Origin: Albimonas donghaensis
GTDB lineage: Bacteria > Pseudomonadota > Alphaproteobacteria > Rhodobacterales > Rhodobacteraceae
DNA: 50,984 bases
Assembly: GCF_900106695.1 (NCBI RefSeq)
Contig: NZ_FNMZ01000014.1
Location: 1-50,984 of the forward strand
Direction of reading: 5' to 3'
How positions within the stretch are numbered: the stretch's first letter is position 1; each line of letters opens with the position of its first letter. A program made the translations under genes and the position numbers. Positions 1 through 50,984 of this stretch are shown here, piece after piece. The notes beneath the pieces were generated by a model. The model was not told where the DNA came from. It worked only from the letters and a program-made list of their open reading frames with translations, and searched no databases.

Positions 1-38
1 GGGTTTTCGGACGGTTCAGACCGGCGGAGGCGCCGCCC
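1..38. repeat. Terminal overlap, left copy (circular junction)
   Basis: The first 38 bases are identical to 50947-50984. An exact overlap of this size at contig ends is the usual signature of a circular molecule cut open by an assembler. The reading is supported by a hairpin (50936-50956) that continues sensibly across the join and by a complete plasmid gene complement. Confidence 0.85.
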
Positions 39-91
39 ATCGGCGGAAAGGGGCGCGAGACCCCGCCGCCATCGCAACCAAGGAGACGATC

Positions 92-949
92 ATGATGTTC
101 AACCGATACATGCGCGGGATGTCGAACGGCGGCATCGCCACCGGCGAGGCGCTGACCAATGCAGAGCTGCAGGCCCGCGTGCCCTCGATCTTCGCCGCGG
201 AAGCGCATGAGAGCCGCAGCGCCCGCTTCACCCCCGTGCCGACCATCCAGGTCCTCGACGGGCTGCGCGCCGAGGGGTTCGAGCCCTTCTACGCCCAGCA
301 GGCCCGCAGCCGGATCGAGGGCAAGGCCGCTTTCACCAAGCACATGGTCCGCCTGCGCCATCGCGGCCTGACCAATGGCGAGGACGCGGCTTTCGAGATC
401 ATTCTGGTCAACGCGAACGACGGGACCAGCTCGTACCAGATGATCCCCGGCTTCTTCCGTTTTGTCTGCGCCAACGGGCTGATGGCGGGCGAGACTTTCA
501 ACGAGGTGAAGGTTCGGCATTCCGGCGACGCCGTGTCCGAAGTCATCGAGGGCGCCTACACCGTGTTGGAGGAAGCCCCGCGCATCACCGAAGCCATATC
601 CCGCTTCAAGGGCATCGTGCTGGAAGACCCCGAGCGCCTCGCCCTCGCCGAGGCCGCGCATATGCTGCGCTTCCCAAAGGCGCATGAGGCGCAGCCGACG
701 CCGGCCCCGGTCCAGGCGGATGCGCTCGCCCTGCCCCGGCGGCGCGAGGATCGCGCAACGGACCTCTGGACCGCGTTCAATGTGGTCCAGGAGAACGTGA
801 TCCGCGGCGGGCAGCGCGGCATGGTGCGCACCGATCGCGGGTACAAGCGCCGGACGGTGCGCGAGGTGTCCGGCATCGATCAAGGCAAGGCGTTGAACCG
901 GGCGCTCTGGACCCTGACTGAGCGCATGGCGGAGCTGAAGGCGGGCTGA
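92..949 (+). CDS. DUF932 domain protein (phage/plasmid-like)
   Basis: A 285-aa soluble protein of the DUF932 family, often found on plasmids and phages of alphaproteobacteria; its biochemical role is not established. The typical family core is visible: a region with FTPVPTIQVLDGLRAEGFEP near residues 46-65, then HMVRLRHRG, and a middle segment with GFFRFVCANGLMAGE. The ATG at 92 is preceded by AAGGAG at about six bases, which fixes the start; a second ATG follows directly. It stands alone between the hairpin-rich junction region and the replication origin. Family call is confident; function is unknown. Confidence 0.8.
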   Translation: MMFNRYMRGMSNGGIATGEALTNAELQARVPSIFAAEAHESRSARFTPVPTIQVLDGLRAEGFEPFYAQQARSRIEGKAAFTKHMVRLRHRGLTNGEDAAFEIILVNANDGTSSYQMIPGFFRFVCANGLMAGETFNEVKVRHSGDAVSEVIEGAYTVLEEAPRITEAISRFKGIVLEDPERLALAEAAHMLRFPKAHEAQPTPAPVQADALALPRRREDRATDLWTAFNVVQENVIRGGQRGMVRTDRGYKRRTVREVSGIDQGKALNRALWTLTERMAELKAG

Positions 950-1279
950 AGATCGGAGGGGCGGGGGGTGATCCCCGCCCTTTCCCCGAGCCGAGACACC
1001 GCCGAAGCGGGCCGGACGCTGCGCGCCCGGAAACCTCTCGCCCCGCCCTCTGTCGAGGTCGGAAAGCCCGCCCGCCCACCCCTTTGGGGCTGACGGGCGA
1101 TCTATTTCAAAATCGGCATTCATGTGATCCCTGGGAAATCTCGGCCTAGAGGAGGGGAGACAGTTTTCGCGAAGTGCTCTGAGAGAGTTAGATTCTGTTA
1201 GAGTCTGAGTTACGGGGTTTTCGGGGTGGGGCTAGGCATCTGATACAGCAGCATAAAAACCACTTTTGACGCCTCCCGC

Positions 1280-1491
1280 GGTGTGTGAAGTGACGAAAGC
1301 CGGTGTGCAAAGTGACGAACGCCGGTGTGCAAAGTGACGATGACGTCGCCGAGTTATCCACAGGCCACATTTTGCCGTTGGTGTGTGGAGTGACGAACTT
1401 TCTTGACCAGTGGTGTGTGAAGTGCCGATACTCCAGATGGTGTGTGATATGACGAATCTCGATGTTGTGGGGGCGTGTGTGAAGTGACGAT
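1280..1491 (+). repeat. oriV: Iteron array of the RepA-type origin (oriV)
   Basis: Seven direct repeats of consensus GGTGTGTGAAGTGACGA begin at 1280, 1302, 1324, 1380, 1412, 1439 and 1474. The first three are spaced exactly 22 bp apart (two helical turns); later ones are 32, 27 and 35 bp apart. Copies two and three read GGTGTGCAAAGTGACGA; copy six carries ATATGACGA. A DnaA box lies between copies three and four. The array sits directly upstream of repA, and the last copy overlaps the start-codon region, which suggests that RepA binding both starts replication and represses its own gene. Confidence 0.88.
1354..1362 (+). promoter_or_regulatory. DnaA box in oriV
   Basis: TTATCCACA is an exact match to the strict DnaA-box consensus. 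It lies between the third and fourth iterons, as in other iteron plasmids where DnaA helps RepA melt the origin. Confidence 0.75.
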
Positions 1492-2512
1492 AGATCGCTC
1501 GCCCTTGCTGCCGGATCGGCATCCTCAACGGGATCTGTTTGTCTGCGACATCGTCGATGCGGTGCCGAAGGGCGACATGTCGTCGATGGAGCACCCTGTG
1601 TTTTCGCTCTCGACCAAGCCGGACATGCGGCCCCGCCGCTACGAACGGGGCGGCAACTGGATCGAAATTTCACCGTCGCGCTATGGGATCGCCACGGTTC
1701 ATGATCGGGACGTGCTCATCTACTGCATCAGCCAGTGCATGGCTGCGCTGAACGAAGGGCGCCAGGTCCAGCGTTCGATGCGGTTCAAGGCCTATGATCT
1801 TCTGGTTGCAACCAATCGGCAGACATCAGGGCGAGGCTACGAGCTTCTCAAGGATGCGCTGCGACGGCTCCAGGGCACCCAGATCGAGACTAACCTGCGC
1901 CAAGGCGGCAAAGAATACTTCAAGATCTTCGGTTTGGTCGAGTCGGCGCAGATCGTCCGTGAGACCCGGGACGGTCGAATGCTTGACGTCGAAATCACCC
2001 TCTCCGACTGGGTCTGGGACGCGATTGAGAACAACAACGTCCTGACCATGTCCCGGCAATATTTCCAACTTCGGAAGCCGTTGGAGCGACGTCTGTACGA
2101 GCTGGCGCGAAAGCACTGCGGCATGCAGCCGGAATGGAAGATCGGCCTTGATACGCTGCGGGAGAAATGCGGCTCAGGGTCTACCGACAAGGAGTTTCGT
2201 CGCCTGATCGGAAAGATCATCGTGGACGATGAGCAGCACGACCACATGCCAGACTACACCTTCACGATTGAAGGCGACAATGTCGTGGTCCGGCCCAAGC
2301 GGCTAATCGACGAGCAGCTTCCTCTGCCGAACCTGTCATCGCTGCACCTGAAAGGCGACACCTACGACGCGGCACGCCGCGCGGCGCCGGGCTGGGATGT
2401 GCACCATCTCGAAACCGAGTGGCGGTCGTGGGTCGTCGATAAGGGCATCGCCGTGAAAGACGCAGACCGGCACTTCGTCAGCTTCTGCAAGAAGCGCGGG
2501 CCGTATCGCTGA
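1484..2512 (+). CDS. repA: Replication initiator RepA (RPA family)
   Basis: Plasmid replication initiator of the RPA family (RepA-like, common on alphaproteobacterial plasmids), about 342 aa. It should bind the upstream iterons and open the origin. Family features are LLPDRHPQRDLFVCDIVDA at the N terminus, MEHPVFSLSTKPD, then a winged-helix region with MRFKAYDLLVATNR and the block YFQLRKPLERRLYELARKHCG. The frame is open from a GTG at 1475; GTG at 1484 is preferred because GGGGG lies about ten bases upstream of it, whereas it nearly touches 1475. Both candidates lie inside the last iteron, which fits autoregulation. The gene converges with the partition operon. Confidence 0.92.
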   Translation: MTIDRSPLLPDRHPQRDLFVCDIVDAVPKGDMSSMEHPVFSLSTKPDMRPRRYERGGNWIEISPSRYGIATVHDRDVLIYCISQCMAALNEGRQVQRSMRFKAYDLLVATNRQTSGRGYELLKDALRRLQGTQIETNLRQGGKEYFKIFGLVESAQIVRETRDGRMLDVEITLSDWVWDAIENNNVLTMSRQYFQLRKPLERRLYELARKHCGMQPEWKIGLDTLREKCGSGSTDKEFRRLIGKIIVDDEQHDHMPDYTFTIEGDNVVVRPKRLIDEQLPLPNLSSLHLKGDTYDAARRAAPGWDVHHLETEWRSWVVDKGIAVKDADRHFVSFCKKRGPYR

Positions 2513-2603
2513 TACGGCGCTTGGTCGGGCGTCCATCCCACGGCCCCGTCTCCGTGCTTCCGGATGCGCGCTCAGCTCCGAGTTGCCTGGGATGTGCGAC
2601 GCT

Positions 2604-2927
2604 CTACGCGTCGCCACGGCTTGCCGGTGCGATCTCCGGCTTGTTGTAGGCGGCGAAGAGCCGGTTGAGTCCTTCAGCCAGCATGTCCTCCATCGTCCGG
2701 CCCTGCTCGGCCGCCAGGAGCTTCAGCTGATAGCGCACCTGGGGCGGGTAGTGGCCCGTGATCGCCTTGGTCCCGGCCCTGCTTGGCTGCTTCGCGGTCG
2801 CTTTCGGCTGAGGCTGCGGCTCGGCCTGTGGCGCGACGGCGGTGTTCACGGCTGTTGGGACCGTGGTGGCGCGCGTGCTGCCGCCGGCCTCGCGCATGGC
2901 ATCGGCGATGGATGGGCGTTTAGACAT
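2604..2927 (-). CDS. Ribbon-helix-helix partition protein (ParG/ParB-like)
   Basis: A 107-aa basic protein with a Pro/Ala/Gln-rich flexible N-terminal half and a C-terminal segment, about residues 60-95, that reads like a ribbon-helix-helix fold: GHYPPQVRYQLKLLAAEQ followed by MEDMLAEGLNRLFA. Such small RHH proteins pair with ParA ATPases, bind the centromere and repress the par operon. It overlaps the 3' end of parA by eight bases, so the two are probably translationally coupled. A 13-bp candidate binding site lies 35 bases upstream, inside parA. The role is inferred from fold and position; sequence identity in this class is always low. Confidence 0.72.
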   Translation of the reverse strand: MSKRPSIADAMREAGGSTRATTVPTAVNTAVAPQAEPQPQPKATAKQPSRAGTKAITGHYPPQVRYQLKLLAAEQGRTMEDMLAEGLNRLFAAYNKPEIAPASRGDA

Positions 2928-3576
2928 GGTCAGCGCTCCCCGGCGTCACTTTCGGCAAGTCTAGAAGTATACTTACATACTCGTAAACTTGTCTAATCTC
3001 GCTTGCGGCCTTGCTCCGCGGGTCAATCTCTACAGCGCCGGCCCCTTGCGCATAGGCGTCTTGGAACGTGATGCGGTCGCCGATGGTCGCTGGACAGACA
3101 GGCATCCCCTGCTGTTCGAGCCATTGGGCGGTTTCGGTATGGCGATTGCCGAAAGGCTTGACCCGCGTCAGCACGGCGGCCCGCTGCTTGTCTCCCGCGA
3201 GGTTGATCAGGTCGGTGGTGGCCCGAATGGTTTTCAGGTCGATCACCGAGGGCTGCAACGGCACCAGCACCAGGTCCGCAACCCGAGCGCCCGCGAGCGC
3301 AGCCTGCTCAGTACGTCCGGCGGTGTCGATCAGAAGCAGGTCTACGCCCATGTCGCGTGCGCGGTTGATCACGGCATCGATGCGGGCGGGTTGTGCGTCG
3401 ATGACGACCGGCGCGTCCAGCTGGCGGATGTCGCTCCATTCGCAAGCGCTGACCTGTGGATCGAGATCGATGATGGCGACGGTCAAACCCGCAGCGATGG
3501 CTTCGGTTGCAAGCGAGATTGCCAGCGTGGTTTTGCCGGTCCCGCCCTTCTGGCAGATGAGCGCTATGGTCTTCAT
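2920..3576 (-). CDS. parA: Partition ATPase ParA
   Basis: ParA/MinD-family Walker ATPase, 218 aa from the ATG at 3576 (an in-frame start at 3588 would add four residues). The deviant Walker A motif QKGGTGKTTLA is at residues 9-19, followed by the Walker A' segment VAIIDLDPQ and Walker B-like LLLIDTAG. There is no N-terminal helix-turn-helix extension, so this is the small type Ib form, which needs a separate small DNA-binding partner, here the overlapping RHH gene. One copy of the 13-bp TAGAAGTATACTT site lies about 28 bases upstream of the start and probably acts as operator and centromere. Confidence 0.92.
   Translation of the reverse strand: MKTIALICQKGGTGKTTLAISLATEAIAAGLTVAIIDLDPQVSACEWSDIRQLDAPVVIDAQPARIDAVINRARDMGVDLLLIDTAGRTEQAALAGARVADLVLVPLQPSVIDLKTIRATTDLINLAGDKQRAAVLTRVKPFGNRHTETAQWLEQQGMPVCPATIGDRITFQDAYAQGAGAVEIDPRSKAASEIRQVYEYVSILLDLPKVTPGSADHV
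2962..2974. repeat. 13-bp par site, copy A (inside parA, upstream of RHH gene)
   Basis: TAGAAGTATACTT, identical to copies at 3604 and 4084. Its last ten bases, AAGTATACTT, are a perfect palindrome. It sits just upstream of the RHH gene. Confidence 0.6.
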
Positions 3577-3603
3577 GCAGACTTGCATCCTTGTCGTACA
3601 GAC

Positions 3604-3616
3604 TAGAAGTATACTT
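3604..3616. repeat. 13-bp par site, copy B (parA promoter region)
   Basis: Second exact copy of TAGAAGTATACTT, directly upstream of parA, in the position expected for an operator bound by the RHH partner. Confidence 0.65.
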
Positions 3617-4083
3617 TTATGCTTGTAGCCGCGCTGAGGAAGCCGCTCAAGGGCCTTGCCCTTGCAGCATGTGGATCTTCAGACGGTGCGGCACGCAACG
3701 CACACCCGCGCGGGGGCGCCGTCGCACGGAATGCTCGCCACCTGGCTCAGGGCCATGTCTGCGGGCGATGCCGGAGCTTCTGGTCAAGATAGCTGCGCTC
3801 GGTCTTGCCTGCGACAGGAGCAGACGTTCGGGACCTGCTACCGATCGCGACATAGAGGATGCCGCTAAGGCGGAGGCGGCAGGCTGGGCGTGGCTACGGG
3901 GCGCGATCACTCAGCGGAGGCTGAGCGTGACGAGTTCACTCCGGCCGCCCCCCCACAGACGTCTGCTTCGACGGGCAGATGGGAACGCGGACCGTAGTCC
4001 ACCTGAGCCACGCCAGCGGCGCTGTGCGGGCGGGCGGTCTGGATGGCGCCCGTGGTCTCTCCGCTGAAGTGAGGTAGTTAGTA

Positions 4084-4096
4084 TAGAAGTATACTT
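4084..4096. repeat. 13-bp par site, copy C (distal)
   Basis: Third exact copy of TAGAAGTATACTT, about 480 bp upstream of parA and not near a start codon, so it cannot be explained as coding sequence. A distal copy is what a centromere-like parS might look like. Confidence 0.55.
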
Positions 4097-4263
4097 TCCA
4101 TTATGTATGCTTCTCATCTGCATCGCCAATCGCCTACCGGCCAGGCAGCCCCTCTCCGGCTTGCGACCTCTGGTCTTTGTCGGCGCGCGCGCATCGCGGC
4201 GGACCAGAGGCGGGTGACTGAAGCAGTCCACAGCTGGCCGCTCATCTGCGACCGCTCAAGCGC

Positions 4264-4285
4264 CCCCGAGGCCTATGCCTCGGGG
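4264..4285. terminator. Hairpin downstream of virC2
   Basis: CCCCGAGGC, loop CTAT, GCCTCGGGG: nine perfect pairs, 26 bases past the virC2 stop on the minus strand. No T-run follows, so intrinsic termination is uncertain. Confidence 0.45.
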
Positions 4286-4311
4286 CTATGCAGTTCGATC
4301 TGAAGTGCTGA

Positions 4312-4848
4312 TCAGCCCTCCTCTCTGAACTGCCATGCCAGCGCCTGGGACAGGATCATCCGCCCGAGCCGCCCCTCCTGCAGGATCCCCAACGGATCGA
4401 GCAGCTCGCGCGCCCGCGCCCAGGCAGCGGCGTCCATCGCCCGCCCGACCTGGATCGACTCCGACCTCCGCGGAGGCTCCGGGCTGAGATCGCGGACTTC
4501 GCCCGCCAGCAGCGCCGCCTCGTAGTCGCGCAGGGCGTTGGCGAGGATGATCCGCAGCGCCTGCTTCGCGCCATAGACCGCCTCGGCCCGGTCGAAGAGA
4601 GCAGAGCTGCCCGGGGCGGGCAGGGGCACGCTCGCCTTGATCGTCACGGTGGGCCCTCGTGCGCCTTCCTCGTCACGTGGAACCTGTCTCCGTCGGCGCG
4701 GCCTCGGCGGCGGTGCGGGCGCCGCCGCCGAGGCCGCAGCAGGGGGGCTCTCTCGGGCAGGGGCGGGCGATGCGGGCAGCGCCGGCGCGCCATGGCTGCG
4801 CAGCTCGACGAAGGCGGGGATGTCGGGGCCGGGGCGCTTGAGGGGCAT
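4312..4848 (-). CDS. virC2: VirC2-like transfer protein
   Basis: A 178-aa protein with a long Pro/Ala-rich N-terminal linker and a conserved C-terminal domain from about residue 65: VTIKASVPLPAPGS, then AVYGAKQALRIILANALRDYE and a final helix with GRLGRMILSQALAWQF. This matches the VirC2 family of Ti/Ri and Rhodobacterales plasmids. In Agrobacterium, VirC2 has a double ribbon-helix-helix fold and acts with VirC1 at the overdrive enhancer beside the T-DNA border. It follows virC1 by two bases, so the pair is an operon. The repeat array upstream of virC1 is the obvious DNA partner; that link is inference. Confidence 0.82.
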   Translation of the reverse strand: MPLKRPGPDIPAFVELRSHGAPALPASPAPARESPPAAASAAAPAPPPRPRRRRQVPRDEEGARGPTVTIKASVPLPAPGSSALFDRAEAVYGAKQALRIILANALRDYEAALLAGEVRDLSPEPPRRSESIQVGRAMDAAAWARARELLDPLGILQEGRLGRMILSQALAWQFREEG

Positions 4849-4850
4849 GG

Positions 4851-5549
4851 TCAGGCCGCCTCCATCGCGTCCAGCATCTCGGCCGCCAGAGCCTCGGCCT
4901 CGCGCAGCGCAGCCCCGGTATGACCCGCCGCGATCCGCTTGCCCGGCTCCTGCTGCAACGCGGCGTGGTGCAGGTGCAGATGCCCCAGCCCCTTCAGATC
5001 CGCGAAGACCCGGCGCGAGGAGAGCCGCGCCTCGAAGATCGGCAGGGTCTTCAGGATCTCCAACCCATCACGCTCCCCGGCCGAGAGCCGCCCAGGCGTG
5101 ACCCGGTTTATCGCGAGGCCGAGGGGCCGAAGCTCGCCTGCGCTGCGCATCAGCTCGATGACGTAGCGCAGGGTCTGGAGCGCCTCGTCCACCTCGATCG
5201 AGGAGAGGTTCGTCGGCACCACCGTCAGCGCGGCGTTCAGCAGGATGGTCTGGTTGAACTCCGACCCACCGCCGCGGGTGTCGACCAGGGCGATCTCGCA
5301 GCCGTTCGCCTCGGCGGCCTCGAAGGCCGCCTCCAGCGCGTCGAGATCGAGCGCCGGGTAGAGGGCGCAGCGGGCATCCCACTGGCCGCGGGCCTCGGCA
5401 TGGCGGCGCCAGAGCGCGAGGGGCTGGTTGTCGTCGGCCTCGAACAGGGCGATGCGGCGGCCGCGCGCGGCGAGCATCGCGGCCATGGCCATCAGGGTCG
5501 TGGTCTTGCCGCAACCGCCCTTGAACGAGGTGAAGGCGATCAGCTGCAT
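4851..5549 (-). CDS. virC1: VirC1 ParA-like ATPase
   Basis: A 232-aa ParA-superfamily ATPase, close to the size of Agrobacterium VirC1. From the chosen ATG it reads MQLIAFTSFKGGCGKTTTLM with the deviant Walker A at residues 10-17, and later LVDTRGGGSEFNQTILLNAA. VirC1 binds overdrive and recruits relaxosomes to the cell pole and coupling protein. The frame stays open another 122 codons upstream, but that stretch is the phased octamer array and the border-like site, so I treat the extension as non-coding. virC2 follows at once. It is divergent from virD1/virD2. Confidence 0.87.
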   Translation of the reverse strand: MQLIAFTSFKGGCGKTTTLMAMAAMLAARGRRIALFEADDNQPLALWRRHAEARGQWDARCALYPALDLDALEAAFEAAEANGCEIALVDTRGGGSEFNQTILLNAALTVVPTNLSSIEVDEALQTLRYVIELMRSAGELRPLGLAINRVTPGRLSAGERDGLEILKTLPIFEARLSSRRVFADLKGLGHLHLHHAALQQEPGKRIAAGHTGAALREAEALAAEMLDAMEAA

Positions 5550-5582
5550 GGGCGTCTCCGTGGACCTGAGCGGAGGGGCGAG

Positions 5583-5766
5583 CCTGTAAAGCTGCAGACC
5601 TGCATTTCCGCAGACGGGCGGATCCGCAGGTCTGCAAAGCTGCAAACGAGCACGCTTGCAAACAGGCGTTTCCGCATTCGTGCAGATCTGCAAATCAGCG
5701 AAACTGCGTCCCTGCAATCCTGTATTTCTGCTGCTCCGCAGAGCTGCATTTCTGCAAATGGGCACA
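5583..5766. repeat. Phased 8-bp repeat array, 23 units (transfer-enhancer-like)
   Basis: Twenty-three consecutive octamers in unbroken 8-bp register from 5583 to 5766. Top-strand consensus is TCTGCAAA (TTTGCAGA on the virC strand), with three exact copies at 5631, 5687 and 5751. The fourth base, G, is the same in all 23 units and the fifth is C in 21. It lies between the virC1 start and the border-like nick site, 52 bp from the latter. VirC1/VirC2 are known to act at overdrive, and tandem octamers are reported, from memory, for an Ri-plasmid enhancer, so this is a plausible VirC-binding enhancer. Confidence 0.85.
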
Positions 5767-5818
5767 TGCCATCTTGTTGGACCGCATGTGAATATCTCCT
5801 TCGAGGGGGATTCAACCG

Positions 5819-5844
5819 TGGCAGGATATATGCGGATGTAGAAC
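5819..5844 (-). other. oriT: Putative oriT nick region, T-DNA-border-like
   Basis: TGGCAGGATATAT (5819-5831) is identical to the core of the Agrobacterium left border and differs at one base from the right border; the flank GCGGATGTAGAAC (5832-5844) resembles the border's GTAAAC end. On the minus strand it reads ATATATCCTG|CCA, the nick consensus of VirD2 and IncP relaxases, placing the nick between 5822 and 5821. A short inverted repeat (TGAAT 5789-5793, ATTCA 5810-5814) lies beside it. It sits between virC and virD operons, the usual oriT location. By this polarity, the virC side would enter the recipient first and virD2/virD4 last. Confidence 0.8.
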
Positions 5845-5876
5845 ATCCCCTCTGACCTCCCCCGAAAGCGCCGATC

Positions 5877-6317
5877 ATGACTTCCGACGACCGGGTGAAC
5901 CCCCCCACGGGACAACGCCCGCCTGCGCCCTCAGGCCGCGCCGACCGCACCATCTCGATCCGCCTGACCGAGGCAGAACTGGCCGAACTCGACGCCCGCA
6001 TCGCGCCCCTGGGGCTGAAACGGAACCGCGCCCTGCGCATCGCCGCGCGCCGGATCGGGGGCTTCGTGGAGGCCGATCCGGCCGAGCTGGAGGCGCTGAA
6101 GCACGCCGCCGCGCAGCTCTCGGGTGTCGCGCGGAACATCAACCAGATCGCGCGCGTCGCGAACCGGACCGGCGATCCGCATCTCGCCGCCTTCCTCGAG
6201 GAGCGCCGGGATTTGGGCAAGGAGCTCTCGCGCCTCGCCGCGCAGCTGCGCCGGATGATGGACCTCGCGCAGCGACGCGAGGACGGTCTGCGGCGGCTTG
6301 AGGAGGCGTGGCGATGA
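5877..6317 (+). CDS. virD1: VirD1/MobC-like relaxosome accessory protein
   Basis: A 146-aa protein with a disordered start and an RHH-type DNA-binding segment at about residues 20-65 (DRTISIRLTEAELAELDARI then RNRALRIAARRIGG), followed by the MobC-like signature LSGVARNINQIARVANR at about residues 80-96. Proteins of this kind melt or present the nick site to the relaxase; VirD1 does so for VirD2. The start lies 33 bases after the border-like site, and its stop overlaps the relaxase ATG by four bases (ATGA). It could be called MobC equally well. Confidence 0.82.
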   Translation: MTSDDRVNPPTGQRPPAPSGRADRTISIRLTEAELAELDARIAPLGLKRNRALRIAARRIGGFVEADPAELEALKHAAAQLSGVARNINQIARVANRTGDPHLAAFLEERRDLGKELSRLAAQLRRMMDLAQRREDGLRRLEEAWR

Positions 6318-8059
6318 GCATGGTCGCGGAGATGCTGCGCCGGGGCAGGGCGGCGCCGGCCCATGTCTCGCCGGTCGACGCGGTGATGGGTGAGGACTGG
6401 GCCGAGGTGGATTTTTCCCACGGCGCACGCCGTCCGACGCGGGCCGCGCTGATGGCGGCGCATCGCCAGGACATCCGGCCGGGCGGGGCGCCGATGCCGC
6501 CCGCTCTGCCGGGGCGGCGGGAGCAGATTGTCGTGAAGATGGTCCGCACGGGCGGCGCCTCGAACGCCGCCGGGCTGCGCGCGCAGCTCAATTACCTCAG
6601 CCGCGAGGGTGGGGTGGAGGTGCAGCGCTCGGAAGACTTCTTCGGCATCGGCATGGATGCGGAGGAAATCGAGAACGTCATCTCCGCCTGGAACATGCCG
6701 GGGGGGCAGCGGGGCGGGCCGGACCGGACCTCGCATTTCATCGTCAGCTTTCCGCAGAGCATCGATCCCGCCGCCGCCGAGCGCGCGGGCCGCGCCTGGG
6801 CGGAGGAGATGTTCGGCTCCGGCGCCTATGGCGGCGACTGCTTCGACTACGTCACGGCCTTCCACACTGACCGCGCCCACCCGCACATGCATGTGGTCGT
6901 TCACCGGCGCGGGCTCGACCATGACGGTTGGCTCAAGGTCTCGCGTCGCTCGGACGTGAACTACCAGTCGATGCGCGCGCTCGCCGCGGAGATCGCGCAG
7001 AGAGAAGGCATCGAGGTCGAGGCGACCCCGCGCCTTGCCCGCGGGGTCGTGGCCTTGCCCATTCCCGACGCCGAAATCCGCCGCGCCGCCGAGCAGGGCA
7101 GAGCGCCGATCGCGCCCGAGCACACGCTCCTCGGCGCAGCCAGAACGGCCGCTGCGATCGTCCACTACGCCCGTCGCTTCGCCGCCGAAGCGGCGCTGCT
7201 GGAGGACCGCGCCCCGGCGCTGGCCAAGCTGCTGCGCGAGGCCTCCCAGGCCGTCGCGGAAGGCCGCGAGCTGACCGAGGCCCGGATGGGCCGTCCCATC
7301 GATCCCGAGGAGGAAAAGACCATGGCCCAGACGTTGGCGGGCGCCCGGCAGGAGGCGCGAGACAAGATCGCCGCTGTTGACGCGCGGATCGAGGCGATGC
7401 GCGATCCCGTGGAGCAGGTGAAGTTCCAGCGCCAGGCGGCGATGATGAAGGCTGAGGCGGCGCCGGTTCTGGGCGACGCGGGGTTGATGAACTTCGCCAG
7501 GCCCGCCGAGCAGGGGCGGTATGCCGGGTTGCCTGCCGGCGAGGGGCGCGTTGACGCGATCCGAGCCGAAGCCGACCGCCGCGTCTCGGCCATCGCCGAG
7601 CGCGCGGGCCTCAACGGCGCCGCGATGGTGGAGCGATATTCCGGCGGCGCGCCCTCCCGTGCCCTGGCCGAGAGCTATGCGAAGTCGGAGGCGAAGGAGC
7701 GCGAGAACCGCCGCGCGATCACCGGCGCGCCGGAGGAGACGGCGGCGCAGCGCGACGCCGCCCTGACAGCGATGCATCGCGAGATCGGCGCGGTCTATCG
7801 GGCGGCGCGGGAGCTGGCGCGGCAGGAGGCAGGGCGCGACGAGGCGCCCGCGGCGGATCGAGCCACTGCGCCAGAGAAGGCGATGCCTGAACGCGCCACG
7901 CCGTCGCCCACGCGAGACGCCGGGGCAGGGCAGGGGCCCACATCCCGCCCCGCGCCCAGGGACGATGCCGATGACCAGGCCCGCCGCGAGCAGGAGCGCG
8001 CCCGGCGCATCGCCGCCCGCAAGGCGCGCGGCCGCGACGGCGGAGGGCACGGGCTGTGA
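6314..8059 (+). CDS. virD2: VirD2-family relaxase
   Basis: A 581-aa relaxase. The N-terminal half holds the MOBP/VirD2 motifs: catalytic tyrosine in AQLNYLSREG (motif I), HFIVSFP (motif II), and the three-histidine metal site in AFHTDRAHPHMHVVVHRRG (motif III). It would nick the CCTG|C site, stay bound to the 5' end and pilot the strand into the recipient. The C-terminal half is Ala/Arg/Glu-rich, low complexity and probably the secretion tail. The ATG at 6314 overlaps the stop of the preceding gene; a GTG at 6308 is less likely. The stop overlaps the virD4 start by four bases. Confidence 0.93.
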   Translation: MSMVAEMLRRGRAAPAHVSPVDAVMGEDWAEVDFSHGARRPTRAALMAAHRQDIRPGGAPMPPALPGRREQIVVKMVRTGGASNAAGLRAQLNYLSREGGVEVQRSEDFFGIGMDAEEIENVISAWNMPGGQRGGPDRTSHFIVSFPQSIDPAAAERAGRAWAEEMFGSGAYGGDCFDYVTAFHTDRAHPHMHVVVHRRGLDHDGWLKVSRRSDVNYQSMRALAAEIAQREGIEVEATPRLARGVVALPIPDAEIRRAAEQGRAPIAPEHTLLGAARTAAAIVHYARRFAAEAALLEDRAPALAKLLREASQAVAEGRELTEARMGRPIDPEEEKTMAQTLAGARQEARDKIAAVDARIEAMRDPVEQVKFQRQAAMMKAEAAPVLGDAGLMNFARPAEQGRYAGLPAGEGRVDAIRAEADRRVSAIAERAGLNGAAMVERYSGGAPSRALAESYAKSEAKERENRRAITGAPEETAAQRDAALTAMHREIGAVYRAARELARQEAGRDEAPAADRATAPEKAMPERATPSPTRDAGAGQGPTSRPAPRDDADDQARREQERARRIAARKARGRDGGGHGL

Positions 8060-10155
8060 GCCTCGCCCGGAACGACGCCCGCCGCGAGATCCTGACCCTC
8101 GCCGCCATCGGCCTGCTTGCTGGGCTGCTGCTCGGCAACCTCGCCGCCGGGGCCTTCGCCGCCTGGCGCACCGGCGGGACCGTGGGGGAGACGAGCTTCG
8201 CCACCTTCCTCGCCCACGCGCCCTGGGCCGTGGGGCGGGTGACCGAGCCGTTTCGCACCGGCCTCGCCATCCTCGCCGCCACCGGCCTCGCCTGCGCCGC
8301 GCTTCTCCCCGCGATCGCGCGCCGGCCGCAGCTCACCTCCCACGGCGCCGCCCGCTGGGCCAAGCCCGACGAGATCCGCCGCGCGGGCCTCTCCGCCCGG
8401 ATCGATGCGCTGCAGGGTCCGATCTACGCCAAGCTCGGGGCGCCCGGCTCCAGCGCGCCATACCTCACCTCCTCCGAGATCCCGCATTCGCTGATCGCCG
8501 CGCCCACCGGCTCGGGCAAAGGCGTCGGCGTGGTGATCCCGACCCTGCTGACCTGGCGCGGCTCTGTGATCTGCCTCGACGTGAAGGGCGAGAATTTCGC
8601 GAAGACCGCCCGCCGCCGGGCCGCGCTCGGCGACCGCGTGTTCAAGTTCGCGCCCTATGATCCGGAGGGTCGCACCCACCGCTGGAACCCGATGGACGCT
8701 GTGGCCGATGCCGCCCCTGCCCGCCGCTTCACCGAAGCGCGCCGCCTCGCCGCTGCGCTGATCGTGGCGCAGGGCAACGCCACCAGCTTCCTCGAAGGCG
8801 CACGCGAGATTTTTGCGGCAGCCGCCTTGCTGGCTTGCCAGCGCGGCCGCCCGAACATCGGCGAGATCTACGACGCCCTCTCCGCCCCCGGCGAGCTGTT
8901 CGACTTGTTCGAGACGCTGGCCGAGGAAGCTGCAACTGAAGAAGCCGCCCGCATCTTCCGCCGCATGGCCGGGATGGAGAGCCGGATCCTCTCCTCCTAC
9001 CTCTCGGTTCTGGCGGACGGTGGTCTCTCGCTCTGGGCCGACCGCATGGTGCGACGCGCGACCGAGGCGACGGACTTCGACATCGCGCAGATGCGGCGCG
9101 ATCCGGCCTCGGTGTTCATCGTGGTTTCGCCCAACGACCTGATCCCGCTGGCGCCGCTGGTGCGGCTGCTGTTCCAGCAGACCGTCGCCCTGCTGCAGCG
9201 CGCCGAGCCGGGGGCGGACGAGCCATACCCGGTGCTTCTGCTGCTGGACGAATTCGCGTCCCTCGGCCGGATGGAGGCCCTGCAGCAAGGCATCACCACG
9301 CTGCGCAGCTATGGTGGCCGGGTGATGATCGTCGTGCAGTCCATCGCCTCGCTGCGCGACGGGCGGCTCTATGGGCGCGAGGGCGCCTCGGTGTTCTTGG
9401 CGAATTGCCGCCTGCAGCTGTTCATGGCCCCGGCGGACGAGGAGACGCCAGAATATGTGTCCCGCGCCATCGGCGACTTCACCCGCCGCGCGCGGTCGAA
9501 ATCCTGGCGGATCGGCGCCTGGGAGACCTCGATGCAGGAACGTGAGGAGGGCGCCCGCCTGATCCGCCCCGAGGCGCTGCGCCAGCTCGGGGAGCGCAAG
9601 GTGGTGGCGCTGATCCAGAACCACCCGCCGGTGCTGGCCGAGCGGGTGACGTATTTTGAGGACAAGGCGCTGGCGCCGCTGTTCCAGGGGCAGACGGGCG
9701 CCGCGCCTGAACCGCGCTCGCTGGACGGGGCGGCGGCGAACCCGTTGGCGGCGGCGGGGCAGGGGAGGCGGGGGGAGGAGTCGGCAAGACCTGCGCCAGT
9801 CACCGTGGAGCCCGTCCCCCCGGGAATTGCGCAGGCCACTGACGAGCACGACCCCGAACCCGCAGTGGCGGTGGACGAGGCCACCCCGCAGAGCCAGGTG
9901 CGAGAGGCGCCGGCGGCCGAAAAGGACGAGGAGGACGGGACACCCACGACGAAACCCGGCGTGAAAGACTGTGCCCGCATCTCTCACGCTTTCGATGACC
10001 TGCTCGCGCGGGTGGAGGAGGCGGAGGTCAGGTTCGCCGCTCCCCCTGTCGGTGCCGGGTGCTGCGCTGGTCGGTGGCAGTCACCTCCGCTGCCTGAGGT
10101 GAAAGAGCTACCGTCAAGTCGGGCGGGGGGCGGCCGTTCGGCGGGCACCGCATGA
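8056..10155 (+). CDS. virD4: VirD4/TraG coupling protein
   Basis: Type IV coupling protein, 699 aa, an inner-membrane hexameric ATPase that hands the relaxase-DNA complex to the VirB channel. Two N-terminal membrane segments (about residues 14-35 and 70-87) precede the ATPase domain with Walker A IAAPTGSGKGVGVVIPTLL near residue 155 and Walker B VLLLLDEFASLG near 400. The last 140 residues are acidic, low complexity and end in a poorly conserved Cys/Pro/Arg stretch next to the CBASS locus, which may mark an insertion boundary. The start is a GTG overlapping the virD2 stop (GTGA). Confidence 0.93.
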   Translation: MSLARNDARREILTLAAIGLLAGLLLGNLAAGAFAAWRTGGTVGETSFATFLAHAPWAVGRVTEPFRTGLAILAATGLACAALLPAIARRPQLTSHGAARWAKPDEIRRAGLSARIDALQGPIYAKLGAPGSSAPYLTSSEIPHSLIAAPTGSGKGVGVVIPTLLTWRGSVICLDVKGENFAKTARRRAALGDRVFKFAPYDPEGRTHRWNPMDAVADAAPARRFTEARRLAAALIVAQGNATSFLEGAREIFAAAALLACQRGRPNIGEIYDALSAPGELFDLFETLAEEAATEEAARIFRRMAGMESRILSSYLSVLADGGLSLWADRMVRRATEATDFDIAQMRRDPASVFIVVSPNDLIPLAPLVRLLFQQTVALLQRAEPGADEPYPVLLLLDEFASLGRMEALQQGITTLRSYGGRVMIVVQSIASLRDGRLYGREGASVFLANCRLQLFMAPADEETPEYVSRAIGDFTRRARSKSWRIGAWETSMQEREEGARLIRPEALRQLGERKVVALIQNHPPVLAERVTYFEDKALAPLFQGQTGAAPEPRSLDGAAANPLAAAGQGRRGEESARPAPVTVEPVPPGIAQATDEHDPEPAVAVDEATPQSQVREAPAAEKDEEDGTPTTKPGVKDCARISHAFDDLLARVEEAEVRFAAPPVGAGCCAGRWQSPPLPEVKELPSSRAGGGRSAGTA

Positions 10156-10262
10156 ATGACCAAAATGCACAGGAAGCTGCCCGAGGCCAGCGTTGGCCTT
10201 GCTGCCTTGCCTAAAGTATAGCGCGACAATATGGGTGAGGATGAGAACCTCAGTGACACAGT

Positions 10263-10772
10263 TCAAGGGCCGTTGCGGATATCAGCAAGCCTTTCGGTTC
10301 TTCCGGATCGGTTGGCGAGCGTTACAGCAAGGAGCGGGTCCTTTTCGAACGAGCCGCCTATGATCGCCAAAATAGGTCGCTGGCAGCGGTAGGATCGGTC
10401 TTCGGCAATTTTCTGAATTGCTTGTAGGTCATCCGAACTTGGGGATGGATGATAAGCAGGGTGAGAGTGCCACTCGCCTAGATAGTGGCTTCCGGCAGAC
10501 CAGGAACGCCTAAGCAGCCAGTCCAGACCCGAGCGCCCTCGGATGAACCAGGTGGGGCCAGCCTCGGAATCAGACGGTGCAGCGGTTGCCTTCTCTACCC
10601 ATGCGGATGAAAAGTCTGAAGAGTAACGCCCGATCAGAACTCCGCCTGTTTCGTTACCCTTCGCCGCGGTTGCCGCCGCAACCATGTCTCGGATCGCATT
10701 CGAAGAGAAGGTCACCACGGCACCGCCTGCGGACTTGAACCGGGCGCCTATCTCAACCTGCTCTGTAGTCAA
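10263..10772 (-). CDS. cap3: CBASS Cap3, JAB/JAMM isopeptidase
   Basis: A 169-aa Mov34/JAB-family metalloprotease. Glu41 in NETGGVLIG and the zinc motif WHSHPAYHPSPSSDD (His102, His104, Asp115) form a complete JAMM active site. In type II CBASS, Cap3 removes or recycles the CD-NTase that Cap2 has conjugated to targets. The start overlaps the 3' end of cap2 by 20 bases, making it the last gene of the operon. It converges with virD4, with about 107 bases between them. Confidence 0.9.
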   Translation of the reverse strand: MTTEQVEIGARFKSAGGAVVTFSSNAIRDMVAAATAAKGNETGGVLIGRYSSDFSSAWVEKATAAPSDSEAGPTWFIRGRSGLDWLLRRSWSAGSHYLGEWHSHPAYHPSPSSDDLQAIQKIAEDRSYRCQRPILAIIGGSFEKDPLLAVTLANRSGRTERLADIRNGP

Positions 10773-12555
10773 CGCAGCCCCCGTCGCCCAAATAGTGAAT
10801 GCCGCAGGCGTCGGAGCGGGAGGCGAGCGCGCTCAAGATCACCCTCGCCCCGATGCCGGACCAGAGCTGAACATCCGCCGGGTTGGCGGGAAACACCGGG
10901 TGCCAACAGCCGATCCCTTCCATGACCGCCGCCCGCTGGACCGGTTGACCGAGGCTTTCGATTAGTGTCGAGAAGCGATGAATGACTTCGGCCGCGGCTA
11001 GCGCGGTCCCGTTCGACACCCAAGTAAGTAGCCCTTCCGCGGCCCAAGTCATCGACAACGAAATGAAAATTTTCTCGCGGTGCCAATCGATTCGCCCTAT
11101 AGCACGCAGAACCGAATTTTCGCCGCTACAATCGAGGATGACGTCATACTCATCATACGGCGGATCGGACTGCACCCGTTCGGGGAAAGCCGATGACGCC
11201 GCCCTCGATCGCATGTCTGGCTGAACACGATTGAGCCGGTCTACAAGGCTCTCCGCCTTGTTGCGACCGATGTCCGTGAGATCGAGCGAGTGACGGCAGA
11301 GGTTGCCGGCCGAAAGGATATCGCGGTCCTGGACATCGATCTGGGTGATCCCGGAACGTGCAAGGGTCTCCGCCACCTGGCTGCCCAATGAACCGGCGCC
11401 AATCATCAGAACCTTGAGGTCGTCGACTGCGGGCTGCTCACGCATCCGAGTCCGCATCTGGTCGGGTGCCCAGTTTTCACACTTGCTCCAGGTCAAGCGC
11501 CGCCCCGAATGTGCCAAGTTGCCGTCGTGTCGCTCGCGATTTGGCTCCGTGTTTCGAAATCCGTCTATCTTCGCATTCTTCTTTGTCAGGGGGATGTCGG
11601 TGATCGCCAACCAGTGCATGCGGGCATCTGCGTCGCCGAACCGCTCCGGGACCGGGAAACCCAGCATCAGCACCGCACGCCCTCTAACTTCAGTGCGCCG
11701 TACCTGGCGACCGAGTGTTCTCAGGATCTCGCCCAGATCGTGCCCATCATTTTGTAGGCAAACGCGCAGTTCGTTATAGGTGCGCGGCAGTTGCCACGCG
11801 CCCATGATGGGAAGTGATGCAAGGCGCAGCCATCGGCATGCGACATCCATCGTGGAGGCTTCAGAGATGCGGTCACCCCATTGGGGAGCATGCAGAGATG
11901 AGCCGTCCTGCCCTGACCACGACCGCACCGCCACGACGCTTTTTTGCTTCGACACTTCGACCAGCGCGGCGCCCCCAGATCGGTCACCCGCCGAAATCCA
12001 CCTCCCCAGATCGGTGTCGCTCTCGGAAAAGCCGATCAGCATGGAGCCGCCCGCTCCCGGCAGCGGAGGCATCTCGAAATGATCTCCGGGAAGATGAAGG
12101 CGGCCATTGCTGGCCGCTTCACACCATTTGCCGAACCGGTCGATTGCCCAAACAAGACGATCAGTCAGATCAGACGGCTCATCGGTTCCGCCGAGCCGCT
12201 CTCCCCAGACTAAGCTAGACTCCGCTATGCAGGGATGACCATCGCGCCACGGCTTGTCTTCTACCGCATCGCCAACAGGGTTCTGATGCGGATATGTGTC
12301 CCGCGGTCCAAGGACGACATCAGGAAACACGGCGACTTTCGCTGGGAAGCTGCTCGTCTCGACGACCAGATGCCAGCCACTTTCAGCCGGAAACCCGTGA
12401 CCGCCCGGCACTTGCACCGTGACCGGCAGCGACAGAGTCCGCCCTCTCCACTCCTGCCATCGGCCGCCTGAGGAAACTGGACCAGCACCTCCGGTAAGGA
12501 GCTCCGTCACGGGAAGCAGTGCGGGCGGAAGCGCATCGGCTTCCAGAGATCTCAC
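10753..12555 (-). CDS. cap2: CBASS Cap2, E2-E1 fusion conjugation enzyme
   Basis: A 600-aa fusion of an N-terminal E2-like domain and a C-terminal ThiF/E1 adenylating domain. The probable E2 cysteine is Cys109 in GHPCIAE, preceded by the YPHQNPVG motif. The E1 part has the nucleotide loop LMIGAGSLGSQVAETLARSG and DVQDRDILSAGNLCRHSL; the probable E1 cysteine is near residue 550 in GIGCWHPVFPANPADV. Cap2 conjugates the C terminus of the CD-NTase to targets and so primes it. The start is GTG, overlapping the CD-NTase stop (GTGA). Confidence 0.9.
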   Translation of the reverse strand: MRSLEADALPPALLPVTELLTGGAGPVSSGGRWQEWRGRTLSLPVTVQVPGGHGFPAESGWHLVVETSSFPAKVAVFPDVVLGPRDTYPHQNPVGDAVEDKPWRDGHPCIAESSLVWGERLGGTDEPSDLTDRLVWAIDRFGKWCEAASNGRLHLPGDHFEMPPLPGAGGSMLIGFSESDTDLGRWISAGDRSGGAALVEVSKQKSVVAVRSWSGQDGSSLHAPQWGDRISEASTMDVACRWLRLASLPIMGAWQLPRTYNELRVCLQNDGHDLGEILRTLGRQVRRTEVRGRAVLMLGFPVPERFGDADARMHWLAITDIPLTKKNAKIDGFRNTEPNRERHDGNLAHSGRRLTWSKCENWAPDQMRTRMREQPAVDDLKVLMIGAGSLGSQVAETLARSGITQIDVQDRDILSAGNLCRHSLDLTDIGRNKAESLVDRLNRVQPDMRSRAASSAFPERVQSDPPYDEYDVILDCSGENSVLRAIGRIDWHREKIFISLSMTWAAEGLLTWVSNGTALAAAEVIHRFSTLIESLGQPVQRAAVMEGIGCWHPVFPANPADVQLWSGIGARVILSALASRSDACGIHYLGDGGCVDYRAG

Positions 12556-13766
12556 GCGAAACGATCCGATCTAGCGACGGAAGTCACAGCGGGCGGCGCG
12601 GCAAATTGTGCCGGAACCCGATCGCCCCCGCGCGGGGGCGGAAGCGGGAACCGGTCGCCCAACATCCGCCGCCACAAGGCGCCGGACACGGCGGCGTCTT
12701 CCGCTTCCAATGCCTCTCGGGCTAGCGCCGCGAAGCCGTTAACGATCTCCACGAAGGCCTCGAAATCCTCAGGGGAAAGCCGAGCAAGCACGTTGTGCTC
12801 CGCTACTCCATGGTCCGCCAGCGCCGGGACATCCCGAGCCCGGGCACGCGAAAGCCACTGGTCTCGGAAAGCCTCGAAGACTTGGACGACCCCTTCCGCG
12901 GTCGTCAGGTCTGAGCCGTCTTCGAGCAAATACCCGACCATGTGTTCGAGCGGATAACCTTTAGGATACTTTGGAAGCTTTTCCGCTTTCTCGAGACGCC
13001 ACCATTTTATGACGCGAACCACGTTCAGATAGGTCCGATTTGTCCGGCGGTTTTTCTCAGCGGTCCACGAGATCTGGAGAAGAGGATGGGTCCGCCCCCA
13101 GGTCTTGGTATCGCGATCCGGGAGCCAGAGCGGGTTATCCTTCCAACCTTGGGGGGGCGCGTCATCGAGCACCTGGGTGACGCTTTCCGTGAGCATCGGG
13201 GCGGGACGCCCGAGTTCGTCGAACACGTTGCGCTGCCGCCATCCGACATTGAGGCGCCAGCTCATGTCGTCTTCGAGCGTGTCCAGCGACCGTGCCGCAT
13301 CAGACCGATAGATCGCCGCGATGTCCGAAGCCGCGGTCAGGCTCGCATCTTCGGTAATACCATGCGGCGTCCCTGAGGGGCGCGGTAGCGCGGTAATGAC
13401 CAAGTCCATATCGACCGCAGACATGGTGATACCGAAGGATCGCCCCTGAGGGCGCCACTTTTCTTTGTAGTACTTGTCGAGAAACGCCACGAAGAGGTTC
13501 ATAGCGTCTTCAGGTCGGACCTTCTCATGGTCGATGTTGGTAACCACAACGATATCGACGTCCGGACGCTTTTCGCCGAGCGGCCGTATGGCTGTCGCCC
13601 GACGGATGCTGCCCTGCAGAAAGGTGGAGACGACAATATTCTTCAGATCAGAGTCGGCCGCCAGGCGGTCTCGAAGCGTTTTCGCAGCGGCCCGCCAGGC
13701 CTCTTGCTGAGGGTCCGTTGGCCGGATCTGACTGAGGAATTCCTTGAACTGCACATCCAGCTTCAT
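12552..13766 (-). CDS. CBASS CD-NTase (cyclic oligonucleotide synthase)
   Basis: A 404-aa cGAS/DncV-like nucleotidyltransferase. The active-site GS motif FLQGSIRRATAI (Gly52-Ser53) is followed by DVD (Asp69, Asp71), and the third acidic residue is Asp121 in VDMDLVITALP. It senses infection and makes a cyclic di- or trinucleotide that switches on the effector. With a Cap4-type effector and Cap2/Cap3 next door, a CdnD-like enzyme making a cyclic trinucleotide is the best guess, but the product cannot be read from sequence. The C terminus ends in Arg-Phe-Ala, a small residue compatible with conjugation by Cap2. Confidence 0.9.
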   Translation of the reverse strand: MKLDVQFKEFLSQIRPTDPQQEAWRAAAKTLRDRLAADSDLKNIVVSTFLQGSIRRATAIRPLGEKRPDVDIVVVTNIDHEKVRPEDAMNLFVAFLDKYYKEKWRPQGRSFGITMSAVDMDLVITALPRPSGTPHGITEDASLTAASDIAAIYRSDAARSLDTLEDDMSWRLNVGWRQRNVFDELGRPAPMLTESVTQVLDDAPPQGWKDNPLWLPDRDTKTWGRTHPLLQISWTAEKNRRTNRTYLNVVRVIKWWRLEKAEKLPKYPKGYPLEHMVGYLLEDGSDLTTAEGVVQVFEAFRDQWLSRARARDVPALADHGVAEHNVLARLSPEDFEAFVEIVNGFAALAREALEAEDAAVSGALWRRMLGDRFPLPPPRGGDRVPAQFAAPPAVTSVARSDRFA

Positions 13767-13904
13767 GCTGAAAATCCATATCCGCGATGAACCATTGGCA
13801 ATCGAAGCAACGAGACAACCAGTGTTCCGGCGCAGAATGTGGTGTGGTCGAGGCGTTCGCCATCAACATAAAGGGGTCGAGCGCCGCAGATCAAGAGCCC
13901 ACGG

Positions 13905-15407
13905 TCAAGTTTCGAAGCTCGGATAGTAGGATCCGTCCGTTTCCCGCGTGAGGTCGAATTCGTAGAGCACGCAGGGTCCCAGCATCTGGGTTTGCTGACC
14001 AAGGTAAAAGGAAAACGCGTTCGGTGCGGACAGGAAGACGTGCACCCTGCCTTTGACGGCAATTGTGTTCGAAACCTCTTCAGCCGCGAGAGATGCTATT
14101 CTCAGAGCGTGTTCGCCACCGCGGATGGCCTTCAGCCCGGCACCTTCTTCAGGGATCACGTGCAGGATCTTCCCTACCGACGGCAGGGCCCGCGCCACAT
14201 ACTGCTCCACTTTCGGAAGCGCATTCCGAGCCAAGCTCAGCACCAGCGCGATGTCATCACCCTCACCTGTCCGGATCTCTGTTAAAATCGGCTCCGGCCC
14301 GGGCCTCTGGTCGTGAGTGTCCCAGACCTGCCGAGAATTTCCATAGCCGATCTGCACGAGTTCGACCGCCGCACCGGACTTGAGGTTGAGGCTTGTCCCG
14401 GCGAGGAAGGCAATCGATGCGGGTGCCTCCAAGAACAATCGGATCTCAGGACCTTGTGCAAGTTCGGATGAGAGAAACGCGCGAACCTGATCGCGAACGT
14501 CGTGCCAGCTCCGGTCGGCGCGAAGAAGGCGACCCTTGAAGTGATCTTGCAGAACGAGCGTGTGTTCTGGTGCGGCCAGCGCGATGTCAGCAGGCAGCGC
14601 GCGCGGCTCGTAGGTGTTGATAGCCACCCCTCTCTTAGCGCCACCTTTGAGCGGGATGAACCAGCCTTCCTCGTCGCACAGCTTTCGGAAGGTGGCCCGG
14701 TCTAGACGATTGATATTCTTGCTCACCAGGGTCCGTGCGGCCTCATCGTAGATGAAGGTGCTTTCGGCGTCGCGCCCCTGAAGTCTGACCAAGCGAAAAT
14801 GCAGGGCCACATCATCGCGAAGCGCATCCAGCGACTTTGCACCCTTCTCGATGTGGAATCCCTCTAGAACGGACCGAAGCTCTTCGTCCGAGTTCAGCTC
14901 GAGATGCTCGCGCCAAAGCTTCCGGACCTCCCCCATCCGGCTGCGGTCGGTGGTTGTATTGAAGAGCTTATCGAGCCTGAGCGATCCGTCCTTGCCGCTC
15001 ACCAATTCCGTGAGTAGGTCCCCCTCCTTAAGGCTGTAGGTCGTGACGAAGTGGAAGGCGGAGTTAGGTTCGCAATCGGTCTTCGCATTGCGCAGGCGCT
15101 GTAGTAACGAGACGGCGGTGGCGCGCAGGAAATCGGGATTGACAAGATCCGCATATCCGAAATGGCCGCTGTCGTCGGTGTGCCATTTGATCTGGAAGTA
15201 CTCGGCGACAATGCGATCCGGGCCGCTCGTGTTGCGCCGCCCCGGATTGTATTTCACTACGATGTCGTCGAACGCTTTCGGGCCATCTGCCTCGAAACTG
15301 ACCTCGACGACGTCAGGCCGATCGTCATCCAGAAGCGCCGCGGCGTGGATCCAGAACCGCCGGGACTGGTAGTTGTCCCCATGCCAGCGCGATGTGATAT
15401 TGGCCAT
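13905..15407 (-). CDS. cap4: CBASS effector Cap4-like (nuclease-SAVED)
   Basis: A 500-aa effector. The N terminus fits a DUF4297/Mrr-type restriction-fold nuclease: WHGDNYQSRRFWIHAAAL, Glu39, FDDIVVKY (Asp47/Asp48) and the Q-x-K motif YFQIKWH (Gln72, Lys74). The C-terminal 220 residues fit the SAVED ligand-sensor domain, with RLFLEAPASIAFLAGTSL, HVFLSAPNAFSFYLGQ and an end of GSYYPSFET type. Ligand binding is expected to activate indiscriminate double-strand DNA cleavage and abort infection. A candidate promoter (15510-15538) and GGAAG before the ATG mark it as first gene of the operon. The locus looks less GC-rich than the virB genes beside it. Confidence 0.88.
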   Translation of the reverse strand: MANITSRWHGDNYQSRRFWIHAAALLDDDRPDVVEVSFEADGPKAFDDIVVKYNPGRRNTSGPDRIVAEYFQIKWHTDDSGHFGYADLVNPDFLRATAVSLLQRLRNAKTDCEPNSAFHFVTTYSLKEGDLLTELVSGKDGSLRLDKLFNTTTDRSRMGEVRKLWREHLELNSDEELRSVLEGFHIEKGAKSLDALRDDVALHFRLVRLQGRDAESTFIYDEAARTLVSKNINRLDRATFRKLCDEEGWFIPLKGGAKRGVAINTYEPRALPADIALAAPEHTLVLQDHFKGRLLRADRSWHDVRDQVRAFLSSELAQGPEIRLFLEAPASIAFLAGTSLNLKSGAAVELVQIGYGNSRQVWDTHDQRPGPEPILTEIRTGEGDDIALVLSLARNALPKVEQYVARALPSVGKILHVIPEEGAGLKAIRGGEHALRIASLAAEEVSNTIAVKGRVHVFLSAPNAFSFYLGQQTQMLGPCVLYEFDLTRETDGSYYPSFET

Positions 15408-15509
15408 GCTTATCTTCCCGAAGGGATCCCTGTTGCTTCAAAGGCAAGTCAAAGAAGGACTTATGAGGTTCCGTGGGGAAAGCCACCAGAGAGCCTCGGA
15501 CATGGCGTT

Positions 15510-15538
15510 GTATTACTGAGACGGACTCATGTTGTGAA
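15510..15538 (-). promoter_or_regulatory. Candidate promoter of the CBASS operon
   Basis: On the minus strand TTCACA (15533-15538), a 17-bp spacer and TAATAC (15510-15515), about 100 bases before the cap4 ATG. The -35 box matches five of six consensus bases, the -10 box three of six. Confidence 0.45.
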
Positions 15539-15569
15539 TCCTGAACGTTAGATTCGGGCCGAAACCGCC

Positions 15570-16550
15570 TCACTCCTCTCCCATCACCTTCACGCCCAGC
15601 ACCCCGCGGCGCCCGCCCTTGCGCCCCAGCTGCACCACGAGATCCACGCTTCGCCGCGAATAGTCCAGCAGCTCGGCGCGGGTCAGCGTGGTTCCCGCAC
15701 GCAGGGCCATCCCGGCGAGGCGCTCCAGCGCGAGGTCCGGCGTGTCGGCATGGATCGTGGTGAGCGAGCCCGGATGTCCGGTGTTGATCGCTTCGAGGAA
15801 GTCGAAGGCCTCGGGGCCGCGCAACTCGCCGAGGATGATGCGGTCGGGCCGCATGCGCAGGGCGCTTTCGAGCAGCAGGGCGGGGGACCGGGGGCTGTCT
15901 CGGCGGCGCTCGGCGATCAGGGGGATGGCGTTGGGGTGGGGGAGGAGCAGCTCCCGCGCGTCCTCGATGGTCAGCAAGCGCTCGGCGGGATCGACCAGCG
16001 CGAGCAGCGCCCTCGCGAAGCTGGTTTTGCCGGAAGAGGTGCCGCCGGAGATCAGGATGTTGAGGCGTTCGGCGACGGCGCGCTGAAGGAGGGTCTGGAG
16101 CTCACCCGCTTCTGCGAGATCGCGCAGGGCGGCGAGGCGAGCGCCTCGCTCTGCGTCCGCGTCGCGGCTTGCTCCATCGAGGAACCTGAAGGCCGACAGC
16201 TCCGGTCGCGCCTCCCCGAAGGCGCGGAAGGAGAGCGCGGGGGCGCCCTCGACCGCGGGCGGGGCGGCGATCTGCAGGCGCAGCGGACGGCCGAAGGCGG
16301 TGAGGCGGCCCGAGCCTAGCGGATGCCGCTCGCCGAGCGCGTTGTTCGTGGCGCCGGCGAGATTGCGCGCCATGGCGGCCTGGCGCTGGGGAGGCAGGCT
16401 CAGGTCGAGCGGCTGCATATGGGCGGCGCCGTGCCGCTCGATCCAGGCGCCGCCGTCGGGGTTGATCGCGATCTCGGAGGTGGCGGGATCGGCGATGAAT
16501 TCGCGCAGGGGCGCGAGATCATGCTCGGCGAGGGTCGCGGGCGCGTTCAT
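15570..16550 (-). CDS. virB11: VirB11 secretion ATPase
   Basis: A 326-aa hexameric traffic ATPase of the VirB11/GspE family that sits at the base of the channel and powers pilus assembly and transfer. Walker A is ILISGGTSSGKTSFARALLAL, followed by Asp box LLTIEDARELLL, Walker B MRPDRIILGELRG and the His box TGHPGSLTTIHAD. The start ATG overlaps the virB10 stop (TGATG). It is the last gene of the virB operon; the CBASS operon begins beyond it. Confidence 0.93.
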   Translation of the reverse strand: MNAPATLAEHDLAPLREFIADPATSEIAINPDGGAWIERHGAAHMQPLDLSLPPQRQAAMARNLAGATNNALGERHPLGSGRLTAFGRPLRLQIAAPPAVEGAPALSFRAFGEARPELSAFRFLDGASRDADAERGARLAALRDLAEAGELQTLLQRAVAERLNILISGGTSSGKTSFARALLALVDPAERLLTIEDARELLLPHPNAIPLIAERRRDSPRSPALLLESALRMRPDRIILGELRGPEAFDFLEAINTGHPGSLTTIHADTPDLALERLAGMALRAGTTLTRAELLDYSRRSVDLVVQLGRKGGRRGVLGVKVMGEE

Positions 16551-17827
16551 CAGAACACGAGATCCCGATTCACGATGACGGAGATCCGCGCTCCTTGGTC
16601 GACATAAATCACCGGGGGCAGCCGCAGGTATTCGGCCATCACGTTCTGGGTCGTGCGGCGGGCGTCGTCGCCGACCTGCTCGGCGGCGTCCTGCGAGTTC
16701 GCGTCCGATCCTGCGGCAAGGTTCGGGGCGAGGCTGATCAGCGAGATCAGCGCGGCGGAGCCGAAGCGTTCGGCGAACCGCGTGTCGAGCTCGCCATCCT
16801 GGCCGGAGCGGCCGATCGCGTCGGCGCCGTAGCCGCCGAGCGCGACCGAGACGCCCTCGGGCGTGACCGCACGGCTCCAGGCGACCTGCGCGCGGGCTTG
16901 CGCGATGGAGACATCCGCATTGTAGCGCCCGATCAGCCGCGTTCCCTTGGGCAGCAGCACCGCCGAGCCGTCCCAGGACCAGACGTCCTGCGAGATCGCG
17001 GCGCGCACGATCCCGGGCAGCTCGGTGCTGATCGCGGTTTCCAGCACCGCGTCGAGCGAGGTTCCCTGCACGATGGTCCGCGCCGGATCGCCGATGGCGC
17101 CCGCCTGCGCGATGTCATGGGTGGCGATGGAGGCGGCCTCCATGAAGCGTTCCTTGCCGGACAGGCGGCGCGAGGGGCCGGGGGCGGCGCCCGAAGCAGC
17201 CAGGGTTCCGGCATCGAGAACGATGCCATCCGAGGCGACCTGCGCCTCCTGCAGGGCGCGACGGCGGGCGCGTTCCTCGGCGTCGCGGCGCGCGGTTTCG
17301 GGGTCCGTGGCCGAAGCGGGTTCGCCCGAGGCCTGCGCGGCGAGAGCTGCGCGGTGGCGCTCCTCCATCAGAACGCGCTCACGGTCGAACTGGGCGCGCA
17401 GGGCCTCTGCCTGGTCGTCAAGCAGGGCGCGGATTTCGCCCGCACGGGCGGCGTCGGCGCGGCGCATTGCGGCGAGCTCGGCCTCGAGCGCGGCGAGGCG
17501 GGGGTCTTCGCGCGTAGGCTCTTCCCGCTCTTGCGGCGGAGGCGGCGGAGCGATTTCCAGCGACGGCGGGTCCGGCTCGGCCTGCCGGGGCAGGGTGATT
17601 TCGGTGGAGATGCCGGGCGCGTCATAGCCAGCCTCCTGCATCTCCTCGGCCGAGGAGGTGCGGGCGAAGAACGCGGTGACCTGCTCGGGCGCGAGCAGCA
17701 GCGCGCCGACCCCGGCGAGCAGGGCTGCCAGCGCCGCGCCGCCGAGCAGGCGACCCGGAGCGCGGCGGGGGCCGCCTTCCATCGCCTCGCGGCGGGCGGA
17801 GAGAAGGGTGTCGCGATCCTCGCTCAT
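16550..17827 (-). CDS. virB10: VirB10 channel protein
   Basis: A 425-aa inner-membrane-anchored protein that spans the envelope and links ATPases to the outer-membrane pore. A single membrane helix (about residues 25-45: LLGGAALAALLAGVGALLLA) is followed by a Pro/Glu-rich periplasmic linker with coiled-coil tendency, and a C-terminal beta-barrel domain with QGTSLDAVLETAISTELPG, SWDGSAVLLPKGTRLIGRYN and a C terminus typical of VirB10/TrbI. The start MSEDRDTLLSARREA is chosen because it overlaps the virB9 stop by four bases. Confidence 0.92.
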   Translation of the reverse strand: MSEDRDTLLSARREAMEGGPRRAPGRLLGGAALAALLAGVGALLLAPEQVTAFFARTSSAEEMQEAGYDAPGISTEITLPRQAEPDPPSLEIAPPPPPQEREEPTREDPRLAALEAELAAMRRADAARAGEIRALLDDQAEALRAQFDRERVLMEERHRAALAAQASGEPASATDPETARRDAEERARRRALQEAQVASDGIVLDAGTLAASGAAPGPSRRLSGKERFMEAASIATHDIAQAGAIGDPARTIVQGTSLDAVLETAISTELPGIVRAAISQDVWSWDGSAVLLPKGTRLIGRYNADVSIAQARAQVAWSRAVTPEGVSVALGGYGADAIGRSGQDGELDTRFAERFGSAALISLISLAPNLAAGSDANSQDAAEQVGDDARRTTQNVMAEYLRLPPVIYVDQGARISVIVNRDLVF

Positions 17828-18564
17828 CGCTCGGGCGCCTCGCGGCGCGAGGCAGGGGCGGCGACGGGGCCGAGCGCGGCGCCATGGGCGATGGCGGCGG
17901 CTTCCTCCCCATAGCGCAGGGTCCAGCGGGCGGAGACGCGGTCGGCGGTGAAGCCGTCTGCGTTCTGGACGGTGTTGACCAGGGCTTCTTCGCCCGCGGC
18001 GTCCACCGCGAAGAGCGCCGGGCGCGGGGCGTGCCGGGGCAGGCGGAAGGTCGTTTTCACCCCGTCGTCGAACACGGCGAGCGGCCTCAAGGCGGCGTCT
18101 CCCGCCCAGTGGTAGTCCCGGTCCTTCGGGCGCGAAGCGGCAAGCGCGGCGGCGCGAGCCTCGGCGGCCTCTTCCTCGGGATAGGTGAAGCTGACGCGAT
18201 AGGCGTGGTGGCGCGATCCGGCTTTCAGCCAGCGGGCCCGCAGCTCGAACACATAGGACCGTCGGTCGGTGATGACGTTCATGTTGCTCGCCGCCCCCGC
18301 GATCAGAGGTTTGATGGCGAGCACGTCGCCGCGCTGCAGCCGCACGATCTGCCACGACGCGCTGTCGCCGACTGAGACCGACTGGATCGCCTCGCCGGGC
18401 GCGAAGCGGATATGGGTGATGAACTTCATCGCGAGGTCCAGCCGGAACACCTCGTCCGGGTCATAGGCGAGGCTGCGGATGCGCGGATCCGGCCCGACCG
18501 GACGCGGAGCGACCTCGGCGATGACGGGCGAGGCGATCAGGGCGGCGAGGAGCAGGATTCGCAT
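17824..18564 (-). CDS. virB9: VirB9 outer-membrane channel protein
   Basis: A 246-aa secreted protein with a cleavable signal peptide (MRILLLAALIASPVIAE). It carries VirB9/TrbG blocks: RIRSLAYDPDEVFRLDL, THIRFAPGEAIQSVSVGD, DVLAIKPLIAGAASNMNVITDRR, and near the C terminus VFDDGVKTTFRLP. It forms the outer-membrane core ring with VirB7 and VirB10. It abuts virB8 with no gap. Confidence 0.92.
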   Translation of the reverse strand: MRILLLAALIASPVIAEVAPRPVGPDPRIRSLAYDPDEVFRLDLAMKFITHIRFAPGEAIQSVSVGDSASWQIVRLQRGDVLAIKPLIAGAASNMNVITDRRSYVFELRARWLKAGSRHHAYRVSFTYPEEEAAEARAAALAASRPKDRDYHWAGDAALRPLAVFDDGVKTTFRLPRHAPRPALFAVDAAGEEALVNTVQNADGFTADRVSARWTLRYGEEAAAIAHGAALGPVAAPASRREAPER

Positions 18565-19239
18565 TCAGCCCTCCCTCGGACGCAGGGTCTCGGCGTCGAC
18601 CCGGTAACGGGTGACGGTGAAGCCGAGCGGGTTGGCCCAGACCTGCTCCAGCGTTCGCTCGACGCGGGGACGGAAAGCGAAGCCGATCGTGGCCACGAAG
18701 TCGCGCTCCACCGGCTGGATCCCGGGCTTTTCAAGACGGCGGACGAAGCGGACCTGGGCTGCATCCTCGCTCAGGATCGAGACCGCGCGCACGCGGACCG
18801 AGATCCGCGTCTCGGCGCCATAGAGGTTCGGCGGATAGTTTTCCGCCGCGGCGGTCCAGAGGGCGCGAAGCGAGACGTCGGCCTGGCCTTCGGAGAGGCC
18901 CGCGACCATGGGAATGCGCTCGGCATTGTCCGCGGGATCGTAGGTCTCGCGGGAGGCGACGTAGCGGACCAGTTCCGCCTCGCGCACAGCGTTGCGCTCG
19001 GCGAGAGAGCCTGGGCGGGTGGAGACGACGAGCTCGCTCTCGCCGGTGCTGCGGTCGACCATCACCACATAGGGGCGGATTTCCTTCAGCGGCAGGGCCA
19101 TGGCGAGGGCGAGCGAGGCGCCCAAGGCCGTCAGCAGCGAGACCCCCGCCACGCCCCAGGCGATGGAGCGCTGTCGGCGCAGGGAGAAGAACAGCTCGGT
19201 TTCAAATGCGAGCGCGGTCGAAGCGGGGGAGGGCGGCAT
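18565..19239 (-). CDS. virB8: VirB8 inner-membrane scaffold
   Basis: A 224-aa bitopic protein. One membrane helix at about residues 28-50 (AWGVAGVSLLTALGASLALAMALPL) is followed by the periplasmic VirB8/TrbF domain with IRPYVVMVDRSTGE, ELVRYVASRETYD and a conserved C-terminal strand region NPLGFTVTRYRVD. VirB8 is a nucleation factor for channel assembly. Sixty-six non-coding bases separate it from virB6. Confidence 0.9.
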   Translation of the reverse strand: MPPSPASTALAFETELFFSLRRQRSIAWGVAGVSLLTALGASLALAMALPLKEIRPYVVMVDRSTGESELVVSTRPGSLAERNAVREAELVRYVASRETYDPADNAERIPMVAGLSEGQADVSLRALWTAAAENYPPNLYGAETRISVRVRAVSILSEDAAQVRFVRRLEKPGIQPVERDFVATIGFAFRPRVERTLEQVWANPLGFTVTRYRVDAETLRPREG

Positions 19240-19305
19240 GGGGACTCCGTCGCGGAGCGCGGCGCCATGGTCGCCGCGGCTGATCGGGTGAATGGGGCGG
19301 GAGGG

Positions 19306-20451
19306 TCAGGAGCGGTCGGTGACGACCGGGCCTGACCGGCGGGCGTCGCGCGCCTCGCCGCGGGACTTCGCGGCGCTGTAGACGCCCGCGCGCCCGGCCT
19401 GGCGGGTGGCCGAGCCCGGCGCGAGCTGGCCGCGCTCTGCCTCGCGCTCGCTGAAGGCGCGGGAGCGTTCCTCGCGAATCTTCGCGTTGCGCTCCCAGTC
19501 GCGATAGAGGCTCTGGATGCGGCTCGCGCCCGGATCGGGGGTGCGGGCGGCCCCCAGCGCCGAGGTCACGGCGGCGGAGACCGGTCGGGCACGCTCCTGC
19601 CCCGCGGAGGCCGCAGAGGCGCCGCCGCGCGCGGCGCGCGCCGCCATGCCGGGCCCGTCCGCGGTGGCGACGATGGAGCCTGCGAGCCCATTCACCAGCG
19701 TCGGCACCTGGATCATCAGGAAAATCGCGGCGACCCCGACGATGATGAAGCCGGCGGCCTCGCTCAGCTCGGCCGCGCCGCCCGCTTCGTCGATCATCTC
19801 CTGCCCGATGCCGACGATCGCGCCCATGACGCCCGCCAGCACGAGCGGGATCAGGGCGAAGCCGATGGCGAACTTGGCCCAGGCCTCGAACAGGTTGGAG
19901 GTCGCTTTGAACATCAGCGCGGTCAGGAAGACCGGCGCGAAGGAGACGGCCATCGCCAGCCCCACTTTGCCGAGCGCGGCGACGATGATCGCCACGCAGG
20001 CCATGAGCGCCCCGATCAGCCAAACTGCGAAGGACATCAGCGAGATCGAGTAGAAGGCGCTCTCGTCCGCGAGAACTTCCGAGAAGTCGAAGAGCTCGGT
20101 GATCATCTCGTCGAGGGCGACGTTGAGGTTCGGCGCGCCGGTTGCACCGAGCAGCTCGGCGCCGATCGCCCCCGGCGTGTTGGTGAGGATGTCGTAGAAG
20201 GGCTGGAACTGCGCCCAGCTTGTCGCGACCGCGGTGATGGCGACGTAGCGGACCGACCATTTGAGGTAGTCGGCCATCCGCACTGGCGCGAACTGCAGCG
20301 CGGCGTTCGCGCCGATGAAGCAGATGCCGACCACGCCCATGGCCTGCAGCATGGTCGCGACCTCGCCGCCGAACGTGGCGAAGACGCCTTCTGCGTAGCC
20401 CGCGATCTTCTCGTCGATCTTGTCGAGCGTGTCCTGGATGAATGTCGCCAC
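19306..20451 (-). CDS. virB6: VirB6/TrbL polytopic membrane protein
   Basis: A 381-aa protein with about six hydrophobic segments in the first 265 residues (for example VGICFIGANAALQFA, FAVWLIGALMACVAIIVAAL, ALIPLVLAGVMGAIVGIGQ, AAGFIIVGVAAIFLMIQVP) and a basic, Ala/Arg-rich soluble tail. This topology is typical of VirB6/TrbL, the inner-membrane pore element in contact with the passing DNA. Confidence 0.88.
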   Translation of the reverse strand: MATFIQDTLDKIDEKIAGYAEGVFATFGGEVATMLQAMGVVGICFIGANAALQFAPVRMADYLKWSVRYVAITAVATSWAQFQPFYDILTNTPGAIGAELLGATGAPNLNVALDEMITELFDFSEVLADESAFYSISLMSFAVWLIGALMACVAIIVAALGKVGLAMAVSFAPVFLTALMFKATSNLFEAWAKFAIGFALIPLVLAGVMGAIVGIGQEMIDEAGGAAELSEAAGFIIVGVAAIFLMIQVPTLVNGLAGSIVATADGPGMAARAARGGASAASAGQERARPVSAAVTSALGAARTPDPGASRIQSLYRDWERNAKIREERSRAFSEREAERGQLAPGSATRQAGRAGVYSAAKSRGEARDARRSGPVVTDRS

Positions 20452-20483
20452 CGAGCAGCTCCTTTGATCTTGTCTGCTCGTAC

Positions 20484-20903
20484 TCAGCGCCCGCGCGTGA
20501 TCGCGCCGACGCTGCCGCAGAACTTGATCGCGTCCCGGAACCCGTCGTTCTCAGCCTGCAACGCGAGAAGATGCGGGCGCAGAGCGCCTGCAGAGAGGCC
20601 GTGGAGGTCCTCCGGCACCATCGCCGCGATGGCGTTCCAGTCCCTGCGTCCCTTGAGGCAGGAGATCTCGTAGGGTTCTCCCGCAGCGAAGGCCTCGCAC
20701 TGGGCGCGGACATAAGCGGCATCCCAGCGGACTCGATACTCCTGCAGGATCGAACGCATGCCGGGATTGTCGGCGCGGGTCTGCAGCTCGCTTTCGTCGA
20801 CGCTGCTGGAATAGCTGCACCCGAAGGACCGCTTCTCCTCCGCCGCAGCAATGCCAGCCGCCGCTGCCAGCGCGGCCGCCAGGATCATCGTCTTGCGCAT
20901 CAT
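20484..20903 (-). CDS. Secreted protein of unknown function in the virB operon
   Basis: A 139-aa protein with a signal peptide (MMRKTMILAAALAAAAGIAAA) and three cysteines in the mature part (in SFGCSY, RAQCEAF and ISCLKG) plus one near the end (KFCGS). I recognise no domain. It starts eight bases after the virB5 stop with AGGAG in front, and lies between virB5 and virB6, where other systems may place VirB7 or small accessory proteins. A periplasmic helper of the channel is likely from position only. Confidence 0.75.
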   Translation of the reverse strand: MMRKTMILAAALAAAAGIAAAEEKRSFGCSYSSSVDESELQTRADNPGMRSILQEYRVRWDAAYVRAQCEAFAAGEPYEISCLKGRRDWNAIAAMVPEDLHGLSAGALRPHLLALQAENDGFRDAIKFCGSVGAITRGR

Positions 20904-20911
20904 GCTTCTCC

Positions 20912-21616
20912 TCACTCTTCCCGGCCGACGCCCTGCAGGAACCGGCGCTGCGCCGCGCGGTCCCGGGCGGAGGCCGCCGCTTCCGTTCCCGCCGACCCGG
21001 CGGCGGCGGCCTGCACGCGAATGCTCTCCGAGAGCAGCACCGCCACCTCCGCCAGGATCCGGCTGTTGAGATCGACGCTCGCCTTCAGGTCCGTCGTCGT
21101 CCCGATCGCGGCGATCATGTCGCCGACCCGCTCCATCGCCGCATTGGCGCGGCGGTAGCCCTCCTCGGCGGTCGCGACCGCCGCCATGCCCGCCCCCGCC
21201 TGCACCGCGAGCGCGCGGTCCTGCCCTTCCTCCGAACCGCGGAAGGCGGCGAGGGCGCCGAGGTCGAGTTCTTCGCGCAGTTCCGCGACGCGGTCGGACA
21301 GGTCCGCCCCGGCGCCCGGCAGCGCGCTTCCTTCGATGGCCGATGTCACGATCCCGTCGAGACTCTCGGCGGCCTCGCGCGCGGCGATGTCGGCGGCGCC
21401 GTTCAGCAGCGTGCCGAGGGCGCGGGGGCCGGTCAGGACCTCGAGTTGGCGCTGCATCTCCTCGATCTGGCGCAGCTCGGCCTCGTAGGTCTGTTTGAGC
21501 TGCTCGATCTGCTGGACCCATTGCGCGAGGGCGGCGGAGTCCACCACCGGCACGCCTGCGGCCAGCGCGGGCGAGGCGGTCAGCAAGGCGGCGGAGACGA
21601 GAAACCGGCGGATCAT
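20912..21616 (-). CDS. virB5: VirB5-like minor pilin
   Basis: A 234-aa secreted protein: signal peptide MIRRFLVSAALLTASPALAAG followed by a long mainly helical body (QWVQQIEQLKQTYEAELRQIEEMQRQ and later VGDMIAAIGTTTDLKASVDLN), the pattern of VirB5/TrbJ proteins at the pilus tip. The ATG at 21616 overlaps the stop of the small lipoprotein gene by four bases, which decides the start. Confidence 0.85.
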   Translation of the reverse strand: MIRRFLVSAALLTASPALAAGVPVVDSAALAQWVQQIEQLKQTYEAELRQIEEMQRQLEVLTGPRALGTLLNGAADIAAREAAESLDGIVTSAIEGSALPGAGADLSDRVAELREELDLGALAAFRGSEEGQDRALAVQAGAGMAAVATAEEGYRRANAAMERVGDMIAAIGTTTDLKASVDLNSRILAEVAVLLSESIRVQAAAAGSAGTEAAASARDRAAQRRFLQGVGREE

Positions 21617-21738
21617 CGGGGCGCTCCGTTGTTGATCGGCTCCCACTCGCAGCGGGTCGCGGCGCAGGGCCAGGTCTTCGGCGCGGGATCCGCGCAGGCG
21701 GCGAGCAGCGCGAGCAGGAACAGGGCTATGAGGCGCAT
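21613..21738 (-). CDS. Small lipoprotein, VirB7-like
   Basis: A 41-aa lipoprotein: MRLIALFLLALLAACADPAP with a lipobox LLAAC, then a short mature part with two more cysteines (WPCAATRCEW). Size, lipobox and operon position match VirB7, the outer-membrane lipoprotein that anchors VirB9. The start coincides with the virB4 stop and its own stop overlaps the virB5 start by four bases, which is strong evidence for a real gene. Assignment as VirB7 is inference because these proteins share almost no sequence. Confidence 0.75.
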   Translation of the reverse strand: MRLIALFLLALLAACADPAPKTWPCAATRCEWEPINNGAPR

Positions 21739-24056
21739 CAGGCATCTCCTTCGCGGGCGGGCCCCCCGCCCAGCACCGCCAGCAGCGGACCGAGGGCGGC
21801 GAGGTCGAGATCCACCAGCGCGCCGCGATCGCCGGTGCGGATCGCGGCGAAGCGGCGGCCGCCGGGGCTTTGGGTCAGGAAGGCGGTCTCGGCGTCGCTC
21901 AGGCCGAGCGGGGCGAGCTCGGCCGCGGTGAACCGGCTGGACGGGAAAACCAGCGTCGCCGCGATGCTCTCGAGGATCGAGCCGCCGGCGCGGCTCTCGG
22001 CGACATGGGAAACGCGCTGGGTCAGCATGACGAGCGCGACGTTCTTCTTGCGCATCGTCAGCATCCAGTCCTTGAGACGCGCCTCGAAATACCCGTCGTC
22101 GAGCAGCTTCCACGCCTCGTCGAGCACGATCAGGGTCGGGCGGCCGTCCTCGACCATCCGCTCGACCAGGCGGAACGCATACGAGAGCCAGGCGGTGCGG
22201 ATGGCGGGGGCGTCGAAGATTTCGGTCAGGTCGACGCCGGAGATGTCGCTGGCGAGGTCGAGCGCATCCTCGCCCTCGCCAGCGAAGAGCCAGCCATGCT
22301 GACCGCCGGGGGCCCAGCGGCCCATGCGGGTGAAGAGGTCGCCGCCATCGTCGATGCCGCGCAGGGCGGCGCGGAAGTGGTCCGCCGTCTGCAGGGCAGG
22401 GGCGGTGTGGGCGTTGGCCTCGACGGTCTGCGTCAGCGCCTCACGCTGCTGGGCGGAGAGGGGCCCATCCTCACGCGAGAGCAGGGCTTCGAGCCAATCG
22501 GCGAGCCAGGCGCAGCCGTGCGCGTCGGTCTCGGTCGCGAACGGGTTGAAGCCGGTGGGGGCGCCCATGCGAATTGCGGCATAGGAGCCGCCCATGGCGC
22601 GAACCGGAGTCTCGAGCCCGCGGTCCTTGTCGAAGACGAGGATGCGCGGGGACAGCCTCTGCATCTGCGCCATGAGGAAAGCCATGGAGGCGGATTTGCC
22701 CGAGCCCGTCCGCCCGATCACCAGCGCATGGCCGACGGTACGGTCGCCCGGCGCGCCGGGGAGGTGGAAGCCGAAGCGGTATGCTTCATGGCTGAGGGTC
22801 GGCAGCACCGCGACTGGCGCGCCCCAGGGCGAGGCATCCGCTGAGGAACCGGGGCAGGGAGCGTGGAGCGCAGCGAGATCGGCGAAGTTGCCGGAGGAGA
22901 TCATCGAGGCCCGCGCCCTGAACCCGTAATTCCCCGGCGCCTGCGCGAAGTATGCCGCGCGGGCGCCGATGCTCTCGCGCACCGCACCGGCGCCCGCAGC
23001 CTGCACCGCGCCTCGGATCTGCGTGGCGATCTCGTCGAGCCGGGCGGGGCTTTCCGCGGTCGCCATGATCGAGAGATGGTGCAGGCCGAAGCCCGCGCGC
23101 CCCGAGGCGAGATCGTCCGCGGCCTCCTCCAGCTGCAGCGCCAGCGAGCGCGCCGCGTCATCGGCGGCGCGCATTTGGCGCAAGGTGCGCTGGATCCGGG
23201 CGAGCGCGTCATAGGGATTGATCGGGGTGTAGCTCTGGCTGAGCAGCGTATCCTCCGGCAGGTCCAGCCCCGCCAGCGCGCCAGGCGTTGTCTGGGCGGG
23301 ATAAGCCTTGAGCGTGATCATCGCGCCGAAGCGGGTCTCGGCGGCGTCGAGCCCGGGCAGGGTGAAGCCATCGCCCCGGAAATGCAGGTCCGAGGTCACG
23401 AGGCTGTCGGCAATGGTCGCGAGGCCGAGCGGGTGCACCCGCGGGCGCCACGCGCCGGAGACGGTCGCGCCCAGCATCCCGAGCCATTCCGGGCTCTCGC
23501 GCGTCAGACGGCGCGGCCCCGCTGCTGAGAGGACGGCCTGCATGTGGCCCATGATCTCGTCGAGCCGGGCGATACGTTTGGCCAGGGCCGCGCGCTGCGC
23601 CGGGACGCCGCCGCCGGTCAGCCGGGCGCGCAGGCCCGCCGCCTTCCCCGGGCGCAGCAGGACCGAGACCATCATGCGGCGGCGGCGCAGGCCCAGGCTG
23701 CGAAGGTGCGCACGCCAGGCGGCGTCCAGTTCGGCCGCGAAGCCATCGTCGGACACCGCGGGAACCTCCGGCGTCTTGGGATGCGAGAGCCGGTGGATGT
23801 AGAGCGCGGCATCCGGCGGCAACTCTGCCGCGCAACGGCTCATGGCCTCCGACAGGTCCGCGATGGCCGCGTGCTCGGCAGTGAGCGGGTCGAGCCCCTC
23901 GACGAGGAACGAGCCCATCACATCGCCGTCGCGCAGGAGGATCACGTCCTTCCGAGCGAAGCAGAGCCAAGGCAGAAAGCCGGACAGCGCCTGCTCGCGC
24001 GCCGCCCCGGGCGGGGCGACCGCCCGCAGCCCGAGGGTGGACCTCAGATCAAGCAT
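21738..24056 (-). CDS. virB4: VirB4 transfer ATPase
   Basis: A 772-aa ATPase, the largest and most conserved channel component. The N-terminal CagE/VirB4 domain is followed by Walker A HALVIGRTGSGKSASMAFL at about residue 440 and Walker B PTLIVLDEAWKLLDD with the downstream block MRKKNVALVMLTQRVSHV. VirB4 drives pilin extraction and substrate transfer. It overlaps the virB3 stop by eight bases. Confidence 0.94.
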   Translation of the reverse strand: MLDLRSTLGLRAVAPPGAAREQALSGFLPWLCFARKDVILLRDGDVMGSFLVEGLDPLTAEHAAIADLSEAMSRCAAELPPDAALYIHRLSHPKTPEVPAVSDDGFAAELDAAWRAHLRSLGLRRRRMMVSVLLRPGKAAGLRARLTGGGVPAQRAALAKRIARLDEIMGHMQAVLSAAGPRRLTRESPEWLGMLGATVSGAWRPRVHPLGLATIADSLVTSDLHFRGDGFTLPGLDAAETRFGAMITLKAYPAQTTPGALAGLDLPEDTLLSQSYTPINPYDALARIQRTLRQMRAADDAARSLALQLEEAADDLASGRAGFGLHHLSIMATAESPARLDEIATQIRGAVQAAGAGAVRESIGARAAYFAQAPGNYGFRARASMISSGNFADLAALHAPCPGSSADASPWGAPVAVLPTLSHEAYRFGFHLPGAPGDRTVGHALVIGRTGSGKSASMAFLMAQMQRLSPRILVFDKDRGLETPVRAMGGSYAAIRMGAPTGFNPFATETDAHGCAWLADWLEALLSREDGPLSAQQREALTQTVEANAHTAPALQTADHFRAALRGIDDGGDLFTRMGRWAPGGQHGWLFAGEGEDALDLASDISGVDLTEIFDAPAIRTAWLSYAFRLVERMVEDGRPTLIVLDEAWKLLDDGYFEARLKDWMLTMRKKNVALVMLTQRVSHVAESRAGGSILESIAATLVFPSSRFTAAELAPLGLSDAETAFLTQSPGGRRFAAIRTGDRGALVDLDLAALGPLLAVLGGGPAREGDA

Positions 24057-24327
24057 GGTAGGCGAAACCCTCGCCGCGGAACCAGCCGGGGGTCGGGGGC
24101 GTGCGGCGCAGGGCGGTGAACACCACGTCGCCGATCCGCGGATCCCAGGCGGCGAGCGCGCGCAGCACGGCGTAGCTCAGCGCCGCGCTGGCGCCGAACC
24201 AGAGGAACGACAGGGTGGCGATGAAGCCTCCAACCGAGACCCCGGTCAGCAGCACCAGATAGCCCATCGGCAGGCCTGCGACGCTGACCGGCCGGGTCAG
24301 CGCCTGGAAGCAGGGCCGCGCGCTCAT
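24049..24327 (-). CDS. virB3: VirB3 inner-membrane protein
   Basis: A 92-aa protein with a short basic start (FQALTRPVSVAGLPMGY) and a hydrophobic stretch at about residues 22-58, as in VirB3/TrbD. It is a small partner of VirB4 in pilus assembly. The ATG at 24327 overlaps the virB2 stop by four bases. Confidence 0.88.
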   Translation of the reverse strand: MSARPCFQALTRPVSVAGLPMGYLVLLTGVSVGGFIATLSFLWFGASAALSYAVLRALAAWDPRIGDVVFTALRRTPPTPGWFRGEGFAYHA

Positions 24328-24608
24328 GCGTAGCCCGAGAGGATCGTGCCTGCGCCGAAGATGATAGCGAGCCCGACCACGACGGACACGGCCGAGATCC
24401 AGTTCATGCGGCCAGTCGCGAACATCACGCCGACCACGGCGAGCGCCACGAGGCCGATCGCGCGCCCAAGCTCTCCGGTCAGCGTGTCGCCGATGGTGGT
24501 GAACATGTTGGTGATGGGCGAGAGCTCCTGCGCCATAGCCGCGGTGGCGACGAAGGAGAGCGCGGCCGAGAGGCCGAGAGCGCGCAGCGCGCGGGTCAGA
24601 ATTCCCAT
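24324..24608 (-). CDS. virB2: VirB2 major pilin
   Basis: A 94-aa prepilin with a long signal sequence ending near AMAQ (residues 23-26) and two hydrophobic helices joined by a short polar loop ([43 protein letters not shown]). This is the VirB2/TrbC pilin pattern. It lies between virB1 and virB3. Confidence 0.9.
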
Positions 24609-25204
24609 ATTCCGGTGTTCCTGTGCTGGTCGGTCGGGGTGGGGGAGGCGGGGGCATGCGCATCGCCGGTCAGCGCGGCGACATAGGCGCGGGTCTCGGG
24701 ATAGGGCGGCACGCCGCCATGGCGCGCGACAGCCTCGGGCCCGGCGTTGTAGGCGGCGAGGGCGAGGGGCACGTCGCCGAAGCGTGCAAGCTGCGCGGCG
24801 AAGTACCGGGCGGCGCCGTCGAGGTTTTGGGCCGCGTCGAACGGGTCGGAGACGCCCAGATCACGCGCCGTCTCCGGCATCAGCTGCCCGAGCCCCTGCG
24901 CGCCCTTCCGCGAGACCGCGCGCGGGTTCCAGCCGCTCTCGCGCTCGATCAGGGCAAGGAACAGAGCGATGAACTCGGTGGCGGAGAGGCCCGCCGCGCG
25001 CGGTCCCGCGCCGCCCGCGTGGCGGAGGGCGGCAGTCTCGGCGAGCGCCTTCAGCGCCACCTTGCTGGAGAAGTCAGGCGCGCCTGCGGCAGGCGTCGGC
25101 GGGCGGACCTGCGCCTCGCCGCCCGGCGCGAACTCGATCACCGTCGCGATTGCAGGTGCCGCGAGCAGGCAGAATCCGGCCGTCAGGAGAGTCAGGCGCC
25201 GCAT
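24596..25204 (-). CDS. virB1: VirB1 lytic transglycosylase
   Basis: A 202-aa secreted protein: signal peptide [20 protein letters not shown], then an SLT/lysozyme-like domain with [20 protein letters not shown] (catalytic Glu in ERESGWNP), [15 protein letters not shown] and [13 protein letters not shown]. It opens the peptidoglycan for channel assembly. It is the first gene of the virB operon; a nine-pair inverted repeat lies 28 bases upstream. Confidence 0.92.
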
Positions 25205-25231
25205 CGCTCAGGCCCTCGGCAGCTGCTCGAA

Positions 25232-25259
25232 CGTCGCCTCGCGGTGAGGAGAGGCGACG
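25232..25259. promoter_or_regulatory. Inverted repeat upstream of virB1
   Basis: CGTCGCCTC, ten-base loop, GAGGCGACG: nine perfect pairs just upstream of the virB1 start. It may be an operator or mRNA leader structure of the virB operon. Confidence 0.4.
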
Positions 25260-25763
25260 AGGGCGTCGCCATGCTGCTCTGCATCCAGACCGCGCATCGC
25301 CTGCCTCCCTCCGGCTGATTGCGGAACCACGGCGCGCAGGAATCCGAAGCGCGGGCGAAGACCCGCGGGTCATCCCCCGCCCGAAAGGCGCGGGTCGTCC
25401 TGAGCTGTTCGGTGGCGAGGGGCGAACGGTTCTCGCCAAAGGCGAGTGCGTGCCGGGCCCCGTGCTTCCGCTTGAACGCGACGACCGCCGCCGCGCCTCA
25501 AATCGGGGCGATACTGTCGGGCGCGGAGTCCCGGGTCAACAGTGAAAGTATCTCTTATTCTTGCCGCATTTATTTATAGAGTATGAAGCTCGAAGCAGTC
25601 CGTTTAGGGCTGTTCGTTCAGCGCCGATTTAATCTCTTGGCGCGCATGACGAAGAGATGAATTTTAATCGCACTTGGCTTGAATAGAACGCTTGGCTAGT
25701 CTCCGCCGGATCAACCGCAGAGCGAAGGACGCAAGACACGCCCGGCGCGGACAGGCCCGCGCC
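25260..25763. other. Region without gene between virB1 and the ctRNA/repC locus
   Basis: No frame here looks coding. The half near repC (about 25545-25690) is clearly more AT-rich than its surroundings and may hold the repC promoter; the half near virB1 should hold the virB promoter. I could not assign either promoter firmly. Confidence 0.4.
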
Positions 25764-25826
25764 GAAAAAAAGAAAACCCCCGATGATCGGAGACCATCAG
25801 GGGCTCGGCTAACGCCGTCGTTTGAC
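25764..25826 (-). ncRNA. Putative antisense ctRNA controlling repC
   Basis: Minus-strand signals describe a short RNA about 60 nt long. A candidate promoter TTGCCA (25856-25861), 17-bp spacer, TAACGT (25833-25838) predicts a start near 25826. A strong intrinsic terminator follows: hairpin CCCC-GATG/CATC-GGGG (25778-25803), then a T-rich tail TTTTCTTTTTTTC (complement of 25764-25776). RepABC plasmids carry such a ctRNA just upstream of repC; it pairs with the repC leader and blocks RepC synthesis. Size, position and structure match. Confidence 0.75.
25778..25803 (-). terminator. Intrinsic terminator of the ctRNA
   Basis: GC-rich stem (CCCC, bulge, GATG paired with CATC, bulge, GGGG) followed on the minus strand by TTTTCTTTTTTT. 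It is the clearest Rho-independent terminator in the window. Confidence 0.75.
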
Positions 25827-25842
25827 AGCTCGACGTTAGCCG
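25806..25842 (+). promoter_or_regulatory. repC leader stem-loop
   Basis: CGGCTAACG (plus an internal GTCG) pairs with CGACGTTAGCCG across a TTTGACAG-containing loop. It lies in the repC leader. In repABC plasmids the equivalent structure alternates with one that hides the repC ribosome binding site, and ctRNA binding decides between them. Confidence 0.6.
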
Positions 25843-25861
25843 TTTCCCCAAGCGCTGGCAA
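25833..25861 (-). promoter_or_regulatory. ctRNA promoter
   Basis: TTGCCA, 17-bp spacer, TAACGT on the minus strand. The -10 box lies within the 3' arm of the leader stem-loop. Confidence 0.5.
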
Positions 25862-25929
25862 GAAAAGACGCCCTCGGGCGAACAGAGAAGCTGTGCCTGC
25901 GCTTCTGGTCTCCGTGAGGAGAGCAGCGA

Positions 25930-27075
25930 ATGACCACCCCCACCCGTCGCGGCGATGCCGCCGTGGCGCGCCGAAAGGCCTTCCTTTCCAACCTGCATCG
26001 CCTGCTCGACCAGGCGGCGGCGACGCTCGGCCTGTCTGATGCCGTTGCGACCACCGCGCATGATTTGATCAACCGCATTCCAGAGGACGCCCCAGGGCCG
26101 ATCAGCCCCGCCGGCGTGGAGCGCCTCGCGGCCCTGCGCGGGGTCGATCCGCGCACCATCCGCTACCGTATCCGCAAGCTGATTGACGTGGGGCTGGCCG
26201 AGAACCTCTGCCAGGACGGCGGGCGGCGCCAGGTCGTCCGCGACCGGCAGGGTCGCGTCGCCGAGATCTACGGCATCGGTTTCTGGCCGCTGCTCGACCG
26301 TGCCGCGGAGATCGAGGCCGCCGCCGAAGCCCGCCGCAGATCCGTCGACGAGCACGCCCGGCTGCGGCGCGAGATCAGCGCCATCCGCCGCCGCCTACGG
26401 CCGGTATTTGAGGCGGGACGCGCGGCGGCGGAGGCCTGCGTCGCATGGCGCAGTTTCCCGCGCCGGCTCGCCCATCTTGGCGTCGAGCGTCTGCGGGATC
26501 TCTTCGCCCGCGTGCAATCCCTGCTGGAGGCGGTGGAGGCGCCCGGCGCCGCCTGTGGACAACTCGCCGAGAGCCGGAAAAATCGTTCCGACCGGCCGGA
26601 AAAATCCGAGCGCCCATACAGAACACATCAATTCTCTTCAGAGACCTGTAATCCCGCGGAGGCACGCCAAGCCCGTGCGATCGCTTGCGGTCTCCAGTAC
26701 GTCACCCTGCCGATGGCGCTCGAACTCCTGCCCTGGGACTGGCGCGACGACTTGAACCGCTACGGCGCGCCGAGCTGGGAGGCGGTGACGCAAATCGCCT
26801 GCGAACGGGCGCTGCGCGAAGGGCTGCGGCAGGATGCTTGGAGCTGCGCCGAGGCCGCCTTGGGCCGATCCGGCGCCGCGGTGCTGGCGCTGACCGCCTT
26901 TGCTGGGGCTGAGGCGCGCGGCGGCGTTGTGCGAAACCCCGGCGGATGGGTCCGGCGGATGGTGGAGCTGGCCGAGGAAGGGCGGGCTCAGCTGCACCGC
27001 TCGGTGTTCGGATTGCTGGCGGAGGCCGAAGCGGCGGTGCCCGGCGAAAGCGAACCTACTCGCGCAGGTACTTGA
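25930..27075 (+). CDS. repC: Replication initiator RepC
   Basis: A 381-aa initiator of the RepC family of repABC plasmids. The N-terminal DNA-binding half has a winged-helix region (LAALRGVDPRTIRYRIRKLIDVGLAENL) and the family block GIGFWPLLDRAAEIEAAAEARRR; the C-terminal half contains AWSCAEAALGRSGAAVLALTAF. In this family the origin usually lies inside repC; an AT-richer stretch with two copies of CCGGAAAAATC (26573-26613) is a candidate. RepA and RepB of repABC are absent, so this is a stand-alone RepC. Its 3' end overlaps a convergent small gene by 20 bases. Confidence 0.88.
   Translation: MTTPTRRGDAAVARRKAFLSNLHRLLDQAAATLGLSDAVATTAHDLINRIPEDAPGPISPAGVERLAALRGVDPRTIRYRIRKLIDVGLAENLCQDGGRRQVVRDRQGRVAEIYGIGFWPLLDRAAEIEAAAEARRRSVDEHARLRREISAIRRRLRPVFEAGRAAAEACVAWRSFPRRLAHLGVERLRDLFARVQSLLEAVEAPGAACGQLAESRKNRSDRPEKSERPYRTHQFSSETCNPAEARQARAIACGLQYVTLPMALELLPWDWRDDLNRYGAPSWEAVTQIACERALREGLRQDAWSCAEAALGRSGAAVLALTAFAGAEARGGVVRNPGGWVRRMVELAEEGRAQLHRSVFGLLAEAEAAVPGESEPTRAGT
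26573..26613. repeat. Direct repeat in repC, candidate internal oriV
   Basis: CCGGAAAAATC occurs twice about 27 bp apart in the least GC-rich part of repC, followed by an AT-richer stretch to about 26650. RepC replicons commonly have oriV within repC; this placement is inference. Confidence 0.35.
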
Positions 27076-27184
27076 CCAGCGCCGCGATCGCCAGCACGGC
27101 CAGCACGATCAGCAGCAGGCCCAATAGCCAGCCGAAGCCCATGCCGAAGCTCATCATTCCATCGCCCATCGCATCACCGTACAT
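27056..27184 (-). CDS. 42-aa membrane protein downstream of copA
   Basis: A 42-aa frame with a near-ideal ribosome binding site (AGGAGG, eight bases before the ATG). The first 20 residues are Gly/Met-rich (MYGDAMGDGMMSFGMGFGW), then one membrane helix LLGLLLIVLAVLAIAALV and a basic end KYLRE. Small Met-rich single-helix proteins are often encoded beside copper or silver exporters, so a helper or metal-binding role is possible. It follows the copper ATPase by about 100 bases and overlaps repC tail to tail. No family recognised. Confidence 0.72.
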   Translation of the reverse strand: MYGDAMGDGMMSFGMGFGWLLGLLLIVLAVLAIAALVKYLRE

Positions 27185-27286
27185 CGCGAATTCCTCCTGC
27201 TTGCAGTGCGGCGGCGGACGAGCCCGCAGCCGTGACGCCTGCGCCGCCGTCGACCGGGAGCGGTGGCTGCCTTGGCCTTGCCCGGG

Positions 27287-29827
<2,541 letters not shown>

Positions 29828-29837
29828 CACGGCCCCT

Positions 29838-29868
29838 GATGTAGGTGTTCCAGCGACTGGAAGGTCAA
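29838..29868 (-). promoter_or_regulatory. CueR-type promoter of the copper ATPase
   Basis: Minus strand TTGACC (29863-29868), a 19-bp spacer and TACATC (29838-29843). The spacer carries the dyad ACCTTCC-N7-GGAACACC. The over-long spacer with this dyad is the hallmark of MerR/CueR-activated promoters. Confidence 0.8.
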
Positions 29869-29917
29869 GGGGCGGAAGACCCCCTGACGCCTCCCACCCG
29901 CAGAGCGAAGGGACGCT

Positions 29918-31249
29918 TCAGGTCGAAGGGTGATGGTGATGCCCGCCCGGCTCGTCGGCCTGCGGTGCGCTCACCCAGTTGCCGACCCAGGCGCGTTCCA
30001 GGACGAAGACGACCCCGATCAGCCCAGCCGCGATGGCGACGATCCAGGGATCCTCCAGCAGCTTGGCGCGGCCGAAGGCGGCCAGCACCACGAGGTCCAG
30101 CCCGATCGCCGTGCACAGAATCCAGCCCCGCGCTCCGACCCGGGCGCGCAGCCGTCGCAGGATGCCGACCTGCACGATCACGTCCATGGTCAGGTAGAGG
30201 AACACCCCCAGCGAGGCGATGCGGCCCAGGTCGAACAGGACCGTGGCCAGCGCCGCCAGCACCGCCACATAGACCAGCAGGTGGCGCTGGATCGGCCCCG
30301 ACATGCCGAAATGGCTGTGGGGGATCATCTTCATCTCGGTCAGCATGGTCAGCATCCGCGACACCGCGAACAGGCTCGCCAGCACGCCCGAGGCGGTGGC
30401 GACCAGCGCCAGCGCAACCGTCAGCCGGAAGCCCCAGGGGCCCAGCGTCGGCTCGGCCGCGCGGGCCAGCGCATAGTCCCGCGCCTCCACGATCTGCTCG
30501 AAGGTCAGGCCGCGGGCGACCGCCCAGGCGACCAGCAGGTAGGTCGCCGTGCACACCACGATCGAGATCGCGATGGCGCGCGCCACGTTGCGCTCGGGCG
30601 AGACCATCTCGCCGCCGCTGTTGGTGATGGTGGTGAAGCCCTTGAAGGCCATCACCGCCAGCGCCACGGCTGCAAGGAAGCCCGCGGCGGAGCCCTGCGG
30701 GGCCGAGGACGCCTCGGGCGCGCCGGCGGCCCACAGGGCGGCCGCGCCGAACGCCATGATGCCGCCGATCTTGATCGCGGCCATCACCAGCGAGGCGCGC
30801 CCCACCGACTTCGATCCCGAGCGGTTCACCAGGAAGGCGAAGCCGATCAGACCCACGCCCAGGACAGGCGCCAGCCAGTGGTCGGACCCCAGGTCGAAGG
30901 GCCTGAGCGCGTAGGTCCCGAAGGTCCGGGCCACCAGGCTCTGCGCGATGATCATCGACAGAGCCATCAGCATCGAGGCGCCGGCGGCGACGGCCCCCAC
31001 GCCCCAGGCTTTCTGGAGGATCATCGCGATCCCGCCCGAGGATGGCCAGACCCGGGTCATACAGGCGTAGGCATAGGCGCTGAAAGAGGTGACCACCGCC
31101 CCGGCCAGGAAGGCCCATGGAAAGGCGGGGCCGGCCAGCTCGGCGATCTGGCCGGTCAGGGCGAAGATGCCTGCACCGATCATCACCCCGGTTCCCATCG
31201 AGACGCCGCCCAGCAGCGTGATGCGTCGTTCGCGGTCGTCATGATCCAT
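29918..31249 (-). CDS. APC-family permease with His-rich tail
   Basis: A 443-aa polytopic membrane protein with about 12 hydrophobic segments. The N-terminal pattern GVSMGTGVMIGAGIFALTGQIAELAGPAFPWAFLAG contains the GxGIF motif of the amino acid-polyamine-organocation superfamily. The C terminus ends in GGHHHHPST, a possible metal-binding tail. Its substrate is unknown. It sits inside the copper island after the transporter membrane-domain gene; whether it has a role in metal tolerance cannot be judged from sequence. Confidence 0.82.
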   Translation of the reverse strand: MDHDDRERRITLLGGVSMGTGVMIGAGIFALTGQIAELAGPAFPWAFLAGAVVTSFSAYAYACMTRVWPSSGGIAMILQKAWGVGAVAAGASMLMALSMIIAQSLVARTFGTYALRPFDLGSDHWLAPVLGVGLIGFAFLVNRSGSKSVGRASLVMAAIKIGGIMAFGAAALWAAGAPEASSAPQGSAAGFLAAVALAVMAFKGFTTITNSGGEMVSPERNVARAIAISIVVCTATYLLVAWAVARGLTFEQIVEARDYALARAAEPTLGPWGFRLTVALALVATASGVLASLFAVSRMLTMLTEMKMIPHSHFGMSGPIQRHLLVYVAVLAALATVLFDLGRIASLGVFLYLTMDVIVQVGILRRLRARVGARGWILCTAIGLDLVVLAAFGRAKLLEDPWIVAIAAGLIGVVFVLERAWVGNWVSAPQADEPGGHHHHPST

Positions 31250-31393
31250 GACGGGGCCTCCTGTCGTCGTATCTCTGGTCTGGTTCGCGTCGCGCGCCCG
31301 GCGCGACGCCGGGCCTGGGCGAAGGCCGGCGGAAGGATGAGGCGGCGTGGGCGGTCCCGCGTCGCCTCCGCAGGCGGCTGCGCTGTCCGCGGG

Positions 31394-32653
31394 TCATGCC
31401 GTTTCCATGGGACATGGCTCCCGCGACGCCGGCGACAACGCCGAGGCCGGCGCGGTCCGGGCCGGGGCGAGATGGGCCAGCAGCTCCTGGTAGCGCACCC
31501 GCACGTCCTCGACCGCCTGGTAGTGGCGCAGCAGTTCGCGAAGCGGCGCGGAGAAATCCTTGTAGGCCGCCAGCACCGCCACCAGCGCGCCCAGGGTCAG
31601 CCGGCCCTCGATCACCAGCCAGCCGCCGATGGCGTAGAAGAAGAAGGGCGTCAGCGAGGCGAGGAAGTTGCTGACCGACTTCATGAAGAACTTCTCGCGT
31701 TGCAGGTTCCGCCGGATCGACTCGATGCGCCGGAAGCCCCCGCAAACGTCGGCCAGGCCCTCGCGCGGGGCGAGGCCGAGGCGGGCCTCCGGCCGCAGCG
31801 ACTGACCGGCGAGCTCGCCGCCCAGGGTCCGCATCTCGGCGACCCGGGCGCGGGCCAGCCGGTTCACCCGTCGCTGAAGGCGGGGGATCACCACCAGCTG
31901 GACGGGCAGCAGCGAGACGGCGGCCGCGCCCAGCACCGGGTCCTGCATGAACATGAAGGCGAGGATGGTCAGGAAGGTTCCGCCCTGGAACACCGGCAGC
32001 ACGATGGCCTCGGCCGCGAAACCGCCGATCGGCTCGACCTCCTGGGCGATCAGGGGGATGGTTTCGCCGCGCCTCGGGCCTCCCGCGCCGGCGCGCCAGC
32101 GGCGGTAGATCGTCAGGCGCAGGCGGCGCAGCACGCGCTCGCCCACCCGTCCCTTCGCCACGTTGATCGCGAATTTCAGCGCCCCGCTCGTCATCACCGC
32201 GACGAGGTAGAGCGCGCAGAGCAGGAACAGGAACTCGAGCTGGTCGAAGCTCCATAGGCCCGCGGTCAGCGGAAAGCCCTCGGCGTCGATGGCCCGGTTC
32301 ACGATCAGCTTGGGCAGCTCCAGCGCGGCGTAGAGCACCGGCAGCGCCGCGAGGCTGAGGCCCAGCAGCAGCGGCAGCTCCGCCCGGGTCCAGCGCAGCA
32401 CGAAGGCGTAGACGCCCGGCTCGAACCCGGGAACGGGCGGCGGCGCGGCGCCGGCGGGACGTCCGCGGGCGCGCAGCGCCGAGACCAGCCGCCACAGAGC
32501 GAGCGCGGCCAGCGCGATCGGGGCCCAGACCAGCGTCAGGTGAAAGACCGGATGCACCCAGCCGGGCGTGTCCGCGGTGATCTCATGGCCGACCGCGTGG
32601 GCGACCGCATGCATCAGGTCATGGGGGATCTGAAAGAGGAAAGTCGCGTCCAT
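31394..32653 (-). CDS. ABC-transporter-like membrane domain without ATPase
   Basis: A 419-aa membrane protein. After a His-containing N terminus (HDLMHAVAHAVGHE) and a first pair of helices, residues about 85-395 look like an ABC exporter transmembrane domain: long helices, the block RRLRLTIYRRWRAG, IPLIAQEVEPIGGFAAEAI, and LGALVAVLAAYKDFSAPLRELLRHYQAVEDVRVRYQEL, the usual last segment before an ATPase domain. No Walker or signature motif follows; the frame stops soon after. Either a stand-alone membrane domain or the truncated front of a full exporter. No ATPase gene is present downstream. Confidence 0.7.
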   Translation of the reverse strand: MDATFLFQIPHDLMHAVAHAVGHEITADTPGWVHPVFHLTLVWAPIALAALALWRLVSALRARGRPAGAAPPPVPGFEPGVYAFVLRWTRAELPLLLGLSLAALPVLYAALELPKLIVNRAIDAEGFPLTAGLWSFDQLEFLFLLCALYLVAVMTSGALKFAINVAKGRVGERVLRRLRLTIYRRWRAGAGGPRRGETIPLIAQEVEPIGGFAAEAIVLPVFQGGTFLTILAFMFMQDPVLGAAAVSLLPVQLVVIPRLQRRVNRLARARVAEMRTLGGELAGQSLRPEARLGLAPREGLADVCGGFRRIESIRRNLQREKFFMKSVSNFLASLTPFFFYAIGGWLVIEGRLTLGALVAVLAAYKDFSAPLRELLRHYQAVEDVRVRYQELLAHLAPARTAPASALSPASREPCPMETA

Positions 32654-32706
32654 CGGCGTTCGGCCCGGTCTGCGCGTCCGCCCCGGCCGGACGAGTCCGG
32701 CGGGGA

Positions 32707-32734
32707 GACGCCCCCGGGTCTCGCCGGGGGCGTC
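32707..32734. terminator. Strong hairpin downstream of copB
   Basis: GACGCCCCCGG, six-base loop, CCGGGGGCGTC: eleven perfect pairs, 18 bases past the copB stop. No T-run follows on the minus strand, so it may be a terminator or an mRNA-stabilising end. Confidence 0.55.
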
Positions 32735-32752
32735 CGTCTTCGGGACGACGGA

Positions 32753-33448
32753 TCAGAAGAGGATCTTCGTCCCCACAACGAAATAGACCGCGTCCGTCGC
32801 CTCTCCCGAGGCCCGGCGCAGGTCCGCGCTGTCGCCGAAATACCGCTCGTAGTGGACGCCCACATAGGGCGAGACCAGGCGGTCCACGACGTCGTAGCTC
32901 AGCCGCAGCCCGGCCTCGAGCTTCGGCCCGAAGGCGCCGGCGTCGATGGCCCGGTCGTCGACCAGCGGGACCGAGACCTCGACGCTCGGCGTCAGGATCA
33001 GCCGGTTGGTGATCAGCGCCTCGTAGTCCAGTTCGACCCGGGCGAAGGGCTTGTCCGAGACGAACAGGTCGGCGTCCACCTCGAACCACTGGGGGGCGAG
33101 GCCATGCACGCCGACGACGCCGTAGACCCGGTCCGGCCCCTCGGGAGTCGAGACCATGACGCCCCCCACGGCGTCGAAGAAGGGCGAGATCGGGACCTGG
33201 ACGCGGGCCTGGTTCTCCAGCGTCTCGAAGGTTCCGGGGCCGGTCAGCAGCTCGGCCTCCGAGCGCCACACGAAGCGGAGCTCGTCGGTTCCCGCCACGG
33301 CGTCGAAGTCCCAGGCGAGGACGTCCTCGTCCTCGCCGAAGCGGTAGTCCAGCTGCTCGACCTGGAGGCCCCAGATCGCCGGTTCGGCCAGCGCCGGCCC
33401 GGCCGCGGCGATCAGCGCGAGGGCGGGAAGGATGCGGGTCGCGTGCAT
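32753..33448 (-). CDS. copB: Copper resistance protein CopB (outer membrane)
   Basis: A 231-aa protein with a signal peptide (MHATRILPALALIAAAGPALA) and a beta-barrel-like body typical of the CopB family: VEQLDYRFGEDEDVLAWDFDAVAG, FFDAVGGVMVSTPEGPDRVYGVVGVHGLAPQWFEVDADLF, ALITNRLILTPSVEV, and a terminal phenylalanine as in outer-membrane proteins. The Met-rich N-terminal extension of some CopB proteins is missing. ATG 33448 is preferred (GAGGG eight bases upstream); an ATG at 33472 would overlap the oxidase gene. Confidence 0.87.
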   Translation of the reverse strand: MHATRILPALALIAAAGPALAEPAIWGLQVEQLDYRFGEDEDVLAWDFDAVAGTDELRFVWRSEAELLTGPGTFETLENQARVQVPISPFFDAVGGVMVSTPEGPDRVYGVVGVHGLAPQWFEVDADLFVSDKPFARVELDYEALITNRLILTPSVEVSVPLVDDRAIDAGAFGPKLEAGLRLSYDVVDRLVSPYVGVHYERYFGDSADLRRASGEATDAVYFVVGTKILF

Positions 33449-33452
33449 GGTC

Positions 33453-35327
33453 TCAACCCTCGTCATGCGCATGGGAATGGGCGGCGGCGGCCGGCTCGGC
33501 GCCGTGATCCGCGGCGGGCATGTTCATCGCCTGCTTCGGCGCGCCCTCGACGATCACCTTGCGGAACATGCCGCCGGCCATGTGGTAGGACAGGTGGCAG
33601 TGGAACGCCCACTGGCCCGGCGCGTCGACCTCGGTCTCGGTGTAGAGCGTCGTGCCCGGCGCCACGCTGACCGTGTGCTTGATCGGGTCGCGTGCACCCG
33701 AGCCGGTGTCGAGGATGGTCCACATGCCGTGCAGGTGCATGGGGTGGGTCATCATCGTCTCGTTGACGAACTTGAAGCGCACCCGCTCGCCCATGCGCAG
33801 GCGGATCGGCTCGGCGTCCTCGTATTTCACGCCGTTGATCGACCAGATGTAGCGTTCCATGTTGCCGGTCAGGCGCAGCTCGATCTCGCGCGTCGCCTCC
33901 CGGTCGGGATAGAGCGGGGCGCGGGCCTTCAGGTCGGCATAGGACAGGAACTTGCCGCCCTCCGCCGCCTCGGGCGTCAGCCCGCTGCCGGGCGCGTAGA
34001 AGGGGTCGCCGCCGGCCATGCCGGAATGGTCCATGCCGGGCATGGAGCCGTGGTTCATCCCCTCCATCCGCGAGCCGTCGGGCATCGTGTGGCCGCCGCC
34101 CGCCATCCCGGCGTGCGCGTCGCCCGCCATGGTCGACCCGTCGGGCATGACGTGCCCGCCCCCGGCCATCGCCGCATGGGCGTCACCGGGCATCGTGGAG
34201 CCGTCCGGCATCACGTGGCTCGCGCCGCCCTGGCCCATGCCCCCATGGCCCATGTCGCCATGATCCATGCCCTCCATCATGCCCATGTCGGCCATGGTCA
34301 GGCGCGGGGCGGGGCGCAGGTCGGGGATCTCGGCCGCCATGCCCTCGCGCGGGGCCAGCGTGCCGCGGGCCATGGCGGTGCGGCCCATGGATTCGCCCAG
34401 CACCGAGTAGGCGCGGTCCTCGGTCGGGCGCACGATCACGTCATAGGTCTCGGCCACGCCCAGGCGCAGCTCGTCCACCACCACCGGCAGCACGTCATTG
34501 CCGTCGGCGGCGACCACGGTCATCTCCAGGCCAGGGATGCGCACGTCGAAATAGGTCATCGCCGAGCTGTTGATCAGCCGCAGCCGCACCCGCTCGCCCG
34601 GCTTGAACAGGCCCGTCCAGTTCGCCTCGGCGTCCCGCCCGTTGATCATCGGCGCGAAGCCCTGCACGTCCTCGACGTCGGTGGGCATCATGCGCATGTC
34701 GCCCCAGGCCGCCCGGTCCGCCAGCGCCGCGCCTAGGCCCTTCTCGCCGGCGTCGGACAGCAGGTCGAACAGGGTGCGCTGCTGGCGGTTGTAGTAGTCG
34801 GCCGAGAGCTTGAGGTTGCGGAACACCCGATCCCCGGAGTGGGGATGCTTGTCGGTGAACTGCACCACGTAGTCGCGGTCGTAGCGGTAGGGTTCGCGCG
34901 CCCTCGGCTCGATCACGATCGCCCCGAAGGCGCCGTCCGGCTCCTGGAAGCCGGAATGCGAATGGAACCAGTAGGTGCCGCTCTGCACGATGGGAAAGCG
35001 GTAGGTGAAGGTCTCGCCCGGCTTGATGCCGGGGAAGCTGATGCCGGGCACGCCGTCCTCCTCGAACGGCAGGATCAGCCCGTGCCAGTGGATCGAGGTG
35101 TCCTCGGACAGGTTGTTGGTCACCCGGATGGTCACCTCCTCGCCTTCCTGGAAGCGGAGGACGGTGGGGATCTGCGAGCCGTTGTAGCCGATGCCGGACT
35201 TGGTGAAGCCGGCGGTTTCGATGCGGACCGGATCGACGGTGATGTCGTAGGTCCCGGCAAGGGCGGCGAGCGGCGCCAGGGCGGCCGTCGCCAGCGCGAG
35301 CGTGCGCGCCAGACCAGATGGCGTCAT
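33453..35327 (-). CDS. copA: Multicopper oxidase CopA (copper resistance)
   Basis: A 624-aa periplasmic multicopper oxidase. Copper ligand motifs are complete: IHWHG and YWFHSHS, HPMHLHG, and HCHLSYHMAGGM with the type 1 copper site. A Met/His-rich insert at about residues 345-440 includes MDHGDMGHGGMGQGG and two near-identical 21-residue repeats (HVMPDGSTMPGDAHAAMAGG and HVMPDGSTMAGDAHAGMAGG) plus a third, decayed copy. It should oxidise Cu(I) and bind excess copper. No twin-arginine motif is visible in the short signal peptide, unusual for this family. It shares its symbol with the P-type ATPase; they are unrelated. Confidence 0.92.
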   Translation of the reverse strand: MTPSGLARTLALATAALAPLAALAGTYDITVDPVRIETAGFTKSGIGYNGSQIPTVLRFQEGEEVTIRVTNNLSEDTSIHWHGLILPFEEDGVPGISFPGIKPGETFTYRFPIVQSGTYWFHSHSGFQEPDGAFGAIVIEPRAREPYRYDRDYVVQFTDKHPHSGDRVFRNLKLSADYYNRQQRTLFDLLSDAGEKGLGAALADRAAWGDMRMMPTDVEDVQGFAPMINGRDAEANWTGLFKPGERVRLRLINSSAMTYFDVRIPGLEMTVVAADGNDVLPVVVDELRLGVAETYDVIVRPTEDRAYSVLGESMGRTAMARGTLAPREGMAAEIPDLRPAPRLTMADMGMMEGMDHGDMGHGGMGQGGASHVMPDGSTMPGDAHAAMAGGGHVMPDGSTMAGDAHAGMAGGGHTMPDGSRMEGMNHGSMPGMDHSGMAGGDPFYAPGSGLTPEAAEGGKFLSYADLKARAPLYPDREATREIELRLTGNMERYIWSINGVKYEDAEPIRLRMGERVRFKFVNETMMTHPMHLHGMWTILDTGSGARDPIKHTVSVAPGTTLYTETEVDAPGQWAFHCHLSYHMAGGMFRKVIVEGAPKQAMNMPAADHGAEPAAAAHSHAHDEG

Positions 35328-35395
35328 GGTCGGTTTCCTGATGTTGGGGGCGTGAGGACCGACGCGCCGCGGCGGCGCGTCGGTCCGTCGTCACG

Positions 35396-35941
35396 TCAGT
35401 GGTCGATCGAGACCGAGCCGACCATGCCGGACTGGTAGTGTCCCGGCACGTTGCAGGCGAACTCGATCGCCACGTCGGCGTCCTCGGGGAAGGTCCACAC
35501 GATCTCGCCGGACTTGCCCGGCTCGAGCAGCACACTGTTGGGATCGTCGTGCATCCCGTGGCCCATCGAGGCTTGCATCTTCTTCGCGGCCGCCATGTCG
35601 ACATGGTCGGGCATCAGCACGCCATGCTGCATCATCATCATCATCTCGTCCTGATGCGAGGCATGCATCTCGGCCGTGCCGATGTTGAACTCGTGCACGA
35701 ACTCGCCCGCGTTCCTGATCCGGAAGCGGACGGTCTCGCCCGCCTTCACCTCGATCGTCTCGGGCTCATAGTAGTTGTCATGCAGGGTCACCTCGATCGT
35801 GCGCGAGGCGGCCGAGGCCTTGCCCGGCATGCCGGTCGGCGAGGCGCCGTGGCCGCCGTCGTGGGAACCGGAGGCGAAGGCGGCGACGGGAGTCGCCACG
35901 ACGGCTGCCGCCGCAAGGCGCAGCAGGTTGGATTTCAGCAT
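35396..35941 (-). CDS. Periplasmic cupredoxin
   Basis: A 181-aa secreted protein: signal peptide ending near AFASGS, His/Gly-rich linker, then a plastocyanin-like domain from about residue 45. Copper ligand positions are visible as EFVHEFNIG (His) and ACNVPGHYQSGMVG (Cys, His, Met). A Met-rich insert, HASHQDEMMMMMQHGVLMPDH, lies between. It may carry copper or electrons for the oxidase encoded next. The ATG at 35941 is chosen for the signal peptide and the GAGGAC before it. Confidence 0.88.
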   Translation of the reverse strand: MLKSNLLRLAAAAVVATPVAAFASGSHDGGHGASPTGMPGKASAASRTIEVTLHDNYYEPETIEVKAGETVRFRIRNAGEFVHEFNIGTAEMHASHQDEMMMMMQHGVLMPDHVDMAAAKKMQASMGHGMHDDPNSVLLEPGKSGEIVWTFPEDADVAIEFACNVPGHYQSGMVGSVSIDH

Positions 35942-36000
35942 AGTGTCCTCTTTGAAGCTGAAGGTCGGAGACGAAAGCCCCGGGAAGGGCGTTCGGCCGT

Positions 36001-36318
36001 TCAGCCTCGCGGAGGCGGCGTCTCGAGCTCGGGCGTCGCGAGCTCCGCCAGCTCGGTCGATGCGGAGGGGTGTCGGATCGGACAGGGCGCCGGTTCGAAG
36101 CCCTGGACGGTCTGGCCCGGCGGCAGCGCCGTCGCGCAATGGGCGATCGACATGTCGCAGACGCCGCCCTCGGGGATCATGTGATGACCCGCGTGCGCCA
36201 TCCGGTCGGCCGCCGACGCTCTGGCCGCCGCGTCATGCGCAGATGCGCCCGACACGCCGCCCGCGCAGAGCGCGGCGACGATCGACAGAACCAGGACGAG
36301 GCGGGCGACAATGGACAC
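36001..36318 (-). CDS. Small secreted protein, first gene of the copper operon
   Basis: A 105-aa protein with a signal peptide (MSIVARLVLVLSIVAALCAGGVSGASA) and a His/Met/Cys-containing mature part (HAGHHMIPEGGVCDMSIAHC, later APCPIRHP). I recognise no family; it resembles small periplasmic proteins found at the head of copper loci. The -10 box of a CueR-type promoter lies only eight bases upstream of the ATG, so the mRNA would be nearly leaderless unless translation starts further in. The cupredoxin gene follows after 59 bases. Confidence 0.65.
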   Translation of the reverse strand: MSIVARLVLVLSIVAALCAGGVSGASAHDAAARASAADRMAHAGHHMIPEGGVCDMSIAHCATALPPGQTVQGFEPAPCPIRHPSASTELAELATPELETPPPRG

Positions 36319-36325
36319 GAGGCAG

Positions 36326-36356
36326 CAGATAGGGGTTCCCCTTGCTGGAAGGTCAA
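36326..36356 (-). promoter_or_regulatory. CueR-type promoter of the cop operon
   Basis: Minus strand TTGACC (36351-36356), a 19-bp spacer and TATCTG (36326-36331). The spacer carries CCTTCCAGCAAGGGGAACCCC, similar to the dyad before the copper ATPase. Both promoters would answer to the same copper sensor. Confidence 0.78.
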
Positions 36357-36475
36357 GAGCATTCTTGCGCGGGCCCGATGACGCCGACGATCTCCTCCGG
36401 CTTGTGCTTCTTCCTCGGCATGGATCCTCCTCGTCGCCTCAACCGACATTATGGGTGGACCCGCTTCAGGGGGGC
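36353..36475 (-). mobile_element. Remnant of an IS3-family element
   Basis: The minus strand encodes MPRKKHKPEEIVGVIGPAQ and then stops (36421 to 36353). The first 12 residues are the typical start of IS3-family OrfA transposases; homology ends after EEIV at about 36381. About 50 bases upstream of the ATG look like the left end of such an element. The rest of the transposase is gone. The stop falls inside the -35 region of the cop promoter, so the deletion endpoint adjoins the copper island. Confidence 0.65.
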
Positions 36476-36569
36476 CAGCGGGCTGAGCGGCTCTGACGCG
36501 TGCACCGCTACCATCCGCTTTAAGGAGAGATCGAACCACGATGGCCGCGGCCGCGCGCGGCCAAAGAGG

Positions 36570-37279
36570 TCAGCGCTCCGCCCGCTCCAAGGCGCTCTTT
36601 CGCTCTTGCCAGTCCGGCATGACCCGCTCCAGCAGCCGCCAGAACGCAGCCCCGTGGTGATGCTCGATCCGGTGCGCCAGCTCATGGGTCAGCACGTAGT
36701 CGATCGCCGGGGTCGGCATGCGGATCAGATCGAGGTTCAGCGTCAGTCGGCCGGCAGGGGTCATGGAGCCCCAGCGCTTCTCCATCGCCCGGACCTGCCA
36801 TTGCACGGGGCGCACCGCATCGGGATCAGGGAACCGGGCGCAAGCGAGTTCCAACCGTTCGGCAAAAACCCGGCGAGCTGTCCCGCGATACCACTCCTCG
36901 ACCAGCCGGCGCGTCTCCTCCCGGTCGCTCGGCGCGTGCGAGAGGACATGCAGGCGGCCGCGGACCAGACGCACTTCGGACCGGATCCCGCGCTCGACCT
37001 TCAGCCGATAGGCGCGGCCGCGGTAGCGGTGCGTCTCGCCCGGCAGGTGCTGGCGGGGCAGGGGGGCATCCGCCATGCCACCGAGCTCCCGCCGCTGGCG
37101 GTCGATCCAGGGCATCCGCTTCAGAAGCAGCGCTTCCACCTTCGCCAGCGGAGCGTCGAGCGGAGCGACCGCCTCGATGGCGCCCTCCGGCGTCACCGCG
37201 ATCTCCAGCGTCCGCCGGTCCCGGCGCAGCAGCGTCCAGGCGACCTGTCGCGTGCCGTAGGTCAGCACATGAGGCTCGC

Positions 37280-37283
<4 letters not shown>
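36570..37283 (-). CDS. YgjP/SprT-like metallopeptidase of the RM operon
   Basis: A 237-aa DUF45/YgjP-type protein with the zincin motif LTHELAHRIEHHHGAAFW near residue 205 and the upstream block RWGSMTPAGRLTLNLDLIRMP. Such genes are frequent companions of type I restriction loci; substrate unknown. The ATG overlaps the hsdR stop by four bases, so it is the last gene of the operon. Confidence 0.87.
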
Positions 37284-40461
<3,178 letters not shown>

Positions 40462-40465
<4 letters not shown>

Positions 40466-40605
40466 CGGGCCTCTCCCGCCTCGGCCGTCGGACCGAGCTT
40501 GAAATTTCGGCCGGCCGGGTGCATATCCTCGTCAAGGATTGGGCATTTCCCGGTCGACGAAGGGGCTCTGGATCTTTCCGGGGCCCTTTTGTTTTGCGCG
40601 CTCAT
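40462..40605 (-). CDS. 47-aa unknown protein between DUF3800 and hsdR
   Basis: A 47-aa frame (MSAQNKRAPERSRAPSSTGK and onward to EAGEAR) linked on both sides by ATGA overlaps: its ATG overlaps the DUF3800 stop and its stop overlaps the hsdR ATG. Such double coupling is good evidence for a translated gene. It is hydrophilic, basic at the start and has no recognised domain. It may also serve mainly to couple translation into hsdR. Confidence 0.6.
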
Positions 40606-41333
40606 GGGAACACCTTCGTCACCCGCAGCTTCGGCGACAGCGTCTCGAAGGCCCGGTTCGGCTGGCCGGGGCGCATCGTGTTCAGGGCGATGGGCCGCGC
40701 CACCAGATCCGCCATCTGCAGGCCGACCGAGTTGCTGGCCTTGGGCGTGAACAGCGGCTCGAAGCTCATGTCCGAGAAGTCGGGCGCATTCCATCCCCAG
40801 CGCGCGCCGTTCGCGCAGATGCGGCGGAACTCCAGCTCCAGCTCGCCGTCCTCCTTCGCGCCGCGGCTCTCAAAGCAGACATGGGTGAGGCGTCCGGCCT
40901 GGCCGTTCCGGCGCAGGAGATGGAGCAGCCGCTCCATGCAGAAGCGCAGCGCGATCTCATAGGGGTTCCAGGGATTGGGATAGCGGTCGACGAGCCGCGG
41001 CTTGTCGATCACCGAGGCGATGATCTCGAACGGCGCCTCGGCGATCAGGTCCGAGATGCCGCCCATGAACCGACCGCGCAGGGCCGGATCGGCGCGCAGG
41101 AAGGTGAAGGGCTGCTGCTGTTTCCGGATCTCGTGCTCATGCAGGATCACCTCGTCATGCCCGAAGAACTCGAACTTGAACCGCTGGAAGGCGGGGGTGA
41201 CCTGGGTGATGTAATCCTCCTTGCGCAGGACGCAGAAGGCGAGCGCGAAGACCGGGAACTGCGGGTCGATCCCCGTCAGCCCGTGATCGCCGCTCTCATC
41301 CACGAACACGATATGGTCGGAAAACGCGGTCAA
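40602..41333 (-). CDS. DUF3800 protein
   Basis: A 243-aa DUF3800 family protein, which is thought to have an RNase H-like fold. The start block IVFVDESGDHGLTGIDPQFPVFALAFCV, the middle LHEHEIRK, and the end block NSVGLQMADLVARPI are typical. Family members often lie in defence or mobile loci; function is unproven. TTG at 41333 gives the usual N terminus and overlaps the hsdS stop (TTTGA) with GGAG eight bases before it; an ATG at 41360 is the alternative. Confidence 0.8.
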   Translation of the reverse strand: MTAFSDHIVFVDESGDHGLTGIDPQFPVFALAFCVLRKEDYITQVTPAFQRFKFEFFGHDEVILHEHEIRKQQQPFTFLRADPALRGRFMGGISDLIAEAPFEIIASVIDKPRLVDRYPNPWNPYEIALRFCMERLLHLLRRNGQAGRLTHVCFESRGAKEDGELELEFRRICANGARWGWNAPDFSDMSFEPLFTPKASNSVGLQMADLVARPIALNTMRPGQPNRAFETLSPKLRVTKVFP

Positions 41334-42559
41334 ACGGCAGGCTCCGCAGGCGCCCGCCATGCGCCGGTCACGGTCAGGAGCTTCTGCATCAGACCGCGCT
41401 TCTGGCGTTTCAGGGCGTCGAGGTGGGCTTTCGAGGTGGCGAGGTCCTGCGCCGCCAGGTCGATGGCCGCCGCGATGGCCTGCTGCTCGGCGAGCGGCGG
41501 GACCGGGAAGGGCAGCTTCCTGAACTCCTTCCAGCGCAGCGAGCCGCGACGGTCCACGGAGGCGCTGGTGGCCACCGAGAACATGTGCCGGAAGACGCTC
41601 GTCTTCAGGACCCGGAACGCATAGTCGGCGTCGACCTTCTTCGCATCGAAGCGAAACACGCAGTAGATCGGGCTCACCACGCCGATGTCGGCGATGGTCT
41701 GAAGGCCGATGGAGCCTTCCTCGACATGGTTGCTCGGGAAGCCGAAATCGCCGCGGGCGATGATCTTGTAGCCGCTGAGATCGGCGCTGAAGATCTGCTT
41801 CTTGAAATACTCCAGCGAGCGGACGAAGCCGTCATGCTTGGAGCAGGACAGCACCTCGGACACCGCGCCGTCGGCATTGGTGCGCGAGACCTCCTTGGCC
41901 AGGTCGCCGATCTTCGCCACACGCCAGGCGGCAGGGACGTTGAACCACCGCGCCTCCTGCCGCGCCGAGGCGTCGCCGAAATTCGCCAGCCGGGCGCCGC
42001 CGAAGACGAGCCGGAAGGTGATCGCGTCCAGCCGCCGCCGCTTGGCGTCGATCAGGCGGGAGGCGGCGTCGATCGCCTCGTCCCAGGTCCGCAGGATCCC
42101 GGCGATCCGGCGCTGTTCGGGGAGAGGGGGAACCGAAACCACCTGTTCAGTGATGTCGGACTTGTGGACATGAACCAAGCTCGACTTGAAGCCATGGGAT
42201 TTGGCTTCAACCCGCCGTGTCACCAGCTGCAGAGCCGCATGAAGCCAGTGCAAGTCCACAGCTGCCTTCGGCGTGACGCGGTAGATGTGCTGGTTGAGAA
42301 CGCCTCTCGGCCCCGGCCAGATCGTGGGTCCGAAGGAGACGCCTTTGACGCCGGCCCATGCGAACAGGAGCTCCCCTGGCTCCACGATCCAGTTCTTGCG
42401 CGGCTCGCCGTCGAAATAGTTGAATTCCTGCGACCCGTTGAGGTTCTGGATGCGAATGATCGGTAGACCGTCTTTCGCCCAATCTTTCGGGCGGAAGCCG
42501 TTGCCGTTGGTGAAAGTGCAAATTTCGCCGAGGCTGCAGCGCTGCCCATGGTCAAGCAT
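41330..42559 (-). CDS. hsdS: Type I restriction specificity subunit S
   Basis: A 409-aa subunit with two target-recognition domains, each followed by a conserved coiled spacer: PPLPEQRRIAGILRTWDEAID near residue 145 and PPLAEQQAIAAAIDLAAQDLATSK near residue 355. This is the normal two-half architecture, reading a bipartite DNA site. The ATG at 42559 overlaps the hsdM stop by eight bases. Confidence 0.92.
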   Translation of the reverse strand: MLDHGQRCSLGEICTFTNGNGFRPKDWAKDGLPIIRIQNLNGSQEFNYFDGEPRKNWIVEPGELLFAWAGVKGVSFGPTIWPGPRGVLNQHIYRVTPKAAVDLHWLHAALQLVTRRVEAKSHGFKSSLVHVHKSDITEQVVSVPPLPEQRRIAGILRTWDEAIDAASRLIDAKRRRLDAITFRLVFGGARLANFGDASARQEARWFNVPAAWRVAKIGDLAKEVSRTNADGAVSEVLSCSKHDGFVRSLEYFKKQIFSADLSGYKIIARGDFGFPSNHVEEGSIGLQTIADIGVVSPIYCVFRFDAKKVDADYAFRVLKTSVFRHMFSVATSASVDRRGSLRWKEFRKLPFPVPPLAEQQAIAAAIDLAAQDLATSKAHLDALKRQKRGLMQKLLTVTGAWRAPAEPAV

Positions 42560-44153
42560 CAACGCCCAACTCCTTCAGGCAGGCCGCCATCTTCGCGCGC
42601 ACCGCATCCAGCTCGGCTTCGATCCCGGCGATCTCCTTCTGCACGCCGGCGACGTCGATCTCCTCCTCCGCCTCGAAGGTGTCGACGTAGCGGGGGATGT
42701 TCAGGTTGAAATCGTTCTCGGCGATCTCCTCAAGCGTGGCGAGGTGCGAATACCGCTCCTGCGCCTCGCGGCTCGCGAAGGTCTCAATGATGCGGTTCGC
42801 GTGGGCCTCGGTCATCACGTTGACGGTCTTGCCCGGCTCGAACTCCCGGCTCGCGTCGATGAAGAGCACGTCGGATCGGTCCTCCAGCGGCCCGCCCTGT
42901 TCGCGGCGACGGTCGAAGACCAGGATGGCGACCGGAATGCCGGTGGTGGTGAACATGTTCGCCGGCAGGCCGATCACGGCGTCGAGCAGGTTTTCGCGGA
43001 TCAGCGCCTCGCGGATCTTGCCTTCGGCGCCCGCGCGGAACAGCACCCCATGGGGCACGACCACCGCGACCCGGCCCGCACGGCGGCGGGCGATCTCGAT
43101 CATGTGGGTGATGAAGGCGTAGTCGCCCTTGGATTTCGGCGGGATGGCCCCGTCCGCGCGCCAGTAGCGCTTGAACTGGTCGTCCGGCGCGGCGTCGGCG
43201 CCCCATTTGTCGAGGCTGAAGGGCGGGTTCGCCACCACCACGTCGAAGGTGGAGAGGGCGCCGTCCTGCGCGATCAGCTGCGGATCGTTGAGCGTGTCGC
43301 ACCAGCGGATGTCGGCGGCGTCGGCCCCGTGCAGGAACATGTTCATGCGGGCCAGCGCCCAGGTCTGGCCGTTCACCTCCTGCCCGAAGAGCGCGACGTC
43401 GCGGCGGCCGGTCCCGTCCGCAGGAACCTGCTCGGCTGCGCGGATCAGCAGCGAGCCGGAGCCGCAGGCGGGATCGCACACGGTCTGCCCGGGCCCGGGC
43501 GCCGCGAGGCGGGCGAGGAGCGCGGAGACGGCGGAGGGGGTGTAGAACTCGCCCGCCTTCTTGCCGGCGTCGGAGGCGAACTTGGAGATGAGGTAGATGT
43601 AGGCCTCGCCGATCACGTCCTCGGAGACGCGCGAGGGGCGCAGGTCGAGCGCGGGCTTTGAGAAATCGTCGATCAGGTGGCGCAGGCGGCGGGCGCGGTC
43701 CTTGGGCTTGCCGAGGTTGGACTCCGAGTTGAAGTCGATGTTGCGGAACACGCCGTCGAGCTTCTTCTTGTTGGCGTCCTCGATATGCTCCAGCACGATG
43801 TTGAAGAGCTCGCCGATGTTGGCGCGGTCCTTGCGGGCCTTGAGGCTGTCGAAGGAGGCGCGGAAGCGGTCGACGACGGCCCCGGCCTCGTCCTTGATCT
43901 CGATGACGGGCAGCTGGAAACGCTCGTTGCGCATGCGCCGCTCGATGCGGATGTCGCGCTGGTCCTCGGGAAGGTCGGCGAATTCCCTGGCGTAGGCGGC
44001 GCGGTGGTCGTTCCAGACGTCGGTGACGTATTTCAGGAACAGCGCGACGAGGATGTAATCCTTGTAGGAGCCGGCGTCGACGACCCCCCGGAAGGTGTCG
44101 CAGGCCGCCCAGATGGCGTCGTTCACTTCGCTCTGCTTGACGGTGTCGGTCAT
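42552..44153 (-). CDS. hsdM: Type I restriction methylase subunit M
   Basis: A 533-aa N6-adenine methyltransferase. SAM-binding motif DPACGSGSLLIRAAEQVP and catalytic NPPFSLDKWG (motif IV, NPPF) are intact, after an N-terminal helical domain. It methylates the site set by HsdS and forms the core of the restriction complex. It begins 14 bases after the stop of the upstream S-like gene. Confidence 0.94.
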   Translation of the reverse strand: MTDTVKQSEVNDAIWAACDTFRGVVDAGSYKDYILVALFLKYVTDVWNDHRAAYAREFADLPEDQRDIRIERRMRNERFQLPVIEIKDEAGAVVDRFRASFDSLKARKDRANIGELFNIVLEHIEDANKKKLDGVFRNIDFNSESNLGKPKDRARRLRHLIDDFSKPALDLRPSRVSEDVIGEAYIYLISKFASDAGKKAGEFYTPSAVSALLARLAAPGPGQTVCDPACGSGSLLIRAAEQVPADGTGRRDVALFGQEVNGQTWALARMNMFLHGADAADIRWCDTLNDPQLIAQDGALSTFDVVVANPPFSLDKWGADAAPDDQFKRYWRADGAIPPKSKGDYAFITHMIEIARRRAGRVAVVVPHGVLFRAGAEGKIREALIRENLLDAVIGLPANMFTTTGIPVAILVFDRRREQGGPLEDRSDVLFIDASREFEPGKTVNVMTEAHANRIIETFASREAQERYSHLATLEEIAENDFNLNIPRYVDTFEAEEEIDVAGVQKEIAGIEAELDAVRAKMAACLKELGVDA

Positions 44154-44167
44154 GGGGGCTCCTGGGG

Positions 44168-44740
44168 TCAGTCGGCGGCGCAGAGGGCGGCGAGGAGGCG
44201 GGAACGGGCCCGGGACAAGTCCTGGAGCAGCGCGGCTTCGCGGGCCTGCAGGTCGACCACCTCGACGATGAGGCGCTGCCGGGCGATCGGAGGGAGCGGG
44301 ATCTTCATGGCGGCGATCTCCTTCCGGCCGAGCATCGGGATGGACGTGCCCTGCATCTGCGCCTCGGCGCGGGCGCGGGTCGACGGCAGGTTCAGTATGG
44401 CGGCGACGTAGCGGGGGTCGGCTCGGCCCTGATCCGCCACCCGCAGCACGATCAGGGGGGAGAAGGGGACGACGACGCCGGGCGGGCCAGCGTAGGCGAC
44501 GGCTCGCAGGCCGCCGCGCGCGAGAAGGACCACGTCGTTTTCCTCGAGAGCGCGCAGGCCGGGAAGCGCCTCATCAGGCAGATGATGCAGGCGCTCCATC
44601 CGCCCCGCGGCCAACATGTCGAGCGCGCCCGAGGTCAGGGCGCGGCGGCTTCCGCGGTCAGCCTCCGGCAGGGCGCCGCGCATGGCGTTCGCCATGCGCA
44701 GGTCGGAGATCTCCGAGAGGGAAATCGAATCGTTCATCAT
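44168..44740 (-). CDS. Single-domain HsdS-like protein
   Basis: A 190-aa protein that resembles one target-recognition half of a type I S subunit: GTSIPMLGRKEIAAMKIPLPPIARQRLIVEVVDLQAREAAL near the C terminus is the TRD-to-spacer pattern. It opens the operon, ahead of hsdM, in addition to the full hsdS. It may form half-subunit dimers that change specificity, act as a control element, or serve another DNA-binding role. Two adjacent ATGs (44740, 44737) lie within an 18-bp palindrome (44735-44752). Confidence 0.7.
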   Translation of the reverse strand: MMNDSISLSEISDLRMANAMRGALPEADRGSRRALTSGALDMLAAGRMERLHHLPDEALPGLRALEENDVVLLARGGLRAVAYAGPPGVVVPFSPLIVLRVADQGRADPRYVAAILNLPSTRARAEAQMQGTSIPMLGRKEIAAMKIPLPPIARQRLIVEVVDLQAREAALLQDLSRARSRLLAALCAAD

Positions 44741-44752
44741 GAAGTCATGATG
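44735..44752. promoter_or_regulatory. Palindrome over the start of the hsd operon
   Basis: CATCATGA, two bases, TCATGATG: eight perfect pairs that include the start codons of the first gene. It could hide the start in an mRNA hairpin or bind a repressor. Confidence 0.4.
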
Positions 44753-44776
44753 GAGATGCCTGCGGTTTCGTTCAAG

Positions 44777-44797
44777 TGATGTAGAACGTCTACATCA
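44777..44797. promoter_or_regulatory. 21-bp palindrome upstream of the hsd operon
   Basis: TGATGTAG, five bases, CTACATCA: eight perfect pairs, 37 bases upstream of the first hsd gene and about 170 upstream of the divergent resolvase gene. It has the form of a dimeric repressor operator; it could also belong to the resolvase res region. Confidence 0.5.
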
Positions 44798-44970
44798 AAA
44801 TTAGCTTTCGGAGCTTCTCCCTGCAGCGCGACAGGCGCGAGGCGCCCTGTCCGAAAGGGGATCGTTCTGCGGACAGTCCGGCAAGGGCGCTCTGACGCTC
44901 GCAGCGCCGTATCATTTGAATGGTCCGTTTTGTTTTGCAGTGAAGGGGCCTCAAGCGTTACAGTCTCGCC

Positions 44971-45552
44971 ATGACCGCCGCCCGTATCGGATACGCCCGC
45001 TGCTCCACCGACCGCCAGGACCTGACCGCGCAGCGCGAGGCACTGCTGGCGCTCGGCGTTTCGGAGGACCGCATCTATGTCGACCATGGCCTGACCGGGC
45101 GGAATCGCACCCGCCCCGGGCTCGACCAGGCGCTTGCCGCGGTGCGCGAGGGAGACACGCTGGTGGTCGCCAAGCTCGACCGGCTGGCGCGGTCCGTGCC
45201 CGACGCGCGGGACATCGCCGACCGGCTCTCGGCCCGCGGCGTGAAGCTGGCGCTCGGCGGAGCGGTCTATGATCCGACCGACCCGATGGGGCGGATGTTC
45301 TTCAACATCCTCGCCACCTTCGCCGAGTTCGAAAGCGACCTGATCCGTCTGCGAACCCGCGAGGGCATGGCCGTCGCCCGCGCCCGCGGCAAGCTGCGCG
45401 GCAAGAAGCCCAAACTCTCCGACCGCCAAGCGAAGGAGCTGCGGCGGATGTACGATACGGGGGAGTACTCGGTGAGCGATCTCGCGGAGGTGTTTTCGAT
45501 CTCCCGCCCGACGGTCTACCGGACGCTGCAGCGGACCGGCGCAGGGAGTTGA
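44971..45552 (+). CDS. Serine recombinase (resolvase)
   Basis: A 193-aa small serine recombinase. Catalytic Ser12 in GYARCSTDRQDL, then GLTGRNRTRPGLDQAL, LVVAKLDRLARSV and ILATFAEFESDLIRLRTREG, and a C-terminal helix-turn-helix (YSVSDLAEVFSISRPTVYRTLQ). Such proteins resolve plasmid multimers or transposon cointegrates. No transposase accompanies it, so a plasmid stability role is likely. It is divergent from the hsd operon; a res site is expected in 44741-44970. Confidence 0.9.
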   Translation: MTAARIGYARCSTDRQDLTAQREALLALGVSEDRIYVDHGLTGRNRTRPGLDQALAAVREGDTLVVAKLDRLARSVPDARDIADRLSARGVKLALGGAVYDPTDPMGRMFFNILATFAEFESDLIRLRTREGMAVARARGKLRGKKPKLSDRQAKELRRMYDTGEYSVSDLAEVFSISRPTVYRTLQRTGAGS

Positions 45553-45736
45553 GCCCCCACCGGCCACCCCGGAACCACCTCCAGCGACGCAGACAGGGGA
45601 TCTGGAGCCGGTCAGAAGCGGCGAAACCACGGAGGCCGCTCCTGGGAAATGAAGGACGTCGCCACCAGCGCCTCCGCTGCAACCTAGGCCCCATCATGTT
45701 TACACTTATAGGATATAGGTTGACATATTTGCCGGC

Positions 45737-46879
45737 ATGCCCAACATATCCGCCATGGAAGTTGACAGGTCCCTCATAACCGCTCTCATAGAAGCCGCCA
45801 TGGCGGCGGACTACACTGCCGTGCGGCGGCTCGGCGGCCAGATCGCGAAGCGAATGGCCGAACAGAACGATCTTGAGGGCGCGAAATCCCTTCAGAACCT
45901 ATTGCGCAAACGGGGCGTTCCGCTTCAAGCGTCAGGTTATGCCGAAGCGCTGCCTCGGGACGCCGGATCGCGACTGCCTCTTATCGAGGAAGGACAGTGG
46001 CCGACCACACCGATCATGCTGGGCGGCGACGCGGGGCGAACGATCTCGCAGTTCATCGAAGATGCACAGCATATTGGCCTTCTGGCCGAGAAAGGCGTCT
46101 CTGCACGCCTCGGACTGCTGCTCTATGGACCGCCTGGCACCGGCAAGACCCTACTGGCGGGCCATATAGCCGCGTCGCTCCGACGACCTCTATATGTGGC
46201 GCGCCTCGACTCGCTGATCTCGTCCCGGCTGGGCGAAACCGCCAAGAACATCAGGGGCATATTCGAGTTCGTACCGTCACGGAATGCTGTCCTTTTCCTC
46301 GATGAGATGGATGCTATCGCGAAGCTGCGAGACGACCGGCACGAACTGGGCGAACTGAAACGCGTGGTGAACACCGTCCTTCAGGGGCTCGACTCTCTAA
46401 CCGATGACGTTGTGACGGTCGGCGCAACCAACCACCCACACCTTCTTGATCCGGCGATCTGGCGGCGCTTTCCCTACAAGGTCGAGCTGAACCTGCCCGA
46501 CGAGGATGTGCGCGCCAGCATGTGGGAGCACTTCCTGTTCCTGGGCGATGACGGTCGCAAGGATGACGGTCGCCTGCTGGCTCGGGTCTCAGACGGGCTC
46601 AATGGCGCGGACATCGAAAACATCGCGCTGGCGGCACGGCGCCGGGCGATCTTGAGCAACCAGGATTCAAGCCTTGCGCATATCCTGCTGGCCGTAGGCG
46701 CGTCGCGCAGCGGCAACCCCCGGCTTCTTGATAATCGTGAGTTGGACACCGCTGACAAGAAGACGCTGACGCGGCTGCTGCACGATAAAGGCGGCATCAG
46801 TCAATCGGACATCGCCAAGATCGTTGGCGTCAGCCGCCAGATGGTGCATCGTTATTTGAAGGAGACGCTTGATGGCTAA
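45737..46879 (+). CDS. ietA: AAA+ ATPase, IetA-like
   Basis: A 380-aa AAA+ ATPase: Walker A YGPPGTGKT (residues 131-138), Walker B AVLFLDEMD (about 184-192), sensor 1 VGATNH, an arginine-finger region IWRRFP, and a C-terminal helix-turn-helix (ISQSDIAKIVGVSRQMVHRYLK). With the protease encoded next, it matches ietAS, described on an Agrobacterium Ti plasmid as an incompatibility/maintenance pair and listed as an anti-phage system. The HTH suggests that it may bind DNA or autoregulate. It overlaps ietS by eight bases. ATG 45755 is an alternative start. Confidence 0.82.
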   Translation: MPNISAMEVDRSLITALIEAAMAADYTAVRRLGGQIAKRMAEQNDLEGAKSLQNLLRKRGVPLQASGYAEALPRDAGSRLPLIEEGQWPTTPIMLGGDAGRTISQFIEDAQHIGLLAEKGVSARLGLLLYGPPGTGKTLLAGHIAASLRRPLYVARLDSLISSRLGETAKNIRGIFEFVPSRNAVLFLDEMDAIAKLRDDRHELGELKRVVNTVLQGLDSLTDDVVTVGATNHPHLLDPAIWRRFPYKVELNLPDEDVRASMWEHFLFLGDDGRKDDGRLLARVSDGLNGADIENIALAARRRAILSNQDSSLAHILLAVGASRSGNPRLLDNRELDTADKKTLTRLLHDKGGISQSDIAKIVGVSRQMVHRYLKETLDG

Positions 46880-49145
46880 TACCCCCCGGCGTCCGCTTCT
46901 GAATCCCGTTCTTCGTTTCACCAAGGACCCGCAGCCTGAGGGCGTGTCGGGGGGCGGAAAGAACGCGGCCAGCATCATGACGGATCGCCTGCCCACCCAG
47001 CGGAGGGCGCTGTCGAGACAGTTTCGCGATCTTGCGGCACGAGCAGAGCAGCAGCCGCGCTTCGATGGCTGCGTGGTGCTTTACGCGGCGATGTTCGACG
47101 ACTCTCTTGCGCCAAGCTACACACCCAAGGACCTTTTTCAGGCAACGCGGAGCGCGCGCCTGATTGCGCCCTATCGTTCGGGATACCTGGTCGAGATCGC
47201 GGCGGATCAGCTCTCGCAATACGCGAACCTCGTCGAGACCAGCGGCGCCATCAAGGATCAGGTGGATATCTCGCGCATCGAGGCTGTTCGGTTCTTCGAA
47301 GGGGCAGATGCAGGCAGAGCCGCAAGCCTTGACGCGATTTGGGACGCCGCGCCGGAAACAGACGCGGGCAAGGCCTTCGTCATCTGGCTAATGCCCTTGC
47401 GCGGTCGCGATGCCGCCGAACACCTGATCCAGAGATTTGCCGCCCTGCGCGACGGCGCGATCGTGCCGCCCCCGCCGCTCCTGACAGGAGTCGATGTTGG
47501 CGCGGATACCGATGTACCGGCGGCCATGCGACGCGCAGTGAGAGCCGCGGCGGCAAGCGGCGACCGCATCGGTCTTGCTATGCGCACCTATCGCCAGCAC
47601 CGCCGAGCTCGGACAACTGTTCTGGTGCCGTCACGCTCCGCACTCGACCAGCTGATCGCCTCGGGCACTGTGTTTCGCATTGAGCCCGTGCAGCCAATCA
47701 ACTCGACTTCGCCAGGAGAGGGTAGGGAACCCGACCGCCCTTTGCCGGGGGATCTGACGACGCTGCCGATCGTCGGCGTCGTTGATGGTGGGCTGACGGC
47801 AGCATCCTACCTTCCTGCGGAAGCCTGGCGCGCACCGCCGCTAATCGCTGACGGTGCGGCTGATGCCCCACACGGGAACCAGGTCACGTCCCTCGTGGTG
47901 CAAGGGCATGACTGGAACAACAACCTGACCCTGCCGCCGCTCTATTGCCAAGTCGGCACGGTTCAAGCGGTGCCTAAAAGGGACGCGCGAGTCATTGTCG
48001 ATACACAGGACTTCGTCGCCTATCTCGATGGGGCGATGGGAGCGAACCCGGAAACCCGGGTATGGAATTTCTCGCTCAATCAGCCGGAATCCTGTGACCT
48101 CGAAGCAGTGAGCCCCCTTGGGCATGACATCGCGATGCTGGCCAGAAAGCATCGCGTTCTTCCAATCATCTCTATCGGCAACAAGCCGGGAACGCGGCTT
48201 CAGCCGCCAGGCGATTGCGAGGCGGCGATCACCGTTGGCGGCAGGGTGCATGACGACAATGGCGATCCCGGAGGCGAATGCCCAGTCAGCCTTACCGGGC
48301 CTGGGCCGTCCAGCATGCTGAAGCCTGACCTCTCGCACTTCTCTCACGTCCGCGCCTTGGGCGGCGTGCTCACCAGAGGATCGAGCTTCGCCACCTCCCT
48401 GACATCCCCGCTCGCGGCGCACACGATGGAGCGGGTGCGCGAGGCGTCGCCCGATCTCGTGAAGGCGTTGCTGCTGCACAATTCGGACGGGATGAACTTC
48501 GATCCGGCGCTCGGCTTCGGCACGCCGACAGCGGCATCGTTGCCCTGGGAGTGCAGGCCCGGCTTCGTCACGCTGCAATGGCGAGCGTCGCTCCGCCCGA
48601 ACGCCGCCTACTATTGGGAACTGCCCATCCCGGAATCCCTGAAGAGGACCGGCAAGCTGAAGGGCATTGGAGCTTTGACGGCAATCCTTAATCCGCATCC
48701 GATGGTGACGGATTATGCTGGACCCAACTACTTTAGCGTGCGCCTCGAAACGGCACTGCAATACCAACGCGGAAGAAATATAAATAATACTTCTAAGTTT
48801 AACAACCTTCTCGGGTCCCTAGATACGGGAAAAGTCACCGAGCAGGAGGCTCGGTCCCTTGATCACAAGTGGAGCCCGGTGCGGCATCACAAGAAAGCTT
48901 TCCATAGAGTCAGCTTTGAAGGCGATTCACTGCGCGCCTACGCCAGAATCTATGCACGTGACCTATATCTATACGGTTACACCGGTAGTGATGAAATTCC
49001 CCAAACGGAAACGGTTTTCGTATTGTCGCTCGGGACCGGCGACGAGAATGATGATGTGTATAACGAGCTGCGCGATCAGCTCGGCGCTTTTGTCGAGACG
49101 GCGGTCGTCGAGGCAGATATCGACGTGGACAATGAAGGATTCTGA
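46872..49145 (+). CDS. ietS: Subtilisin-like serine protease, IetS-like
   Basis: A 757-aa protein with an S8 protease domain in the middle. The catalytic triad is Asp305 (LPIVGVVDGG), His334 (APHGNQVTSLV) and Ser505 (TRGSSFATSL). No signal peptide is present, so it acts in the cytoplasm. Residues 1-290 and the last 200 have no recognised domain and may hold substrate or ATPase contacts. In ietAS the protease is thought to be the toxic partner, controlled by the ATPase. The ATG lies eight bases inside ietA. Confidence 0.82.
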   Translation: MANTPRRPLLNPVLRFTKDPQPEGVSGGGKNAASIMTDRLPTQRRALSRQFRDLAARAEQQPRFDGCVVLYAAMFDDSLAPSYTPKDLFQATRSARLIAPYRSGYLVEIAADQLSQYANLVETSGAIKDQVDISRIEAVRFFEGADAGRAASLDAIWDAAPETDAGKAFVIWLMPLRGRDAAEHLIQRFAALRDGAIVPPPPLLTGVDVGADTDVPAAMRRAVRAAAASGDRIGLAMRTYRQHRRARTTVLVPSRSALDQLIASGTVFRIEPVQPINSTSPGEGREPDRPLPGDLTTLPIVGVVDGGLTAASYLPAEAWRAPPLIADGAADAPHGNQVTSLVVQGHDWNNNLTLPPLYCQVGTVQAVPKRDARVIVDTQDFVAYLDGAMGANPETRVWNFSLNQPESCDLEAVSPLGHDIAMLARKHRVLPIISIGNKPGTRLQPPGDCEAAITVGGRVHDDNGDPGGECPVSLTGPGPSSMLKPDLSHFSHVRALGGVLTRGSSFATSLTSPLAAHTMERVREASPDLVKALLLHNSDGMNFDPALGFGTPTAASLPWECRPGFVTLQWRASLRPNAAYYWELPIPESLKRTGKLKGIGALTAILNPHPMVTDYAGPNYFSVRLETALQYQRGRNINNTSKFNNLLGSLDTGKVTEQEARSLDHKWSPVRHHKKAFHRVSFEGDSLRAYARIYARDLYLYGYTGSDEIPQTETVFVLSLGTGDENDDVYNELRDQLGAFVETAVVEADIDVDNEGF

Positions 49146-49147
49146 GC

Positions 49148-49396
49148 ATGAGCAAGGATAAGGACAGGACCATCTACCGGCGTTCTTCTGACAACAAGTG
49201 GGTTGATAAGCGGAACGACGCGGGGCGCGGCTTTGTCTTCGACACGCAGGCCGCTGCGATCGCCTCGGGTCGTGAGAAGCTCGTCAATGCCGGAGGTGGC
49301 GAGCTCACAGTTAAGGGGCGCGACGGAAAAATTCGTAGCAAGGACACGCTCGGCGGTGGCAACGACCCTATGCCGCCGCGTGATCGCGAGCACTGA
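49148..49396 (+). CDS. DUF2188 protein
   Basis: An 82-aa protein whose middle (NKWVDKRNDAGRGFVFDTQAAAIASGREKLVNAGGGELTVKGRDGKIRSKD) fits the DUF2188 family: a short fold that ends in a repeated strand pattern G-x-I-R. Function is unknown. It starts three bases after ietS and is probably cotranscribed. Confidence 0.75.
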   Translation: MSKDKDRTIYRRSSDNKWVDKRNDAGRGFVFDTQAAAIASGREKLVNAGGGELTVKGRDGKIRSKDTLGGGNDPMPPRDREH

Positions 49397-49438
49397 TCAC
49401 CCATAGCCGCACCAGCGACGCAAAAAGATGGGAAGTCA

Positions 49439-49499
49439 GCGCGTGGCAGCCACGCGCAATTGCAGATACGGTCAGAACTTCCCCTGTCAAAATAGGGGC
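49439..49499. terminator. Two hairpins after the ietAS-DUF2188 operon
   Basis: GCGCGTGG-CAG-CCACGCGC (49439-49457) and CCCCT-N8-AGGGG (49482-49499). Neither has a clear T-run, but the AT-rich stretch beyond marks the operon end. Confidence 0.4.
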
Positions 49500-49691
49500 G
49501 TACGAATTAATAATTGTCTGCCGGTCTGAAAATTCAGCAATGACGCCTTAATCTATCTGAGGACGGAAATGAGCCTGGGCGTTTTCACGGTGGAGCCGCG
49601 AAAACGCCGGGCTGTCGGGTGTAGCTTCATTGGCGATTCAACAAGGATCTGCGACCCGAACGTCTCAGGATCCCTGATTGGAGACATCGCT

Positions 49692-50258
49692 TTGACCCGT
49701 ATCGCCGCCAGAACCGCCCTTGCCCTTGTCGGCTTGACAAGCCTTGGGCCATCGCAAGCCCGAGCTCAAAGCTACGACATCGACTGCAAGCTGATCCTGT
49801 GCCTCGCGGGCGGGTTCCCCTCGGGCTGCGCGGACGCGAAGGCGTATATGATCGACCGGATCACCTCGGTCCCGCCGAAGCCGCCTATCGGCTTCTGCGC
49901 GATGTCAGACGGGTCCGAATACACCGACTACCGCCTCGATTACGCCTGGGTTTCCCCCGCCTCGGCCGAGGGCTGGGTCTGCCCGGACGACAAGCTCAAA
50001 TACTTCCGCGCCACGCACGAGGATCGAGGCGAAACTCATGTCCAGGTCTTCTGCTACGACCAGCGTGTGGTTGTGCAGGCCGGCTGGCGCGACGAGGAGC
50101 CGACCTACGCCTGGCTCGGCCGCAGCGTCCCGGAGCGCTCGGATTTCCGCATCGCGGTCACGATCTCCCCCGGATCCGAGGACGCGTATGACTCCGGCGT
50201 CCAGCGGGTCGAGACCGGCATCGGGCGTTGGTACGGAAACGTCTACGTCTCGCACTGA
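49692..50258 (+). CDS. TrbM-like secreted protein
   Basis: A 188-aa protein from a TTG at 49692 (GGAGA seven bases before it): signal peptide TRIAARTALALVGLTSLGPSQARA and mature part beginning DIDCKLILCLAGGFPSGCADAKAYMIDRI and PPIGFC, the cysteine pattern of the TrbM/KikA conjugation family. An open frame from ATG 49569 would add 41 residues before the signal peptide and is less likely. Two further cysteines follow (WVCPDDK, VFCYDQ). TrbM proteins are periplasmic accessory proteins of mating systems; this one lies far from the virB operon on the linear map. Confidence 0.65.
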   Translation: MTRIAARTALALVGLTSLGPSQARAQSYDIDCKLILCLAGGFPSGCADAKAYMIDRITSVPPKPPIGFCAMSDGSEYTDYRLDYAWVSPASAEGWVCPDDKLKYFRATHEDRGETHVQVFCYDQRVVVQAGWRDEEPTYAWLGRSVPERSDFRIAVTISPGSEDAYDSGVQRVETGIGRWYGNVYVSH

Positions 50259-50600
50259 GGCAGCGCGAGCTTCCCTGCCCTTCTCGGTCGGCTGACGGTT
50301 CGCTTGCGACGGCGTAGACCGTTCGGGCTAAGACCTGAGCTCCCAGGATCCATCTCTCCCCGATCTTTGACGATCTGATCACGGTCAGGCCCGGACGCCT
50401 CCCTGTCGGGACCGCGCTCCTGAGGTTTCGCTCGGCCTGCGGCCTCCCTCCACCCCGAGCCGGCGCGCCCCGCCCTCCCTGCGGCCGGATGCGGGGCACG
50501 CGGTCTCGGCCCGAGCCCCCTGCCCCGCGGCCGCATGGTCGCGCGAGGCCCTCCGTCTCGGCCCGTCCGGGTCTGGATCGCTGGCGCAGAAGCAAGCGGG

Positions 50601-50619
50601 CGATCCGCGCGGCGGATCG
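50601..50619. repeat. Inverted repeat (8-bp stem)
   Basis: CGATCCGC, loop GCG, GCGGATCG; perfect. Confidence 0.5.
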
Positions 50620-50633
50620 AAATCGGAATGCGG

Positions 50634-50693
50634 CCAGGGCCGAGGATCGACACGCGAGGGGACAAGCCCCTCGCGCGCTCACCCCGGCCCTGG
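50634..50693 (+). terminator. Nested double inverted repeat with T-rich tail
   Basis: Outer arms CCAGGGCCG (50634-50642) and CGGCCCTGG (50685-50693) enclose an inner hairpin CGCGAGGGG-ACAAG-CCCCTCGCG (50653-50675). ATCTTTTTCTCT follows on the plus strand, so it can act as an intrinsic terminator, but the nested design also suits a cruciform or structured RNA. Confidence 0.5.
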
Positions 50694-50838
50694 ACATCTT
50701 TTTCTCTCCTGTCCGCCCAGCAGACCCGCCCGGCAGGGTCAAGAGCGCGATCCGCGCCTCCGGGGCGAAGCTTCCGCAATTTCCTCCCTCGGCTGCGCCT
50801 CCTCCGGAAATGACGGCTTTCACCCCTCCGGCACGGCA

Positions 50839-50872
50839 GACCCCGGCCGCCCTGAAGGGCGGGCTCGGGGTC
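50839..50872. repeat. Inverted repeat with interrupted stem
   Basis: GACCCCG pairs with CGGGGTC; inside it CGCCCT-GA-AGGGCG forms a second stem. No T-run follows. Confidence 0.45.
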
Positions 50873-50935
50873 GCGTCTCCTGACCCTGCCGCGCGCGCCC
50901 GCGGGTCGGGCTGCGCCCTCCCCCGCTCTGCTCCG

Positions 50936-50956
50936 CCGAAAACACGGGGTTTTCGG
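50936..50956. repeat. Hairpin at the circular junction
   Basis: CCGAAAAC, loop ACGGG, GTTTTCGG: eight perfect pairs. Its 3' arm falls in the terminal overlap, so it is whole only when the circle is closed or at this end of the contig. Confidence 0.5.
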
Positions 50957-50984
50957 ACGGTTCAGACCGGCGGAGGCGCCGCCC
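50947..50984. repeat. Terminal overlap, right copy (circular junction)
   Basis: Identical to bases 1-38; see the left copy. Removing one copy gives a circle of 50,946 bp. Confidence 0.85.

Follow-up and report, generated by a model that had tools for sequence, protein, structure and literature searches.

A phased octamer array between virC1 and a T-border-like transfer origin in Albimonas donghaensis and related plasmids, with VirC2 as a candidate reader

A tandem array of octamers in strict phase lies between virC1 and a T-border-like core in the stretch of Albimonas donghaensis DNA analysed here (50,984 nucleotides, contig NZ_FNMZ01000014.1; hereafter the window). An array was found in this position in all 14 loci, the window included, that carry both virC1 and the core. 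We lean, by a little, towards the reading that the array is a row of contiguous VirC2 sites that engages VirC1 to load the relaxosome; VirC2 as reader, VirC1 engaged at the array and transfer dependent on it are the parts of this reading that we infer.

A transfer enhancer of VirC plasmids built of 8-bp repeats is already a known kind of element in Ri plasmids. In the open-licence literature we found no long arrays at the oriT of such conjugative plasmids, no account of the variation in unit and pitch or of the link to VirC2, and no such array recognised in marine plasmids. Nor did we find it settled by what means VirC1 and VirC2 recognise overdrive, or why its sequences are so dissimilar.

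The array and its surroundings in the window

The initial annotation had laid out 23 octamers from position 5583 (5583-5766), and this layout was confirmed. Column 4 was G in all 23 units and column 5 was C in 21, the plus-strand consensus being about TCTGCAAA with GC as its core. Autocorrelation of the array gave an identity of 0.55 at lag 8 and of 0.51-0.53 at lags 16, 24, 32 and 40, against a mean of 0.25 (sd 0.034) in dinucleotide shuffles. Of 5000 such shuffles none attained 0.55, whether at lag 8 or elsewhere in the range of lags 2 to 40. When the window was scanned, the array was its strongest 184-bp stretch at lag 8, with the runner-up (0.41) near 24560. A length-penalised column-model fit widened the array slightly (Table 1) and scored it 105.7 versus at most 20.6 in 50 shuffles. 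Tandem Repeats Finder, a standard repeat finder, missed the array at score 30, and octamer phase beside a border-like core could itself serve as a sequence mark for oriTs.

A coding origin of the array was rejected because a period of 8 bp is out of step with codons. Replication iterons, which are repeats of about 17-22 bp beside rep, were rejected as well, the pitch being 8 and the rep gene 3 kb away. Likely iterons were seen elsewhere in the window, where 2.8 copies of a 22-bp repeat (1279-1340) directly precede a RepA-type gene (1475-2512). A RepC-like gene lies at 25930-27075, and the element possibly has two replication systems.

The claim that the array lies between virC1 and the nick site held, with the nick placed by homology with T-DNA borders, which leads us to expect it near 5821/5822. 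The array stands between virC1 (start codon 5547-5549, minus strand) and the core, about 50 bp from the latter, and the genes for VirD1, the relaxase and VirD4 adjoin, as befits a border-like VirD1/VirD2 nick site. By the same homology the transferred strand would run toward the array, so that the array is on the nick's leading side. The place of overdrive, in contrast, is outside the right border, to the right of it, and the earlier caution that the two occupy opposite sides was right.

Table 1. Features around the octamer array in the window
Feature	Position	Strand	Basis or remark
Phased octamer array	5570..5769	.	25 contiguous units, slip-free; contains the 23 units first laid out
Gap from array to virC1 start	5550..5569	-	20 bp, with a GGAG stretch resembling a ribosome site
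T-border-like oriT core TGGCAGGATATAT	5819-5831	+	sequence and pattern match; same core at other array loci
Inverted repeat GGATGT-AGA-ACATCC next to core	5834-5848	+	sequence
virC1, ParA/MinD-like ATPase, 232 aa	4851..5549	-	Pfam PF07015 VirC1, 246 bits
virC2, 178 aa	4312..4848	-	PF07181, 23 bits (below cut-off 25); PDB 2rh3
virD1/MobC-like relaxase accessory gene	5877..6317	+	PF07328, 43.9 bits; PF05713
VirD2/MobA-type relaxase gene	6314..8059	+	PF03432
virD4 coupling protein gene	8056..10155	+	PF02534, 325.7 bits

Genes of virB11, 10, 8, 6, 5, 4 and 3 type follow downstream of the virD4 region. Between virD4 and the virB genes, a CBASS-like defence set (Prok-E2_A/ThiF, SMODS nucleotidyltransferase and SAVED protein) occupies 10753-15407. 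Type I restriction-modification genes, then overlapping AAA ATPase and subtilase genes, were found at 37280-44153 and 45737-49145. The window also contains a second pair of ParA and ribbon-helix-helix (RHH) genes (2604-3588, PF20605) in the same order as virC1-virC2, and the 500 bp upstream of this second ParA contain no phased array (8/50 shuffles as good).

Arrays in related plasmids

The 14 loci (window, L001, L007, L008, L030-L038 and L046) were drawn from plasmid, MAG and genome searches. VirC1 relatives were taken from the best 60 of 195 plasmid records and VirD1 relatives from all 26 records; the genome samples, which overlap (394, 385, 385, 17, 1, 3 and 390 genomes), added only L007, L008 and L038/L066. 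L096 equals L037 over all 3687 bases and was excluded from the count. About 12 lineages are represented, since L046 is almost a copy of L035, and L036 closely resembles both. Two scans of viral contigs yielded no relatives, two pattern matches there resembling chance hits in unrelated contigs, and 21 weaker VirC1-family matches (L009-L029) had no oriT core within the stretches examined.

All 14 arrays beat all 20 of their own shuffles, the weakest being L038 (37.0 versus 22.0). Relative to the nick each is on the left (leading) side, and they run slip-free over 14 to 50 units. Unit letters diverge widely, with CCGGCAA in Phaeobacter, ATCGGCGT in Jiella and TCGA.CGTC in L007. The expectation that relatives would keep the phase was borne out as to the array itself, found throughout, but an 8-bp pitch was seen in only 11 of the 14 loci; it is 9 in L007 and Haematobacter L033, and 17 (8+9) in Acuticoccus L032. 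The proposed helical geometry, with sites at 0, 270, 180 and 90 degrees, is therefore not universal, as homologous arrays run at 9 bp or alternate between 8 and 9. A fixed helical face fails to explain this pattern, whereas a need for contiguous units would let the register hold while the letters and even the pitch (8 or 9) vary.

Close relatives point to constraint on the phase. The Phaeobacter loci L035 and L046 align over 622 bases without a mismatch, and one 8-bp unit is all that separates them. Between L046 and L036 the sole indel in the array is one further 8-bp step (a 1-bp gap beside virC1 falls outside it), and substitutions over 41 units are distributed across the eight unit columns as 24, 18, 12, 1, 2, 16, 0 and 9, with 19/277 in the flanks. 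In this one plasmid pair a three-base core is held while the remaining columns change. Because slippage that adds or drops units would leave 8-bp indels in any case, the stronger evidence comes from the core columns and from the lack of other indels. The initial annotation had argued that position is under constraint besides sequence, and the slip-free relatives, the 8-bp-only indels and the held core columns support this.

In 10/14 loci the array stops 6-42 bp short of the virC1 start (20 bp in the window); for the four remaining loci this gap is 88-154 bp. Between core and array lie 52-436 bp, depending on the locus. A gap to virC1 that is short in most loci, together with a variable distance to the core, means that virC1, not the nick, sets the position of the array, and placement by the virC1 start also allows an operator role. 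The array might then be chiefly the site at which VirC2 or another repressor controls virC1-virC2, any enhancement of transfer being indirect. Such a role would have a parallel in the RHH partition system of pSM19035, where the parS repeats overlap promoters (PMC9499535, in excerpt). It would also agree with four stand-alone oriT cores that have no comparable array on either side, namely those of the R. denitrificans plasmid pTB2, the R. litoralis plasmid pRLO149_63, a 3.2-kb Paracoccus plasmid and a Palleronia plasmid, although known RHH operators have few sites and 14 to 50 units seem beyond the need of an operator. In addition, no sigma-70-like promoter was found in 5400-6000 by a scan that is weak for this kind of organism, and comparable arrays of Ti/Ri plasmids lie at the right border, with none upstream of virC1. 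We therefore consider an operator unlikely to be the chief role.

On the plasmids with stand-alone cores, no vir gene was annotated in the stretches examined and the records contained no VirD1 relative. The Paracoccus core has a marginal 4-unit signal (22.7 versus a shuffle maximum of 19.5, 0/50 shuffles), and the score at the pRLO149_63 core (17.0) was reached by 3/50 shuffles. In the Paracoccus plasmid (L044, 800-900), which has no annotated relaxase gene, there are two border-like cores inverted relative to each other.

As single-stranded DNA the window array folds better than its shuffles (z -3.5), which speaks for a role in the transferred strand, by way of hairpins or as an entry-strand signal. 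Folding is not conserved over the 14 arrays, however. On the virC1 strand z ranged from -3.6 to +2.2 and was above -2.5 in 12/14, so single-strand folding was rejected as a shared function, and a single-strand role of the array is hardly credible.

VirC2 and the possible readers of the array

The genes adjacent to the array encode VirC1 and a VirC2 of RHH fold, by profiles, a structure model and a fold search. VirC2 is predicted to consist of a disordered N-terminal tail and a single-chain tandem RHH domain (residues 67-177). It matched PDB 2rh3 with E 1.6e-5 and the family profile with 3e-40, so that the protein encoded at 4312-4848 resembles VirC2 both in sequence and in its single-chain double RHH fold. 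The RHH protein of the F-plasmid relaxosome, whose chains we take to be TraY, gave a fold-search Z far below that of 2rh3, and we know of no long phased array at the F oriT. Tandem 8-bp sites for an RHH repressor are familiar from the met boxes of MetJ. Unlike the array, these are few palindromic boxes in chromosomal metabolic operators.

Unit similarity was compared with protein distance by one-sided Mantel tests, without L007, L032 and L033, whose pitch differs, and without L046, which nearly duplicates L035. Over 10 loci the correlation was -0.48 for the VirC2 domain (p 0.0016), -0.36 for VirD1 (p 0.014) and -0.26 for VirC1 (p 0.06); over 9 loci, without the near-duplicate L036, it was -0.29 (p 0.07), -0.10 (p 0.29) and -0.04 (p 0.39), respectively. 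The whole-domain correlation of VirC2 thus leans on one near-duplicate pair. L038 entered these tests but not those of the beta strands, its VirC2 being missing from the alignment. For 11 loci, 10 loci and 8 marine loci in turn, the VirC2 beta strands gave -0.45 (p 0.0006), -0.40 (p 0.009) and -0.46 (p 0.024), the remainder of the domain -0.45 (p 0.0006), -0.33 (p 0.05) and -0.28 (p 0.098), and the N-terminus -0.39 (p 0.007), -0.24 (p 0.10) and 0.04 (p 0.58). Of the three parts, the beta strands keep their correlation best; with few loci and many one-sided tests, this modest covariation is a pointer to VirC2, not proof.

Another candidate reader is VirD1/MobC, the second RHH-like protein of the relaxosome, which would bind the array to open the nick region. 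The VirD1 gene adjoins the oriT and its product matches the MobC family above cut-off and a NikA-like family below it (25.4 bits, cut-off 27), and the 10-locus correlation given above extends to VirD1, but it falls away without the near-duplicate. VirD1 is moreover the most conserved of VirC1, VirC2 and VirD1 (mean distance 0.42), beside a core that is nearly unchanged. Between R. denitrificans and R. litoralis, VirD1 differs by 18%, yet their units reach a similarity of only 0.56 (for L034 no locus gives a higher value) and the VirC2 domains differ by 76%. Binding by VirD1 is accordingly very improbable.

The preferred reading, with VirC2 as reader, draws on type Ib partition sites, in which rows of short repeats go with an RHH protein that has a flexible N-terminal tail and with a ParA-like ATPase. 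In pSM19035 the RHH protein omega sits on 7-10 contiguous 7-bp repeats of parS, and contiguity matters, full activation of ParA being obtained only with at least 4 contiguous repeats (PMC9499535, in excerpt). In TP228, the RHH protein ParG coats parH, which consists of tetramer boxes in a row (partial texts of PMC7308502 and PMC5016525). The array likewise has at least 4 contiguous short repeats (25 octamers) and adjoins genes for a ParA-like ATPase and an RHH protein. It differs from these sites in that VirC2 is a single-chain RHH pair, the pitch is 8 or 9 and not 7, an oriT is nearby and a second ParA-RHH pair is present.

By this reading, one VirC2 chain, with its fused RHH pair, would cover one 8-bp unit through two beta strands, and neighbouring chains would touch and so coat the DNA. 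The coated array would offer many VirC2 N-terminal tails to the ParA-like ATPase VirC1, which would gather VirD1/VirD2 at the nearby nick site and bring the relaxosome to the secretion channel, at VirD4. The array would then act as overdrive does, and as a type Ib plasmid centromere would if used for transfer; its letters could drift if VirC2 drifts along, but its units would have to stay contiguous. VirC1 is described as ParA-like and reported to bind overdrive, and with VirC2 it reportedly promotes relaxosome assembly and positions the relaxosome at VirD4 (PMC4285021 and PMC4949242, in part). Against VirC2 as reader, Toro et al. report VirC1, not VirC2, on overdrive (as cited in PMC4285021).

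The order of array, ParA-like gene and RHH gene also resembles type Ib par modules, and the array might be a true partition centromere (parS), with VirC1-VirC2 segregating the plasmid. Yet the element already has the other ParA-RHH pair (2604-3588), and in Ti plasmids the VirC proteins act in transfer (PMC4285021 and PMC4949242, in part), which makes segregation an improbable function of the array.

Borders of Ti, Ri and rhizobial plasmids

Upstream of virC1 in the octopine Ti plasmid, R. etli 8C-3, pAt3, pRL7, A. vitis and Bradyrhizobium plasmids there was no core and no array (4-49/50 shuffles as good). Border-like cores of these plasmids, where found, lie elsewhere on the record; the A. vitis plasmid has none by exact match.

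Lag-8 phase was seen at p<0.02 in four of six Ti/Ri right borders (shuffles as good: octopine TL 8/500; octopine TR, pRi1724 and pRi1855 TL, 0/500 each) and in 0/6 left borders, the naming of left and right being our assumption from the order on the records and known maps. An Ri enhancer of 8-bp repeats, mentioned in the initial annotation, proved real in sequence, with 12 octamers (TGCCTTCG) right of the pRi1724 right border and 6 (TGTTCAAT) right of that of pRi1855 TL; these we take to be the published Ri stimulator. The right border of pRi1855 TR showed no phase (380/500 shuffles), nor did that of C58 in its first 100 bp (104/500); over 300 bp, C58 gave 4 units at 0/50, but to one decimal its score and the shuffle maximum are the same. 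In the penalised fit, octopine TR was matched by 1/50 shuffles, and octopine TL was fitted at another place and period (4/50), so that its lag-8 result was not repeated. The phase is thus firm at pRi1724 and pRi1855 TL, fair at octopine TR and weak at the rest.

The phase in Ti/Ri plasmids sits at the border, not beside virC1, and so speaks for a transfer role common to both groups. Overdrive (Ti) and TSS (Ri) resemble the array as cis sequences beside a border-like nick site in plasmids with VirC1 and VirC2. They differ in that the array has 25 units here and up to 50 in relatives, abuts virC1 and belongs to a conjugation origin, not T-DNA. The consensus letters of overdrive are absent, the unit-matrix similarity between the window and the octopine TR right border being 0.20; phased 8-bp units, present in the window and in the four right borders, are the class feature that we propose. 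Several points tell against the transfer reading with VirC2: the stand-alone cores without arrays, the leading-side position, the variable distance to the core and the weak octopine fits.

More tentatively, and as a possibility in which we place rather less trust, VirC1-VirC2 and the phased array might form a transfer centromere, a ParABS-like type Ib module that has come to serve conjugation instead of segregation. Its class would include Ti overdrive and the Ri stimulator as short members, and unit letters and VirC2 beta strands would change together fast, giving each plasmid its own secretion-channel address. If pitch and contiguity, not letters, are what is common, then overdrive, the Ri stimulator and the arrays would be one class with a candidate reader, an old puzzle of T-DNA transfer would become testable in marine plasmids that are non-pathogenic, and the machineries of plasmid segregation and conjugation would be linked through a common DNA architecture.

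Among 18 rhizobial border-like sites, octamer phase was found at 3 (one each in Mesorhizobium, Bradyrhizobium and p42a), the Bradyrhizobium site being matched by 6/50 shuffles in the penalised fit. In pAt3 (L079) and R. etli 8C-3 (L074), telomere-like (CCCTAA)n hexamer arrays lie directly right of the border-like core, the side that shows octamer phase in other VirC plasmids. The plasmids pRL7, p42a and those of Mesorhizobium R31 and Bradyrhizobium 66S1MB each carry 3-5 border-like cores on one strand (L071, L072, L075-L078 and L080-L088). At most one core per plasmid has octamer phase to its right, and none in pRL7, as if these were bacterial T-DNA-like regions with one right border.
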